Origin: Ceratorhiza oryzae-sativae
Taxonomy: Eukaryota; Basidiomycota; Agaricomycetes; Cantharellales; Ceratobasidiaceae
Assembly (NCBI GenBank): GCA_030998015.1
Contig: JARWMV010000238.1
Coordinates: 1,612,001-1,676,000, forward strand
Length of the DNA: 64,000 nt
Reading direction: 5' to 3'
Shown here in pieces: positions 1 through 64,000 of the stretch. Numbering within the stretch: the stretch's first letter is position 1; every line of letters starts with the position of its first letter. The notes beneath the pieces were generated by a model. The model saw only the letters and a list, made by a program, of their open reading frames with translations. It was not told the origin of the DNA and searched no databases. The translations under genes and the position numbers were made by a program.

Positions 1-1762
1 CGCTGGAGCCCTCATGCCCGATACCCTACACCAGCTACATCAGGGAATGCTCAGGCATCTATTGAAGTGGACGTACAAGGCGGCGGGGCCGGCGGTGGTT
101 GACCGATACTTTGCTGCGATGCCAAACGCCGAGGGGATGCGACACTTCAAGCAAGGTGTTAGCGGAGTGAAACAATGGACCGGCCGCGAAAGTAAGGAAG
201 TCGAAAAGCAACTCTTACCAGTGATAGCCAGTCTCGACGCCAAGGTGTGGGATTCAGATTTCGTCAAGCTTTCGCGCGCGCTCCTCGACTTTATTTATCG
301 TGCCCAGGCGTCGCGCATGACTGAAGACGATATCGTTCGTTTAGAGAAGACGCTGGTTGAGATCCATGAGCTTAAGTTCGTGCTGAGACGGATGAAGATC
401 TTTCAGAACGACTCACGGTTTAACAAGATCGCCAAGTTGCATCTGCTGTCGCATTGGCCGGACGATACACGCGAGATGGGGACTGCCGACGGTTACAGCA
501 CCGAATCACCTGAGCATATGCATATCCAAAGCAAGCGCGCTTGGCGAGCATCGAATAAAGTCCGACCTACGCCGCAAATGATCGGATTTATTCAGCGCTA
601 TGAGGCCTTACGCATACACCGTGCTCGAATGAACGCTTACCTTGGGCGGTTGTCAGTCGAGGGAGACAAACGAAGACGGAGCCGCGTCGTGTATGGCGAG
701 GACGAAGATGTGCCCTTTGACCCGGCGTGGGAGGCAAGCGCCAGCATAACGAGCCGAGTGGTGCAGGGAGGGAGAGCGCCAAGTCCAGACAAGCCAACGG
801 CTATGATGAGCCCATTGACGGCAGTGTTGATGCGGGAGGTGAGGACGAGGGGGGCGACGACGACGATGATAAGACGAGGGTGAAGACGAAGACCAGCAAC
901 ATTACCCGGGTCGGATGCGAACGGCTGCGGATGCAAGGCAGCACGTGGTATATCCGAACCCCACATTGTCAATAGCTGCCAAGCCGACGACGGGCCGGGT
1001 CTTGGGCGTCGACATCATATCCAAATACGGCGCGGCTAATCTGATACCGGCCCTCCTCGCCTATCTCAACGAGCATGGGACGCGCAAGCTCCCCCCCAAC
1101 TTCCTTCCCACCGCCTACCACGAGTACCCCCTCTGGCATCGCCTCTTATCTTCGCCATGAAACCCTCCCGTTCGATCCTGACTGGACTAGGCGCGACGTG
1201 ATTCGCGCTCGCCCGGCGGATGACAAGGTCGAGTCCGCGTTCGACGTAGCTCTTATCCTCCATAATCGCGATAATTTTGGGGTACACCGTGAGTACCTTT
1301 CTTGTGTCCTGGGTTTAGGCTGACCTGGAGCAACTCACTCGATCATTCCTCACAGGATACCGTGCTGGCCAAGTCCGCGCTATCTTTGCCCTCCCCCCCA
1401 GTTTTCAGTACCTTTGCCCACACCCGCTAGTTTACGTCGAGGAGTTTGGCCCTTTTTCGACTTCGCTCTCGCCCATCATCGTATGCACTCGCTGTCTCAG
1501 CATCTTTTCGAGGGCAAACGCCGCGTTGCTGTTTACTCCACCTTTGACCTTGCCGCCGCTTGCCACCTCGCGCCGCAGTTCAAACGCCTTGACGAAGACC
1601 TCGACTTTGCTTCCTTCCCCGATCTCCTCGACGTTAGCCGATACTTCTGGCTCAACCATTATTATAACCGGTTTCTCTATCGACTTGTTGAACACTGGCG
1701 AGGTGCATTCCAAATCTAACGACCTTAGTAAGCTGTTTCGGTATGCCTCGCGCCCCATCTGA
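1..1762 (+). pseudogene. Plavaka (CACTA/CMC-like) transposase, decayed 3' end
   Basis: This is the C-terminal part of a basidiomycete Plavaka-type transposase; the frame is open to the left edge, so the rest lies outside the window. The block at 14-883 has the family's region around 'GTADGYSTESPEHMHI', followed by a stretch of Asp/Glu. The downstream part contains 'ISKYGAANLIPALLAYLNEH', then 'RAGQVRAIFALPP' and 'HPLVYVEEF', in the order known for Plavaka proteins. An intron at 1289-1355 (GTGAGT...ACAG) joins the last two parts in phase. The reading frame changes near 880-915 and near 1140-1150 without clear introns, so I call it a pseudogene. The last frame ends with TGA at 1760-1762. The family assignment rests on remembered similarity. 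Confidence 0.7.
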
Positions 1763-1959
1763 CTGATCGTTTAACCGCAACAGATTTATTCTTTTTGTTT
1801 TGCTATTTGCTTGCTCGTCGCCATCTCGCCTCCCGTCGCCTGTAATCATTTTATTTTGCCCAACGTTTTTAATTACATTGGTACTGTCGCCCACCATTCC
1901 TAATCTGAGAACTAACTCCCGATCGCTCGGGAGTGCCCAATACGTTATCCTGACCACTC

Positions 1960-2115
1960 GTAAGAGCTTTGCTAATGAGCACTGCTGAGTACCAAGGAGT
2001 ACACACGAGCCCTGCGCTCGTAAGCACTTACGAGCGCTCACGAGCGCTCACGAGCACTGGTCTCGCGAGCGCTTCCGAGCGCTTCTGAGCACGGGGCTCG
2101 TGACGATAAAGGAGT
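1960..2115. repeat. Array of short GAGCGCT/CACGAGC motifs, possible subterminal repeats
   Basis: Short direct and inverted copies of motifs such as 'cacgagc', 'gagcgct' and 'ctcgtaag' are packed here, just downstream of the Plavaka remnant. CACTA-type elements usually carry such arrays next to their ends, so this may be the subterminal region of the same element. No terminal inverted repeat was located. CpG is abundant here and nearly vanishes after about 2165, so a different element begins there. Confidence 0.45.
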
Positions 2116-3930
2116 ATAGCTAGCAAACCGCGTGCTTTTGAGCGCGGGCATATTTTCCTGACGTGTCAAGGCATTTGCAGCCATTCATTTTCTGCATTAT
2201 CATGTCTGGTGTTTCAGCAAGTGCCAATGATATGGAAAACATCCCAAATTGGACTCAGCATGCTTACTAGCTGCTACAACTTTGATCAGTTCAATTATCC
2301 AAGTAGAATTAATACAATAGTTAGCCAATCAGATTTTTTTCTGAAAAACTGCCAAACACCTCTCCAGCAATTTTAGGCCAATGGAGAAATCTATCAAACC
2401 CCTAAATACACCACCAGACTCACCTTGTTGTGGTGAGCATCCTGTGATTGGATGCAATATAGCATCCTAAACCCAGAGACATTTTGCTGTAACTAGGCCT
2501 TATTCTAAAAAGAGAGTCACTGGGACATGACACACAAGAACCTGTGCAAGGCAAACATATGTGTAGATGATTCACATATGTACTAGAATGATCTGGAATG
2601 TGAACAAGTCAGTGAGCAATTTAATAGTCAAGTCAAATGTACATGCAGAGTATATGTGCAGCATTATAATATAACTCACTTGTATTTGTAGGGTAAAAAT
2701 TTAGGCTCTACAAGCCTTGTTGTATTTCTTTGTTTTACTCTCACTCACACTCCTTCATGTAACTATTTTTGATACTAGATAAATATAAAATTGATTTCAA
2801 TAATACATGCAGCAAAATGCTATTTCTGCACCCAAAGTATGCAAACACAAAGACTTGACTGGGCACAATATTCTTGTCAAACTGGTTCATGATGCATGCA
2901 CTATTTTATATGGTCATATGAATCAGGTGCATTCTTGCATAGTGTTGTCTTTACAAAGGGGTCCAGGACATTCTTTGCCATGTCCCTTCTTACTTCTCCT
3001 TTCCTTGCTTTTTTGGTATGAAGAAGGGTCTTACTGCTACTGTCCATTTTCTTTCTCACTCCAATGCCTTCTCTAATGCAGGCTCATGCTCCCTGTCTGG
3101 CTTCTACATTTGCAGCTCATGTGTAACCTTTTGATCTTGAGTCCATCTTGACTGTCTCTTCCCTGCCTTTTCCTCTGCTTCAGTCTCCCTTCCTGCCCTC
3201 TGTTACTGTGTGTTTCTTTGAGTGGTTTGACCTTGTGTTCATGTAGCTTGTCAAATATGTATTTAATATATATATATATATATGGTCACATGATTTTATG
3301 ATCTGTTGAATATATGTGAGAAGGTGTGGGCAGGTGTAAGTGTGCAACAAAATAATATTCAAGACAAGATGGGTACTGGTTCAGGCATGACACCCACAGA
3401 CATTAATGAATGCTCAACTATACAGCAGAGATATCACATAATGGTGTTGACAAGCAGAAGAATCTGATGGCTAACAAATATATTCATGATTCAATTTGAA
3501 ATTTGTTTGACATGGCTGGAAACAGATATTGTCTGCAAGGGAATGCATCCCTAACCTGGCAAAGCAGAATTTTAGTGCTATTAGTCACTGCTATCAGAGC
3601 CAATCTCCTGAATCAGTAAACCAAACTTACACCCTGGAGCTCTTTTTGCAAAGCCTCCAAAATCTCCACTTGCCTGTTGACTTTGTGTTGTGGGTCACTT
3701 CTTCAGCATTTTTCTTCTCCCAGGGCATCTTGTTGACCAGGTACTGGCCAGATGTGTAGTAGAGTTGGAGAGCAGATACCCCTATGCCAGTTCTTTTGTC
3801 ATGGGCCACAATCAAAGATCTTGTGGCTAACCATCATTTTTTCCCCTTTGCCTACCCTTATTGTCTTGTGGCTTGACCACTTCCCTTCATGAGTAAGCAC
3901 CTCCACTTGCATACTGAACCATAGACTATT
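2116..3930. other. CpG-poor repeat debris, no recognisable gene
   Basis: AT-rich and almost CpG-free sequence with an (AT)n run near 3269-3284 and only short open frames. A minus-strand stretch at about 3627-3815 is open for 62 codons but matches no family I know. It is probably decayed transposable-element DNA, judged from base composition and from its place beside LTR elements. Confidence 0.5.
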
Positions 3931-4364
3931 TGTTATGACCTGCACAGGCAGCCATAATGTAACAAGGGAATTAATCTATAGTTTATAGCACTTTCTCCTA
4001 AGTTGAACAAGCTATAAACAATGTCACATGACCTCAGTGCTTATGGTGGTTATCTAACTTGGCCCTGCAATTCTCTCCATCATAACTTGGAGCAAGGAGT
4101 GAGTTTTCACATGACCTTGCATGGCTCTATAAGATTTGGAGCTGCAACAACCCTAAGAGCAACTTACTTAATACTTGTTTACACCCCACATGACCCATAA
4201 CATACTGCAGACTGTGGAACAGTCTGACTCATACCTTTTAAGGTATATAACTCATTGAAAGCAAGCCTGTGGACCCCAGCTTGCTTTATCTTGTCAACCA
4301 CCACTGACAACATAGCCACTACTTAAGGAATTGACAGAGACAAGGAGACAGAGGGGTCTTGACA
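3931..4364 (+). mobile_element. Solo LTR related to element A, flanked by 5-bp target duplication CTATT
   Basis: The sequence begins TGTTATGACC, as the LTRs of element A do, and ends TTGACA. The five bases before it (3926-3930) and after it (4365-4369) are both CTATT, the expected Ty3/Gypsy-type target duplication. Internal blocks shared with element A include 'cttggagc', 'ctctataagatttggagc', a TATA-like stretch near 4240 and 'cagcttgctttatcttgtc'. It is 434 bp with no internal region, so it looks like the product of LTR-LTR recombination. Confidence 0.85.
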
Positions 4365-4369
4365 CTATT

Positions 4370-4906
4370 CTTAGTCACTCAATTACTGATCACTGCCACT
4401 CACTCTTACTCATCCTATTGTCCTGCTGACTGATGGATGTACTATTATTAGTAATAGGTTGACTGATCACTGCCATTCAATCTTACTCATCCTGGATGCA
4501 CACTTAGTCACTCCCTTGGTTAGAATAGTATAAAAGCAAGGAGAGCAAGTTGGTCCACCCCAGCTTGCTCTACCTTGTCAATTCCCCTCTAAAGCACCCT
4601 GTGTGAAGATCAGTCCCTAGCTGACTTATTAGCTTAAGTAACAGCTAGAAGGGCCTTGAGTCAAGGCCGCATTGCAAGCCCCAGCACTAAGCATCTGACT
4701 TAGTCACTATCCACAGTTGCTTACTCAGCAATGGGTCTCCATGAGCCACATGCACATAAGTGCATACAGTGTCAAGCCATCAGATGGTAGACACACACAA
4801 AGTCATCCAAACTACAAGAGCCACACATCATGTCAGAGCCAACAACCTGAACAGTGACACCTAATGCTTGTGAGGCAAAGGCAGATCCAAGGGCTGTAAC
4901 ACTGAG
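4370..4906 (+). repeat. LTR-like fragment, distant relative of element A LTR
   Basis: Contains a TATA-like 'tataaaagcaaggag' near 4530 followed by a hairpin-forming pair 'gagcaag ... cttgctc' and 'accttgtcaatt', the same promoter-proximal layout as the element A LTRs. A segment 'ctgatcactgcca' occurs twice (near 4387 and 4459). Borders were not found. Confidence 0.35.
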
Positions 4907-5409
4907 TGTCATGGCCTAGACCATGACCACGATTTTATTATGATTTTTCTATATTTTATTATTCTCATCTTTACTCTGTTTTGGACAAGTCCTGTTTATT
5001 CAGATATATGTGTAGATTAATCACCCTGTCATGTGACATTGTTATTGTTGACCCAAGTTGATGTCTTCTGGAATATTCTGTAGTGACATGGCATGACTTA
5101 CTTCTTATTGGTCCTGGTATTGGATATGTACTGCCTTGGCTGTGAATATATAAGGGAGAGTCTGAGAGCCTTAAGCCTCAGAACTCAACCTCCTGTTCTG
5201 CCCTTCCTCATCATCTACCTGCTAGGCTCTGCCAGCAGTACCTTGCCCAGATCTCTTCAGATCAAGTGCACCCTTACTAAACCTTGCATCTCATCACACC
5301 AAACCCCTTCCTTGCTGTGTGTCCCATCCTAGATGTTGCAGTTGACCTTCGGCCTTCATAGCCCATAGGTCCACCATTGCCTCATCAGTGTTTGGCCTTA
5401 GTCATGACA
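4907..5409 (+). mobile_element. Solo LTR, second family (TGTCATGG...CATGACA)
   Basis: Starts TGTCATGGCCTAGACC and ends CATGACA, inverted ends of the TG...CA type. Related copies occur inverted at 5403-5961 and as fragments near 6087, 24253 and 24372. No matching target duplication was seen at its borders. Its short open frames are repeat shadows, since the same translated segment recurs in the inverted copy. Confidence 0.6.
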
Positions 5410-5961
5410 GTGTGGCCTTTACACTGAGGATCAAGACCACAACATCTAAGGAGGACATGCAGTGAGGAAGGTGGTTGAAATGACATGCAGACAGGTTCAG
5501 ATATGCACTTGTGCTTAAGAGCACTGGGCAGAAGCTGCTTGGCTTGGTGACTGCACAGGTAGAAGGTAGGATGTTGACAGGAGGTTGAGTTCTGAGGCTT
5601 AAGGCTCTCAGACTCTCCCTTACATATTCATGTCCAAGGCTGTACATATCAAATCCAAGGACAAATAAGAAGTAGCAACAATGGTACAATGGCAAGTGGT
5701 AACTATGGTACAATGACAACAGTAACTATGGTATGATGGTAACCAGGGTGCTAATGACACATCATCAGAGAAGGACATTCTGGAAGATACAAACAAGGGT
5801 CAAACAACAACAAGGTCACATGACTTCCTTATGTAAGTAAATCTATGCATATATCCTAATATCTGTGAGTTGGTCAAAAAGTCTATAAAATAAAATGGAG
5901 AAAATATGAAATAAATTTATAAAAATTTAAATAAATCTGTGTCATGGTCTAGGCCATGACA
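5403..5961 (-). mobile_element. Inverted copy of the second LTR family
   Basis: Read on the minus strand, it starts TGTCATGG at 5961 and runs parallel to the copy at 4907-5409, including the segment encoding 'ESLRALSLRTQPPV' in both. The two copies meet tail to tail over the 8-bp palindrome GTCATGAC (5401-5408). The far end has diverged, so the exact border is uncertain. Confidence 0.5.
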
Positions 5962-6086
5962 CATCAGCAGTAGTCAGGACATAGTCCAGACCCCTTAAGG
6001 GTATTAGCCACTTGTAAAGCAGAGTCTGACAACTGCTTTAGAGGTTGTGACAACTGAGTCATGTGACCTTGTTGTTGTTGTCATGA

Positions 6087-6166
6087 CCTAGACCATGATG
6101 TGGAAATTATTATGATTTTTATTATTTTATATCTCTCTCTTTTTATAATTTTTGACAAGTCCTGTT
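6087..6166 (+). repeat. 5' fragment of the second LTR family, cut by element A
   Basis: Matches the first 80 bp or so of the LTR at 4907 ('tgtcatgacctagaccatga' through 'gacaagtcctgtt') and stops exactly where the 5' LTR of element A begins at 6167. Confidence 0.55.
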
Positions 6167-6291
6167 TGTTATGACCTGTCAAACAGACATAACAGAATAA
6201 CAGAATATTTTATGGATTTATGGCATTTTTTCCTTAGCAGAACAAGCCATAAACAAGGTCACATGACCTGGGTGCTTAACTGGCGCTTATG

Positions 6292-6630
6292 GTGGTTACC
6301 CTGAACTCGCTCCAGCATTTCTCTCCCTTGTTACTTGGAGCGAGGAGCGAGTTGTCACATGATCTCAGCGCTTACAGCAGGATCATGTGACCTCAGCACC
6401 TACAGTGGTTACCCTGAACTTGCTCCAGCATTTCTCTCCCTTGTTACTTGGAGCGAGGAGCAAGTTGTCATGTGATCTCAGCACTTACAGCAGGATCACG
6501 TGACCTCAGTGCTTATGGTGGTTACCCTGAACTTGCTCCAGCATTTCTCTTCATTGTTACTTGCAGCAAGGAACAAGTTGTCACATGATCTCGGCGCTTA
6601 CAGCAGGATCATGTGACCTCAGCATTCACC
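6292..6630 (+). repeat. 113-bp tandem repeat in the LTR, three copies
   Basis: The marker 'gtggttaccctgaact' recurs at 6292, 6405 and 6518, an exact 113-bp period. Each unit includes 'gctccagcatttctct' and 'cagcaggatca'. In the 3' LTR the marker occurs only twice (23009 and 23122), so the two LTRs differ in copy number. Confidence 0.85.
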
Positions 6631-6774
6631 CCTCGGACCTTGTGCAGCTCTATAAGATTTGGAGCCACACAAACTTAAGACAAACAATTACCTAACCCAT
6701 AGTACTGTACATAACCTGCACCTACTGCAGATTGTGCTTAGATAATACATCTGCAGCCACTGCAGCCACAGGCA

Positions 6775-6820
6775 TATATAAGAAGGATAAAGCAAGACTG
6801 GACACCTCAGCTTGCTTTAT
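6775..6820 (+). promoter_or_regulatory. Element A promoter: TATA box and predicted transcript start with self-priming segment
   Basis: TATATAAG lies at 6775-6782. About 35 bp downstream, 'gcttgctttat' (6810-6820) is the exact complement of the primer-binding site at 6951-6961. An upstream 'ataaagcaag' (6787-6796) can also pair with it as a hairpin. The start site is inferred from the TATA distance, not observed. Confidence 0.6.
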
Positions 6821-6950
6821 CTTGTCAACCACCATAGACCATAGCAAACACTGTAACTAGAACACTCAATACATACCACATAGCACCAAACTGTCAACAC
6901 AGCCACTACTTAAGTGCTTTGCAAGGAAGCATCCAGAGGGTCACAACATT

Positions 6951-6961
6951 ATAAAGCAAGC
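6951..6961 (+). other. Element A primer-binding site (self-priming type)
   Basis: The 11 bases 'ataaagcaagc', two bases after the LTR end, are perfectly complementary to 6810-6820 at the predicted 5' end of the element's own transcript. Eleven bases is also the length used by the fission-yeast element Tf1, the founder of self-primed Tf1/sushi elements. No tRNA-like TGG start is present. Confidence 0.6.
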
Positions 6962-7068
6962 AACTAACTTAACTAGTGGCAAACATAAGTATACTACACA
7001 GATACTAAGGGCTGAGTACACAAGAAACCAGCTAACTCCTGTGATACATAAGAGAACACAAAGAAACT

Positions 7069-8904
7069 ATGTCACAGAGACCACAAACTCGATCTCAAAG
7101 CAGAGTGGCAAATAGTAGACCACAATCACCCAAACCTGTTGCTTCCCCAGAGGCTGAAGGTAACCCAGATGAGACCCTCCAAGGAATGCCAGGGGGGTTG
7201 CCACAAAACCCACAACCAGTGGCTCAACCTAACCCCACTTGGGCCCCCATCCTGGGAGGGCAAATAGGGGGAATACTGCTCTGCAGCCCTCAACCACCAA
7301 TTCACCTGATAAATCCAGACCCAGAAGATATCTCAAATACAGAGAGGGATGAGGTAGAAGATATGACCCAAACCATATATGAACAAGGCATGGCCTTGGC
7401 AGAAGAGGCAAGGACACAACCCCAGCCAGGTCCTGGAACCATAGCCACTGCCAACCCTATTCACATCATTGCCACCACCATCAGGGTGGGGCTCAAGGAA
7501 CTTAGAGACAATAACCATAGGGAACTAGAAAAGGCAATCACAGGTATAAATCAGTGTCAAATATCACTAATCTGACAAGAAGGAAATGTGGACTGGATGG
7601 TAAGGTCAATGGAAACATCCAACAAAAATGTCCTCTATGTGGCAAAGAACCAGGACGACCTAAAAGCAGAAATGGGGAACCTGATAAAAGAATTAAAGGA
7701 CATCTCCATGGAAATAAACCAGGTACTGGGAATGCAAGAGCAAAAGCTCGAAAGCTTAGAGAAGAAAACTGAAAACACAGGGGAGATCCTAATCGCACTA
7801 GAACAATGGGTAACCGATCTAGGAAATGAGCTCCAGAAAACAACTGAAGCAGGAAGGCCAAGGGAAAGGACAGAAGAGACCAGGGGAAGAACTAGGGTGG
7901 TCATAGGAAGCCCCTCATGATCCCCCTCAGCCTCCCCAGTACAAACACCCTTTCTGGGAAGAACCTTCCAGGCTGAGTCCACAATAAGACCCTGAACAGA
8001 ACCTCCATCCCAAGCAAACCAACCTACCCTTGCCACAAACCACACTCCTAAGGAGGCGCGACTAGGGAGACCCAGCAAATTTAATGGGAAAAAAGGGAAG
8101 GAAGCAGAGAACTTCATAATCAGCATGGAACTTTTCTTTGCTGACTATGACAAATCAGCCTTTGACAACTGAAAAAAGATATCTGCTGTGTTAATGAACA
8201 TGGAGGATGGGGAAGCAGCAAACTGGGCACAACCTTACTGCTGGAAACTACTAGCAGGCGAACGCACAGGTATCCTTGCATCCTGGAAGGATTTCAGGAA
8301 GGGATTCCTGGATGCTTTTAACAACCCAGTCATAAAGGAAAAGACCATCTGGAAACTAAGGAAATTAACACAAACCAAGAGTGCATTGGATTATGTTACC
8401 CAATTCCGGATCCTGATCCAAGAGGTAGACTGGAACCAGGAAGCCCTCAAGGACCAATTCAGGGAAGGGTTAAAACCTGAAGTACAACAAGAGATCTTAA
8501 GGATTGAAGTACTGGCAAATGAGGCTGAAGGTCCATCATATACCTTAGATCAATTAATCGACTTTGCCTGCAAAATGGATGACATGCAGTTTGCAAACCA
8601 GAAAATGAATGCAAGGACCAGCAACTCATCAAATTCAACCTGGGCACCAGCAAAATATAAACAAGGGGGGAACAAGCCTTCAGGGACCAGTGGCAAACAG
8701 GGGAATACCCAAACCAACAACATGGTAAGGATACCAAACAGTGAAAAGGACAGGTGAAGGAAAGAAGGACTCTGTATCAAATGCAGTAAATCAGGGCATG
8801 TCCTGAAGGACTGCTGAGGCCAGTGGACCTACAACAAAGCTAAGATACAAGGGAAGGCCAGCAGACAAGTTGAGGAAGAAAGCAGCTCTGAGTTGGAAAA
8901 CTAA
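7069..8904 (+). pseudogene. Element A gag (capsid/nucleocapsid), six in-frame TGA
   Basis: One frame runs from the ATG at 7069 to TAA at 8902-8904 (611 codons), broken only by TGA at 7573, 7918, 7993, 8170, 8755 and 8815. The N-terminus is Pro/Gln-rich, a coiled-coil-like stretch follows at about residues 175-260, and the capsid core includes 'WKDFRKGFLDAF' and 'LDYVTQFRILI'. A CCHC zinc knuckle 'CIKCSKSGHVLKDC' (C-x2-C-x4-H-x4-C) sits near the end, followed directly by one of the TGA codons. Gag packages the RNA in the virus-like particle. It is not functional as it stands unless TGA is read through. Confidence 0.85.
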
Positions 8905-9033
8905 TTGGTCCTACCACTTCCATGTTGGAGGACCCTGATATAACCCCTACCGCAGATGTATGTTACCTTAAGAAGTCTAGTAATCAATCAATAATATACA
9001 CTACAGTAGAGGGAATCATGGAACCAGCAAAAG

Positions 9034-10834
9034 ATGCTGATTGACTCAGGATCTTCAACCAACTTCATTGATAAGGCCTATTCAAGGGAAAAGGGGATTC
9101 TGACCACTCCCCTCAAACACAAGAAATCAATTGTGGCCATTGATGGAAATGAAATCAAGGATGCCATAGAAGAAAGGGCAGAACTAAATATTGAAGTGGA
9201 AGGGAAGACACTGAAATGCTCCCTTTATGTGATGACCCTAGGCAACACAGACATAGTCCTAGGGAAAGAATGGCTTGAAGAAGCAGAACCTATCATAGAT
9301 TGGAAAGACCTTACCATCTCATACCCAGATGAAATCAAGGCAAGGGCAGCAAGTGAAAGCCTACAAATCCCAGAAGAATTTAGGGATTTTGAAGACCTGT
9401 TTGGGGAAGAAGGTTTCCAAGAACTTCCACCCCACCAAGGTAACCTGGACTTCAAAATGGACCTGATCAAGGGAGCAGAGCTGCCAAAGCCTGCAAAGAG
9501 GTACAGTATGTCACCAGCAGAAACAAAGGCGCTCAGGGAGTACCTAGAGGAGGAACTAAGAAACAGGAAAATAAGGCCCAGCCAGTCAGTTGTAGCTGCA
9601 CCCTGTTTCTATGTGAACAAAGCAGATGGAGGGCTTAGGTTGGTAGTCGACTACTGTAAGATGAATGACATCACCAAGCCAGACAGGTTTCCACTTCCAA
9701 TCCAAATAGAATTGATTGAGAGACTGAAGGATGCAACCATCTATTCAAAAATGGATGTTTGATGGGGGTTCAACAACATCAGGGTAAAAGAGGGAGACAA
9801 ATGGAAAACAGCTTTCAGGACAGGAGAAGGCCAGTTTGAATGCTTGGTCATGCCATTCGGAGTAAAAGAAGGACCAAGAACCTTTACAAGGTTCATGATG
9901 GAAAAGTTCCATGACATAATAGATGATTATGTGGTAATCTACATGGACGATGTACTAGTGTTTTCCAGAAACAGGGAAGAACATGTACAACATGTCAGGG
10001 AAGTGTTAAGAAGAATGAGGGAAAACCACCTCTTCCTCAAACCACACAAGTGTCAGTTCTTTGTGAAGGAGGTAAGCTTCATTGGAATTGTCATATCCCC
10101 AGAAGGGATATCGATGGAAAAGGAAAAAGTAAAGGCAGTTCTAGAATGGCCAGAACCTAACACAGTAAAAGAAGTCCAAGCATTCCTAGGCTTTGTGGGG
10201 TTCTATAGAAGGTGGATAGAGAAGTTTAGCACCTTAGCCAAACCCCTCACAGATCTCATTCAAAAAGATGTCAAATTCCTGTGGGAAAGAAAACAGGAAG
10301 CATTTGAAGCTATCAAAGAAGCAGTAGCAAGAGAACTGGTCTTAATCCACCCAAACCCAAACAAGCCATACATACTGGAAACAGACACCTCAGGAGTGGC
10401 CATGGGGGCAGTACTAAGCCAAAAGGGTGATGACAACTGATTGCATCCAATTGCCTTCCTATCGAAGAGCTTCACCCCACCAGAGAAAAATTATGACACC
10501 TACGACAAGGAGTTGCTTGCAATTGTTAGGTCCTTAGAGCACTGGAGGTTATACCTAGAAGGGACAGAGGAACCTATTGTGATATACACCAACCATAGGA
10601 ACCTCCAGTACTGGCAAAATGCCCAGATGTGGAATAGAAGGCATGCCAGATGGTATCTCACTCTGGCACCCTTCAATTTTCAGATTGTGTATAGACCAGG
10701 GAAACTCTCACAGAAGCCAGATGCCCTTTCCAGAAGGAGTGACCATGGGGATACCCCTATGGAACCACAGATCATGATTCCAGAAGAAAGGTTCATAGGT
10801 TTCAAGGCAGAAGTACAGGGGAATTTCTGGGAGG
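9034..10834 (+). pseudogene. Element A pol, first part: protease, reverse transcriptase, RNase H
   Basis: The aspartic protease signature is 'LIDSGSSTNFID' near 9034. The reverse transcriptase follows, with 'YVVIYMDDVLVFS' (catalytic YMDD), then a tether 'FLGFVGFYRRWI' and RNase H beginning 'ILETDTSG' with '[17 protein letters not shown]'. TGA at 9760 and 10438 interrupts the frame at positions where relatives have arginine. The frame is the same as gag's, but a frame disturbance just upstream of 9034 blurs the gag-pol joint. Element B then splits the gene after codon 10831-10833; the reading continues in phase at 17748. Confidence 0.88.
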
Positions 10835-11209
10835 TGTCACAAACTGACATGCATATATCCACTCTATAATATTTTCTTGATTTACTACATTTTATGAGAC
10901 CAGCTTCAAACATACTTGCCTTTTATGGTATATCTGTGTCATGTGATTCAGGGGATGTTCCAGACTGATAACTGAGATGTATTTCAACTCTGATGTGAAA
11001 TTCTGCAGTTCTGCAGTTGCTTCTACTGCTTCTATCTCTTATCAGTTGTGACTCACTGTATGGACTTGTTTGTTATGATGTGGCTTGTACTATGTATATA
11101 AACCAGGTCAAGTTCACAGAGGACTCCTCAAGAACTTGACCTCTTGTCAAATACAAGTTCTTTTCTTTTCTTACTATTTTCCTCGTTGCCTGACTTGTTG
11201 TTGTCAACA
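10835..11209 (+). repeat. 5' LTR of element B (375 bp)
   Basis: Same length as the 3' LTR and differs from it at 13 places by my base-by-base comparison, 12 of which are TG/CA, TG/CG or CA/CG alternatives. It contains the TATA box and the self-priming segment. Confidence 0.95.
11095..11142 (+). promoter_or_regulatory. Element B promoter: TATATAAA and transcript 5' end with self-priming segment
   Basis: TATATAAA at 11095-11102 is followed 33 bp later by 'tcaagaacttgacct' (11128-11142), the exact complement of the primer-binding site. This is where a TATA-directed transcript should start. The start site is inferred. Confidence 0.7.
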
Positions 11210-11211
11210 TC

Positions 11212-11226
11212 AGGTCAAGTTCTTGA
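11212..11226 (+). other. Element B primer-binding site (self-priming type)
   Basis: 'aggtcaagttcttga', starting three bases after the LTR end, is perfectly complementary over 15 bases to 11128-11142 at the predicted RNA 5' end. In Tf1/sushi retrotransposons the RNA folds back so that its own 5' end primes minus-strand synthesis; this arrangement fits that mechanism. Confidence 0.72.
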
Positions 11227-11465
11227 CAATTGTAAGTCTCAGTGTCATCTGGGATACATCTGGAACGCTGTTGGCGTTGTCTCAAGATAACCCCCCGTTG
11301 CCTTCCACAATCCCACTCCACCTATCCACAGCCACAAGACATCATTGCCCTATATGTGCCTCTGTGAAACCTTGCATAGCCAGGTCCCTCACACGTTGTA
11401 ACAAGCTTTGGTTCTCTAATCTCTTCTGTTGACAAGAGGTGGGGTCACTCATTGCCCTTAAGTAG

Positions 11466-11897
11466 TTGAGCAATGGAGGTCACCTTCCTATTCCAATAGA
11501 CTTGGGAAAGGGTCTATTTTTCTCTTTTATCTTGCTCTTGCTCGAGTACATCTCTGACAGAACGCACGGCCCTCAAGTGGCACAACCTTTTACAGAAGAT
11601 CAGCACTGCCGTCTGTGTGGGTGGTTCGGACACCTGTCTATCCACTGCTTTACCCTCAACTCAGTTGAAAGTATCCTTGAAGAAACTGGGCACATCGATT
11701 TTAACTGAGTAGTAATTGTCAAAGTCCGCCCCCAGAAAGTCGGACGTGCCCAACAAGCATTTGTCACTGAACCAGGTGCCCCTGAGTGCAAAATCTGCCT
11801 TCAGGCGAACAGAGCCACTTTCCCAGCACGCTGCCCTTATTGTCCTAAGAAGGACAAATTCCTCTACTACTACACCATCCCCCGCAACCAGCTATAA
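11466..11897 (+). pseudogene. Element B 5' ORF with CCHC zinc knuckle
   Basis: An open frame upstream of gag encodes a perfect retroviral-type knuckle 'CRLCGWFGHLSIHC' (C-x2-C-x4-H-x4-C) and later a second Cys cluster 'CKIC ... CPYC'. The only internal stop is TGA at 11706; the frame ends at TAA 11895-11897. The start is unclear: a strong donor-like GTAAGT near 11231 and an acceptor-like 'ctgacag' near 11560 could mean that a spliced leader feeds it. The function is not known; nucleic-acid binding is inferred from the knuckle. Confidence 0.5.
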
Positions 11898-12252
11898 GCT
11901 GGAGAACCTCAGTCAACAACTTCTTCATCACCTGTTAAACACTATTGAAAATTTCCAAGACAGGTATCGTCATTACCAGAATAAGTACGAAGAAACCTGT
12001 GAAAAACTCCATGAAGCCAAGGCCTGTTGCATGTACCTAACTGAGCATTTGCATGAACACCAGGAGGACTATCTATCCCTCCAAGAAACCATCGAACCCC
12101 ACGAGTACGCCTTCCCCATCTTCTCAACCCTGTCAGACCTTCCTCACACCACCTTTCTAAGTGGCACAAGCTTGCCAATTCAGGAAGAAGCACCCCTTCT
12201 GGCAGCCCAAGTTGATCCTCCCCAAGGAAACACTCCTTCAGGATCAAACTAA
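11890..12252 (+). CDS. Element B, helical segment before gag (frame +1 relative to the 5' ORF)
   Basis: From about 11890 to the stop at 12250-12252 a different frame is open and looks coding. It includes 'KLENLSQQLLHHLL' and a charged, coiled-coil-like stretch, 'YRHYQNKYEETCEKLHEAKA'. It may be the second half of the 5' ORF product reached by a frameshift, or a relic. The same frame is open back to 11716, but that part overlaps the knuckle ORF and is probably its shadow. Confidence 0.4.
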   Translation, partial: SYKLENLSQQLLHHLLNTIENFQDRYRHYQNKYEETCEKLHEAKACCMYLTEHLHEHQEDYLSLQETIEPHEYAFPIFSTLSDLPHTTFLSGTSLPIQEEAPLLAAQVDPPQGNTPSGSN

Positions 12253-12462
12253 ACTAAAAAGGGTGGAGTGCCCATATCGTTGTCAAGACACCAAAAGTTG
12301 GGACCTGGACGATACGTGGCTAAGGTTCGAAGGAGTTGGAAATTTTGAAATCTATAGACTTGTGTGGGGAACTGAAATCTTTTATTATCAAAACAACTCT
12401 CAATTTCCTGTACTTCCATACCGTCTCTGTCACCTTTAAAATCTACTCGATTTCCTTCTGAA

Positions 12463-13854
12463 ATGGCGTCACCAACCCCTGCCCCTGCTTGGGCAAATAT
12501 GTCTGACGGAGATAAGGTCATCTATATGCTTCAATCAATGGACGAACTGCGAGAGCAAACCAACAATCTCCAAAACGATATTGGAGACATCGAACACAAT
12601 AATAAAACCTACACGGACTCACTCGAGGCCAAACTTACCACCAATCAGACAAAAATAGATGCAGATGTGGCTGGACTAGCCACCAATGTCAACAATCTAG
12701 TAGGGATGTTAGCCATTCTCCAAACCACTATCACGTGCATTGAAGTGCAAATCAACACTTCCATGGGTGGCTCAGGTGCTGCCCAAGTACTAGCTCCCTC
12801 CAGTGCAGCCCAACCACAACCAACAGCACCTGCTCCCTCTAGTGGGTCAACTGCAAAGGTTAAGATGGCCGCCCCTCAAAAGTTTGATGGCACAAAACAA
12901 GAAGACGCCATCTCATTCAGAATTGCATGTGCCCGATACATTAATACAAACATGAGTGGGCGTTCGGCTGATCAAGTGGTCGCCTTCATCACCTCTTATC
13001 TTGAAGGGTCCACAGCTGAATGGGTCAACTCCTATGAGGAGTTTGAAATCTTAAACCCTGGAACTGGAATCCCATGGCTTCATGATGCCAACCTGTTTTG
13101 GCAGGAATTCACCACCCAATATGGGGACTTGAACCACACTGAAAATAACCATGACAAATGGCGGAAACTGAAACAATCCAAGACGGTCCAAGACTACCTC
13201 ACTCTGTTCAACCTATACTCAACTGGGCTCAACTACAACAATGCAGCCATGTGTGATCAGTTCTATGATGGGTTGTTGTCTGATGTAACAGACAGCATGG
13301 TAGCCCAAAATTATGATCCCTGCACAAAGACATTCGCGCAGCTCACACAGTGGGCCCTGGAAATCAACCACCACCTCATTTCTTTCAGAAGCAAGAGGAC
13401 ATCTCATGGGGGTAACAAGTCCAGCAGCAACAATGCCTTGACCAGTAGGCTGACAAATAACCCCCAAAGCACCCCCCAAAAAGAGAAATTCAAGAATGGG
13501 GAACGAGTATACAAGATTAAGGACGGCAGGGCTGTAACAGGTCAAATTGTAGCCATTGGGCCCAACACAAAGGGCTTCACGGTCCCAACTGTCTGCTACG
13601 ATGGCAGCAATGCCAACGTACAAGAATCCTTCAAGGACATAAAGAAGGATAACCATCCACTGGTGGTCCCAAAGGCGAAGGATCCAGACGCAATGGATCT
13701 GGATAGCACAGGAAAAGGGAAGGGGACAAACACCTGCTATAACTGTGGAGGGCGCAGCCACATTGCCGCCAAATGCCCCTCAGCCAAGATGTCAGGATAT
13801 GAGGCAGTGGTTGAGGACATGGAAACAACCAACAATGAGTCGGTAAAAGAATGA
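12463..13854 (+). CDS. Element B gag, intact, 463 aa
   Basis: Uninterrupted frame from ATG 12463. The N-terminal third is a coiled coil (heptad-like from residue 20 to 90), then an Ala/Pro/Ser linker, then a capsid domain starting near 'PQKFDGTKQEDAISF' with 'TAEWVNSYEEF' and 'QDYLTLFNLYS'. A small basic segment with 'GERVYKIKDGRAVTGQIVAI' resembles an SH3-like fold by eye and precedes a CCHC knuckle 'CYNCGGRSHIAAKC' near residue 430. The stop TGA at 13852-13854 overlaps the ATG of pol (ATGA), suggesting coupled reinitiation. It assembles the particle and binds RNA. Confidence 0.9.
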   Translation: MASPTPAPAWANMSDGDKVIYMLQSMDELREQTNNLQNDIGDIEHNNKTYTDSLEAKLTTNQTKIDADVAGLATNVNNLVGMLAILQTTITCIEVQINTSMGGSGAAQVLAPSSAAQPQPTAPAPSSGSTAKVKMAAPQKFDGTKQEDAISFRIACARYINTNMSGRSADQVVAFITSYLEGSTAEWVNSYEEFEILNPGTGIPWLHDANLFWQEFTTQYGDLNHTENNHDKWRKLKQSKTVQDYLTLFNLYSTGLNYNNAAMCDQFYDGLLSDVTDSMVAQNYDPCTKTFAQLTQWALEINHHLISFRSKRTSHGGNKSSSNNALTSRLTNNPQSTPQKEKFKNGERVYKIKDGRAVTGQIVAIGPNTKGFTVPTVCYDGSNANVQESFKDIKKDNHPLVVPKAKDPDAMDLDSTGKGKGTNTCYNCGGRSHIAAKCPSAKMSGYEAVVEDMETTNNESVKE

Positions 13855-16800
13855 GCTCAAACTGTGCCCAGGGGGCAGTCTTGGGTGCTATGTTACAAAA
13901 TGCACATAATGAAAATAAAAATATGGAAATGGAATGTATGTCGTTAGGAAACCAATCACAACTACAGTTTTTCTTTCATGCATTCCCTCTGCGCATAACC
14001 CCCGAACACAAGTCTGCATATAACATGAAAAAATTCAACGGATGGGCCATGATTGACTCAGGGGCCATGTCAGTATTTATACATGAAGATTTGGTTAAAC
14101 AATACTGTATTCCTACTGTTGCCCTAAAAACACCCAAGAAACTGAGGGTAATTGATGGAACGGAGATAGACTCTGGGTCCATGACCCATTACTGCACCTT
14201 TGAGTTGTGCATTCAAGAGCACTGAGAGATCCTCAGTGCTTACGTTGTGAATGTTGGCAAAAATGACCTAGTCCTGGGCATGTTGTGGCTCAAATTCCAT
14301 AACCCAGACATTGATTGGGATGGAAAGGATATGAAGTTCAACTCGCCAATATGCTTGAAGCACTGCATTACAAAACCCCTACATGTGCAAGCAAATGAAC
14401 CCAAGGAGCTTCAGTTGGACTCCTTAGACTCCCTCCCAGCAAAATATAGAGAATTCTGGAAAATATTTGCTGAAGAAGATGATGTCCAACCACTGCCACC
14501 CCATAGAAAGTGGGATATGGAGATAGATCTGAAACCAGATGCAAAACCAAGGCATGGCCCCATATACAGTGTGGGTGTCAAAGAAGACGCAGAATTGTGC
14601 AAAACCTTAGACCGCCAATTGAAGGCAGGGCATATTAGACCCTCAAGGTCACCAATGGCATCCCCAGTCATATTTGTTAAAAAGAAGAATGGGAAGCTGT
14701 GCATGTGCATCGACTACCAGTGGCTAAATGAAATGACTGTCTCCAATGTGTACCTGCTCCCATGCATCAATGATATTGTGGAAACTTTACGTGGGGCAAA
14801 GATATTCACCAAGTTTGACCTAAAGTGGGGTTTCAACCTCATACGAATTCGGGAAGGAGACAAATGGAAGGCTGCTTTTAAGACCAAATACAGGCTGTAC
14901 GAGCCCTTAGTCATGCAATTTGGCCAAAAGAATGCACCAGGAACCTTCATGGCCATGATCCGAGAAGAATTCCAGGACATCGAAGGCATTTATGTTGTAA
15001 TTTACATGGACGACATATTAGTATTCTCAAAAAACCAAGAGGAACATGATGAACATGTCAGAGAAGTCTTGTGTCGGCTCCAAAAGGCTGGCCTATACTG
15101 TGCCCTGGAGAAATGTGTTTTCAATGTCACTGAAGTGGACTACCTGGGAATAGTAGTGACTCCCCAGGGAATTAAAGTAGACCCAGCCAAGGTCGAAAAA
15201 GCTGTTGAATGGCCAACCCCTACTAACCCAACCAAAGTCCTGGAAGGGCTGGGGTTTGCAAATTGGTTAAGGCACTTCATAAAGGACTTTTCAAAAATCA
15301 CAAAATGTCTTTATGAACTTGTCAAGAAGGATGTAAAGTGGGAATGGACAGAAGAAAGGGATTGGGCATGGAACCTGCTGAAGCAGAAATTAAAGGAGTC
15401 CCCCCTCCTAATTCAGCCAGAACCCAGCAAACCATTCATTTTGGAAACAGACACCTCAGGCTATGCCACAGGCGCTGTATTATTGCAATATGGAGAAGAC
15501 AGAATGCTCCACCCAATTTCCTACTACTCGAAGGCAATGGTCCCGGCAGAAAGAAATTATGATATTTACAACAAAGAAATGCTGGCAATCATAAAGGCCC
15601 TCAAACACTGGCGTCACTTACTAGAAGGGGCTGAACACCCAGTAAACATTGTTTGTGACCACAAGAATTTGGAGTATTGGAAGACGAATCGGCCACTGAA
15701 CGGCTGAGTCACATGGTGGCATGAGTTCCTATCCAGGTTCGAATTCAAGATTCTATACATTGAAGGGGCAAAGAATGGCCAGGCAGACATACTCTCTAGG
15801 CTGTCAAGACACATCCCTAAAGAGGGGGGTGAGAGCCAAGCTCTGCTTGCGCAAAACCAATTTTTTGAGCTGAAATCACTGTGCCTGCAAGCAATCACGC
15901 CAGACCATGACCTGGAACAACTCATTAGGGATGCTATCCCAGGGGACGAACACCTATCAAAAGTGCTAAAAGCCCTAGATGACAATGAGAAGGTCAAAGA
16001 TTGGGAATGGGACGAAGGACTTTTACAACACAAGGGCAGAATCTATGTCCTGAATAACAAAGAACTTTGCAAACTGGTCATCGAAAGCTGTCATGATAGC
16101 CCAGCAGCAGGACACCCAGGACAGTTCAGAACATATGAATTGCTAAATCACAAATACACGTGGTTATCAATGAAAAAATCAGTCAACGAATACGTCACAC
16201 ATTGCAAGTCATGCATCAGGAACAAGCACAGCAACCAAGTTCCCCCAGGGCTCCTAAACCCAATACCCACACCAGAAAAACCTTGGGAGGAAATTACCTA
16301 TGATCTGGTCACCAGGCTACCCCTGTCAGAGGGGTTTGACACCATATTTACAGTTGTCAACCGCCTGACAAAAATGGCCCACTTTATTCCATGTCAATCG
16401 GAAGCCAGTGCTATGGATTGCACCAACTTGTTCCTAACATATGTATGGAAACTTCATGGGTTACCATGGAAAACAATCTCAGACCGCGGCCCCAACTTTG
16501 CATCCAAATTCTTAAGGCACCTATACAAATGGCTGGATATAAAACCCTCCTACTCCACAGCATACCACCCTCAGACAGATGGCCAGTCTGAACAGGCCAA
16601 CCAAGTAGTGGAAGGGTACATCAGACATTATGTATCAGACCGGCAAGACGACTGGGTCTCGCTCCTACCATTGGCTGAATTTGCCTACAATAATGGTGTC
16701 AATGCCTCGACTGGCAAATCACCATTCTTTGCAAACTACAGTTTCCACCCAAGGCTAGCAGTTGGGGACAGGGAGGAACAAGAACTCCCCTTAGCAGACA

Positions 16801-17357
16801 ACCATGCAGAATGGCTCCAAAAGGGCCATGACGAACTTAAGGCAGCTCTGGAAATAGCAAACCATAGGATCAAGGAATACTATGACCAGAAGCATCGGAC
16901 CCCAGAAGCTATTAAGGTTGGAGACAAAGTCTGGCTTGATACCAAGAACATACAGACACAGCAGGCCTCCAGGAAATTGGCCCACAAAAGAGTTGGACCA
17001 TTCAAGGTGGTAGCACAACATGGCACACATGCTTACAAACTGGACCTACCGATAACCATGAAAATACACCCAGTGTTTCATGTTTCACTCCTCACCAAAT
17101 ATAAAGACAACCCCTATGGCCGTCAGGTTCCCCCACCACCACCTGTGGTAACTCCTGAAGGGGAAGAAGAATTCAAAGTGGAACAGATCATAAAGTCACA
17201 ATACAACAAAAGGTCTAACATCTTCAAACACTACGTCAAGTGGCTCGGCTATGACGAGCAACAATGGTTAACTTATGATGACCTGGTGAATGCACCAGAA
17301 CTCATTGCCGGCTATGTCAAGTCACACCCAAAGGCACCCCACGACCCCCTGCCTTGA
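13851..17357 (+). pseudogene. Element B pol: protease-RT-RNase H-integrase-chromodomain, two TGA
   Basis: One frame of 1168 codons from the ATG overlapping the gag stop to TGA 17355-17357, broken only by TGA at 14223 and 15705. Order: protease 'MIDSGAMSVFIH'; reverse transcriptase with 'VVIYMDDILVFSK'; RNase H from 'ILETDTSGYATGAVL'; integrase zinc domain ('ESCHDSPAAGHPG', then 'THCKSC'); catalytic core with 'ISDRGPNF' and 'YHPQTDGQSEQANQVVEG'; and a C-terminal chromodomain 'FKVEQIIKSQYNKR...HYVKWLGYDEQQWLTYDDL'. All catalytic residues are present. The chromodomain directs integration to chromatin marks in relatives. Only the two TGA codons keep it from being open throughout. Confidence 0.93.
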
Positions 17358-17367
17358 AGGGGGGAAG
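17356..17367 (+). other. Element B polypurine tract
   Basis: 'gaaggggggaag' ends directly at the 3' LTR (17368), where plus-strand priming occurs in LTR retrotransposons. The pol stop codon overlaps its first bases. Confidence 0.85.
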
Positions 17368-17742
17368 TGTCACAAACTGACACACATATATCTACTCTAT
17401 AATATTTTCTCGATTTACTACATTTTATGAGACCAGCTTCAAACATACTTGCCTTTTATGGTATATCTGTGTCATGTGATTCAGGGGATGTTCCAGACCA
17501 ATAACCGAGATGTATTTCAACTCTGATGTGAAATTCTGCAGTTCCACAGTCGCTTCTACTGCTTCTATCTCTTATCAGTCATGACTCACTGTACAGACTT
17601 GTTTGTTATGATGTGGCTTGTACTATGTATATAAACCAGGTCAAGTTTGCAGAGGACTCCTCAAGAACTTGACCTCTTGTTGAATACAAGTTCTTTTCTT
17701 TTCTTACTATTTTCCTCGTTGCCTGACTTGTCGTTGTCGACA
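17368..17742 (+). repeat. 3' LTR of element B (375 bp)
   Basis: Aligns without gaps to 10835-11209. It retains more CG dinucleotides than the 5' copy at several of the sites where they differ. Confidence 0.95.
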
Positions 17743-17747
17743 GGAGG

Positions 17748-19228
17748 AGCTTAAAGAAGCTCAGGAAGAAGACAAATCTATCAGATCCTTAAGGCTGAGC
17801 ATGGCAAATAAAGAACAACTACCACCCTCAGTACAGAAGGAATTTAGATGGTATGAAATGAAGGAGGGCCTATTAAGGTATGACAATAGGCTCTACATCC
17901 CAGATGACAAGGACTTGAGGTTGAGTCTCCTTGAGGAGTGCCATGATGCCCCTGTGGTGGGTCATCAGGGACAAGCCCAAACACTAGAATTACTATCAAG
18001 GGATTACTACTGGCCAGGAATGAAGGCCCAAGTAAACTGATATGTGGAATCTTGTGAAACGTGTCAAAGAAGCAAAGGACACAAACAAGGCACTCCCCTG
18101 AAGCCCTTACCAATCCCATGGAAACCATGGGCAGATGTTGCATATGATTTCATCGTCAAATTACCTGTCTCAAAGGGGTATGACAGCATCTTGACAGTTG
18201 TAGATCGCTTCTCCCAGCAGGCCCATTTTGTACCATGTCTGGAGAGCACCAATGCAGAAGAACTGGCAGAAATATTCATAAGGGAGGTATGGAGACATCA
18301 TGGGACCCCAGAAACCACTGTCTCAGACCAAGGGCCAACCTTTAACAGCCGATTCCTAAAAGCCCTATACAAGGGAATTGGGACAAAGCCCAGATTCTCC
18401 ACTGCCTTCCATCCAGAAACAGATGGACTGTCGGAAAGAACAAATCAATGGGTAGAAGGGTTCTTAAGAACCTTCTGCAATTATAGACAAGATGATTGGG
18501 TAAAATGGTTACCCATTGCCAAATTCTGCCATAACAACCATGTAAATGCTACAACAGGACAAACCCCATTTGAAATGGTATATGGAAAAAACCCAAGATG
18601 GGTTGTCTGAGAGGGAGAAGAACTGTCTGAGGCACCCACTGCAGACAACATGTGTAATCAAATGGAAAAAGTATGGGATGAGGCAAGAGCCTCAATGGAA
18701 TTACACCAACAAATGGAAAAGAAAGGGAGGGAATTCAAGGTAGGAGACAAGGTTTGGCTGCTCCTAACAAACCTCTTGTCCAAGAGACCCTCCAAGAAAT
18801 TGGACAACCAAAAAGGGGGCCCTTTTGAAATCACAGAAAAGATCTCATCCCATGCATATCACCTGGACCTACCTAAAACCATATGTGTACACCATGTATT
18901 CCATGTAAATCTCCTCTCACCATTCACAGAAGATAAAGACTTCCAAAGAAGGCAGGCCAAACCACCACCAATCATAACAGAAGAAGGAGAGGAGGAGTAT
19001 GAGGTGGACCACATTGCAAATTATGAATGGTGGAATGGCGAGCTGTTTTACCAAATCAGATGGAAGGGCTACGACCCAATAGAAGACACAATGGAACGTG
19101 CCAGCAAGTTTGCTGACATGAAAGAGGTTCTAAATGACTTGCAAAGGTGCTTACCAGATGCACCAATGCCAGTCAAGACAAGTCAGCACTCAGGTGACTT
19201 GAAAGGCAGGCCAAAGAGAACCAAATGA
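17748..19228 (+). pseudogene. Element A pol, second part: integrase and chromodomain
   Basis: Continues the element A pol frame once element B and one GGAGG copy are disregarded. The zinc-binding module is 'ECHDAPVVGHQG' then 'ESCETCQRSKG'; the catalytic core has 'VSDQGPTF' and 'FHPETDGLSERTNQWVEG'; a GPF/Y-like 'KGGPFEI' and a chromodomain 'YEVDHIANYEWWNG...YQIRWKGYDPIEDTMERAS' follow. TGA at 18038 and 18608 interrupts it at family arginine positions ('VN[stop]YVESC'). It ends TGA 19226-19228, overlapping the ATG of the next ORF. Confidence 0.88.
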
Positions 19229-20154
19229 GGATCTGGAAAGCTTTAAAAAGAGCCATTCAGGATACCCAAGAAAGGCCAGAGCCCACTCTACCACCTCACT
19301 TGCACCACAATACACCTGCGAAACCCCAAAACATGCCTTTCATCACTCACCCAGTCGCACATCCCAACCATTACACACCACTTGCTGAAAATCAGGTGGC
19401 CCCACTTTGGCAGCCACCCACCACTAGGCGGCCAGCACCCTACCCTGGCAGGGAAAATTGTCCTAAACCAGGGATGTACTGCTCCAGTGTGGAAGACACC
19501 CAGAGGTACACTGAGCGACTGTCGCCAGGGGCTAACCTAGTGTACATCCCAAAGAAGTTAAGGGATGAAAGGAACTGGATTGACAATGACAAGTACCTGG
19601 ATCCCAGGTTAGGGGTCCTGACATGGCATGGAAGCCAGAAGCCAACAACAAGAAACGCCTTGCTAAGAACACCGATGTATGTCATTGACAATATTGTGGG
19701 ACCAACAGTCAACATGGTGGCCAAGGCAGCAAGACAACAGAGGAGGGCTGCAGGCCAAATGGCAGATGGGGGGGACTGGGAGGTGGAGCGCCAGGCCAAG
19801 GCATTGTTGGAAGAATGGAAGTTGACACCGGCCACACTGTATGTGGGACTGCTCAAAGCAACTACCACTGATGAGATGTTTACTGCTATCAGGACAAAGC
19901 AGGCAAACATGAGCGACTTCTGAAATTGGGTGAAGGTGCACCCAAACAAAAACACCAATTACAACACTGATATGACAAGCCTTACATCAAGCCTAGAATC
20001 ACTGGTCATGGCTGAGGAAGAAGCCAAGCCAGTGATAAAAGAACCCACCCTAGACCCAGCTGCGGAGGAAGCCAAACAGGACTGGGACCAGTGGGAAAAC
20101 GAGCTTGTTGAAGCTCTGGAGGAGGTGCCACTGTTGGAACCAGCCCCCATATGA
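19225..20154 (+). pseudogene. Element A accessory ORF downstream of integrase, about 309 codons
   Basis: The ATG at 19225 overlaps the pol stop (ATGA), the same stop-start coupling as between gag and pol of element B. The frame has one in-frame TGA (19921-19923) and ends at TGA 20152-20154. The product is not recognised: a basic N-terminus ('RIWKALKRAIQ'), a Pro/His-rich region, a central part with 'GANLVYIPKKLRDERNWIDN' and 'VGPTVNMVAKAARQQRRA', and an acidic C-terminus ('EEEAKPVIKEPTLDPAAEEA'). Extra ORFs between integrase and the 3' LTR are rare in chromoviruses. It could serve the element, or it could belong to the same captured block as the Rep gene; neither is shown. Confidence 0.55.
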
Positions 20155-20236
20155 CCACTTTGCCTCCCATGGAATTTTCTCAAATGTATAAGAGTTTTAC
20201 TTTTTACACATCAAACTTAATACATTTTGTTACTCT

Positions 20237-20769
20237 CTATTTACGTTTGCCCTTGAGGGGCCAGGTATAGGGCTTCTTGCCTTTTTTATCCTTCTTATTG
20301 GTCTGAACAACTGACCAGGTAGTGGGCTGCAGCCAAGGGGCCTCCCCCCCTGGGAAGTCAGCCATGTAGTTCTGGAAACACCCAGAACCAGATGCTGCAA
20401 AGGGCGAAGCCTCATCAAACGAGGGAGCAGAGCCCTCCTTGAAGAATTCGGCAAGAGCAGCCTGGTGAGACTGCTCCTCAAAGGGCTTGTAGTCCTTATC
20501 AACAAGCACCCAGACACGCTCAAGGGTGGCCTCATGGGCCCAACCATTGAGGAGGATGTGCTCTTCTACAGAACAAGTTAGCAATGTGAGAACAACGAAG
20601 AACAAGCACACATACCTGGCACCCCACAGAAGAACCAATCCCTGACACCTCCATAGAAGTCTTCAAGGGAGGCGTCGCACATGGCATCGCAGTAGGCACA
20701 GTACTCCCCCTCAGGGAGAGACCAGCAGGTGCAGTCAAGGGGATTGTAGTTAAGGGAAATAACGCACAC
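20237..20769 (-). CDS. Spliced opposite-strand gene inside element A, function unknown
   Basis: On the minus strand a Cys-rich exon ('CTCWSLPEGEYCAYCDAMC') ends at a strong donor (GTATGT) near 20615. An acceptor 'ttctgtag' near 20570 leads to a second exon with 'FKEGSAPSFDEASPFAASG' and a very basic C-terminus 'KKDKKGKKPYTWPLKGKRK', ending at 20237. No clear ATG was found for exon 1, which may extend right of 20769. A spliced gene antisense to a retrotransposon cannot be copied through the retroelement RNA with its intron removed, so it was probably captured or acquired as DNA. CRESS viruses often have ambisense genes, so it may have come with the Rep gene; that is speculative. Confidence 0.45.
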
Positions 20770-20927
20770 AGTAAAGACAGGATGAGGAAGGAAAACAACA
20801 AAACCACAAACATTAAAAAATCACAGTGCAACACAATAACTTGCACAAACATCAAAACAAAGTCTGGTCAGGTGACACCAACAGACACATGACCATCTGC
20901 CAGAAAACAAACAACAAAGCATGGGAA

Positions 20928-20953
20928 TCACATGACCTAGCCTAGTCATGTGA
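20928..20953. other. Hairpin with 9-bp stem between the opposite-strand gene and Rep
   Basis: 'tcacatgac' and 'gtcatgtga' pair perfectly around an 8-base loop 'ctagccta'. Position and size resemble the origin hairpins of CRESS-DNA viruses, but the loop lacks a TAATATTAC-like nonanucleotide. Confidence 0.4.
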
Positions 20954-21204
20954 ATATACACTATCCCCTAACTACCAGAGGGGTTGGAGAGGGGGCACCG
21001 ACCAAAGTGGAGGAGCAGAGGCCCCAAGCATAGCAAGGAAAAAGGCCAACACAGGGGAATGCAGGAAGGGCACCCCTCGGAGATGTGTCATAACCAGCAC
21101 AAGCCTACATCAGGAAACCACATGATCACAACAACCAGAAAGGGTATATCTAGGGGACACCTTTGGGGGCAAAAGGGGCTATTGTTTCATGCCCTCCCCA
21201 CAAG

Positions 21205-22575
21205 ATGCATCTACCTCAAAAAACACCAACAATGCTAAGCGAAGATGGCTTGAATGTGGGAACACCCCAGCCAAACAAATCAAGCACAGGGTGGAGGTCG
21301 GCATTGCCATTGCTGGCACCCTTGGAATCAAGCTGAGCCCCCTCACCCGCTTCTACACAGCTTACGCTGACAGATTGCAGGTCCGAAGAGCCAACCGAAA
21401 CCACATGGGCCCCCCAATTCTGTGTCCAGACCAGGGCAGTGCTGCTGACCTGGTCGAAGCTACGTGATCAGCCCTCAAGTGGGCTTGCCACCCAATACAA
21501 GGTGTTCTGCCACCACCAGCCCAATCACTGGGCAACCTTAGCCATGGTCGAATGGCACAACCCAGAGGAGCTGAACTACAACCTGACCTGGCCCCTGCAT
21601 GTCCACGCCCTCTCCATCAGTCAGGAATGGAAGGGTGGGTGGAACACCCAGAACGTGGGGTTCTGGGACTTCAAGGGGCAACACCCCAACATACAGCCCA
21701 AAGACCTCAAGGACGGGCCAGGAGGCAACCCAGCAAGGGACGCCTTCAACTATCTCTGGAAGGATGTCAGAGCTAATGGCAAGGAGATAGAGGATTTGAT
21801 GGCAGGGGACCTGACCTTGGAAAGGTTGGAGGAGATCTTGGTGAAGGGAAAGGGTGGAAAACGGTCAAGGATGGAGGCAGACTTGGAGGATGGGATGGAG
21901 ATTGTCACCTCAGCGACGAAACAGGAGTACTACCAGGCATTCAAGCACCTCCGCCCCCTCCAGATGGTGACGACATGGAACTTGGTACAAGCATATGCCA
22001 AGTACACATACAAGGAAGACTGGGGTTGCATGCCTGCAATCCCTGTGGAGTTAGAGGTCCTGGAAGACTGGGAGCACATTGACTGAGCAGACAGATGGTT
22101 TGCCAAGGAGGTCGAGAAGAGGGGAAGAGGGGTGCGCCATTGCATCCTGGTGATAGAAGCCAAGGAGGTCGAGAAGAGGGGAAGAGGGGTGCACCATTGC
22201 ATCCTGGTGATAGAAGGAGAAACTGGAACAGGGAAAATGGCATATGCACGATCCAAGGGCTGCCACAGCTGGATGTGCAATGTGTGGAATGTGGGCAACT
22301 TGTCAGAAGATGCCAACATTTGGATCCTGGATGACATGGTCCAGTCAAACGGGAAGTACTTGCTCAAGGCCCTGAGCCAGTACGAGGCAGACTTCACAGG
22401 CAGGTACGTGCACATGAAATCGATGAAGGTACAGCTGACAGTTATTCTGGGAAATAGCCAGTCAGCAATCATGAAGTGTTGGTCAGACATAGAGGGGGAA
22501 GAAGGGGACTTATGGGTATCAAGAAATGTAGAATGGGTGTATGCAGGAGGAAAACCATTCTTTGTATTCCCTTAG
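21205..22575 (+). pseudogene. CRESS-DNA-virus/geminivirus-type Rep gene (HUH endonuclease + SF3 helicase) inside element A
   Basis: One frame from ATG 21205 to TAG 22573-22575 with in-frame TGA only at 21334 and 22084. HUH endonuclease signatures occur in order: motif I-like 'VLLTWSK' (about residue 79-85), motif II 'PLHVHALS' (130-137, His-x-His), a GRS-like 'FWDFKGQHPNIQ' (153-164) and motif III 'AFNYLWKD' with Tyr 183 and Lys 186. The SF3 helicase part has Walker A 'GETGTGK' (338-344), Walker B 'WILDDM' (373-378) and motif C 'VILGNSQ' (413-419). Rep nicks the viral origin and unwinds DNA in rolling-circle replication. A 57-bp in-frame duplication lies just before Walker A. The gene is on the retrotransposon's coding strand and upstream of its polypurine tract. 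Endogenous Rep genes are known in fungi; one inside an LTR element is new to me. Confidence 0.82.
22102..22215 (+). repeat. 57-bp tandem duplication in the Rep gene
   Basis: 22102-22158 and 22159-22215 are near-identical (one base differs, a CG versus CA), adding 19 codons in frame directly before the Walker A motif. Confidence 0.95.
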
Positions 22576-22692
22576 AATAATTTACTGTATTGTACAACTT
22601 CTGCTATGCCCATCCAAACAGTTGGGGCATTCTGAGAAGAAGCAAACGAATCCTCACCCCTAAATAACCTCCACAACAAAGAAAAGAAAAAC

Positions 22693-22821
22693 AATCTCAT
22701 GTAACAGAGAGGTTAAGGGGTCTAGCCTGACTCAGCCTGACCTCATCAAACAATACTGAATCAGCCGAAAGGTTGTTGGTTCAAGTCCAGTGCCCTTAAC
22801 CTCCTTGGTGCATGAGATTCC
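22693..22821 (+). ncRNA. tRNA-like hairpin with a box B sequence, upstream of the polypurine tract
   Basis: Two nested inverted repeats, 'aatctcatg'/'catgagatt' and 'gaggttaaggg'/'cccttaacctc', enclose a T-arm-like 'gttggttcaagtccagt' whose 'ggttcaagtcc' fits the pol III box B consensus. A box A candidate 'tgactcagcctg' has two mismatches and no proper D arm is evident. It may be a decayed tRNA or a tRNA-derived insertion. I cannot assign an anticodon. Confidence 0.35.
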
Positions 22822-22870
22822 TTTTGCATAAGGATCTAAACCATGTCTCAAGGTCCCCCAAGACATGTCC

Positions 22871-22882
22871 AAAGGGGGATAA
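22871..22882 (+). other. Element A polypurine tract
   Basis: 'aaagggggataa' lies directly before the 3' LTR start at 22883. This shows that the cargo genes upstream are internal to the retrotransposon and not beyond its end. Confidence 0.8.
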
Positions 22883-24252
22883 TGTTATGACCTGTCAAAC
22901 GGATATAACAGAGTAACCGAATATTTTTACAGATTTATGGCATTTTTTCCTAAGCAGAACAAGCCATAAACAAGGTCACATGACCTTGGCGCTTAACTGG
23001 CGCTTACAGTGGTTACCCTGAACTTGCTCCAGCATTTCTCTCCCTTGTTACTTGGAGCGAGGAGCAAGTTGTCATGTGATCTCAGCACTTACAGCAGGAT
23101 CACGTGACCTCAGCGCTTATGGTGGTTACCCTGAACTTGCTCCAGCATTTCTCTCCATTGTTACTTGGAGCAAGTAGGGCTCTGTGACAAACACAAATTT
23201 GAAAACATGTTTGACACAAACAATTATAAATGCTGTTTTCAAACAGTAACTCACCATTTGAAACCAGTCACTCTTGAAAGCTGCATGTGGCATGCAGCCA
23301 TTAGTCAGTGTCATGCCATTGTGGCAGAGACAACTGCATTCATACTTACATTTCACCACCGCCTATTCCCCAGCCTCTATTGACAGCAATGCCAGTACCA
23401 AGCAGTCAGGGCTCACCAAGCCAAGTGCCAATTGACCCCTGTCTCCTGGAACTTTTGCATCACCTTCATACTTTGCCAGCTTTAAACTTGAGAAGCATGA
23501 TATAGAGCACTATGGGTCAGCACAGAGTGCTCTGGATTATAAGCTTCAGCTTATCTTTGGTTCTCAAGTTGAAGGTTGTTCAATTGAATTCCAGGGTTGT
23601 GGGCAGTTGCTTGAAGCAATTGTACATACATTTTCAAAATACATAGACAGGGAGGAGGGCAAGAATAGGACTCTAGGGTGGTGGGTGAAAGAACTGGCAA
23701 TTGCAGCCAGTTCAATCTCACACTCATGTAATTCTTTAAAGATTTATCAAATGAATTACTGGTCATGGGCTATCATCATTGAAAACAGTTTCAAACTGTT
23801 TTTATGTGTTTGTCACAATGTGAGTTTTCAGTTTGAAATGTGAAAACTGTTTGTCACAGAGCCCTAGGAGTGAGGAGTGAGTTGTCACATGATCTCGGTG
23901 CTTATGGCAGGATCATGTGACCTCAGCACTTACCCCTTGGACCTCACACAGCTCTATAAGATTCGGAGCCACACAAACTTAAGATAAACAATTACCTAAC
24001 CCATAGTACTGTATATAACCTGCACCTACTGTGGATTGTGCTTAGATAATACATCTGCAGCCACCGCAGCCATGGGCGTATATAAGAAGGATAAAGCAAG
24101 ACTGGACACCTCAGCTTGCTTTATCTCATCAACCACCATAGACCATAGCAAACACTGTAACTAGAACACTCAATACATACCGCATAGCACCAAACCATCA
24201 ATGCAGCCACTACTTAAGTGCTTTGCAAGGAAGCATCCAGAGGGTCACAACA
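22883..24252 (+). repeat. 3' LTR of element A (1370 bp, contains a 688-bp MITE)
   Basis: Begins TGTTATGACC and ends GTCACAACA like the 5' LTR. Without the MITE and one TA it is 680 bp, about one 113-bp repeat unit shorter than the 5' copy. TATATAAG and the self-priming segment 'cagcttgctttat' are conserved near 24077-24123. Confidence 0.9.
23177..23864. mobile_element. MITE with TA target duplication, inserted in the 3' LTR of element A
   Basis: 688 bp with terminal inverted repeats starting 'gggctctgtgacaaaca' and flanked by TA at 23175-23176 and 23865-23866. Related 'gtttgtcac' and 'tttgaaa' motifs recur inside. The 5' LTR lacks it. TA duplication points to mobilisation by a Tc1/mariner-type transposase. 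No coding capacity. Confidence 0.85.
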
Positions 24253-24550
24253 CTTAGGCCATCATAGTCCATAGGTCTGCCTTCACCTCACCAGTGTTAG
24301 CCCTAAGTCATTCAGGCCATCAACTCTGACAGAATATTTGTAATAGAAAGCACCCAGTTATATCTCATATCTGTCATGGCCTAGACCCTGAGCATGAATT
24401 TGGTATGTTTTTATAATATTTTACTTTACCTCTATTTTCTATTTTTTGGACAAGTCCTGTTTATTCAGATATATGCATAGAATTATTGACTGAGTAATAT
24501 TCCTATATTTTTCCTTATTTTTCTAGCTATGCATATATTCACTCAAATGG
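24253..24550 (+). repeat. Fragments of the second LTR family right of element A
   Basis: 24253 to about 24330 resembles the 3' end of the LTR at 4907-5409 ('catagtccataggtctgcc'). TGTCATGGCCTAGACC at 24372 starts another copy, which runs through 'ggacaagtcctgtttattc' and breaks off near 24550. Confidence 0.5.
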
Positions 24551-24552
24551 TT

Positions 24553-24704
24553 GGTGTTGTCACACCAGGGGGTGTGCAATGGTGTAAATGGTGTAAAACT
24601 TTGTTATAACAATATATTACATCAGCTTTGTTACATGTAATGGTATAATGACATGTTAACAACATATGATAACACCATTACACACCCCCTGGTGTGACAA
24701 CACC
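24553..24704. mobile_element. 152-bp palindromic MITE-like element
   Basis: The first 24 and last 24 bases are perfect inverted repeats (start 'ggtgttgtcacaccaggg'), and the match continues for about 8 more bases after one mismatch. The centre is AT-rich. No target duplication was recognised. Confidence 0.65.
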
Positions 24705-25064
24705 CTTGTTACATGTAATAACATGTAATACAACCATTTTTTGCTGAGCAGGTAGCCCAGCCATAGCATGCAAGATCCACAAGACCAGTACATAATGGAG
24801 GCAAGTGCTTCTGAGATACTCCTGCACAGTACAGCTCATAGGACTATACAACAGATGTATGCCAGTAGAGGTCTTGTATAAGGAAACAATTGTCAACTGC
24901 AATGTAGAACCAGGAACAGAACTCACACTTGTTGTACCTTTAATTAGGGTCACAATGGCTACTTATTATGTATAGTTGTTATTCACAGCCACCAACTACA
25001 GTAGTCTTAGCTATTAATTACATTCCTACAAAATCAACACAAACATGTATATTTAACAATTTCA
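24705..25064. other. CpG-poor spacer, no gene seen
   Basis: AT-rich repeat-like sequence between two MITEs. It begins with copies of 'acatgtaata' also found inside the preceding MITE. A 91-codon minus-strand open frame overlaps it but has no recognisable feature. Confidence 0.4.
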
Positions 25065-25066
25065 TA

Positions 25067-25660
25067 CAGGCTTCAGAGGCTAGTGGAGCCAACAGAGCTT
25101 GAGAGTTTTTTTGCCTGTCCAGGGAGCCTCAGAGAGCCCTAGAGAGCCTTAGAGAGGCTAGAAGCCCAGGGTAAAAACAGTGATTTCAAATATATCTGCA
25201 AAGAAGAAACTTCTGTGAAAGTGTCATGTTTGGGACAGTATTTCATGGGTTTCTCATTCATTTTTGACACAAATGAGCTTTAAATTGTGTTTTTGGGCTC
25301 CTGGAAGCCTGTTGCATTAGCTAACATATTTTTGGAAATTGGAAATTTGCACATACAAGTGCTCAATTATGGCTTGTCACATGGAGCCACCTGACTCAGG
25401 AGCAAATTACCCCTTTGCAGATTTCAGCCTCCTCATGATTTGCTGTCTGGCTTGTTGCTACTGATAGGTTGATTGGTGGCATTTAGTAGACTTTCTGCTG
25501 TGGAAAACTTGATACAACAGCTGGATAGAAAAAACATATATTTTGGTAGATCATAAGTATATTTTGTTTGTTTGTACCCTGGCCATCTGAGCTCTCTGAG
25601 GCTTCCTAGACGGGCAACAAGCCCTCAAGCTCTATTGGCTCCAATAGCCTCTTGAGCCTG
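25067..25660. mobile_element. 594-bp MITE with long imperfect inverted repeats and TA duplication
   Basis: TA at 25065-25066 and 25661-25662 flank ends 'caggcttcagaggcta' and, inverted, 'caggctcaagaggcta'. The imperfect repeats extend about 75-90 bp (shared 'ggagccaa', 'agagcttgag', 'agcctcagagag', 'cagggta'). Its right border coincides with the return of CpG-rich gene space. Confidence 0.8.
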
Positions 25661-26035
25661 TACAAAATCTCCTGATGCGGATAGCCACGCAAGCCTCGGC
25701 CCGCCACCCGAGTTAGGCATCGCCTTACACAGCCACACGATCAGTCTTAAACGCCCTTCACGTCATTCGTTCCTGGGTCCATTGATCAATCTCCCGTACC
25801 CAACAACCACCGAGCGTTGTCAAGCGTCCTGTACCACTAGTTCCGCCCAATCTATTGCTTTAACCTAATTATAGCGTTTTACCAGAGACAGCGTTGATAC
25901 CTTGTGGCTTCAGCTAGGTGCTTACTTTTCTGACGTACGTACTATCTTGCGTCACTCCGGGCACTGGTTTTCGTGCGCCTCTTGTCCTCAAGCCCAGCTA
26001 CAACACTCGAATACCAATATCTGTTAAACTTCACA

Positions 26036-27765
26036 ATGGCGACACCGTCCATTCACCCATCTCCGTCCAATCCGTTCCGAGATCCAAACCGAACGCCAAT
26101 CGTGACACCTCAGCCAACAGGCTCATCCCTCAACCCATTTCTAGCGCCCAGCGAGCGGGTTAGTCCGCAGACAACGGGGATGAGCCAATATTTTACGCCG
26201 CAGCGGACTGGTGTGGACGGACTGTCTCCTCATCCCGCCGGAGGGCTGTCCGCTCAGCCTACCGGAGATTCACGAGCGCTTTCCCCCGAAGAGTTGCCAA
26301 AGCATACTCCCGGAGCCCAGCCCATGAGGACGTTTAGCTCCTCTTGGTCCGACGGGGCACTCACACCTCAAGCTACTGGATCTGGAGTTTTGAATTCCCA
26401 TGACACGGGCGTGTCGGACGCCGCCGATCAACTTTCCGCGTTATCCATATCCGGGCCCCAAACCTCGTACTCGCCACCCTCCGGCCCTCCTCCAGCCCAG
26501 AAGTCTACATCGCCCAATCCTGTCTTGTCCTCTCCCGAGGCAAGCAGCAGCGCCGTTCCTCAATCCATATTCGCACCCCCTCCCGGCCCTCCGCCTCAGT
26601 CATCGCCACAGCCACAATCCTACGCGCCCCCACCTGGCCCGCCTCCCGAGAGCCGCGGTTCGGCACCACGTGAACCTCGGGCCCGGTCTCCGACTCCGAC
26701 GTTGATGGTCGAACCTCCTCCGCCATACACACCAGCAGCCGATGTCCGTCATGGCGAAGTTCCGCTCGAGACGGGACCTCGAAGGGCGTACGCGCCCGAT
26801 TGGCACCCAGACGGGCGGACGTGGAGGAACGAAGCTGTGCTTAGTCCAGGAGCCCAGAGGGGGGAAACACAGTGGGATTCATTGGAGCCTCGCTGGACGA
26901 GGCAGGATCATGGGCGGCCGAATCAACTGGGTTCCAGCGCGAGTCCCATTAGGACAAGTTCTACCCGACCCAGCTCCAGCAGGCCGGGTGCAGGTGGAAG
27001 TTCCTGGAGTGCGTACCCCGGTCAAGGCGCTGGAGCGCCCGGCGGAAATGTGCTCAGGCCTCCTCCGAGACATCCATCGCAATCGGAATCATCTCTGTCT
27101 CTCAGCAGGTCGAGCACGACTGTCTCTCGCTCTAACGCCGGCCCACCGACTGTTTCGCCGACACCTGGGCGAGCGCTGTTAAACCGGGGCCAGGTCTTGG
27201 CATATCCCGCCAGATATGAATGTGATCGATGTACGTCATTTTACGGTTTATTCTTCAAATATGAGCCTTATTTGTGAACATCTGACTAGGCCACTTGACG
27301 GGCTATGTTGCATACGACCCGTCGAATCCTTGCTCCCAGTGCTGGGCCATGTTCGCTCAACCGTACGAAGGGGTACTAGAATTCGCACCGTGGGATCAAC
27401 CAGAATCGGTCACTTCCGATGAGCAAAACCTCCAACGACCTCTTCCGGCCTCTAGACCTCAGGTCCGTCCTGAGCCTAGCATTTCTGCTCGGCCAATGTC
27501 CCATCCGTCGCCTCAGGCTTCATACGGGTTCGGCGTTGGAGGAGGCTTGCCTCCGCCCAACTGGTCGTCCTCGTCCCTGCGGCCATCCGCGACGATCTCG
27601 TATTCGAGGCGCCCCCCGCCTGGTTCACTCGTGGTTCGACCTGGAGACCCGAGGATCGGAGGGAGAGTCTGCTGGAAATGTAGTGGCGACGGGTGGCAGT
27701 ATAAGACGATGGGGCTAGAGACCAAGACGTGTTCGGCGTGTAATGGCCTAGGGAGACTATTTTAA
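26036..27765 (+). CDS. Proline-rich protein with C-terminal DnaJ-type zinc ribbon (HUA1-like)
   Basis: Two exons, 26036-27230 and 27290-27765, joined by a 59-bp intron (GTACGT...CTAG) in phase 1, give 556 aa. Residues 1-390 are low complexity, rich in Pro/Ser with repeats such as 'QPTG', 'PQTTG', 'PQATG' and 'PPPGPPP'. The C-terminal part has paired cysteines 'CDRC ... CSQC' and the DnaJ-like 'CWKCSGDGW ... CSACNGLG' (CxxCxGxG). The arrangement matches fungal HUA1-like proteins, cytoplasmic factors linked to actin patches and ubiquitin ligase adaptors in yeast. Start chosen as the first ATG after the upstream CpG-rich leader; the context is 'acaATGgcg'. The family name is from memory. Confidence 0.75.
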
Positions 27766-30700
27766 TTCTTGAAGCGGCAAATGTGTGGTGATTCCTTTTC
27801 TTTCTTTCCTGCTTGTTGGATTGATACAGCATGTGAAGCCTGGACCCCCGTGTGGCTGTAAATTAGACGGATCGAATTAAATACAAGAAATAATATGGGC
27901 TGCACGAGCTACTCGTCGCGTGGGCACTTGGCGCTTTCCTGGATCCGGGAGTCTTGATTAGGACGAGGGAGCGCACTGCGACTGGCCAGGATATCCTGTC
28001 CGGAGCTGACGCCATTGGAGGGCAGAGATCAGTCGATGAAGGAGAAATTTTGTCACGAAAGGGGAGATGAATACAGTGGGAGAGGAGGCGCATCCGAAAT
28101 GGGACAAGTCAGTGGAGTGGGTCATAACGGCCGCATAGGGCGACGGAGGCGCAGCATTTCTCGTTTGCTCTACCCCCCGGCACTATGTTTGTCTCATACT
28201 CGTGTGTTTACTCCTATAACATCGACCGCGACCTTATGTGGCCTTGTCGCAAAAACGGCAACCACACCGCCTGAAATCCAAGATCAAAGAACGTGGCTTT
28301 TTCGCTCCAACGGCGAGAAGAGTTCACGTCGATCGAGGCACTTGGAATTATCTTGAATTGAATGCATCTGGATTCCCAGTCGACTGTGGGTTTACCCCCG
28401 CAAAAACCTGTCCCTGACTTCTTGGGAGCGGTCTAGCATTTTAGAGACATCCTGCAAGGTCACTCACAGGCATGAGTACCTTTCAATCAACCCTACACAA
28501 ATGGACGCACCACTCCTCACCCCAAGCCGTCAACCAATGGGGGATGGCTGTTGAACCGCACAGACGGGAATACAAAAGCAAAACCTATGTTGGCAGAGGC
28601 ATAGTCTGGTATTGCCAGATAGAGAGAAGTAACCAGCATACATTCTACTATCTACTCAAGCCAAGTGCACGAATGCGGGTCGGTGATGTCAACCACGCCA
28701 GCTTCCGTCGCGCGGTTGGAGCGGTGGTGTTGGGGTGGCGTTCTTAACCACGGGTTGTAGCGTAACGCGGCTCCCATCAACCCCACAAGAACTCGACCTC
28801 CACCAAGCTTTTCTGTATGGCCATTGACGATGTTCCAGACTGAACTCTATTTGAAAGTACACTAGAAGTACACCGGTTACTGTACTCTACGACAGGGAAA
28901 CGTTCGGCTCACTTCTATGAATGCTCATCTTGGGACAAAAGACAAAGCTTGTGCTCGGCGCCATGTCCTAGTGCTTCCAAGTGTCTGTGGGTGACAGTAG
29001 CCCTCTTGGAGCGATCCAGCTCACGCCCCTTGTGCCACCCGGCTATTGATTATACCGACCAAAACTCTCGGGACACCGAGGGTCAAGGGATCCAGTCGGA
29101 CAAGGATAAGTCGGGACCTTCTGGGCTTGAGCTGATGCTGGGCTCGCATGACACACAACTACTTGGTGCGGCCGTCTTTCACCTCATTTTCTCTCTCGCA
29201 CACATGTCTCAGCCTTAAAATGAGGTATCGACATATCACTTAATCCAATTTCCATTGCCCAATAATTATCATACTCTAAGTGCTTGAGCGGTCGACTTCA
29301 ACGATAGGATGAGAGGAGCATGTCGACGCACAATGTATCGCAGAGATCGGGATGAGGGCCATGTAATAGTCTTTGCACAATAAGGTCTATCTGAGCCGCT
29401 TTAGGCTAAGATAGTAGTTTCTCTATCGCCGTTTATTCAAAATTCGACATGCAGAACGGGCGGGCGCGACCGGTGGAATGATATCAAGACAGACCAGCGC
29501 TGGGCCCTGTGATATTCGATTGTGATTTAGGTCTCATCTCCACTGTCGGGTCGCGAGAAATCTGTGAATGTCTCCGTGTGTCACTGAGGGAACAATATCG
29601 TCTCACTCAATTTTTTATGCAAACATACGTTCGACAACCTTTCTTCGTACTACATCCCACCATTCCCCATATTTCCGCGCGGGGTTGGGCCACTATGTCG
29701 TAACCACGATGGTGTATATATATGACATGGTCTCACAAAACGGTCTCACACACCATAGGCCACTACGACCACATATATACCTGAGGCTAGTCCACTAGTC
29801 GGTGCCCAACTTGGCCACCAAGACTTGGCACATCAATAGGAGCGGCACTCGTCCGGTATCGTGCTTGCAGCCACCAAAAGTTCAATATGTCAACCGGTAC
29901 AAACATAAAGCACTTCTTCAATATCTCCACTCGATACGAAGTTCTGGTGTTTGGTTGCCCTGCATCACCTTCTACTATATAGCTGCATATGGACATGTGC
30001 ACGCCATCGGCTTCGTTACAGCCCCTTGCCGTCTCCACCCAGGCAAAATAAATATTAAATAAATAAATAAAACACGATATACTTCCGCGATTGGCAGTAC
30101 GCCCCCCCCTTACTCATTTTAGATTCCTCCAAAAAGCGGCTCAAAAGGTTCAGCTCGGTGGCAACACTCCCCATTCTGCGTTTTGTGCTGACCGGGCACA
30201 TGGTTACTAGCCCAACTCAGCTCATAGTGGAAGAGGGTGTATAGAATCGACGAACCATTGAGAGAGGCGACAAAACGTACCTCGCTTTCGCTCTTTAGCC
30301 TAAGATGGCGCGTGGGCTTGGGAGAGCGGCGCTCAATTGGGCAGAGAGTGTACGGGGTTAGCGGGGATGTAATGCCGCGTGGCTGTAGAGTGGGGGTGAA
30401 AGGCGACCGACGCGGTGAACGGGTTTGGGGATTCTCGGCCAAAGCTACCTCGAAGTCACCAACTGTCCACATATTGCCTTGTCTTTTTCATGACGACGCG
30501 CCTCTGTACCACAATAACATGCTCCTCTGTTGTTAATTATCCCGCTTAGCATTCAGTTTTATTAAAAAGATTTCTCTGGCAAGACGAACCAATCAAGACA
30601 GACCGGCTGAGGCTGGAAGGACATCCGATTTTGGTGTAATAGCTATATTCTCGAGAATCCTGTTTTGATCTCTACTTATAGATCTCCTTTGACAAAGCAC

Positions 30701-30888
30701 TCGCCGCTTTGAAAATTTTCAGATGCTCTGCAGCTCAGGGGCTTGTGTCTAATGGGTCATCAAGCGGACATCTTCGGCCCATTCAAACCTTCAACCTAAG
30801 CATAAACCATTCAATATTTGTAAATACATGCAACTTGACCAAATCAACCACAAGAAACGCATACAGGAACCCGAAAGCCCTCAGACAC
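27766..30888. other. 3.1-kb intergenic stretch, no supportable gene
   Basis: Open frames here are short, overlap on both strands and show no motifs or convincing splice series. TATA-like 'tatatatat' occurs near 29711. Nothing further can be supported. Confidence 0.5.
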
Positions 30889-32885
30889 TCAGAATCGATA
30901 CCCTCCAGCCAAGCGCATGATATTGTCCGGATCATACCGTGCTTTAATTTCCTTGAGTTGTGGCAGGTTCTCACCATATAGTCTAGGTGAATCAGCAATA
31001 ATATAGCCCCTAGAGTATAAAAGACTCACGAATGTAGGTTCTCGTTTGCGGCAGCATAGTTAGCGTACTTGATTTGCTTGGCTCCTGCAATATCTTGCCC
31101 TTCAGCTACAGCCTGGTTGAATACCACCTCCGCGCTTTTTCGCATGGATGAAACGAACTCCTGGTCCTGTGCCGGCGATAACCAAGCATAGTACAGGTTG
31201 AGGGGAACCAAATGATTGTCGTGTGGATAAGCTCCACCCTTGCTTCTGCTGTTCATGGATGGAAGGAAAGGCTCGACATCGTAAGAGATGAAAACGCCTG
31301 ATTTCGAGTGTAATTGCTCTCCCCAGTACTGGTTTGTGCATCAACCCAACGGCGAATAATGGATTAGTGGGAGTACTCACCTTGGCCTGATTCAACACCT
31401 GCTCGATCAATGCAGGAGAGTAGGTTTTCAACGAAATGGTGTGGAATGCACCCCTGAATATTTGCATACGTTAGGAATAATTTACGACTGGAGCTTCTAG
31501 AGACAAACCGGGTGCCATATGTAGAATTAGCGGGACTTGACTGCAGCAAACTGGTCATGTTTCGAGTTGAAACGTCGCAGGTGAAGCACGGAATAGCGTT
31601 AAACCGCTCGAATATCCCCGCTGGAGGAGTTGGCCCATCGTAGAACATCAAGAGAGAAACCCCAGGCTACCGTGCAATAATGTAAGAGTAACTCAAAATC
31701 AATGTATATCACACGATATGGAGGTAACATACCTGGCCGAGCAAAAAGTTGTAGGCCACAATGATACCAGCCTTGGGGTCGGTAACTTCATTTATGAACG
31801 CCACAGTCGCTCTGTTGACACGATCGAGCCGGTTGGCGGTAAATGTCTTCAGGCCACCCCAGACCTGTCCTTGGGGGAATGCCAGCAGGGTAAACTTAGT
31901 GACAACTCCGAAGTTGTTGAATCCGCCCTGGGGAATGATAAGCGGCGTCAAATGTTGGTCGCAACCTGTACACGCCTTTAGCCCAAAGAATAAATCTGGA
32001 TTCGTCGTTTCCGTCGCCGAGGTGACAGTTCCATTAGGGAGCACGACTTCAAAAGCAGTTACGGTGTCGATGCTCAATCTAACATGTACTTATCAGTAAA
32101 ATCCACAGTAAGAGTATGGAGGCACACTAACCCGTGCTGGTTGCTCAACCAACTGTATCCGCCTCCGAGTATAAATCCTCCCACTCCAACGCCGGTCACT
32201 CGACCCCCAACTACGGTCACTCCATGCGGCTGGAGAGCAGCATGAACGTCATCCCACACCTATTAACTGTAAGTCGAATCCATCATGAGATCCAAATGTC
32301 CAGGCTTACAAGACCAGAGCCGATGTCGACAGTCCCTACAGATCCGTCCGCTGCTAGTGGAGCTGGATGGTAGGTTACTTCGCTCAGCTTGAAGAGCGCA
32401 ATCTGAACTCCGGCGGTTGACGAGAACCCTGGATTAGTGGCGTGACCACCAGAGCGGATACCAAAAGGAGTAGATGTATTGGATACGATCCTCAGCTTGA
32501 TTTTTCGATGAATAAATATCCGTTTCTCTTGAAAACATATTATACTACTCACAATTGTTGAAATGTCCTGAGGGTTTGCTGGTTCGACTACGCATGCTGA
32601 GTTTTGGTTACTTGAGGACGCCCAATGGTCATTCCCTTTTGTATACAGTGAATTGCCTCCAGAGACGAAGGAAACAATATGAGATAAGTGCAATAAATGT
32701 GCGCACTTGAAGAGCTAACCAAAGTAATATACTCCTGACGCCCGAGAAATGGATTTCGCGATAGTGTTGCACGTGGTACTGTAGTTCAAGCTGATACTTG
32801 CGCCACTGACAGTAGGGGAGTCCTCGGTTGGAGCGATGGTTAGGCTCAGCATAGAGGCGAATAATTGAAGTAGATCAAATAACAT
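30889..32885 (-). CDS. FAD-linked oxidoreductase, berberine-bridge (BBE-like) family, 517 aa
   Basis: Nine exons on the minus strand (32885-32720, 32656-32553, 32495-32310, 32259-32132, 32078-31733, 31666-31509, 31453-31381, 31328-31030, 30982-30889) splice in phase to 517 codons plus TGA. The N-terminus 'MLFDLLQLFASMLSLTIA' is a likely signal peptide. The PCMH FAD domain has 'FGIRSGGHATNPGFS', whose His is the usual covalent FAD site, and 'GVGGFILGGGYSWLSNQHG'. The position of the second (cysteinyl) FAD link seems to hold no Cys. The C-terminal 'YGENLPQLKEIKARYDPDN' is the BBE signature. It is probably a secreted oxidase of sugars, alcohols or secondary metabolites; the substrate cannot be told. 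Confidence 0.9.
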
Positions 32886-32943
32886 ATTTATTTGATAAAG
32901 GTGGTTTAGCGTGCGTAAAACAACGGGCGGGAGCAAAAGCTCG

Positions 32944-32950
32944 TTTTATA
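32944..32950 (-). promoter_or_regulatory. TATA box of the FAD oxidoreductase gene
   Basis: 'tataaaa' on the minus strand, about 60 bp upstream of the chosen ATG (32885), which supports that start. Confidence 0.55.
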
Positions 32951-33112
32951 TGAAAGACTACGACTCGTGGCTCTTTAAGAATAGAGGCCGGTTGTAAAAT
33001 GCAAGGTGATGCCTCCATTGTTGTACCCGTTTGACATAAACTCGTCTCTCGCTCAGCCTTTCTTAGGGGGTATATATATGGCGACGACTCGGACAGAGCT
33101 GGTGAAATGTTA

Positions 33113-33394
33113 TTGCTGTTTCAGATAAAGTTGGCGGGGCGCTAAATTTTTTCGACCAAATAAATACACGAGACCTTTTGCAGGAATTTGCGCGAACTAC
33201 GTAGCGTGAAAGCATGGTTGTGAGCTCAAAATGATCGCACGAACAAGCTGAATCGACTAACAGAAAAAAATCTTCGAAAATCGAACTTTCAGGGATACCC
33301 CCTCTTGAGGCTTTCTGAGCGTTCCCCACACGAACCAGGCAGAGTGGCGGGAGATGGTGTATATAGAAATGTTCGTAGAGGCACGAAGAACGCG
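33113..33394 (+). repeat. Left terminal inverted repeat (282 bp)
   Basis: Begins 'ttgctgtttcagataaag' directly after TA. It pairs with 37460-37741 without gaps; differences are seen near 33296 and 33384. Confidence 0.95.
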
Positions 33395-33709
33395 CCTACA
33401 GAGAGAAACTCGTTGAAAGTGGTCCATACAACAAACTTACCTATGAGCGACAGCTAAATCTGTCGAATTTGCCGTGAAACAAGTAAATCGCTCAAATGTA
33501 GCGTTCAGAAGGTAAATCAACAAAATGTATCTCCATTTCAGATATATACGTATCGATATATACACTATTCAGCGCTCACGAATCGCTTGAAGGCGGTCAG
33601 GCTCAGTCTGGGCACTGTGGAAGCAGTGGGATTACATAAGCGTTTGGCAAACGAAAGGACGAAAGGACGAAAGGCAAAAACAAACGGAATATTTCTGCAC
33701 TCTCCCCCG

Positions 33710-35983
33710 ATGACGAAAAAAGCCAAGAAGCAAACATCTGCTGCACGAGCCACTCTTGCTGTCCGCCAGTCTACTCGTCAGGCTGAGAAGAAGCGTGGCC
33801 TTGAGCCAGCGGAGGGTAGCCCGGTTCAACCAAGTGGGAAACGGATTCGCTCGGGCACAATAACTGCCGTCAAAGCGTCCACATCTACGGTCGCACAACC
33901 AGACAACCCCGAACCAACTCGTCCTCGCCCTCGCCCAAAGATGCGTATCCCAGAACCGGAGGTGGAGCCACAGGGCGAAATCCACTCACCAATTGAATTA
34001 CCCCCAAACTCGAAGCTGATTATTATGTCAAATCGGTATGTGAATCCTATAATCCTTATATGAGAGCTAACAGAATGTATACATAGTAGCGAAGTTGGAA
34101 TGGAACTAGACACACCAAAGTCAGCCGAAGCGAACCCAACAACTCAAACGGCAAAAGAAAACCTCCTCGAACCATCAGAAGAATTGACTACCCCTCTAGA
34201 AAGTGCCGAGGAGGTGCCAAGTTCGGATGCAATAGTACTAGACGAAAGCAGCGAGGTCGAGTTGATTGATTGCCCGGATGTTGAAGGAATTGAATGTGAG
34301 TTCCGTATGCATCGTCCTGTAATATTGAGCTCACCATCTATAATAGCTGAGAAAACAACCGTCTCCATCAAGGCAGAGAAAGTCTTGCCAGGACAGGCTA
34401 CCAACTACGACGCAAAGCCAGTAAAACCGAGCAAGACAACAGTACCAAAGGAAGAGGGTCGCACCACAGGATCAACAGCAACCTCAAAGGCATGGAAAGC
34501 TCAAGCCATACATGCCGTACACCAACAGAGTGAAGATGAGGAGGATGCATGGAATCGTGATGGAGATGGAGATGATGATGGCCGAGGCAAAAAGGTTTCG
34601 GGTGGGAAGAAGATAGACAACAGTGAGTCCGTGTGATGAATTTTGTGGTATGATTGCTTACATGTATGAAGGCAAGCTGCTGATAGAGTTTGAGGTCCCT
34701 CGGTTCAACGCATTCCAAATGTTGAAGCTCCGACCCGATACAAACTATTATGAGTTCCGCCACGAGATCGGCCAAATTATCGAGTCACTTGAGACATGTC
34801 AGATTGGGTACTGGGCTGGAAAAAAGAAAGATCTGAAGGGTAAACCCACACCTCATGTTCTTGAAAACAGGCACAACTACACAGAGATGGTCAATACAGC
34901 TGTTGAGGCGATTACAGCGGAGTGTGATCAATACGAGAAGGAATCGCGGGCGCTTGAAGAGGCCACAAAGGAGGCAAAAGGGAAACGAGGCGCACCAAGC
35001 AGGAAGAAAGTAGCACCAGTCGAGGACTATGTTATCCGACTTTTGGTCACTCCGATAGATGATGGAGTGTCTAGGAAAAGCAAAAAGTCGACAGGGTCAA
35101 AGGATAAGGTAAGTATCAAAGGTCTAAATTTATGGAGCCAAGGCTAACCTAGATATTATTATTTTTATCAGAAATCGTTGGGTGGCACTGGGAAGCCAGC
35201 TTTAGATGAGGAAGACAAGACCAACCTGAAGACTGAAGCATCAAAGCAGCTGGCTTGGCTAGAAAAGCTCAAAGCCAAACACTTTTGTGCAATGCACAAA
35301 CGTCATTGCGCAAGGCTACCAGGTGAACAAGGCCAGCATGGTCAACATGTTCGACTTGATCAGGGCGATTTTCTACTTTGGTCAGATATGCTGGTAAGCT
35401 TGATAGCTGAGCCTTGTTCAGATCGATTCCTATCTAAAAATTTATTACGCAGGCAAATAATAGAGAGGATGTGACTATTTTCAAGGCTCCCAAGGTTCTT
35501 CAGCTTCATGAACGCAAGGGCGATGAGGTGACAGATAGTGGAGAGGTTCGGCCAAATACAGTTACGCCAATGACACCCTCACAAGCGCCCATTCAACCTG
35601 CTCCTCCACCACATCAGTATCCGCCCCCTCCTTTCTTTCCAGGATGGCCACCGTATTATCCTCCTCCTCCAGGAACACCTGGGTATCCTCCCCACTTGTA
35701 TCCTATGCCACCACCTCCAACCATCCATGCACAGCCACTAAATGACCCCCTTGTTTCGGAATGGCTTGCTCAGTGTGATGCCCATGCTACTTGGGGGGCT
35801 GATGGACACCAGTTTGCCACTCTACTTCCCCAATTCAGTACTTGCCAGATCACTCGTATCTCTGATATTGCACGGTTTTCATCTCCCAATCAACTCCAAG
35901 ACACAATTTCTGAACATTCACCCAAGATACCCTATGGGACCGCAGCTCGGCTATTGGAATATGCAAAATTAGACTACCAGTGA
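33710..35983 (+). CDS. Companion gene of the transposon, 683 aa, function unknown
   Basis: Exons 33710-34035, 34087-34622, 34672-35108, 35172-35393 and 35453-35983 join in phase (introns 49-63 bp). A 51-bp stretch at 34296-34346 also has intron signals (GTGAGT...AATAG), so 17 residues may be absent. Features: a basic, nuclear-signal-like N-terminus ('MTKKAKKQTSAARATLAVRQ'), an acidic Ser/Thr/Glu-rich region with 'DESSEVELIDCPDVEGIE', a central domain with 'IEFEVPRFNAFQMLKLRPD' and 'NRHNYTEMVNTAVEAITAE', a Pro/Tyr-rich linker ('PPPPFFPGWPPYYPPPPG') and a compact helical C-terminus that could be SAM-like. It lies fully inside the inverted repeats and converges on the transposase. It may be an accessory factor or cargo. 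Start: the first ATG of the open frame. Confidence 0.75.
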
Positions 35984-36151
35984 GGATATTTACAATGTCT
36001 TCTCAATTCCTGTTTCCATTTCAACTCTATTATTTTCATCCTAATCTCATAAGTTTTGAGTTTGTGATTCTATCCCAAAAGCTGATACCTCCTCTCAACT
36101 ACACAATCTATATACAAAATCTCTAGTTACCCACTTCCTATGTACCTACAC

Positions 36152-37356
36152 CTATGCATAACCACAATGCTGGAACCATCCGCGCGCATCCTTTTCAGTT
36201 GTAGCAAACATGTGCTCATGGAACTTCGCCCGAACCTCATCCTCATCTCCGTGTGCTTGGAGTGTCATCCGAGTCATCTCGCCATCGCGGCGAAGCCTAC
36301 TCTTGATAGCTGAGAATGCTAGCTCTATTGGATTATAGTCCGGTGAGTAAGGGGGAAGGAACAGGTATCTCATGCCACTACTTTGGTGAGCATCATTCCT
36401 CACATAAATAAATAAAGTACCCACCGAGCTTCTATCATGTCAAGTGTCTCCTGATTATGATGGATTCGAGCATTATCCATGACCAGCACAGAGTTAGGGC
36501 CAGGATATGGGTTCATGAAGCTAAGCGTTAGCTCGATGAAATCCCAGTATGTCTCCGCAGTGAACGAGCCCTTCACGACACGCAGCGAGATCACCCCTTC
36601 AATAGAAAGCGCTGGAAGGAGAGACCAACTTCATAGAGGTAAGAACCACACACTTTTGATGGTGATTCAATACTTACCGTTGGCCACGAACAAAGAACGC
36701 CTTCTGCACAGCACGCTCTCCGGACAGCGCCCAACCATATCCACGGTATGTTGCACGACGATCACACGAACATTCATCAACAAAAACCAAGTAGTTGGCA
36801 GGATATTCGGCTATAGAATGCTGAAAATCCAAGCGCTGGATGTCGCATCGCTCCAACGCTTCCCGCTCAAGCTGCCACGCTGCACAATGAGTATTTTCCA
36901 CCCATTTTTTTCATTTACAGACCTTTTTTGCAGTATAACCGGACTCGTGTAGGACTTTCCAAACTGTACCTAAGCTAACATTCACTTCGCAGACCTCGGA
37001 TAACTCTTGTCGGAGCTCGTCGAGGAAGGTATCGGGGTTATTCGAAATGCGGTCACATATGAACTAGTACCCGGAAACACAACGGGAGTGTTTTAGCGAC
37101 TGGGAGACGGTAAATCGTTCTTTCCTCGTACCCATATTTCTCTAAATCCGAGCTTTTGTGGCTTTCCTCGAAGGTCTCGCCCCTTTATGTCAAGACAAAC
37201 ACGTTCGCCGCCGGAGGCATGGTAAATAGCCAAAATCCGTTGGCAAGATCGCTCCGAAACACCCAGACAAGTGTCTATGGAATCGAAAGACCACCCACAA
37301 GTAGCCATTCGTACCACAGCCCAGCGCAAGTCCTCAGATATTGGCTTTCCTCGCAT
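36152..37356 (-). CDS. Tc1/mariner (IS630-like) transposase, DD34E, 333 aa, intact
   Basis: Minus-strand exons 37356-37132, 37063-36919, 36879-36678, 36628-36425 and 36377-36152 splice in phase to 333 codons plus stop. The N-terminal helix-turn-helix spans 'RWAVVRMATCGWSFDSIDTCLGV' without a break (about residues 11-33). The catalytic core has 'YLVFVDECS' (first Asp), 'VLVMDNARIHHN' (second Asp) and 'YSPDYNPIELAFSAIK' (Glu). I count 34 residues between the second Asp and the Glu. It cuts and pastes the element at TA sites. One intron (36880-36918) is only 39 bp. The start ATG gives 'MRGKPISEDLR', typical of the family. Confidence 0.92.
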
Positions 37357-37459
37357 GGTGGACAAGAGCGTAGCTAGTGTGGCCCCTGTACATAGTTTTA
37401 TAGTACAACCAACGTAATTTGGTTGTAACATGAGATTTTAGTATATTACGTTCTGTAAA

Positions 37460-37741
37460 CGCGTTCTTTGTGCCTCTACGAACATTTCTATATACACCAT
37501 CTCCCGCCACTCTGCCTGGTTCGTGTGGGGAACGCTCAGAAAGCCTCAAGAGGGGGTATTCCTGAAAGTTCGATTTTCGAAGATTTTTTTCTGTTAGTCG
37601 ATTCAGCTTGTTCGTGCGATCATTTTGAGCTCACAACCATGCTTTCACGCTACGTAGTTCGCGCAAATTCCTGCAAAAGGTCTCGTGTATTTATTTGGTC
37701 GAAAAAATTTAGCGCCCCGCCAACTTTATCTGAAACAGCAA
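37460..37741 (-). repeat. Right terminal inverted repeat (282 bp)
   Basis: Inverted copy of 33113-33394, ending 'cagcaa' before the TA duplication. Confidence 0.95.
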
Positions 37742-37743
37742 TA

Positions 37744-39940
37744 AACCGATTGAAGCGTCCGCTGCGCTGGCCCTGGCCCACTATCAGTAGTCCAGCTCGT
37801 GTGATATGTATCCCCCCTGGTTTAATAGAGGTATCCGGACATAATCCAGACCCCACTGTTAGATGGACATACTTACTGGGGACGAGAATTACATAGTAAG
37901 TGGCCGCTCACCGGGTGCCTGGGTATACTGTTCTGCGTATATACAGGCATAGTTTAAACCGAGCGGCGGTTATTCCTCCCTGGTCCATTTGCCAAACGTT
38001 CCGGATGGGTCTTTCTAGAATTGCTCAACCGCCTGAGCTGAATGGGTGGCTCGAATGTCACAATCGCTTTGACGGGGTAGATCGCATCTCTGACCGCTCC
38101 TACTCATACGGGTATAGTTCCAGCGCCGTGGTCATTTCACTTGATCCGATTGTATCGGCTATGGGCAATACACGAGAAGTGGGCGTCAATTCTTCCTCTC
38201 TAAGCCTCCATCTCGCAGACGGTTTCCCGACCTTGCCCCGACCGCCTATCCTAATCGATACTGTTTATTGATAGGGGTATTGCGCAGATGGATACTCTTA
38301 AGTTGCCTCGCGCTGCCAATTACAGATCCAACGTTTCCAAACGCAGGATTGGCGCCTGCAGTTCAGGCGAGACCGCAAAGACGTGCATAATGAGGGGCAA
38401 TCTTTTGTAAACATTCCATTCAGCACTTAATTGGCCAAATGCCTGTCCAAAATAATTCGATCGCCGCATTTATCCTTCAATTTCAGCAACGCGTTCTAGA
38501 AGGCGGGCAGACTCCAGAATACTTCAGGCTACTAAATTATTAGACGCTAACACTTCAGCCGTGTATTTTCATTCAAGGGCACGTATAATCGGCCAGTCGT
38601 ACATATTCACCATCCCGCTATCGCTTTCAAATAGAGACAGCTTGCTTCGGTGGATCTCTGTCTCGACAGCGAGTCAAGTCCCATGGCTTTACAGAAAAGG
38701 GCGAGCAGGTTGTGATGAAAGTTGGATAGAACGGTCAAATTTCACTCACGTAACTACAGGATGAGCTTTGATGGTAGGATATTGCGCTAAGCTCCGATGA
38801 CGGACATACAAGCCCGGTGCCGTAAGCGGAGCCGAAAGACCTTGTCTTGAATTAGCTGACACAACTCGTTCCCTTGAACACAATGTCTCTCGTATCACGC
38901 GGAGCTTTACAGTCGCCTCCGAGATGGGTTTGTATAGAGTATAGGCCCAACGGGCCGGAACCTTATCTTCTCCATTTTAATCGACCTTGGCTTTTGTGTT
39001 ATTAAATGTGGCCTTCCGCAGATATGGATGTACTAGGGGTGACCCGTTTCCGGCCACCCCAAAATCGTGCCCATTTCTGGCCATTCGCTCGTTCTCTCAG
39101 TACATGGCAGGCTTGAAAATCCGTGAAAAATCGTGAAGCATACTAGATGGCTGATCCAACTATGTGCAAATTTGCGGACTAAACAGCCCGGCTGCAGCTG
39201 ACCTGGAGCGCATACAAGACACCATTTCGGGAGTCAAAGTGTATCCGTTAAACTCCGAGGGCAAAACGGGAGACACGAGTGTTCACAAAACTTATGCTGT
39301 CTTTTACCCGATGATGTAAGTAGGCAAGCTGCTATCATTGTGGCGCTATCCGAGGTCAGTTACCTCAACGCGCAAAGAGCTATGCAATGTTCTGTAGTGC
39401 GAAGGGACGGAGCGACCAGTTGACTCCGTCGGGAGAGCACCATACTATGCTAAAGATGGCTAGACTAAGAATCTACAACGAGCGTTCACTGGCTGAGTGC
39501 TGCACAGCCGGTGCTATCCGTTATGGATAACAGTTTCCGGAGCTGGCCACAAATGGGCCCCCAACCTCGAGCTGTTCCTCACGTAGTTCTTCTCCAAAAC
39601 ATTTTCTGCTGGAACTGAAGATGCATGAGATGCCGACGTTTCTTTATATTCACTTTTTTAGTCTCAAAGCCCTGCGCCGATGGTTACAGGTCTCACAAAA
39701 CGAAATCGCGGCTGGAAATGGGTCACCGCTAGTATGCACTATAATGCTGATAGGGCTATCCTTGTCGAATGGTTCCTATTTGTCGTGCTATTAGGCTTTG
39801 GCTTTGCAAAATCCAGTTATACTTTTCAAAACACACACGATAGGAATAGAAATTGCTCAAATTGTTTCACCTACTGGTACATTCAGTAAATGATCAGCCA
39901 GGTGGTATTTTTGCATAGCTAAACTGCTCAAGATAGTGCC
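37744..39940. other. 2.2-kb stretch without a supportable gene
   Basis: Only short unrelated open frames on both strands, many stops, and no motif or splice series. It may include regulatory DNA of the flanking genes. Confidence 0.5.
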
Positions 39941-41147
39941 TCATCTTGACACTGAAATGAGCGCCGTGGCAGTTCGCCTTGCTCTAATGGCGGCAACCGC
40001 TTCATTCACCCGTTTATTGTTGTCATGCAGGCTCAGATATGATCGAGTATGAGCCGAAACTTGTCCGAGCCTCTCCCAATCACCGAGCCCAATGCCTTGC
40101 ATGCCTTGATCAACATTGAAACGGAAGTAAACACCGGGGTGTTCCGCAAATCGACTTGCAATGTCCTCCGCAGTTGCTTCACAGTCCGTCGATATCCTTT
40201 GTAGCGTTTTGATAACGTCTTTGGGTATGACGTTTTGAAAAAGACCCGGCTTTGGAATTGCAATAGTTCGCCCATGGCCCGTTCCGATGCTGATCATGCA
40301 GGATAATAGCGACCAGGGAATATATACCGAGCTTCATGAAGTACTTGGGCGGTTGGGTTGTTGCAGCCCATCCCTCCGTCCACAAATCTTGTTTGCGTCC
40401 CCATATCTTCGATGGTGACCTGCTTGAAAAAAGTAGGTGCGGCAGACGTGGCGCGAGCGGCTTCCCATATTCTGCAATTCGGCATCTGGTTCTGATAGCC
40501 ATTGTACGTGCGGAAACGAGCAGGTATCCTTGCATTCATATTGTCTGCAGACATAGCACATACAAATCTTGCATGTTATGTGAGGTGGTACGTCAACACC
40601 TGAGAGGAGATGTGGAACTCACACCCTGCAAGATGTGCCATCTGCACGTAAGTCCAGCATCCTCGTGTCTTCATTTTGGTCATCTGTGTTATCCTGCACA
40701 ATCTTCTTGATCGCCCTTTCCAAATTCGATGTCTTGAAGCGCCCCTCCTGCCACAGATACTTTGTTTCTGAGAAGATTCTCTCGGAAAGCATAGCATAGC
40801 ACGCGATGGCTCTGTCAATCGACATGCGCAATCTCCCCAACATGATTGCAATCAACCTTTTTCAATAGAACCGTTGAGATATGAGTGAATTCACCCCAAT
40901 ATCAGGAAACATACCCTCCGGTGCTAGTTCCCGCAATCATATCAAAGTACATCCAAGGCAAAGGCATTTCAGATAGTCCTTCACTATGTTGTATCCTTGT
41001 CATGATTTCTTTCAGAATGAGCAACGAGGACAATCCTCGGATACCACCACCATCTAGTTTTAGACGCTCAGTCAGATTTGAACAGGACCTAAAAATCCAC
41101 TTACCAAAAGACAGCAGTCTAACCCCATATTGTGTTTGATCAGACAT
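39941..41147 (-). CDS. Patatin-like phospholipase, 334 aa
   Basis: Minus-strand exons 41147-41105, 41053-40915, 40856-40623, 40567-40328 and 40289-39941 add up to 1005 bp in phase. The short first exon gives 'MSDQTQYGVRLLSF' and is followed by the oxyanion-hole motif 'DGGGIRGLSSL'. The nucleophile elbow is 'MIAGTSTGG' (Ser) and the catalytic Asp lies in 'FVDGGMGCNNP'. Patatins hydrolyse acyl groups from phospholipids and glycolipids. The protein ends after the catalytic domain, so it is the stand-alone form and not the NACHT/TPR fusion common in fungi. The last intron (40290-40327) would be 38 bp and replaces the usual 'SIGTG' with 'RIGTG', so that junction is the weakest. Confidence 0.88.
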
Positions 41148-42117
41148 AAAATTACCTGGGCCAAAGTGTGCACGAGGCTTGAAAGAGAGATACGTGAAAA
41201 CGGAGGATAGCACTGAGCCACGCCAGCGAATGATTATATCAAATTGTCCGACACCGCTTTACCTGCTATGCACAGCCACGCGCTCATCCTCTGGCTCACT
41301 AACCCATTGAGTCGCCAGGTTTGGTCATTTCATGAGCATACAGTTTAGAATTTCTCGACAAATAATCTATTAATAAAAATCGAACCATGGGCTTCTTATT
41401 TGTCTCCATCAACAACGATCTTGATGGGCTCCCCCGACGTCAAGTCTTTAAACTTATGAGCACACTTGAATATACGGCTTGATATTTAGCCTCTACATTA
41501 ACTTCACACGCACTGTTAGTTCAGGAGTCCGCTCTAGGCTCTCAACCTGGTCTACACGCTGCAAAACATTTTTCAGCGCCTTTTCAAACCCTTTTCCGAG
41601 AACGACTTCGCGTGTAGCCATAGTTCGTGATTGTAAATAAGCCAGCACATAGCCATGAACATTGAGAATTACGGATAACTGACGTCAGTTGAAATGATGT
41701 TCAAACGGCCTGGGCCTAAGTCGAAAGAGAACACATTAATCATCGAGGACAGCGTCCAAATATGTTTTCATGAATCGTCCAAAAAGTCGGTCACGGTCAT
41801 TATTTGCCAGTATTCATGATAGGGAATGCTTTGCATAAATAAAGATGAAAGTGAAGCCCTGCGCCCATTTCTTTCTTGAACGCCTGCTCCTGGGCCAGCC
41901 TTCGCTTGACAAACTCGCGTAAGAGTACCTATGAGCAACTCGACTATTTTTGCTAATTTATCAGCGGCGACCCATTTCTAATAGGAACACCGGACCATAC
42001 CCACTCCTTCGTGCGTCGTCGAAATCGGCAATCAGCCGATATGTGTCAATAGATACGCCTTTTCACCATGCTTGATCCTCTCCGCTTGATGCGTGGTGTC
42101 TCTGGACCAAGCCAGTC
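41148..42117. other. No supportable gene
   Basis: Short open frames only. Immediately right of the patatin start the minus strand stays open to 41213 but is probably leader. Confidence 0.4.
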
Positions 42118-43110
42118 TACTCAAATAGGGAAGTCTCCCACTTCCCCGGCTTGGGTATATTTGTCTTGAGTGGAACATATAATGTTTTACCAGTAACCTC
42201 AGTCGCCTCTGAAACAATGTCATCCGACTCAATTTTATCTTCTCCAACAGAATCTCGTAAATGCCTTTTAAGTGGCTCAAAGACTCTTTTGAATCTAGAT
42301 CTTTGACCTAGAACGTCTGCATGCGGTTGGCTATTTGTCATAGATTGCAATCAGTTCGTCGGCCACAGAACAGCACACTACAAGAAATTATTTAGAATGG
42401 GGCATGGCCAAAATTCGTCGCTATCCATTACGGGGGTTGAGTAAGCAGTACTTTTGTTTCTTCACTAAGGCAACTTACGTGCTGAAAACCATGGTCACAA
42501 TCCCGATGAATGATGTGGGGTTAGTGTAGTACGCTTCCCTCGTCATCATTATTGAATAAATGAATGTCATCGATCACGACGGCCAGAGACCGCCCCGTCC
42601 TTACTGCTCTTCTGATTGCCACCCTCCTAGTTTATTTAGAGCTGCGCAAGTGTCATCCTAGCAGCTTCCCGAGAAAAATCTTGAAAATTTACCTCGTTCA
42701 ATATCTGATCGTGGTCCTCCTGCAGCACAAATGAACCAAATTGTGGAGTCTGAGTGTCGAATCCTACCTTCTCTAGAGTCTTGCATTTGAAAAAAAAAAA
42801 CAGTCTAGGAGTCCTTGTTGTACTCGTTGTTGAGCGTTTTCGCAAGACGAAGTCTGAAATTCGACCATTATGGACATGTAGGAATGTGATGGAGGGCTGT
42901 AAGCTCACCTGAAAGGCCTCCAGATATTGATGTGCGCCGCATATGGAGACTCCGTCGGCGTTCACCTTACGCTTGGGATTTAGTATCATGGCAGTTCTAC
43001 CGGACCCCTACGTTCTAGTCAAAAAGATCCAGCGGGAATAACTCATATTCACCTTGGGTCCACGAATAAGTAGTAATGCCCGGGCTCTTTGCCTTCCATT
43101 ACCGAGTTGT
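42118..43110 (-). CDS. Possible unrecognised gene or gene fragment
   Basis: Several minus-strand segments look coding and are separated by plausible introns. One near 43107 starts 'MEGKEPGHYYLFVDPR'. Others read 'ADGVSICGAHQYLEAFQ' and 'VGFDTQTPQFGSFVLQEDHDQ'. A Walker-B-like 'SLAVVIDDIHLF' occurs near 42560, and a last segment reads 'FEPLKRHLRDSVGEDK'. I could not join them in one frame, and a 10-base A run near 42790 may hide an indel. An ATPase is conceivable from the IDD motif but not supported. Function unknown. Confidence 0.3.
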
Positions 43111-46100
43111 GTATTTCTTATTTCGTCGCTTCATATATTGATTCGATTGTGGGTAGCTAGATTGACCGAACCGTTACGTTTAGCGTAGCCTGTTAGTTTC
43201 CGATTCCTCCACACAACCGTACTCGTCAACTTCTCTACGCCGCGCTGGTTGATTTGCCAAGGGCTGGATCATACCCAGGTGCAAATGATGCTGCAATCTA
43301 CTTATTATTGACTTCGCTATGACTCTCGTAAACACAAGGTAAATTAACTTGTCCAGCACACTGGCTTTCTACCATTCAACGTATGCTATCTCACCAAGAA
43401 ACACTTGTAAAGTCGTGCTCAGTAACCGGGATGTAACGAATGCAGATTCGAACGAGCATACCGATTGTGATTCCTATCAACTTCATGAAAACTGCATCAA
43501 CCCCTCCTCCAGAGCTGAAACCAAACGTCCAACTCCTGCATTGGGGACGACCATTGCCTTCGCAATCCCAGGGTCGATATTTCTGCTTTATTTGGCCAGC
43601 CTTCCGATTCATCTTTATTATGTTGGATCACATTCTGCTGCCGCCGCGAGGTGCTCATTCGAGCCAATTGGGGACAGAATGTTCGACGCTCTGCGATGAG
43701 AGGCCAACTGCTCCACCGATCGCAAAGATACACGACCAAAGAAATTTTGCCTTGAGAGAGGCACCGGAATAATCGCAGTGTTGGGTGATAGAAAAATTTG
43801 AGATTTAAGTTACTCCAATATACGGAGATGACATCATGAGAAGATACAGGTCGCCAAGTCCCAGCATCGTTATCTATGTCTCATTGGGCAGCCTTGGCGC
43901 TGACTCCAACGCGACATGCCGTAAACCCATGGCTGTGGACGACGCATATAACCGCCTTCCGTTACGTCAAGTTTGAAGCTCCTGGTATTCAGCCGCGTAG
44001 TTCGTTTCTGGGAATGATAGTGGCGAGAACTAAGTTCGTAAAACCACGGCCTCAGCGTGGGAAAAGCGGGAACTGGAACTGTCTTAGACGGCAACCCAGA
44101 CTGGCTACCGGAGCCAAATAACAAAAAGAGGCGGTAGTCTAGGATAGCGGGTATATCACCCCATATGATCATCGCATTTATGAAACACTCTGAGTGCCGC
44201 CTAAGCGCTCTGCTGTAGCGTATGAAAATACTCGGAGCGGAGAGCCTCCACAATCATGAAGCAGGTAAGCAGCGACATGAACGTACTTACCGCTACCAAT
44301 GTATCACAAGTAATCATCCATGAATGCATGTCGTTGAAACGAACGTCTTCCAGGACTGACTGATTCCCAACCTGCGTTAATCCTGTGATCCGGCGCCGGG
44401 CAAAATTAAGAAACGAGCAGAAAACGTCGCCCATTAGGTGCGTAGGAATACAGGGCAAACTGAATATACTACATAGCCGTGGTTCTTGAGCTTGAGCTTG
44501 TAGGCGGCCGAGTTATTGCCCCCCAATTACGCTAGGCATTTGAAGCAGGACGTCAACCGAGTGCTCATAGTTCAATCCTAGGTTCACTTAAGCCTATATA
44601 TACAATGTTTCAGGACTGAATCGACTCTCAAACACGACAGAGCAGTCCCAAGCAGTGTGATCCTATGCACTGAGTCGTGCGTTGGTCACGTGGTTGATGC
44701 ATGTAATCACCACGAGTTTCGAGCTTTTGCCCTGAGCCTCGCACATCAATGTTTATCGCTTTTCGCCTCGGTTGAGATATCGATAGTACAAGGGAGTAAA
44801 ATGAGATATGGGAGAGGGCATGAGGGGTATAGGAATGTCTCCGGAAAAGATGGATGTTCACATGGGCGATGGAAGCGTACTCCAGAGTTGCGCGGATGCC
44901 TTTCATCACTACGGAAAGTCTGAAGTCATACACCATTTGGTGACGTATCTAATTCTATTAGTGCACTCATCGTAGAGTTTCGAAGCCCCGGAGATCGTAC
45001 CTCGATGAGCATCGTGTTCCCAACGATTGGAATCCGTCAGCCTGCAACGTGCTTGAACAAACTCGTGTTTTTATTGTTTAACTTTACAATTGATTTTCGG
45101 AAGTTTTGGAAGATCGATAAACATTATCTATACTCGAGCCTAACGGTCCGATGCAACCATTCTTCCTCGCAAGACTATTGTTTACCTATATTTGGGGGAT
45201 ATAAGGTCGGTGTGGAACATACTTGCAATCCAGCGGCGCTCTTCAGATGACACCACGATGAAAAACGCCCAACTGCGGCTGAGCTGGACTTGGAAGCATA
45301 ACAGATTTTAACGGACATCCTGATGTACCTTACATGCTTAATCGATTTTTGATGCATCGTGGTAGTCGTAGGGCACGAAATATGCGGCATATTCCGGCCG
45401 CTCCTTTTGACAGCTGCTCGGTCGTAATATCGCTTCTGCTTTTCGTATTGCTGTACACTATATGCGCCTCGGCCGGTGGATCACAGCGTGGAACGGCTGT
45501 ATAACCATCTCTCCGTTCATATAGACTGCCCTAGCACCCAGCCTCGTGCGTCGCATAACCTAATTCGGAACACAGCGGCTATGGCGGTCGGCCGCAAAGC
45601 CGGACGAGCAATAAGCAATCTTTTCGTCACTCTCGACGGTTTGGTCTGTGTCTACAACCCTCTCACCAAGAAGATCTATGACGTCGATGGTTCACCGAAA
45701 GTCTAATTCGCATTACCCCAAGATTGGAATCTCGACCAGTCAAGAGAAACTTCCACGCGGGGGACCGGTTGTAACCCGACCGTTCCTGCGCGGGTGGGCC
45801 CCGCTCTGTGGTCGCCTTTCAGCCCGGAGATGGTGATTATCGTCCCGCAGCCCGTCTCATCACTGCCTACTCGGGAGCGTCGCCTTTCCCATACGAGTCG
45901 GGAGTCCATTCACGAGCCCGAAGAACAAACCCATGCCTCGCCGTCTACACAAGCCATGAAACCGCATTGGACAAACGGGCCACACCACGCGGTCCGACTC
46001 CGGAACACTGCTGCTGCTACGCGCACGATTATGGCGAATAACCCTAGCCTCACACATCCCCCGGAATTGAGAACCCATTCCCTCGCACATATCGCGCGAT

Positions 46101-46436
46101 GTAAGTCTGGTACATCATGTCCTGTTATGTCGAAAGTGCCACAGCCACCAGTCAGCCTTGTGCCCACCTCGCGGCTACACCGAGGTCAGCCCATGATGTA
46201 GTGGTCGTGTGAAGAGTATATAGCCAGTGGATGATCATACCGAGGGGACAACATCGCTAGTTCGTTTACTGCACGGGTCGCAGGCTCACGAGCACAAACC
46301 CCCTTCGATTTTATCATTCAGTTTCGCCCCTGCATCTGTCAAGTTTTAGCAAGCTCTGTTTCACTAAACTATTATCTGGTACTTTGAGCGTCCTTTCGCA
46401 CGATAGTTGGATTTTATAGACCGATAGATTGACATT
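43111..46436. other. 3.3-kb stretch without a supportable gene
   Basis: Short open frames. A minus-strand segment near 44201-44458 has one hydrophobic stretch ('TLVAVSTFMSLLTCFMIVEA') that could be a membrane helix of a broken gene. CpG-rich overlapping frames at 45476-46200 show no motif. Confidence 0.4.
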
Positions 46437-49338
46437 ATGATCGTCTCTACAGCATCCATCCTCAATAGAATGCGCGGCTTCACAGGATCCCCAAGCTCGC
46501 CCACCAGGTCCAACCAGGAGTCCCAGAACGCGGCTGGTTCGCGCCTCGGGTTCCTCTACTACTACTGCAACCCCAAGATGCTCCTCCGCCGCGAGTTTTA
46601 CGTTTCGGGCCTCAAGGGCAGCGCCCTCACGATTGTCGCCGTCTTGTCCGTCATCGCCCTCTACTCAGTTGTCGCCGCCGTGTCGGTGATGAACCTTCTC
46701 AAATATATCAAGAGCAGGAGGCCGATTCGCAAGGCTCCCTCATCTCCCAGCCTCCACCGGGCGATTTCGAGCTCGCTGACAAGGCTACTGGCAAACCTGT
46801 CGACGAGGCTGGGTTTGATCTCGACAGTGTGCAGGAGATTCCAGGCGAGATAGAACTCGCCGCCCTCAGAGATGGTAAGCCTAGTGTAAACCGTTCCTGT
46901 GGCCCAGCTCATGTGCCTGTAGCCATGCCTTCGCCCGAGCTCATTCCGGAGATCAATGACGACAACAAGGCGGAGGGGCGCGAGACTACTCGTGGTCTCA
47001 TGTCCGACGACGATACCACTTTCGTTGGCCAGGACGAGCGTGTTGCCGCCCAGGCCAGCCCAGAGGCTCGACTGATTGCGGTCATGCCTCTCGAGGCCAA
47101 GTTTGAGCGCCCACTCTCTCCACCAGCAACTCCCCCGACTGAAGCTCGGGTCGAGGCTCTTGACGTCGATGACAAGTTCGGCCTTGAACGAAAACCGAGC
47201 AAAGCAGATATGGTGATCGAAAAGGCGACCGAGATGACTGCCCAGGTGGTGGGGGAAGCCGCTAAAGCCGTCGAGGAACACAAGCAAGTCGTCGAGTCGC
47301 ATGATGTACCCGCCCCTCCATCGGAGCCCGAGCCAGCACCCGAGAGTGCACCTGAGCCATCTCCTGCGCCCACGCCTGGACCTACGCTCCACGAAGCCAC
47401 GCCTGAATCCGAGTTTATCGTGGTATTCCAACCCGAGCCTGAGACTCCCCAAGTCGAGGAGCCTGCGCCACTGGAGATCAGGCCTGTCGAACCCGTCGCA
47501 GTTGCAGGGTCTCTGCCTGCTCAAGTCGAAGAGCCTTCTGAGCTCGCTGCAGTCGCCGTCGAAGCGGAGAAAGTGCCTTCAGGTAGGGGCTGATTCTCGT
47601 GGTGTGCATCCTGATCCTCGTGCTGACCCTTTCCTTTTAGTCGAAGAACCGATGCTTGCAGTTGTACCTGAGGCACCAGTCATGGTCGCCGAGCCCGAGA
47701 CTGTGGATCCTCCCAAACCAATCGAAGCTGTCGAAGCACCCAAACTAGTGGAGGAGGTAAAGCCGTTCGTGGTCGAGGAGCCAACCGTAATCGAGGTGCC
47801 AAAGGTGGTCGAGGAGCTTCAGGTGGTCGAGGAGCCTCAACTTATCGATGAGCCAAAGAAAACCGAGGAGCCTAAGGTTGTCGAACAACCCGAGGTCGTC
47901 GAGGAGCCCACAACAATCGATGAGCCCAAGCCCACCGAGAGCCCCGTCCGATCTAAACGCGCCGAATCGCCCAAACAGACCTTCCCAACTCCCAAAGATT
48001 CTCCCGCGCTCACCCGCACCGGCACCCGCCATTCCCAAGACCCTCGCCCGCCCCCGCGTCGTACGTCGTGCGACTGGAAGCACCGCCGCGTCGGCAGCCA
48101 TCTCAACAGCCGCACCGGCCGTGACGACGGGCACGATCGACAAGGCGCACGATGCGCTCGGCTCGATCTTGGGTAAAGAACGCGAAAGGCCCGCGAGCCC
48201 GGCGTTTGGGAGGAGCGCGAGTCCAGCGTTGAGTCGGTCTGCGAGCCCCGCGATGGGCCGATCGGCTAGCCCCGCGCTCAACAGGTCTGCCAGTCCGGCA
48301 CTTGGGAGGAGTGGATCGCCTGCTCCTGGACCACGTTCGGACTCCCCCTCGAGCGATGTGTCGAACTCCCGGCCAGCCTCGCCCTCTCCGGCTCCCAGTA
48401 CGACGGCCCGACGGGGAAGCATTGTCCAGCGTCAATCTGGCCTGGCTACTGTCACCAACGCACCCGCCCGTCCGCCCTCGCGCCAATCGACCTTCTCCAA
48501 CATCCCGCGCAGCGGAAATACGAGCCCTCCACCGATGCCACTCCCGCCTCAACGTCAATCCAGCAGCGGAAGCCTCGGTCGATCCGGTTCGCCGCCTCCT
48601 CTACCCGTCGTCACGGCCGGCACAGTGCTCTCGCGCAAGGCCACCCTCGACGCCAAGGATTCCGTCGGTTCGCCCCCAGCTCCAAACCCGGCTCGACGTG
48701 CGCCCAGCGCAACTCGCGGCACACCCGCTCGTTCGACGACCCCGGCTGAAGAGTCCACCACCGCGAACAACACCACAAGTCCGCGCAAAAAGGTGCCCTT
48801 CCCGGGCGGAAACGCAAACGCCAACGCCAACGCCGGCGCCGAGTCCCCGAGCCGAGCCCCAACACGAGCCCGAATCGGCCCCGGCCAAAGCCGCGCACGT
48901 CAACGTCGGGAGGCGGAAATGCCGTCCAAGCATCTCTTTTGGCCAATTTAGCAGGAAACACAGGGGCTGCACCAGCCCCTAAGCCTCAAGCACCCGTCCG
49001 TCGCGATTCGATCGCATCTGCAGTGAGCAAACGAGACTCGATTTTCAGTGTGTCTGAATCCAGCGATCTGAACACATCTGCGTCTGATCTAGACTTCACG
49101 AATGGCGAGGGCCTCAGCGGATGGGGATCAGGAACGCGTAGATTCAATTGGGAGACCTCGAAGGGCGGAGCGGTTTGATTCGATGGCGTCGGTGATGAGT
49201 GCGGATTCGATGATGTCAGTTTCGTCCATGGGTTCGATGAGCGGCGATGACGAGGAGAAGAAAAAGAAGCGCGCAAAGAGGAGGGCCAAGGCTCAAGCAA
49301 AGGCAGCGAAGAAGCAGAAGCGGGGGAAGAGGAACTAG
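46437..49338 (+). CDS. Membrane-anchored Pro/Ala/Glu- and Ser-rich protein, unrecognised
   Basis: The N-terminus has a hydrophobic helix ('ALTIVAVLSVIALYSVVAAV') after a short Arg/Ser-rich segment. Then comes a long disordered region: Glu/Pro/Val repeats of the type 'VVEEP' and 'EVPKVVEE' around 47640-47930, Ser/Pro repeats 'GRSASPA' around 48200-48310, and a C-terminus with 'FDSMASVMSADSMM' and a Lys/Arg-rich tail ending at 49338. Likely introns: one near 46669-46718 or inside it, 46875-46922, 47583-47640 and possibly 48061-48097 (37 bp). The frame changes near 48850-48900 and near 49170 have no convincing intron, so the sequence may hold base errors or the gene may be damaged. I do not recognise the family. 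Confidence 0.6.
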
Positions 49339-49835
49339 GGTGCTGGTCGCCTGTTTCCGGTATTCAATTTGTTTTGAGGGGCGGAGGGATGGGAGATCGG
49401 ACGGTCGAGAATGCGAGTCTGGATTGATTATGTCGGACAGGAAGGATAGACACGAGCCTTTCTGGGCCGATGGTATGGATAGGATTAGAGCTTCTGATGC
49501 CTTTGTTTTGCTTTCTTGTATAAACTCCTTCGAATGCACATGCGCCCGCTCAGTCTTATCGTCGAGGGACCTGGTTTAAGCTTGTCGAAACCCCGTTTCC
49601 TATTCAATTATCACGATTTGAGTTTACGGTTTATGCGTGAAGGACCACACGCACCGCTGTGCTTATTGTCTAGTCAGATTCAGATATCAAGTGGGGCGGT
49701 GTTTTCTATTGCGGCGGCAGAGTAAGTACACGTTGAGATAGAAGAACAGGTACTCCAACAAATCGGATGGAACTCACTCGGCCAACACGATGTTACGTCG
49801 AGGCCTCAGACTGAGATCCAACATGCTGAACTCGC

Positions 49836-50084
49836 TCATACACCTCTCGCTTCCGTGGATTCGAGCAGTTCTTGTTCACGCTGCTTTTTCTTTGCAGCCT
49901 GACGAGCCTCGTCTCGGACGACACCTTGGTACATGGTCTGCGGAAATTCATTTATACGAGCTGGTAAATGAAAGATGAAAAGACGTACGTCCTGCTCTCG
50001 TCTCTGCTGCGCATGCACGCCCCAGACTGCGACGCCCGCAAACACGATGGACGCAACGAGCGTAGCCTTGGCCGCACGAGACAT
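49836..50084 (-). CDS. PET117: Cytochrome c oxidase assembly factor PET117-like, 65 aa
   Basis: Exons 50084-49989 and 49937-49836 (51-bp intron GTACGT...CGCAG) give 65 aa. 'MSRAAKATLVASIVFAGVAV' is the N-terminal membrane anchor, followed by 'HAQQRREQD' and 'MYQGVVRDEARQAAKKKQRE', the hallmark of the Pet117 family (helix, then charged tail). Pet117 sits in the mitochondrial inner membrane and couples heme A synthesis to complex IV assembly. It is divergent from ATP4, 117 bp apart. Small size is usual for the family. Confidence 0.8.
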   Translation of the reverse strand: MSRAAKATLVASIVFAGVAVWGVHAQQRREQDVRLFIFHLPARINEFPQTMYQGVVRDEARQAAKKKQREQELLESTEARGV

Positions 50085-50201
50085 TGGAGTGGTAAAGTCG
50101 AGCTTAATCGATTTTCTAATTTGATTCCGGGGTGACGAATCCGACTCGTTCCGGATCGGGAGTAATTTGCACTTGACCATCACTTTCCTTCGACTCTAAC
50201 A
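50085..50201. promoter_or_regulatory. Bidirectional promoter between PET117 and ATP4
   Basis: Only 117 bp separate the two start codons, so the two mitochondrial respiratory genes must share regulatory DNA. No clear TATA is present. Co-regulation is inferred. Confidence 0.5.
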
Positions 50202-51200
50202 ATGGCCTCTCGTCTTGCCCTGCAATCGCTTCGGGGGTCCTGTAGGTTTTGTATAAACGATGGAGCATGGGTGAAATTTAATGGAGATTTATACAATTTC
50301 TTTTAGCGGCCATCTTACGTCGACAGGCACAGACGGTCCCACGCCTTGCAACCATCCAAAGGTGAGTTTATGCTCCTGGACCTGAGTTAAACAAACGCTA
50401 ATTGACCATCCTGATAGCCGCGGACTCGCAGACTGTAAATCACCCTCTAGGTTTCTTCTGTACCATCCCCTAACCCCTTCCCAGCTCCAGAGCAACGCGC
50501 CAACTCTCTCATCGATGCCCTGCCCGGAAATTCTCTGGTGACCAAGACCGGATCGGTCGTGCTGGGCACGAGCATCGCAGCTGCAGCGATCAGCCAGGAG
50601 CTCTATGTCGTTAACGAGGAAACCGTCGTTCTTGTTGGCACGGCTATCATATTCACCCTCATTGGCCGTGCGATCCGTGAGCCGTACAAGGAGTGGGCTG
50701 AGGGCCACATCAACGTGAGTCGTGCCGATCGACTACCTTGGGTTGTCCAACTTATTTGATTCAAATGAATAGCGCATCAAATCTATTCTCAACACCACCC
50801 GCCAAGAGCACACTCAAGCAGTCCAAGCTCGGATTGGGGCCGTTGAGCAAATGAAGGATGTCGTAGACATCACGAAAGGCCTGTTTGCCCTCTCGAAAGA
50901 GACCGCGAAACTCGAGCACGAGGCATTCACCCAACGCCAACAGGCCGCGGTTGCGGCTGAAGTCAAGGCCGTCTTGGACAGCTGGGTGCGATACGAGCAG
51001 CAGGAAAAGGAGAGCGAGCAGGCAGAGCTCGCCAAGCTGTGATTGAGCGCGTGAGTAAGAGTTTGACCGATCCAAAGAATCAGGCGGAGATTCTGGCGAA
51101 TGCGGTTGCCGAGGTTGAGCGTGAGTCGTCATAACTCCCTTGTTTGAGACACCTGACTGACGCAAAATCTGCAGAACTCGTCAAGAGCAAGGCGATCTGA
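50202..51200 (+). CDS. ATP4: F1Fo ATP synthase subunit 4 (b), mitochondrial; one-base frameshift in exon 5
   Basis: Exons 50202-50241, 50307-50361, 50418-50434, 50485-50714, 50773-51120 and 51175-51200. The product has a mitochondrial presequence ('MASRLALQSLR'), then 'RANSLIDALPGNSLVTKTG', two membrane helices ('VVLGTSIAAAAISQELYVV' and 'VVLVGTAIIFTLIG') and the long stator helix with 'VLDSWVRYEQQEKESEQAE'. Subunit b forms the peripheral stalk of complex V. In exon 5 the frame shifts after 'AELAK' near 51038; the next frame continues correctly with 'VIERVSKSL', and the phases of all other exons fit only if one base is missing there. The gene should be essential for respiration, so a sequence error is likelier than inactivation. 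Confidence 0.9.
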
Positions 51201-51614
51201 AAACATTCCGTAATCGTACCATACGTAAAATAGATCCCTGTTCCAGCGTGTATGCACCCTTGACAATGGTTGAATCCAATACGCTCCAGATATCGCATCT
51301 ATCTTCCCCACACACATATTGCCATGTCTCCCACACGATACGATCTACCCGGAAAACACGTTGTGTCTTTCCAAAACATCATTGGCAGCCCCGATATCCG
51401 CATGCCGTCTCTCCCCGACGGGTCACGTGATGGTTCTGTCCCGCATTTCGGATCCAGGCGATAGGCAAAGGTCGGCTGACTCTCTCGACCACAGTTACCA
51501 ATACCCTTAGACTTGACTTGCTCTTGATTTCAACCACATCACCGCTCTGTCATTACTTTTCGTCTCTCCGTCTCAAACTACAGCATACTACTTTTTGATT
51601 TAATTTGTTGTCAG

Positions 51615-52972
51615 ATGGCTAGTGCCGGACAAGGTGAGACGTGGCGCGGAAGTCGGTGGAAGGAGAGAACTGATGCTTGTCGCAGATGTTCCCATCAGCC
51701 CGTTGTTAGATTTCACTGCGGGGACTATCGGAGGTTTGTTTCTAGTTCTTTCTCTGCCTCACTTGGCTGACCGGGATGCGTAGGAATGGTCGGGTTGGCT
51801 GTTGGGTTCCCGTTTGATACGAGTAAGCTCCTCTCCTCGCGCCTGTTTTCCGAAACTCATTGGGCTGTTATAGTCAAAGTCCGACTTCAGCATCCCGAAA
51901 CGATGGCCCGCTACCGAAACTCGGTTCAAGCGTTGTTCAAGATCATACGCGAAGAGCGGGTCGCAGGACTTTTCAAGGGGATCTCGTCGCCGATGGTGAG
52001 CCCGACGCTGTTCGATTTCTATACCATAGCTCACGAAACCTAGGCTGGATGCGCATTCCTCAACGGGTTGGTATTTGCCAGTACCGGCTATCTGTGAGTT
52101 TTTTTCCCAGTATAGGTTGGGCGTAATGCTTACTACCCGATCCGTCATCCCCTTTTCCTCCCCTGAAATTTGGCAGAATCCAAGCCCAACTACCCGACGC
52201 ATCCACCAAACCCACCCTCACCCAGATCACCCTCGCCGGCGCTGGAACCGGCATCATCGGTGCATTCATCGCCACTCCGACCGAACTCATCAAAATTCGT
52301 CAACAGGCGAATACGAGCTCCGGCAAGCAGCCTTCGGCCTGGAGCGTTGCTCGGGCCTTGTACGAGGGGCATGGGATGAGGGGGTTGTATCGAGGATTTT
52401 GGAGTACCGCGGGCAGGGACATGAGTTATGGGGCGTATTTTGCGACGTATGAAGGGATGAGACGGTTGTTGACGACGAGGACCCCCGACGGTAAAGAGAA
52501 ACCCTTGGGATGGGGACGATTGATGGTTGCAGGAGGTGTTGCCGGAGTACGTCATAGCGTTTCATCCTTCTACTCAATCGCCTGATTTGGGTCATCCTAG
52601 ATCTCTGGTTGGATATTTACCTTCCATCTTGACTCGATCAAGACTCGTGTGCAGAGTGTCGATTACGCGCCTCCCAGATATCACTACACTCCCTCTCCAG
52701 CACTCGTACCCAGCTTTCCCTCGCGCGCGCGTATTCCAATTCGGCCCCAGCAGTCTCACCTTACCGGACCACATGGAGTACGACGATGCATATGTATCGT
52801 ACCGAGGGATTGAGGTCGTTCTGGAAGGGGTTGTGGCCTACGATTGTTCGGTACGTCTTGATTGCTCCTCAAACCTAGACTGGGCCATTGAATTGGTTGA
52901 ACGAACAGGGCTGTGCCGGTCAATATGGCTACATTCGGAGCTTATGAGCTTGTGGTTGGATTGGCTAGATAG
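51615..52972 (+). CDS. Mitochondrial carrier (SLC25) family protein
   Basis: Exons 51615-51633, 51686-51733, 51784-51822, 51874-51995, 52044-52093, 52177-52546, then 52601 onward, with the last exon 52909-52972. Three repeats of the carrier fold are visible, with signature motifs 'PFDTIKVRLQ', 'TPTELIKIRQQ' and 'HLDSIKTRVQ' (Px[DE]xx[KR]x[KR]-type), and the C-terminus is 'AVPVNMATFGAYELVVGLAR'. It moves metabolites across the inner membrane; the layout resembles carnitine/ornithine-type carriers (SLC25A20/45 group), but the substrate is not determined. The join between 'IKTRVQ' and 'YRTTWSTTMHMYRTEGLRSF' near 52665-52750 is unresolved: an unusual intron or an indel is needed. Confidence 0.85.
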
Positions 52973-54183
52973 ATATTGGTAGAACCTTTTTCTTGGATTC
53001 AACGAGGGAAGTTTTTTCATATCGTAAAGGTTGAAGCATAATCGAGGTGGGGCGTTCCGTGTATTTATATACATTTTCCGATATATTCATAGTCTTTCAC
53101 CGATATCCTACATTCGATTTCTACACAATCAACCACGAATGTGTTGATATACTCGGGACGACGACCCTTGAGAACGAGACTAATCAAACATCGTATGGCA
53201 GGGAAGCAGCTCATTCGAGGCCTCGTCTGATATCGTACGCTCAAGCTCAGGATAGATTCGAGCTAGCGCCTGTAACATACTTTTCAGGCGCTGGTCGCTA
53301 TCCCGTGCTCGGTGACGTATGTCCGGGCACAATGCTCTTGGCTTAGAATGCAGAAATTAGATAGCCCAAGAGGTCTGGTCTTCTCTCAACACTATTTCAC
53401 CGAAAGTAGTTAACTATCAGAGGAGCTCGAGGGTCAGTAAATTTGTGAGAATCTCGGAATTATATCAGTTCAAGTGCATCACATACAATTATTCGACTTT
53501 ATCTCGAACAAAGTGAGGTGTAAACAAGATACATGCGTGTACAGAGCATTAAATAAATTTGATATTGTGATTTGATCCACCCCAGACCGTGAATAGGTGT
53601 TCTTAGGAGTATTTTCGGTTTATATCTTCAGATGGCCCGTCAGCCTTACTCAACATTTTCGATTCTATCAGCCTCAACTTGGCTATCACCAGGATCGGCC
53701 AGCACATGCACCAGTAGTTGAATCAGTGGGTATAGTGATGTGGTTCTAAAGTATTAACCATATTCGTGCTACAGGCTTGCTGTAAAGGCCATCTAACAGA
53801 ACATGACGGTCTGTCAGTCATGCTCACGTGAGGTACTTTTTTTCGGCATACATATTTAACGTGCTGCGTGAACGCAAGGTCAAACAGCACGAGTGATAAA
53901 ACCAGAGAAAGGGAACATGTCAACCCAAAGGCGAGGAGCCCTAACAGAGGCAGAGAAGAATGAGCAAGAGGGCAGAGGGGCTTAATTATCACAATGATAT
54001 CGGCCCATGACTCCCTGTGTGATCTGCTTCTTAGACATAATTTCGGTAACATTCGCTGTAAAAAAACCACGGAGTGTAAACTAACCACTAATCAATCATC
54101 ATACGGTTGTATAGGACGTCATTTATCTTCAATTTGTTATAAAGAACATAACGTTTTGAGGTATTAAATTCAGTCCACCATCC
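52973..54183. other. Intergenic, no gene seen
   Basis: AT-richer sequence with short open frames only. It probably contains the 3' regions of the convergent carrier and protease genes. Confidence 0.5.
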
Positions 54184-55662
54184 TTACCAAGCCTGAGCCT
54201 TGAGGTTACTACAAGAATGATATAAGTTAGAACCATTTTTGCCATATCTGAGGGATTTCAACTCACGTAGTCCCGGACGGGGCACCAGTCACAACTGCGA
54301 CAGCATGAGATTTAAGAGATGCGCTCATAGAAGCCGGGGAAACGGAGCCGTAGCTTCCAAGAGCGACAGCAATGATGCCGGCCACCTGAGGAGTTGCCAT
54401 GGACGTTCCTGAAATCGTGTTGGAAGCTGTGTTGCTGCCGATCCATGCGCTCTTGACGTTGACACCGAGAGCCCAGACGTCAAGGACAGCTAGAGAGGAC
54501 GATGAGACAAATGGGAATACGGTGAAAAGTATGAACTTACATCCGTAGTTAGAGAAAGACGCTTTCTTGTTGGAGCTATCGACGGCCCCAATGGTGTTGG
54601 CAGCGGCGACGCGGGCGGGAGAAGTGTTGGCAGCGTTGACGTTGCTGTTACCCGCCGCAATAGTAAAGTGGACGCCCTTAGCAATGCCATTAGAGACAGC
54701 GGTATCAATGGCGGAATCGGCAGAACCACCAAGCGACATCGTGGCAACTATACAGAGTCTTGAATATTAAAACAGCATACGCATATATCTAGCACATACC
54801 ACTCGGTTTGCCGCTAGCGAGACCTTGAGTGACTGCATAGTTGACTCCAGCAATAATATCAGAGGAAGCGCACTGTCCAGCGTCAGAGCAAACTTTGACG
54901 GCCGTAATGCTTGCTCCAGTCGCAAGACCGTAGCCAGAACCAGCGGCTGTGGCAGCAGTATCTGACGGAATACTACTTAATTATTGATTCATTTTCGTGA
55001 AGCTGTGCCACTCACGGGTTCCGTGTCCATTACCATCCTTGCTGGCGTATCCGCCATAGGTGGCGCCCCACTTGGCGCGCCCACCAAAGGACGTGTGAGT
55101 CGTCAGGATGCCAGTGTCAATACCGTAGATGTTGACGCCAGCACCGTTGCCGATACGACGACTCAGGTCAGAGTCCTGGACGTCCACAGCTCGGGCAGCG
55201 AGGTTCTCATCTCCCTCAAAGTATTCGATCGTGTAGATGGTATCACTATTTGACATAAAATAAGCAAATAAAACTTCAACTATTCGCGGAGGAAAGACTC
55301 ACGCCTGAACGTATTCGACGTCAGAGGAACGACGAATGAAATCCAGAATAGGCCCTTTGAGAACACCGGCATAACCGTGGAAGACATTGTCATACTACGA
55401 ACAGCGAGTCGTTGAGTTTCCTTGTTACATCAATCTCGTGATCAGTCCGACATACTTGGTAAGTAACCCTGGAGTCGAGACTGCCAATCGCCTGGAGCAA
55501 GCGAGCAATGTGCGAGTCCTTGGAAACACCGTCCTTGAGCTTGATGATATACGAGTCCGACTTGGTAGGACCAGCGAGCTTGGTGATTGGGATCGGGGCA
55601 GGGGCAGCAAGAGCCGGAACGGCAAGGGCGGCAGCGACGACAATAGCAAGAATGGACTTCAT
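54184..55662 (-). CDS. Subtilisin-like serine protease (S8A, proteinase K type), 381 aa
   Basis: Seven exons (55662-55456, 55394-55303, 55245-55016, 54961-54800, 54747-54541, 54489-54267, 54208-54184) splice in phase to 381 codons plus TAA. A signal peptide ('MKSILAIVVAAALAVPALA') is followed by an inhibitor I9 propeptide ('SDSYIIKLKDGVSKDSHIAR'). The catalytic triad is complete: Asp in 'YGIDTGIL', His in 'GNGHGTH' and Ser in 'SGTSMATPQVAG' (about residue 331); the oxyanion Asn is in 'IAAGNSN'. It is a secreted endopeptidase activated by propeptide removal. Tandem paralog of the gene at 56541-58008, with the same exon lengths except one. Confidence 0.93.
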
Positions 55663-55758
55663 CACGATTGGAGGGTCAAGCTCTAGAAACCGATTAGGCC
55701 GAGGAAGAACAGACTACTGAAAGAGTGCTCTGAAGAGACTAGTCGATAACGAGGTGCG

Positions 55759-55765
55759 TTTTATA
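55759..55765 (-). promoter_or_regulatory. TATA box of the first subtilase gene
   Basis: 'tataaaa' on the minus strand, 97 bp upstream of the ATG at 55662. Confidence 0.6.
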
Positions 55766-56540
55766 GCAACAAAGAAAGGATAGCACACGGTGCTCCATGC
55801 GACGATAGCACACCGACGTCGCTGAGAACCGTGTGCATCATCGGTACAGCTTGCGCCTCAGCCATTGAACTATACTCTTTTCGAAAGTGCCAAGAATTGA
55901 TAGTCTACCTTCAAGGGTCAACATCGAACAACGATCCTCATGGCACCACAGCGCGAAGCGTTCATATAGTGTATATTTCATTAATAGCTCCCGTGCAACC
56001 CCCTGTGAAGGCAGGCTTCGCCGGGGCGGCCGAGATATTCTCCAAGATTAAAGCAACGTGCAACATCGAAGGTGAGACCGAGGTCAGAACCCCTACGCGG
56101 GAGTTCAGTTTGGGTGCACAGGAAGTAACTTCGCTCAGGGGTACCGCACCGGGGAGAATACGCGTGGTCGTGTGGCACCTGATCAAAAAGCAGCATGCAA
56201 TGGCATGTGTGGCTGCCCTCTTTCGCCTTTACGAATTGACAGTACGGTCGCGATCGGGCTTGGCGCTCGCGCTTCCTCGAAGTCGGGAGCACATGGAGAT
56301 AACCAATTGTCGGAGGCTTATCTCGAGCTCGGGGCGCGCGCCAGGCACTAATAATAGCGTCAAAGATATGAGAGCCTGGGCTCAAGCAAGGATAGTATTT
56401 GTCAAGGGGTGTGTAAGATGGGGTAGCGTCTGGTAACGAACAAGTGACTTGGTAATTCACTAAACTTGATTTTTTTTTTTAAATCGATCGGTAGCATACA
56501 CACAAAATAAATGTATACTACGAACAAGCATTGCGTCCGT
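55766..56540. other. Spacer between the tandem protease genes
   Basis: Contains a 201-codon plus-strand open frame (55831-56436) and overlapping minus-strand frames without motifs. I see no reason to call a gene. A T-run occurs at 56471-56480. Confidence 0.4.
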
Positions 56541-58008
56541 TTACCAAAGAGCCGCCTTTAGGTTACTAAGCACCAAATTCAGGAATTCAAGCAGATATAA
56601 ATGGGATGAGAATGAGACTCACGTCGTGCCAGATGGAGCACCGGTAACAACAGCCTGAGCGTGCGACTTGAGGGAGGAGCTCAAGGAAGCGGGGGAGACA
56701 CTGCCATATTCGCCCAAAGCAACAGCGAGGATACCGGCAACGCGAGGGGTGGCCATCGAAGTGCCAGAGATGGTGTTGGTGGCGCTGTTGCTGCCAATCC
56801 AGGCGCTGAGGACGTTAACACCAAGAGCCCAAACGTCAAGGACAGCTGGTGTAAGGAAAGAATCGATAAGCCATGCGTTGTTTACAAAGGAAGAGTTGAT
56901 GCTCACATCCGTAGTTGGAGAAAGATGCCTTCCGTTTGAACTGTCGATAGCACCAACAGTGTTAGCAGCAGCGACACGGGCGGGAGAGGTAGTGCCAGCA
57001 TCAACATTGCTGTTGCCAGCAGCGATAGTAAAGTGTATGCCCTTGGTGATTGCGTTAGACACAGCGGTGTCGATAGCGGTGTCGGCGCCACCGCCAAGCG
57101 ACATGGTTGCCACTATAATCATAGTGAGCACGTGAGAAGCGCCTTTCGTTCGACTCGCTCACCAGTCGGGCCAGAGGCACGAGATGCGGCGTAGTTGACA
57201 CCAGCAACGATATCCGAAGAGGCACAAGAGCCAGAGTCCGAGCAGACCTTGACAGCAATGATATTGGCGGATGTAGCAACGCCATAGGTGGTGCCAACCG
57301 CGGTGCCGGCCGTGTCTAAGATAAAAGGAAATCAGACAGGAAATAACGCGATAAATAGGGATTCTTACGGGTTCCATGGCCATTGCCATCGGCGCTGGCA
57401 TATGCACCGAAGGTAGCACCCCACGAGGCACGTCCACCGAAGCAGTTGTGGGTAGTCAGGATACCAGTGTCAATGCCAAATACTGTCACGCCAGCACCAC
57501 CGCTGGCGCGGCGTAAGAGGTTAGACTCCTCTTCGGACACATCGCGTTCCGCAAGAGATTCGTCGCCCTCGAAGTACTCGATTTGGTAGACGGTGTCGCT
57601 GGAATGCGTTTCAGTTAATGAAATACATACAACGTCGGGATCAAGCAACTTACGCCTGGACATATTCAACATCGGAAGAGCGGCGAATAAAGTCGAGGAT
57701 AGGGCCCCTGAAAGTACCCGCATAGCCGTGGAACACTTCTTCGTACTAATAGCCCCGATTCATCAGAAACTTTCGTAGTATATAGTGATAGGGCGGGTTA
57801 CTTTGTATACCACTTTGGAGTCAAGACTGCCAATGGCCGCCAGCAGACGAGCAATATGAGAGTCCTTGGAGACACCGTCCCTGAGCTTGATAATGTACGA
57901 ATCGGCCTTAGTTGGGCCAGCATACTTGACAACCGGGAGGGCAGTTGGGGCAGCGAAAGCTGGCACAACGAGGGCGGCAGCAGCGGCGATGGCGACAAAG
58001 GACTTCAT
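56541..58008 (-). CDS. Second subtilisin-like serine protease (S8A), one base missing in exon 5
   Basis: Exons 58008-57802, 57745-57654, 57598-57369, 57315-57163, 57112-56907, 56845-56623 and 56565-56541. Lengths are 207/92/230/153/206/223/25 against 207/92/230/162/207/223/25 in the neighbour. Signal peptide, I9 propeptide ('ADSYIIKLRDGVSKDSHIAR') and triad motifs ('FGIDTGIL', 'GNGHGT', 'SGTSMATPRVAG') are present. Exon 5 is one base short and its end reads 'SSNGRHLSPTTD' where the paralog has 'SSNKKASFSNYG'; the bases around 56935 spell the expected residues in the next frame. Either a sequence error or a recent inactivating deletion. Secreted protease by family. Confidence 0.88.
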
Positions 58009-58106
58009 TTTGGTGGTGATTTCAGTGGACCCAAAGCGGAATAGAGTCAAGCAAGTGTTCGAAGCAAACGAGCGCTGTGAAGAATCTGTCCGACCCCAAG
58101 GCGAGA

Positions 58107-58114
58107 TTTATATA
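58107..58114 (-). promoter_or_regulatory. TATA box of the second subtilase gene
   Basis: 'tatataaa' on the minus strand, about 99 bp upstream of the ATG at 58008, matching the spacing in the paralog. Confidence 0.6.
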
Positions 58115-58791
58115 TTTCTCAATCATGCTGAGCATCGGCCACCTCGGTTGGGAACACTGACACGATCGCATGGTGTGTTGGGATCGCTAAGACAGCTCCA
58201 GGTGGGCAGACGAAGAGCAGCTCTTGTCGATCCTTTCTCTAGCTTGTGCTCGCTACACGGATGACTTCTCACGTGGGGCGACCACGCCTTTGACCAAGTA
58301 TCGCGGGACTAATAGCCTGGGGTGTGCGCTCGATCATCTTCTTAATGGGCCCGAAGTGTTCGTAAGGAGATATGCCAGGATAGAAACAGGCTTATGCTCA
58401 GATGGGGCATATGGAGAGTTGGTGACGTTCAATGAAGCGACAATGCCAGCCAGCCGCTCAATAGTCATATCTAGCCGAATGTTGTGTTCGTGATCGACGT
58501 TGCGTGCAATGTGTGCTACTAAATTGGGTCTGATCATGCGACTGGGTTTGTGGCGTCTGACCAAGTGACATTGCAGCGTGAGCTTGTGGGTTGGTTCGGC
58601 AGGCAGAAGCGATTGGGCCGGTCGTCGTGGGCGGGAGCAGACAACCTCCGGGCGCCTATCGCTGAAATGACGTCAGCAATGCCCACGCCACCCGTCAGTC
58701 GACCAATCAACTCTCTCCAACCACATCCAGGCGCCATTTATACCCTTTGATTCAAGGCACTAGAGCTGCAGCGGTAAAGCTGTGCTATAAG
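58115..58791. other. Intergenic, no gene seen
   Basis: Short open frames on both strands without motifs. It probably holds the upstream regions of the protease gene and of whatever begins near 58792. Confidence 0.4.
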
Positions 58792-59106
58792 ATGTTCAAG
58801 GGTGCAGGTGAGTCCTCTTCTCTTTCTTTTGTTATTGATTCATATTATAATGAGTTCTCATCCCAGCCTGGTTCAGCCCTTCTGTTCCAAAACATGTTCG
58901 ACGGCAATGGGGTGTGTATGCGTTGAGCCATGCCGAGCAGGGCAACTAAGATTTCAATTCAATTTCTAGTCACTCATGGCGGCAAAAAAGCTGGACGCGG
59001 GCAAGATGGCATTCGTCGGCGGCTCTGGTACTGTTTTTGCAACGGGTTCGATGACCCAAAGATAGACGAGCAAGTCACCGCACATGCCCTCGGAAAAATT
59101 AACTGA
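58792..59106 (+). CDS. Possible small gene, unrecognised
   Basis: ATG 58792 gives 'MFKGA' and runs into a good donor (GTGAGT at 58808). An acceptor at 58866 leads to 'WFSPSVPKHVRRQW', then a second donor/acceptor pair (GTGTGT near 58913, TTTCTAG near 58972). The following exon is open in two frames: one ends in TGA at about 59104-59106, the other reads 'SLMAAKKLDAGKMAFVGG'. The splice signals suggest a real transcript, but the frame and product are not settled. Confidence 0.3.
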
Positions 59107-59211
59107 GTAACGCTAGCGTCTTCAAGTGTCAGGTCTCGGGGGCTCGTGGTGCGCATAATTTATCTCCTCTCTAACCTTTAGCGTGACTTGTTTCCAGCCG
59201 TACCACGCACT

Positions 59212-59977
59212 ATGGATCGTCGACTCCATCAAACTTCAACGCCCGGTTCCCATGGAAGGATACGTTCTCGATCGTACGCACCTCGTCTAAAACCATGTCC
59301 AAAACTTACTGACCCTATCTCAGCCAACGAACCAAATGAAGCCCTCGACATTGTCTTATCCAGCCCAAAAAGACGCTCACGCCCGCTCGGACCGGACTCG
59401 CCCATATCCTCCAGCGTCTACTCCTCTGGTTCCATACGAAAACGGTACAATCCTCTCTACTCAACCTATTCCGACTCCCCGTCTCGGGGACGAGACTTTT
59501 CGGTCGATCGCGATGTCGAACTCGGAGACGTGTTCTTCACGCCGGACCGACCTCAACACGAGACGCAAGAGCCAGACGACTCGTCTTCGCTCTCGTGGGA
59601 CCTGACTCCGTCATTGACGTTTGATTTCAATTACGATGTTGACGAGGAGCTGGAGAAATCGCGCGTGGAAGAATTGTTGGAGGACATGAACGTGGCGGGC
59701 GAGGGAGAGCAGCCCGGGATAAACTGGGATGAGATGAGTCGATTCAACGTAAATCATTTCTCAATTCGTTTTTGCAGGACTATTTGTATTGATCCCTATC
59801 GTCAGACAACCTACTCCGCCAACGGGCGATACCCCACAACTCAACGCAAACCTCGTCATCAATGAACTATCCCGACTATACCCACACGTTCTCACGGGTG
59901 CAACCACATTCATACCCCAACGTCAACACGAGAATAAGAGGTTTAGCGCCACTAGAACACGCCCTCCGGGCAGCTAG
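59212..59977 (+). CDS. Hypothetical Ser/Arg/Asp-rich protein
   Basis: Open from ATG 59212 ('MDRRLHQTSTPGSHGRIRSR') through 'LDIVLSSPKRRSRPLGPDSP' and an acidic part 'DFNYDVDEELEKSRVEELLE' to about 59750. A donor-like GTAAAT near 59750 and acceptors near 59777 or 59809 must join it to 'LNANLVINELSRLYPHVLTG', which ends at TAG 59975-59977. The exact junction is unclear. Largely disordered; family not recognised. Confidence 0.5.
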
Positions 59978-60363
59978 ATTGATCGATAGGCGCGCCTTAG
60001 TCCGCTCTTTCTGCCTTTCTCCCGTCTACCTGTTGTGGACTTGATGCTGATCCTCGGCTATCCATAATTCTATTGCTCTCGCTCTGCCTTATAGTGGTGG
60101 TTGTCCTACTTTATCATACACATCTTCATGGTTATGTATGAATCCTCGTTCAGTGACGTTTGTACTGCCGCTCGTCTCGGATATGGTAATCTTATCACTA
60201 TACCCAATGCTACCATTTCCCAGAGAGTTTCGTACAGACCAACAATCTCAAGTTCAAGTAGATAGTATTAATTGTTAGTCAAGAAGAGAATACATCAAGT
60301 CGTATGGTACGTTAATTGATTCATGAAATCCGGAAACTTGCCTACTTCTCCCCGCCGTCCGAC

Positions 60364-61535
60364 TCAAGCCAAGACAGCATCAATAACATGCACAACGCCA
60401 TTTTTTGTCGGCACGTCACTTCGCAACACACGGGCGCGGGTTTGATTATAGCTGACATAGAGAACGTCGTCTTCAGTCGAGAACTGAATCTCTGCTCCCG
60501 AGGCAGCGGTGGCACTCGCGTCAGATTCAAAGCCGTTGGAATAGACAACATTGTTGGAAATGATCTGTTCAAGATAAGGTGAGGGACCAGGCCCTAGAAA
60601 ACGTGAAACGGCTCACATGATTGCGCAGAACGGAAGCAAGTTCATCATCCGAAAGGCCAGATACACGGACTCGATCTGGGCAAAGGCATCGTCAATAGGT
60701 GCAAATACCTTTTGAAAAAGTCAAACATGAGCATCCCGTCAAGAAAGCGAGAAGAACCAACTAACCGTCACGCTGGCTTCGTCATTCAAATCCTCCAACA
60801 GATCAACTTTTTGCAACGATCCACCGAGTTGAGCAAAACCACCTTGCGCACGCCCAACCAGGGTGCTGGACAACGCAGCCTTTAGATCGCCGGGAGGGGT
60901 TAGGACAGTGTCGATAGTGTGGATGACGATGTTCTCGTAAGTGGTGCTAGAAGTGACAGTTCCGTTTCCAGTTGTCTGTCGAACCAGTACACCGTCTCCT
61001 TCGGGAGCTTGTTCCAAGACCTACATTAAAATTAAATATATATGATGAGCTGACCAACGCCATCCTAAGCCCACCTGAACTTGTGGGGAACCTCCCATGT
61101 TGACATAATCATCATCAGTGAGAAGTGTGGGGGCCAAGGTATGGGTACGGGGAGGAGCAATATCCGAAGCCGGGAAAGAGCCGTTGATGATGTGATAGGA
61201 GATAATTGCAGCCAGACTCTCTGGTTCTTCGTCCAAAACGGCGGGATCCATGGCCTGCAATCCACACCCACTGGTCAGTGGCAATTTCAGTATAACGCAT
61301 CAGGACTCACAGAATCGTTAGGAGCGAGGATAGTGTGTGGACCATTCTGCAAGGCCGAAGCAAGTTCCTGACCCTGGTCGGTCGTGAGCAATCGTTCGAG
61401 CACAAGACTGAGAGTCGTAGATTGAGAATTATTGAGCTGTTGGAGTAAACCGTTTGCAAAGTCCTGTCGCAGGCGAATAGGCGTGGCAAAGGCCGAGGCA
61501 GCCAGAGCGATCGAGAGGAAGAGGTTGAAGTGCAT
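60364..61535 (-). CDS. Secreted fasciclin (FAS1) protein with two domains; one base missing in exon 4
   Basis: Exons 61535-61311, 61254-61075, 61020-60766, 60708-60617 and 60564-60364; about 317 aa. The signal peptide is 'MHFNLFLSIALAASAFATP'. The first FAS1 domain includes 'HTILAPNDS' and ends with the conserved 'IVIHTIDTVLTPP'. The second includes 'VFAPIDDAFAQI', 'SDDELASVLRNH' and 'NGVVHVIDAVLA', the last eight residues before the stop. FAS1 proteins act in adhesion or at the cell wall. Exon 4 is 92 bp where 93 is needed to keep phase, and the frame changes inside 'DAFAQIE ... SGLSDDEL', so one base seems lost near 60660. Confidence 0.87.
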
Positions 61536-61607
61536 CGGATAGGCAATAGCAATTAGAGAGGAGGCTAGGCTATTTTGCTGATTTTTTGAGAACGCGAGCA
61601 CTTTGAG

Positions 61608-61614
61608 TTTTATA
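61608..61614 (-). promoter_or_regulatory. TATA box of the fasciclin gene
   Basis: 'tataaaa' on the minus strand, 73 bp upstream of the chosen ATG (61535). Confidence 0.55.
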
Positions 61615-62787
61615 CCCTCTCTGAATGCCGTTGGGAAAACGTAAACCATGGTGACGTCCCCCAGACCTGCAAGGATGACGATGCCGAGTGTGCTTTGAAC
61701 ATGTGCCTGGAGAGTGGAGTGCCAGGCGCGGCAGAGCACGGGGCCACCACGCCGACTCTTGGCAATTGGAGCCCAGAGCCGGAAAGGCGTTCTCCTCCTG
61801 TGTAATAATTTATTTCCGCAGAGGCTAGCTCGACGTAACGCCACGAATTAGACAATCCTAACCAAAACGTCAAGGAGAGAACGGACTATACCTGTGCTGG
61901 GCTTGCTTGGCAAACGATGACGCAAATTAGAGTTGAACGCAAAAACACATGAGGTCGGCATAACATCATCCCCATCTCCACAGTGCAAATTCGATGGATC
62001 CTCGCAGTCTTGAAGGTCCAGAGGCGCAGCGAGCCACTCCACAACGCGGGCAGACAAGCCGAATACACAGAAACCGCTTTAACTCCCTGCCAGATGTATA
62101 CCTTCGCATGTTTTGATGAACGAAATTGTTTTGCCGAAGGAGGCTCACGATGAAATATGAAAAAGCTCTCGGGTGTCGCCCAAATCAATGATAGTTGTAG
62201 GATCATTGCAGGGAGTGCTTGAAGAACAAGTGAAATGGCACGTTCAACGATATGCAAGTAGAATTAAATCAAATGGATAATGATAACATGCACAGAGTCG
62301 GTTCCTCGTCATACCTGGACATGTCTGTCGTGGATGATCGACGCCTGAAGCAAGTCTCAAGACGCACGTATCAATCACGTGACCCCCCCCCGGCCGGTTT
62401 GGCCCCTGACCTTGCCACGAGCGGCTGTGAAATACCAAATATAATTCAGGAGAAATACGATCAACACGAACGAAAGACAACTGGCCAACCGCCGAAGGCC
62501 ACTCTCCGGTGCCCACCGCAGCATAAGCACGGATCACCTAGCGATTTGGGTTCACAATATGCCAAGGTCATATTGTGATTGGCATGGTCCTGCTTGGAGT
62601 GCAAGGTCAGAACTGAGGGCCCTAGTTCTGCTATAGAGATCCAGAATCTACGATGATATTTCAGAATGAGCCTATCAACAAATGCTGTACAACCAAATAC
62701 ATTCCGTATACAGGCTTCTTGTATAAATAAACGCAGATAAATATTCGAACTTGAACGAACATCAGCTCTAGGTGAACGAATAAATGC
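61615..62787. other. Intergenic, no supportable gene
   Basis: Overlapping open frames of up to 185 codons occur, the longest being the upstream extension of the fasciclin exon. None shows a motif or good splice series. Confidence 0.4.
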
Positions 62788-62889
62788 CTAGGAAATGACG
62801 CAATATTGGCCACCACTGCCACTGTCACCCTTATCCCGGTCGACAGCCTCAGTGATATAGGTTTTGGTGTAAGTATCAGAAGAATCCAT
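62788..62889 (-). CDS. 33-codon ORF ending in a CaaX box, candidate lipopeptide pheromone precursor
   Basis: ATG at 62889-62887, preceded two codons upstream by an in-frame TGA, and TAG at 62790-62788. The peptide starts 'MDSSDTYTKTYITEAVDRD' and ends 'GSGGQYCVIS', with C-V-I-S fitting the CaaX farnesylation motif. Basidiomycete mating pheromone precursors are short, end in CaaX (often CVIA, CVVA or CVIS) and have a Gly-rich segment before it, with a Glu-Arg or Asp-Arg type processing site 10-16 residues upstream; here 'DR' lies 12 residues before the Cys. The length is at the low end. No pheromone receptor gene is in the window. Confidence 0.45.
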   Translation of the reverse strand: MDSSDTYTKTYITEAVDRDKGDSGSGGQYCVIS

Positions 62890-63685
62890 GTATCAGAGGA
62901 CGAGTAGCCGAGCAAATAGGTGGGCACTAGCTTGGGGAGACGCACGAGGGCAGAGGGGGTTTATGTATGCATGGCGTGTGGCCTTGCTACGTGGCGAGGG
63001 TGAGAACCGGCTTGTTTCACAATCATGAGGAGATGCTCAGCTGAATACTCGTGTGTCCAAAGTCAACCACGCGACGAATGGCGCCTGGGCCAGAAGCAGT
63101 CTTTTTAGGAACATCGGCCGCAGCCTATCGATCGTTTTATTGTAAGCAATAGCCCAAGCTTGAGCAAGGCGCTCATATTGTACTCTAGGCCGCGCAGAAC
63201 TCGTCCGTCTTCTCTCGAGTCATTTCAAGGGTTGGACGATTTATTGTCTTGAGTCAATTCAAGGTAACGAACAATAGAATTCGAAGGAACCTGCCTTTAC
63301 ATGTCATTTGGGCGTAAATGGTGGCTTTGCCGTAACTAATCCGTAAAAGTGGAAATAAAATCCGATATCACAAATAACTGACGCATTCACACAGCTACTT
63401 CACAAAAACAGGAGTGAAACTCAGTGTCGTGAGCCACGAGGCCCAGCCTTACCCCAGACTCGTGGTCATTAAGCAAGGGCTCCGTGGCCTAACTGAGTGT
63501 CGCATACATATAGAATTCCACATTTGACTCTTGCTAGTTAAGAATCGGTTTATTGGATTGCTATGCATTTTTGATATACAGGACGTGAATATATACCAAA
63601 CGGGTCCGATCCCACTCTGTAGGTTGAAGTACCTTCGCATCACCCTCTATCACCTCTTGTGTGACCGTAGGACCTCCCCAGCGGG
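62890..63685. other. Intergenic, no gene seen
   Basis: Short open frames only; no recognisable feature. Confidence 0.4.
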
Positions 63686-64000
63686 TCAGTAGCACTCAGC
63701 TAGGAATGTCTTTGGTTGGAATATTCGAAGTCAAATTGTACCAGGAAGTTACTTACCCAGGGAAGCGTCATCCAGCTCGCTTGACGCCATCTCGAAGGCT
63801 GTAGACACACCTTCAGGGATCACCTTGTGTCCAGGAGATATTGAAGTTTCCCATACCGAACCCTCAAGGGCCTCGCTCACCAGAGATTGGAGTTCATCAC
63901 CGACTGAGACGAAGCAGATTATCACGCAGCGCTGATTATCTCCCCAGATCTTACAGTCATCGCGAGTCGGGCCACCCGAGAAGACTGAGAAATTGCCGAA
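63686..64000 (-). CDS. 3' end of an unrecognised gene running off the window
   Basis: A minus-strand frame is open from the right edge ('FGNFSVFSGGPTRDDCKIWG') through 'SISPGHKVIPEGVSTAFEMA' to a donor GTAAGT at 63756. After a 57-bp intron a short last exon (63699-63686) adds 'ECY' and TGA. The start lies outside the window. Family not recognised. Confidence 0.5.

What the first reader, a model, noticed from the sequence alone, without database searches (positions are those of the whole stretch)
19225..22882. LTR retrotransposon carrying a CRESS-DNA-virus Rep gene between integrase and polypurine tract
The sequence shows a full Rep-type order (motif I, His-x-His motif II, GRS-like segment, Tyr-x-x-Lys motif III, Walker A, Walker B, motif C) in one frame at 21205-22575. 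It sits inside the LTRs of element A and upstream of its polypurine tract, together with a sense accessory ORF and a spliced opposite-strand gene. Endogenous geminivirus/genomovirus-like Rep genes are established in fungal genomes, but I know of no chromovirus that carries one. It could be a captured ssDNA-virus genome hitch-hiking by retrotransposition, or a functional hybrid that can also replicate as circular DNA. The second option is speculation.
Basis: partly seen in the sequence, partly recalled or inferred. Interest (0 to 1): 0.92.

Follow-up and report, generated by a model that had tools for sequence, protein, structure and literature searches.

The report
Fungal retrotransposon carrying a Rep gene
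A family of virus-like jumping genes in a fungus, which copies itself through RNA, also carries a gene resembling the DNA-replication starter of tiny circular DNA viruses, and that gene appears to have been kept working by selection much like the element's own copying enzyme.

Summary
Window 6167-24252 is a Ty3/chromovirus LTR element with another LTR element nested in pol. Between chromodomain and polypurine tract it carries ORF1, a spliced opposite-strand gene and a Rep-like gene with CRESS motif order (broken here by two stops and a 57-bp duplication). It is no one-off: a capped list gives 150 Rep matches in this genome, 124 with this chromodomain upstream at a fixed distance. Three Rep-bearing copies have LTR pairs and 5-bp target duplications outside the LTRs. 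Diverged subfamilies (about 70% identity) keep the order. Rep's dN/dS is 0.07-0.09 where measurable, like RT (0.46 in one young, CpG-decayed pair). Two subfamilies have an intron in Rep that a third lacks exactly. A related lineage has ORF1 but no detected Rep. So Rep is an old, selected part of the retrotransposon, not a passenger. Weak points: no significant profile or PDB match to any Rep, two failed structure models, no nonanucleotide origin; what Rep does is inferred. Nine paper searches listed no LTR retrotransposon with a CRESS-type Rep.

The parts
6167..6948 (+). 5' LTR of element A (782 bp, TG...CA)
   Evidence: Repeat of 22883-24252
7069..8900 (+). gag region of element A, broken in this copy (upper end approximate)
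   Evidence: Open pieces at 7069-7575 and 8194-8757; Retrotrans_gag and Ty3_capsid over cut-off in another copy, L032
9030..10834 (+). PR-RT-RNaseH part of pol, cut by nested element B (lower end approximate)
   Evidence: RVP_2, RVT_1, RT_RNaseH over cut-off in copy L031
10835..17743 (+). Nested second LTR element B (not part of A), flanked by GGAGG on both sides
   Evidence: LTR starts at 10835 and 17368; flanks GGAGG
17744..19228 (+). Integrase and chromodomain of element A
   Evidence: rve 29.8 bits (cut-off 32.6), SH3_Tf2-1 65.4 (over), Chromo 21.9 (cut-off 25.1) in this copy; Chromo 27.4 over cut-off in L034
19225..20154 (+). ORF1, accessory sense ORF of unknown function (TGA at 19921 in this copy; 318-aa open frames in many copies)
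   Evidence: distant homologue in family D
20240..20790 (-). Opposite-strand spliced gene; intron 20566-20615 (GT-AG); upper end approximate
   Evidence: 40% identity over 80 aligned codons to family C
20930..21108 (.). Conserved non-coding block between the two divergent genes (candidate two-way promoter or Rep site)
   Evidence: About 78% identity over 165-168 positions between the window and family C, where Rep synonymous sites are saturated or nearly so; no hairpin better than shuffles in three copies
21205..22575 (+). CRESS-type Rep gene (HUH endonuclease plus SF3-like helicase motifs), broken here by TGA at 21334 and 22084 and a 57-bp duplication
   Evidence: 150 matches in a capped list
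22869..22882 (+). Polypurine tract and junction to the 3' LTR
   Evidence: Sequence; similar junction in C87, C68 and C32
22883..24252 (+). 3' LTR of element A, with an inserted 690-bp element (23176-23865) bounded by 17-bp inverted ends

Best explanation
A Ty3/chromovirus lineage in a fungus acquired a CRESS-type Rep gene together with a divergently transcribed spliced gene, placed between an older accessory ORF and the polypurine tract, and has since multiplied with it by ordinary LTR retrotransposition. Shown: fixed position in many copies, LTR pairs and 5-bp target duplications around the whole unit in three copies, the same order in diverged subfamilies, purifying selection on Rep, an intron in Rep that one subfamily lacks exactly. 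Inferred: Rep is made from its own or a spliced mRNA, driven by the conserved block between the two genes, and acts as a nicking and unwinding enzyme on the element's own DNA (cDNA or LTR circles), giving more integration-competent DNA per reverse-transcription round. I give the selected-accessory-gene part about 0.85, the CRESS-type Rep identity about 0.85, and DNA-level amplification as Rep's job about 0.35.
For: Rep list of 150 scored (of 200 candidates): 126 have ORF1 and 124 the chromodomain on the same strand within 15 kb, median 2311 and 2970 bp upstream; of 150 chromodomain rows (of 787 candidates), 127 have Rep within 15 kb. 28 of 30 Rep loci, the window's own included, run on into the LTR. 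5-bp target duplications in 3 copies: C68, C87, C32. Rep A versus C: dN 0.16-0.21, dS about 3 or saturated, w 0.066-0.067 in the two comparisons where it can be computed; RT w 0.085; within A (L049 versus L031) dS 0.46, dN 0.04, w 0.093. A 61-bp GT-AG intron after the motif I exon in C and C2, absent at that point in A. Fungal host: 19 Fungal_trans matches, none in the 14 control genomes. Published motif strings agree closely: GRS RKFDVVGFHPNIISTI, Walker A GPSRTGKT or GPTRTGKT, Walker B VFDDI (PMC8621823, passages).
Against: No significant profile or PDB match to any Rep. A genome search with PF08283 gave three matches, all under cut-off and none at a listed Rep place; PF00799 gave none, nor did the control genomes ring. 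Structure models failed: mean pLDDT 38 and 33. Motif I is LLTWSK (LLTWS[MT] in C), not uuTYxQ. No nonanucleotide match inside the window copy; 6 in 173 kb of 43 Rep-related loci, none in the conserved block; no hairpin there. One A pair (L049-L046) gave w 0.46, probably CpG decay. The window copy and the C12/C237 copies show no target duplication, and C12/C237 share flanks, so they are one insertion copied. An open frame is no proof of an intact gene: L048 (426 aa) has a stretch in another frame.
Confidence: 0.75

Rival explanations
1. Rep is kept by selection but no longer replicates DNA: it works on the host, for example by countering silencing or cytosine methylation of the element, or by changing the cell cycle, as geminivirus Reps are reported to do (recalled, no call).
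For: No CRESS-type origin found. Copies differ strongly at CpG: the window copy has 20 CpG where the yardstick copy L049 has 70 in the same stretch; CpG-type transitions are 38 of 67 to 54 of 73 differences in the four closest of 18 comparisons and about a third in most distant ones, so methylation pressure on this family is plausible.
Against: The nicking and helicase residues are conserved together (YLWK in 43 of 43 Rep-holding loci, PLHVH or PLHIH in 42, VILGN or IILGN in 41; one copy counted twice, as L001 and window), which a purely host-directed role would not require.
Confidence: 0.3
2. Passive endogenous viral element: a CRESS genome fell into one retrotransposon and was carried along without function.
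For: Many single copies, the window's included, are broken.
Against: dN/dS about 0.07-0.09, same order in diverged subfamilies, 32 of 150 listed rows (my hand count) with an open frame of at least 426 aa and no stop in the match.
Confidence: 0.05
3. The Rep came from a fungal plasmid or a Rep-bearing DNA transposon (as reported in Tuber), not directly from a virus; the element is then a merger of two mobile elements.
For: Published Rep-plus-transposase element with terminal inverted repeats in Tuber melanosporum (PMC3198968, section 8). The present protein is too far from known viral Reps for a significant profile hit.
Against: No transposase match in the block; AS gene and ORF1 match no Pfam family.
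Confidence: 0.3
4. The motif resemblance is misleading: the protein is another P-loop protein with histidine and tyrosine motifs by chance.
For: No significant profile match; unrelated weak hits score better than or near Gemini_AL1_M (0.027): Suprabasin repeat E 0.0013 on the duplicated window piece, PRMT5_TIM 0.0062, nSTAND3 0.061, orc1/cdc6-type TIGR02928 0.02.
Against: Seven motifs in the right order and spacing; 0 of 2977 control frames and 0 of 20000 shuffles; Gemini_AL1_M, weak as it is, falls exactly between the two halves (residues 222-318, nearly the whole profile).
Confidence: 0.08

Closest known systems
Ty3/chromovirus LTR retrotransposons of fungi
   Same: LTRs, gag, PR-RT-RH-IN, chromodomain, polypurine tract, 5-bp target duplications
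   Different: ORF1, spliced antisense gene and Rep between integrase and polypurine tract
Genomoviridae/Geminiviridae Rep
   Same: Motif II, GRS-like FWDFxGxHPNI, YxxK, Walker A/B, motif C in order (published strings)
   Different: Motif I LLTWSK instead of uuTYxQ; no profile score over cut-off; no nonanucleotide origin found; no capsid found; multiplied by retrotransposition
Geminivirus-like transposon of Tuber melanosporum (PMC3198968; section 8 and passages read)
   Same: Multi-copy Rep gene in a fungal mobile element
   Different: That one has 37-bp terminal inverted repeats and transposase ORFs, and is not described with LTRs; its copies are over 95% alike
Terminons of bdelloid rotifers (PMC6431247; passages read)
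   Same: A retroelement associated with Rep proteins; the authors say this may point to circular intermediates
   Different: Giant telomeric elements without endonuclease, not LTR/Ty3
Bdelloid LTR retrotransposons with captured ORF3 (PMC5408684; abstract and outline seen)
   Same: Foreign gene as a third ORF beside gag and pol
   Different: Captured genes named there are env, GDSL esterase and DEDDy exonuclease; the whole word Rep occurs 0 times in that text
Nodavirus-like element captured by a retrotransposon in Bursaphelenchus (PMC5177903; search listing only)
   Same: Viral gene inside a retrotransposon
   Different: RNA-virus gene in a nematode

Membership tests
Ty3/Gypsy chromovirus | LTR pair and short target duplication around the whole unit | tested here: met
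   C68 TGATT, C87 CCAGT, C32 TGCTA. Not seen in the window copy (CTGTT against CTTAG) nor in C12/C237, one insertion copied
Ty3/Gypsy chromovirus | gag and PR-RT-RNaseH-IN order | tested here: met
   Ty3_capsid, RVP_2, RVT_1, RT_RNaseH, Integrase_H2C2 over cut-off in L031/L032; rve below cut-off (25.0 in L032, 28.6 in L034, against 32.6)
Ty3/Gypsy chromovirus | Chromodomain after integrase | tested here: met
   Over cut-off in L034 (27.4 against 25.1), below in the window copy (21.9) and L032 (24.2)
CRESS (geminivirus/genomovirus-type) Rep | Motif I uuTYxQ | tested here: not met
   LLTWSK in the window, LLTWS[MT] in family C; definition from PMC11052389 (passages)
CRESS (geminivirus/genomovirus-type) Rep | Motif II xHxHx and motif III YxxK | tested here: met
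   PLHVH or PLHIH in 42 of 43 Rep-holding loci; YLWK in 43 of 43 (six-frame search, one copy counted twice)
CRESS (geminivirus/genomovirus-type) Rep | GRS motif between II and III | tested here: met
   FWDF[EK]G[QN]HPN[IM] in 41 of 43, against FDVVGFHPNI in a genomovirus; first position differs (W for F)
[quoted passage not shown]
   Met in most copies; of 43, Walker A ends GKM in 13 (the window's own among them) and was not found in 2, Walker B has DN or NN in 10 and was not found in 3, motif C not found in 2; the family is decaying
CRESS (geminivirus/genomovirus-type) Rep | Significant profile similarity (Gemini_AL1, Gemini_AL1_M, SF3) | tested here: inconclusive
   Best Gemini_AL1_M E 0.027, 15 bits against 24, in 3 of 11 and 4 of 18 members; other unrelated families score as well
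CRESS (geminivirus/genomovirus-type) Rep | HUH and SF3 fold | tested here: inconclusive
   Models of mean pLDDT 38 and 33; not searched against fold libraries
CRESS DNA virus | Stem-loop origin with nonanucleotide | tested here: not met
   0 of 4 ANTATTAC matches of the window lie in 6167-24252; 6 in 43 other loci, none in the conserved block; no hairpin better than shuffles in the block of three copies
CRESS DNA virus | Capsid gene | tested here: inconclusive
   ORF1 and antisense gene match no Pfam family at E 0.01; only a chance-level hit (0.11) to ORF1
CRESS DNA virus | Circular ssDNA genome | not testable with these tools
   Needs reads or DNA from the organism
Geminivirus-like transposon of Tuber | Terminal inverted repeats and transposase ORFs | tested here: not met
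   The unit ends in LTRs with 5-bp duplications; no transposase match in the block

The most novel reading that the evidence does not exclude
A true two-way mobile element: it copies itself by reverse transcription and can also multiply as DNA by Rep-driven rolling-circle replication of its LTR circles, with the conserved block at 20930-21108 (or the LTR) as a new type of Rep origin. It would bridge retrotransposons and CRESS DNA replicons in one lineage.
Probability: 0.25. Interest if true: 0.95.

Novelty: new variant of a known kind. Interest (0 to 1): 0.8.

Why it matters
LTR retrotransposons are known to pick up genes after pol, often envelope-like ones. A DNA-replication initiator kept there by selection comparable to that on RT suggests that an RNA-copying element gains from a DNA-acting enzyme. 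It gives a concrete system to test whether retroelement DNA circles can be amplified as DNA, and a route by which Rep genes spread in eukaryotic genomes without virus infection. Surveys of endogenous Rep genes in fungi may be counting retrotransposon genes as viral insertions.

Tried and rejected
Homology: Pfam, PHROGs, NCBIfam and PDB sequence searches gave no significant Rep match. Family searches of the genome with PF08283 and PF00799 gave nothing over cut-off. Structure: single sequence and an 18-row alignment gave unusable models, so no fold search was made. Known Reps for a tree: two protein scans of the viral collection gave no relative; four DNA pattern scans (80 of 120 or more stretches fetched) gave no locus recognisable as CRESS: the 81 loci hold no GRS-type motif, the 12 were not analysed (all on contigs of 8 kb or more). 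Phage collection by tblastn: no match. Origin: no nonanucleotide in the window copy, none in the block of other copies, no hairpin. A tRNA-like stretch before the polypurine tract was not recognised by ARAGORN or Rfam. Host species: SSU rRNA search did not complete.

Considered and rejected: chance neighbourhood of unrelated repeats (fixed order and spacing); stand-alone Rep element (28 of 30 loci run into the LTR; of the 19 Rep rows without ORF1 or chromodomain nearby, 6 are among those loci and all 6 run into the LTR, the other 13 were not checked); nesting artefact of the window (other copies such as L031 have pol without element B inside it).

Dropped before counts: 10 of 150 ORF1 rows (second fragments of the same copies). 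The lists are capped at about 150 scored rows, so totals are lower bounds. In one search the motif I row is unusable (the expression matched other frames) and is not quoted; its 43 loci count the window copy twice.
Full report
What is in the window. Element A has LTRs at 6167-6948 and 22883-24252. A second LTR element (10835-17743, flanked by GGAGG on both sides) is nested in its pol. After the integrase and chromodomain (17744-19228) come ORF1 (19225-19923, continuing to 20154 after a TGA), a gene on the opposite strand with a 50-bp GT-AG intron (20240 upward; intron 20566-20615, my reading), a non-coding block (20930-21108), the Rep-like frame (21205-22575), a purine tract and the 3' LTR. 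The Rep frame of this copy has TGA at 21334 and 22084 and a 57-bp tandem duplication.

Is it Rep? Seven motifs stand in order: LLTWSK, LHVHA, FWDFKGQHPNI, YLWK, GETGTGK, WILDDM, VILGN. Published genomovirus strings are, for example, LFTYSQ, THLHA, RKFDVVGFHPNIISTI, YATK, GPSRTGKT, VFDDI, WLSN (PMC8621823, table row seen), and general forms are given in PMC11052389 (passages). Motif I departs from the rule (W for Y, K for Q). A regular expression of the order matched 0 of 2977 open frames from 81 viral contigs and 0 of 20000 shuffles, and two of three open copies tried; it had been relaxed to admit W. Profile searches were negative or weak: Gemini_AL1_M at E 0.027, 15 bits against a cut-off of 24, but placed between the two halves as expected, in 3 of 11 and 4 of 18 aligned members, while unrelated families such as PRMT5_TIM (0.0062) score better. 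Searching the whole genome with PF08283 gave three weak matches, none at a listed Rep place; PF00799 gave none. Two structure predictions failed; the first, of mean pLDDT 38, shows strands and helices in an order that would suit an HUH domain, which at that confidence is no evidence. I put the Rep identity at about 0.85.

Is it part of the retrotransposon? The window lies in a 48.8-Mb assembly with fungal transcription-factor domains (19 matches). A search with part of the Rep (the 180 residues of 21544-22083) scores 150 places of 200 candidates. On the same strand within 15 kb, 126 of 150 have ORF1 and 124 the chromodomain (124 and 122 of them upstream), median 2311 and 2970 bp (140 of 150 ORF1 rows used). 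In the other direction, 127 of 150 chromodomain rows have Rep. Of 30 Rep loci read with flanks, the window's own included, 28 continue into the LTR; L027 and L030 do not. Three other copies have LTR pairs and 5-bp duplications at the outer ends: C68 TGATT, C87 CCAGT, C32 TGCTA. The window copy has none (CTGTT against CTTAG), nor have C12 and C237, which share flanks and so are one insertion that was duplicated.

Subfamilies. L033-L036 (family C) and L042-L044 (C2) share roughly 65-75% of Rep residues with family A. L033, L034 and L035 have gag, pol, chromodomain, ORF1, antisense gene and Rep in the same order (L033 and L035 are one insertion). With element B as outside row, the integrase tree puts A, C, C2 and the rows L037 and L038 together with support 99/99, apart from L039-L041 (drawn at the midpoint, D itself not resolved; no Rep tree was made to compare). 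L039-L041 (D) have the integrase (50-57% identity) and a distant ORF1 (about 20-27%), but no Rep or antisense gene by tblastn, in the 3' pieces at E up to 1e-3 and in 3' and 5' pieces at E up to 1. L038 has ORF1, the antisense gene and part of the block, then breaks off; L037 is cut by another element. The simplest order of events is ORF1 first, then antisense gene plus Rep; loss in D is not excluded, the D copies are only three and damaged, and no LTR pair was found for them.

Selection. Between A and C, Rep shows pN 0.14-0.18 and pS 0.74-0.79 (dS about 3 or saturated); w is 0.066 and 0.067 in the two of five comparisons where it can be computed. RT gives 0.085; integrase has pN 0.17 with saturated dS. 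Gag, ORF1 and the antisense gene evolve faster (pN 0.32, 0.38, 0.44; antisense w 0.29 over 80 codons). Two open A copies (L049, L031) give dS 0.46, dN 0.04, w 0.093; another pair (L049, L046) gives w 0.46 at dS 0.10, and there 54 of 73 differences are CpG-type transitions, i.e. probably decay after insertion. The method is Nei-Gojobori; saturation makes the lowest values rough.

Intron. In C (L034, L035) and C2 (L043) the motif I exon is followed by 61 bp beginning GTAA and ending AG, after which the frame resumes; in A (L049, L031, window) the coding sequence runs straight across (L033 shows the same as L035). Exact loss is what reverse transcription of a spliced RNA would give; gain in C/C2 is not excluded. 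The antisense intron cannot be spliced from the sense RNA and is present in both families (frames, my reading of splice sites).

Block between the genes. Over 165-168 aligned positions it is about 78% identical between the window and L033-L035, while synonymous sites of Rep are saturated or nearly so. It holds no nonanucleotide and does not fold better than shuffles in three copies. It looks like a two-way promoter; a Rep site of a new type is possible.

Mechanism. Established knowledge: HUH Reps nick one strand at an origin and stay bound by tyrosine, and SF3 helicases unwind (recalled; also passages). Inference: the enzyme acts on the element's double-stranded cDNA or LTR circles and multiplies them; authors on Terminons also suggest circular intermediates where Reps accompany retroelements (PMC6431247, passage). 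Alternative: a host-directed role against silencing, plausible in a family whose copies differ so much at CpG. Neither is tested.

Literature. Nine full-text searches listed no LTR retrotransposon with a CRESS-type Rep. Several found more papers than they listed (109, 170 and 1244), most papers were seen as titles and first lines only, one search was aimed at motif definitions, and subscription journals are mostly not held. Nearest: the Tuber Rep element (PMC3198968, section 8 read), Terminons (PMC6431247, passages), bdelloid ORF3 (PMC5408684, abstract and outline).

Noticed in passing
window 33110-37744: Pair of 293-bp inverted repeats, 99% complementary, 4049 bp apart, with ORFs at 34100, 34650 and 36479: looks like a recent DNA transposon; the two ORFs tested (34100, 36479) match no Pfam family at E 0.001.
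   Followed up: partly
window 23176-23865: Insertion of 690 bp inside the 3' LTR, bounded by 17-bp inverted ends (AGGGCTCTGTGACAAAC), like a small non-autonomous DNA element (the repeat finder lists no arms of 20 bp or more).
   Followed up: partly
window 10835-17743: Nested LTR element B, LTRs 94% alike over 300 bp, GGAGG on both sides; inserted after A.
   Followed up: partly
window 22690-22830: tRNA-like stretch before the polypurine tract (GGTTAAGGG...GGTTCAAGTCC...CCCTTAACC, my reading), not recognised by ARAGORN.
   Followed up: partly
L043:2020-2378: The conserved block between antisense gene and Rep is present twice in tandem; several A copies have a second match to its first 19-24 bases just upstream.
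   Followed up: no
window 56622-57122 (- strand): Subtilase (Peptidase_S8) fragment, E 2.4e-13: probably a host gene.
   Followed up: no
Rep copies in the host genome: CpG content varies widely between copies (6 in L025, 20 of 70 in the window stretch, 89 in L049, 96 in L048), as under CpG methylation and deamination.
   Followed up: partly
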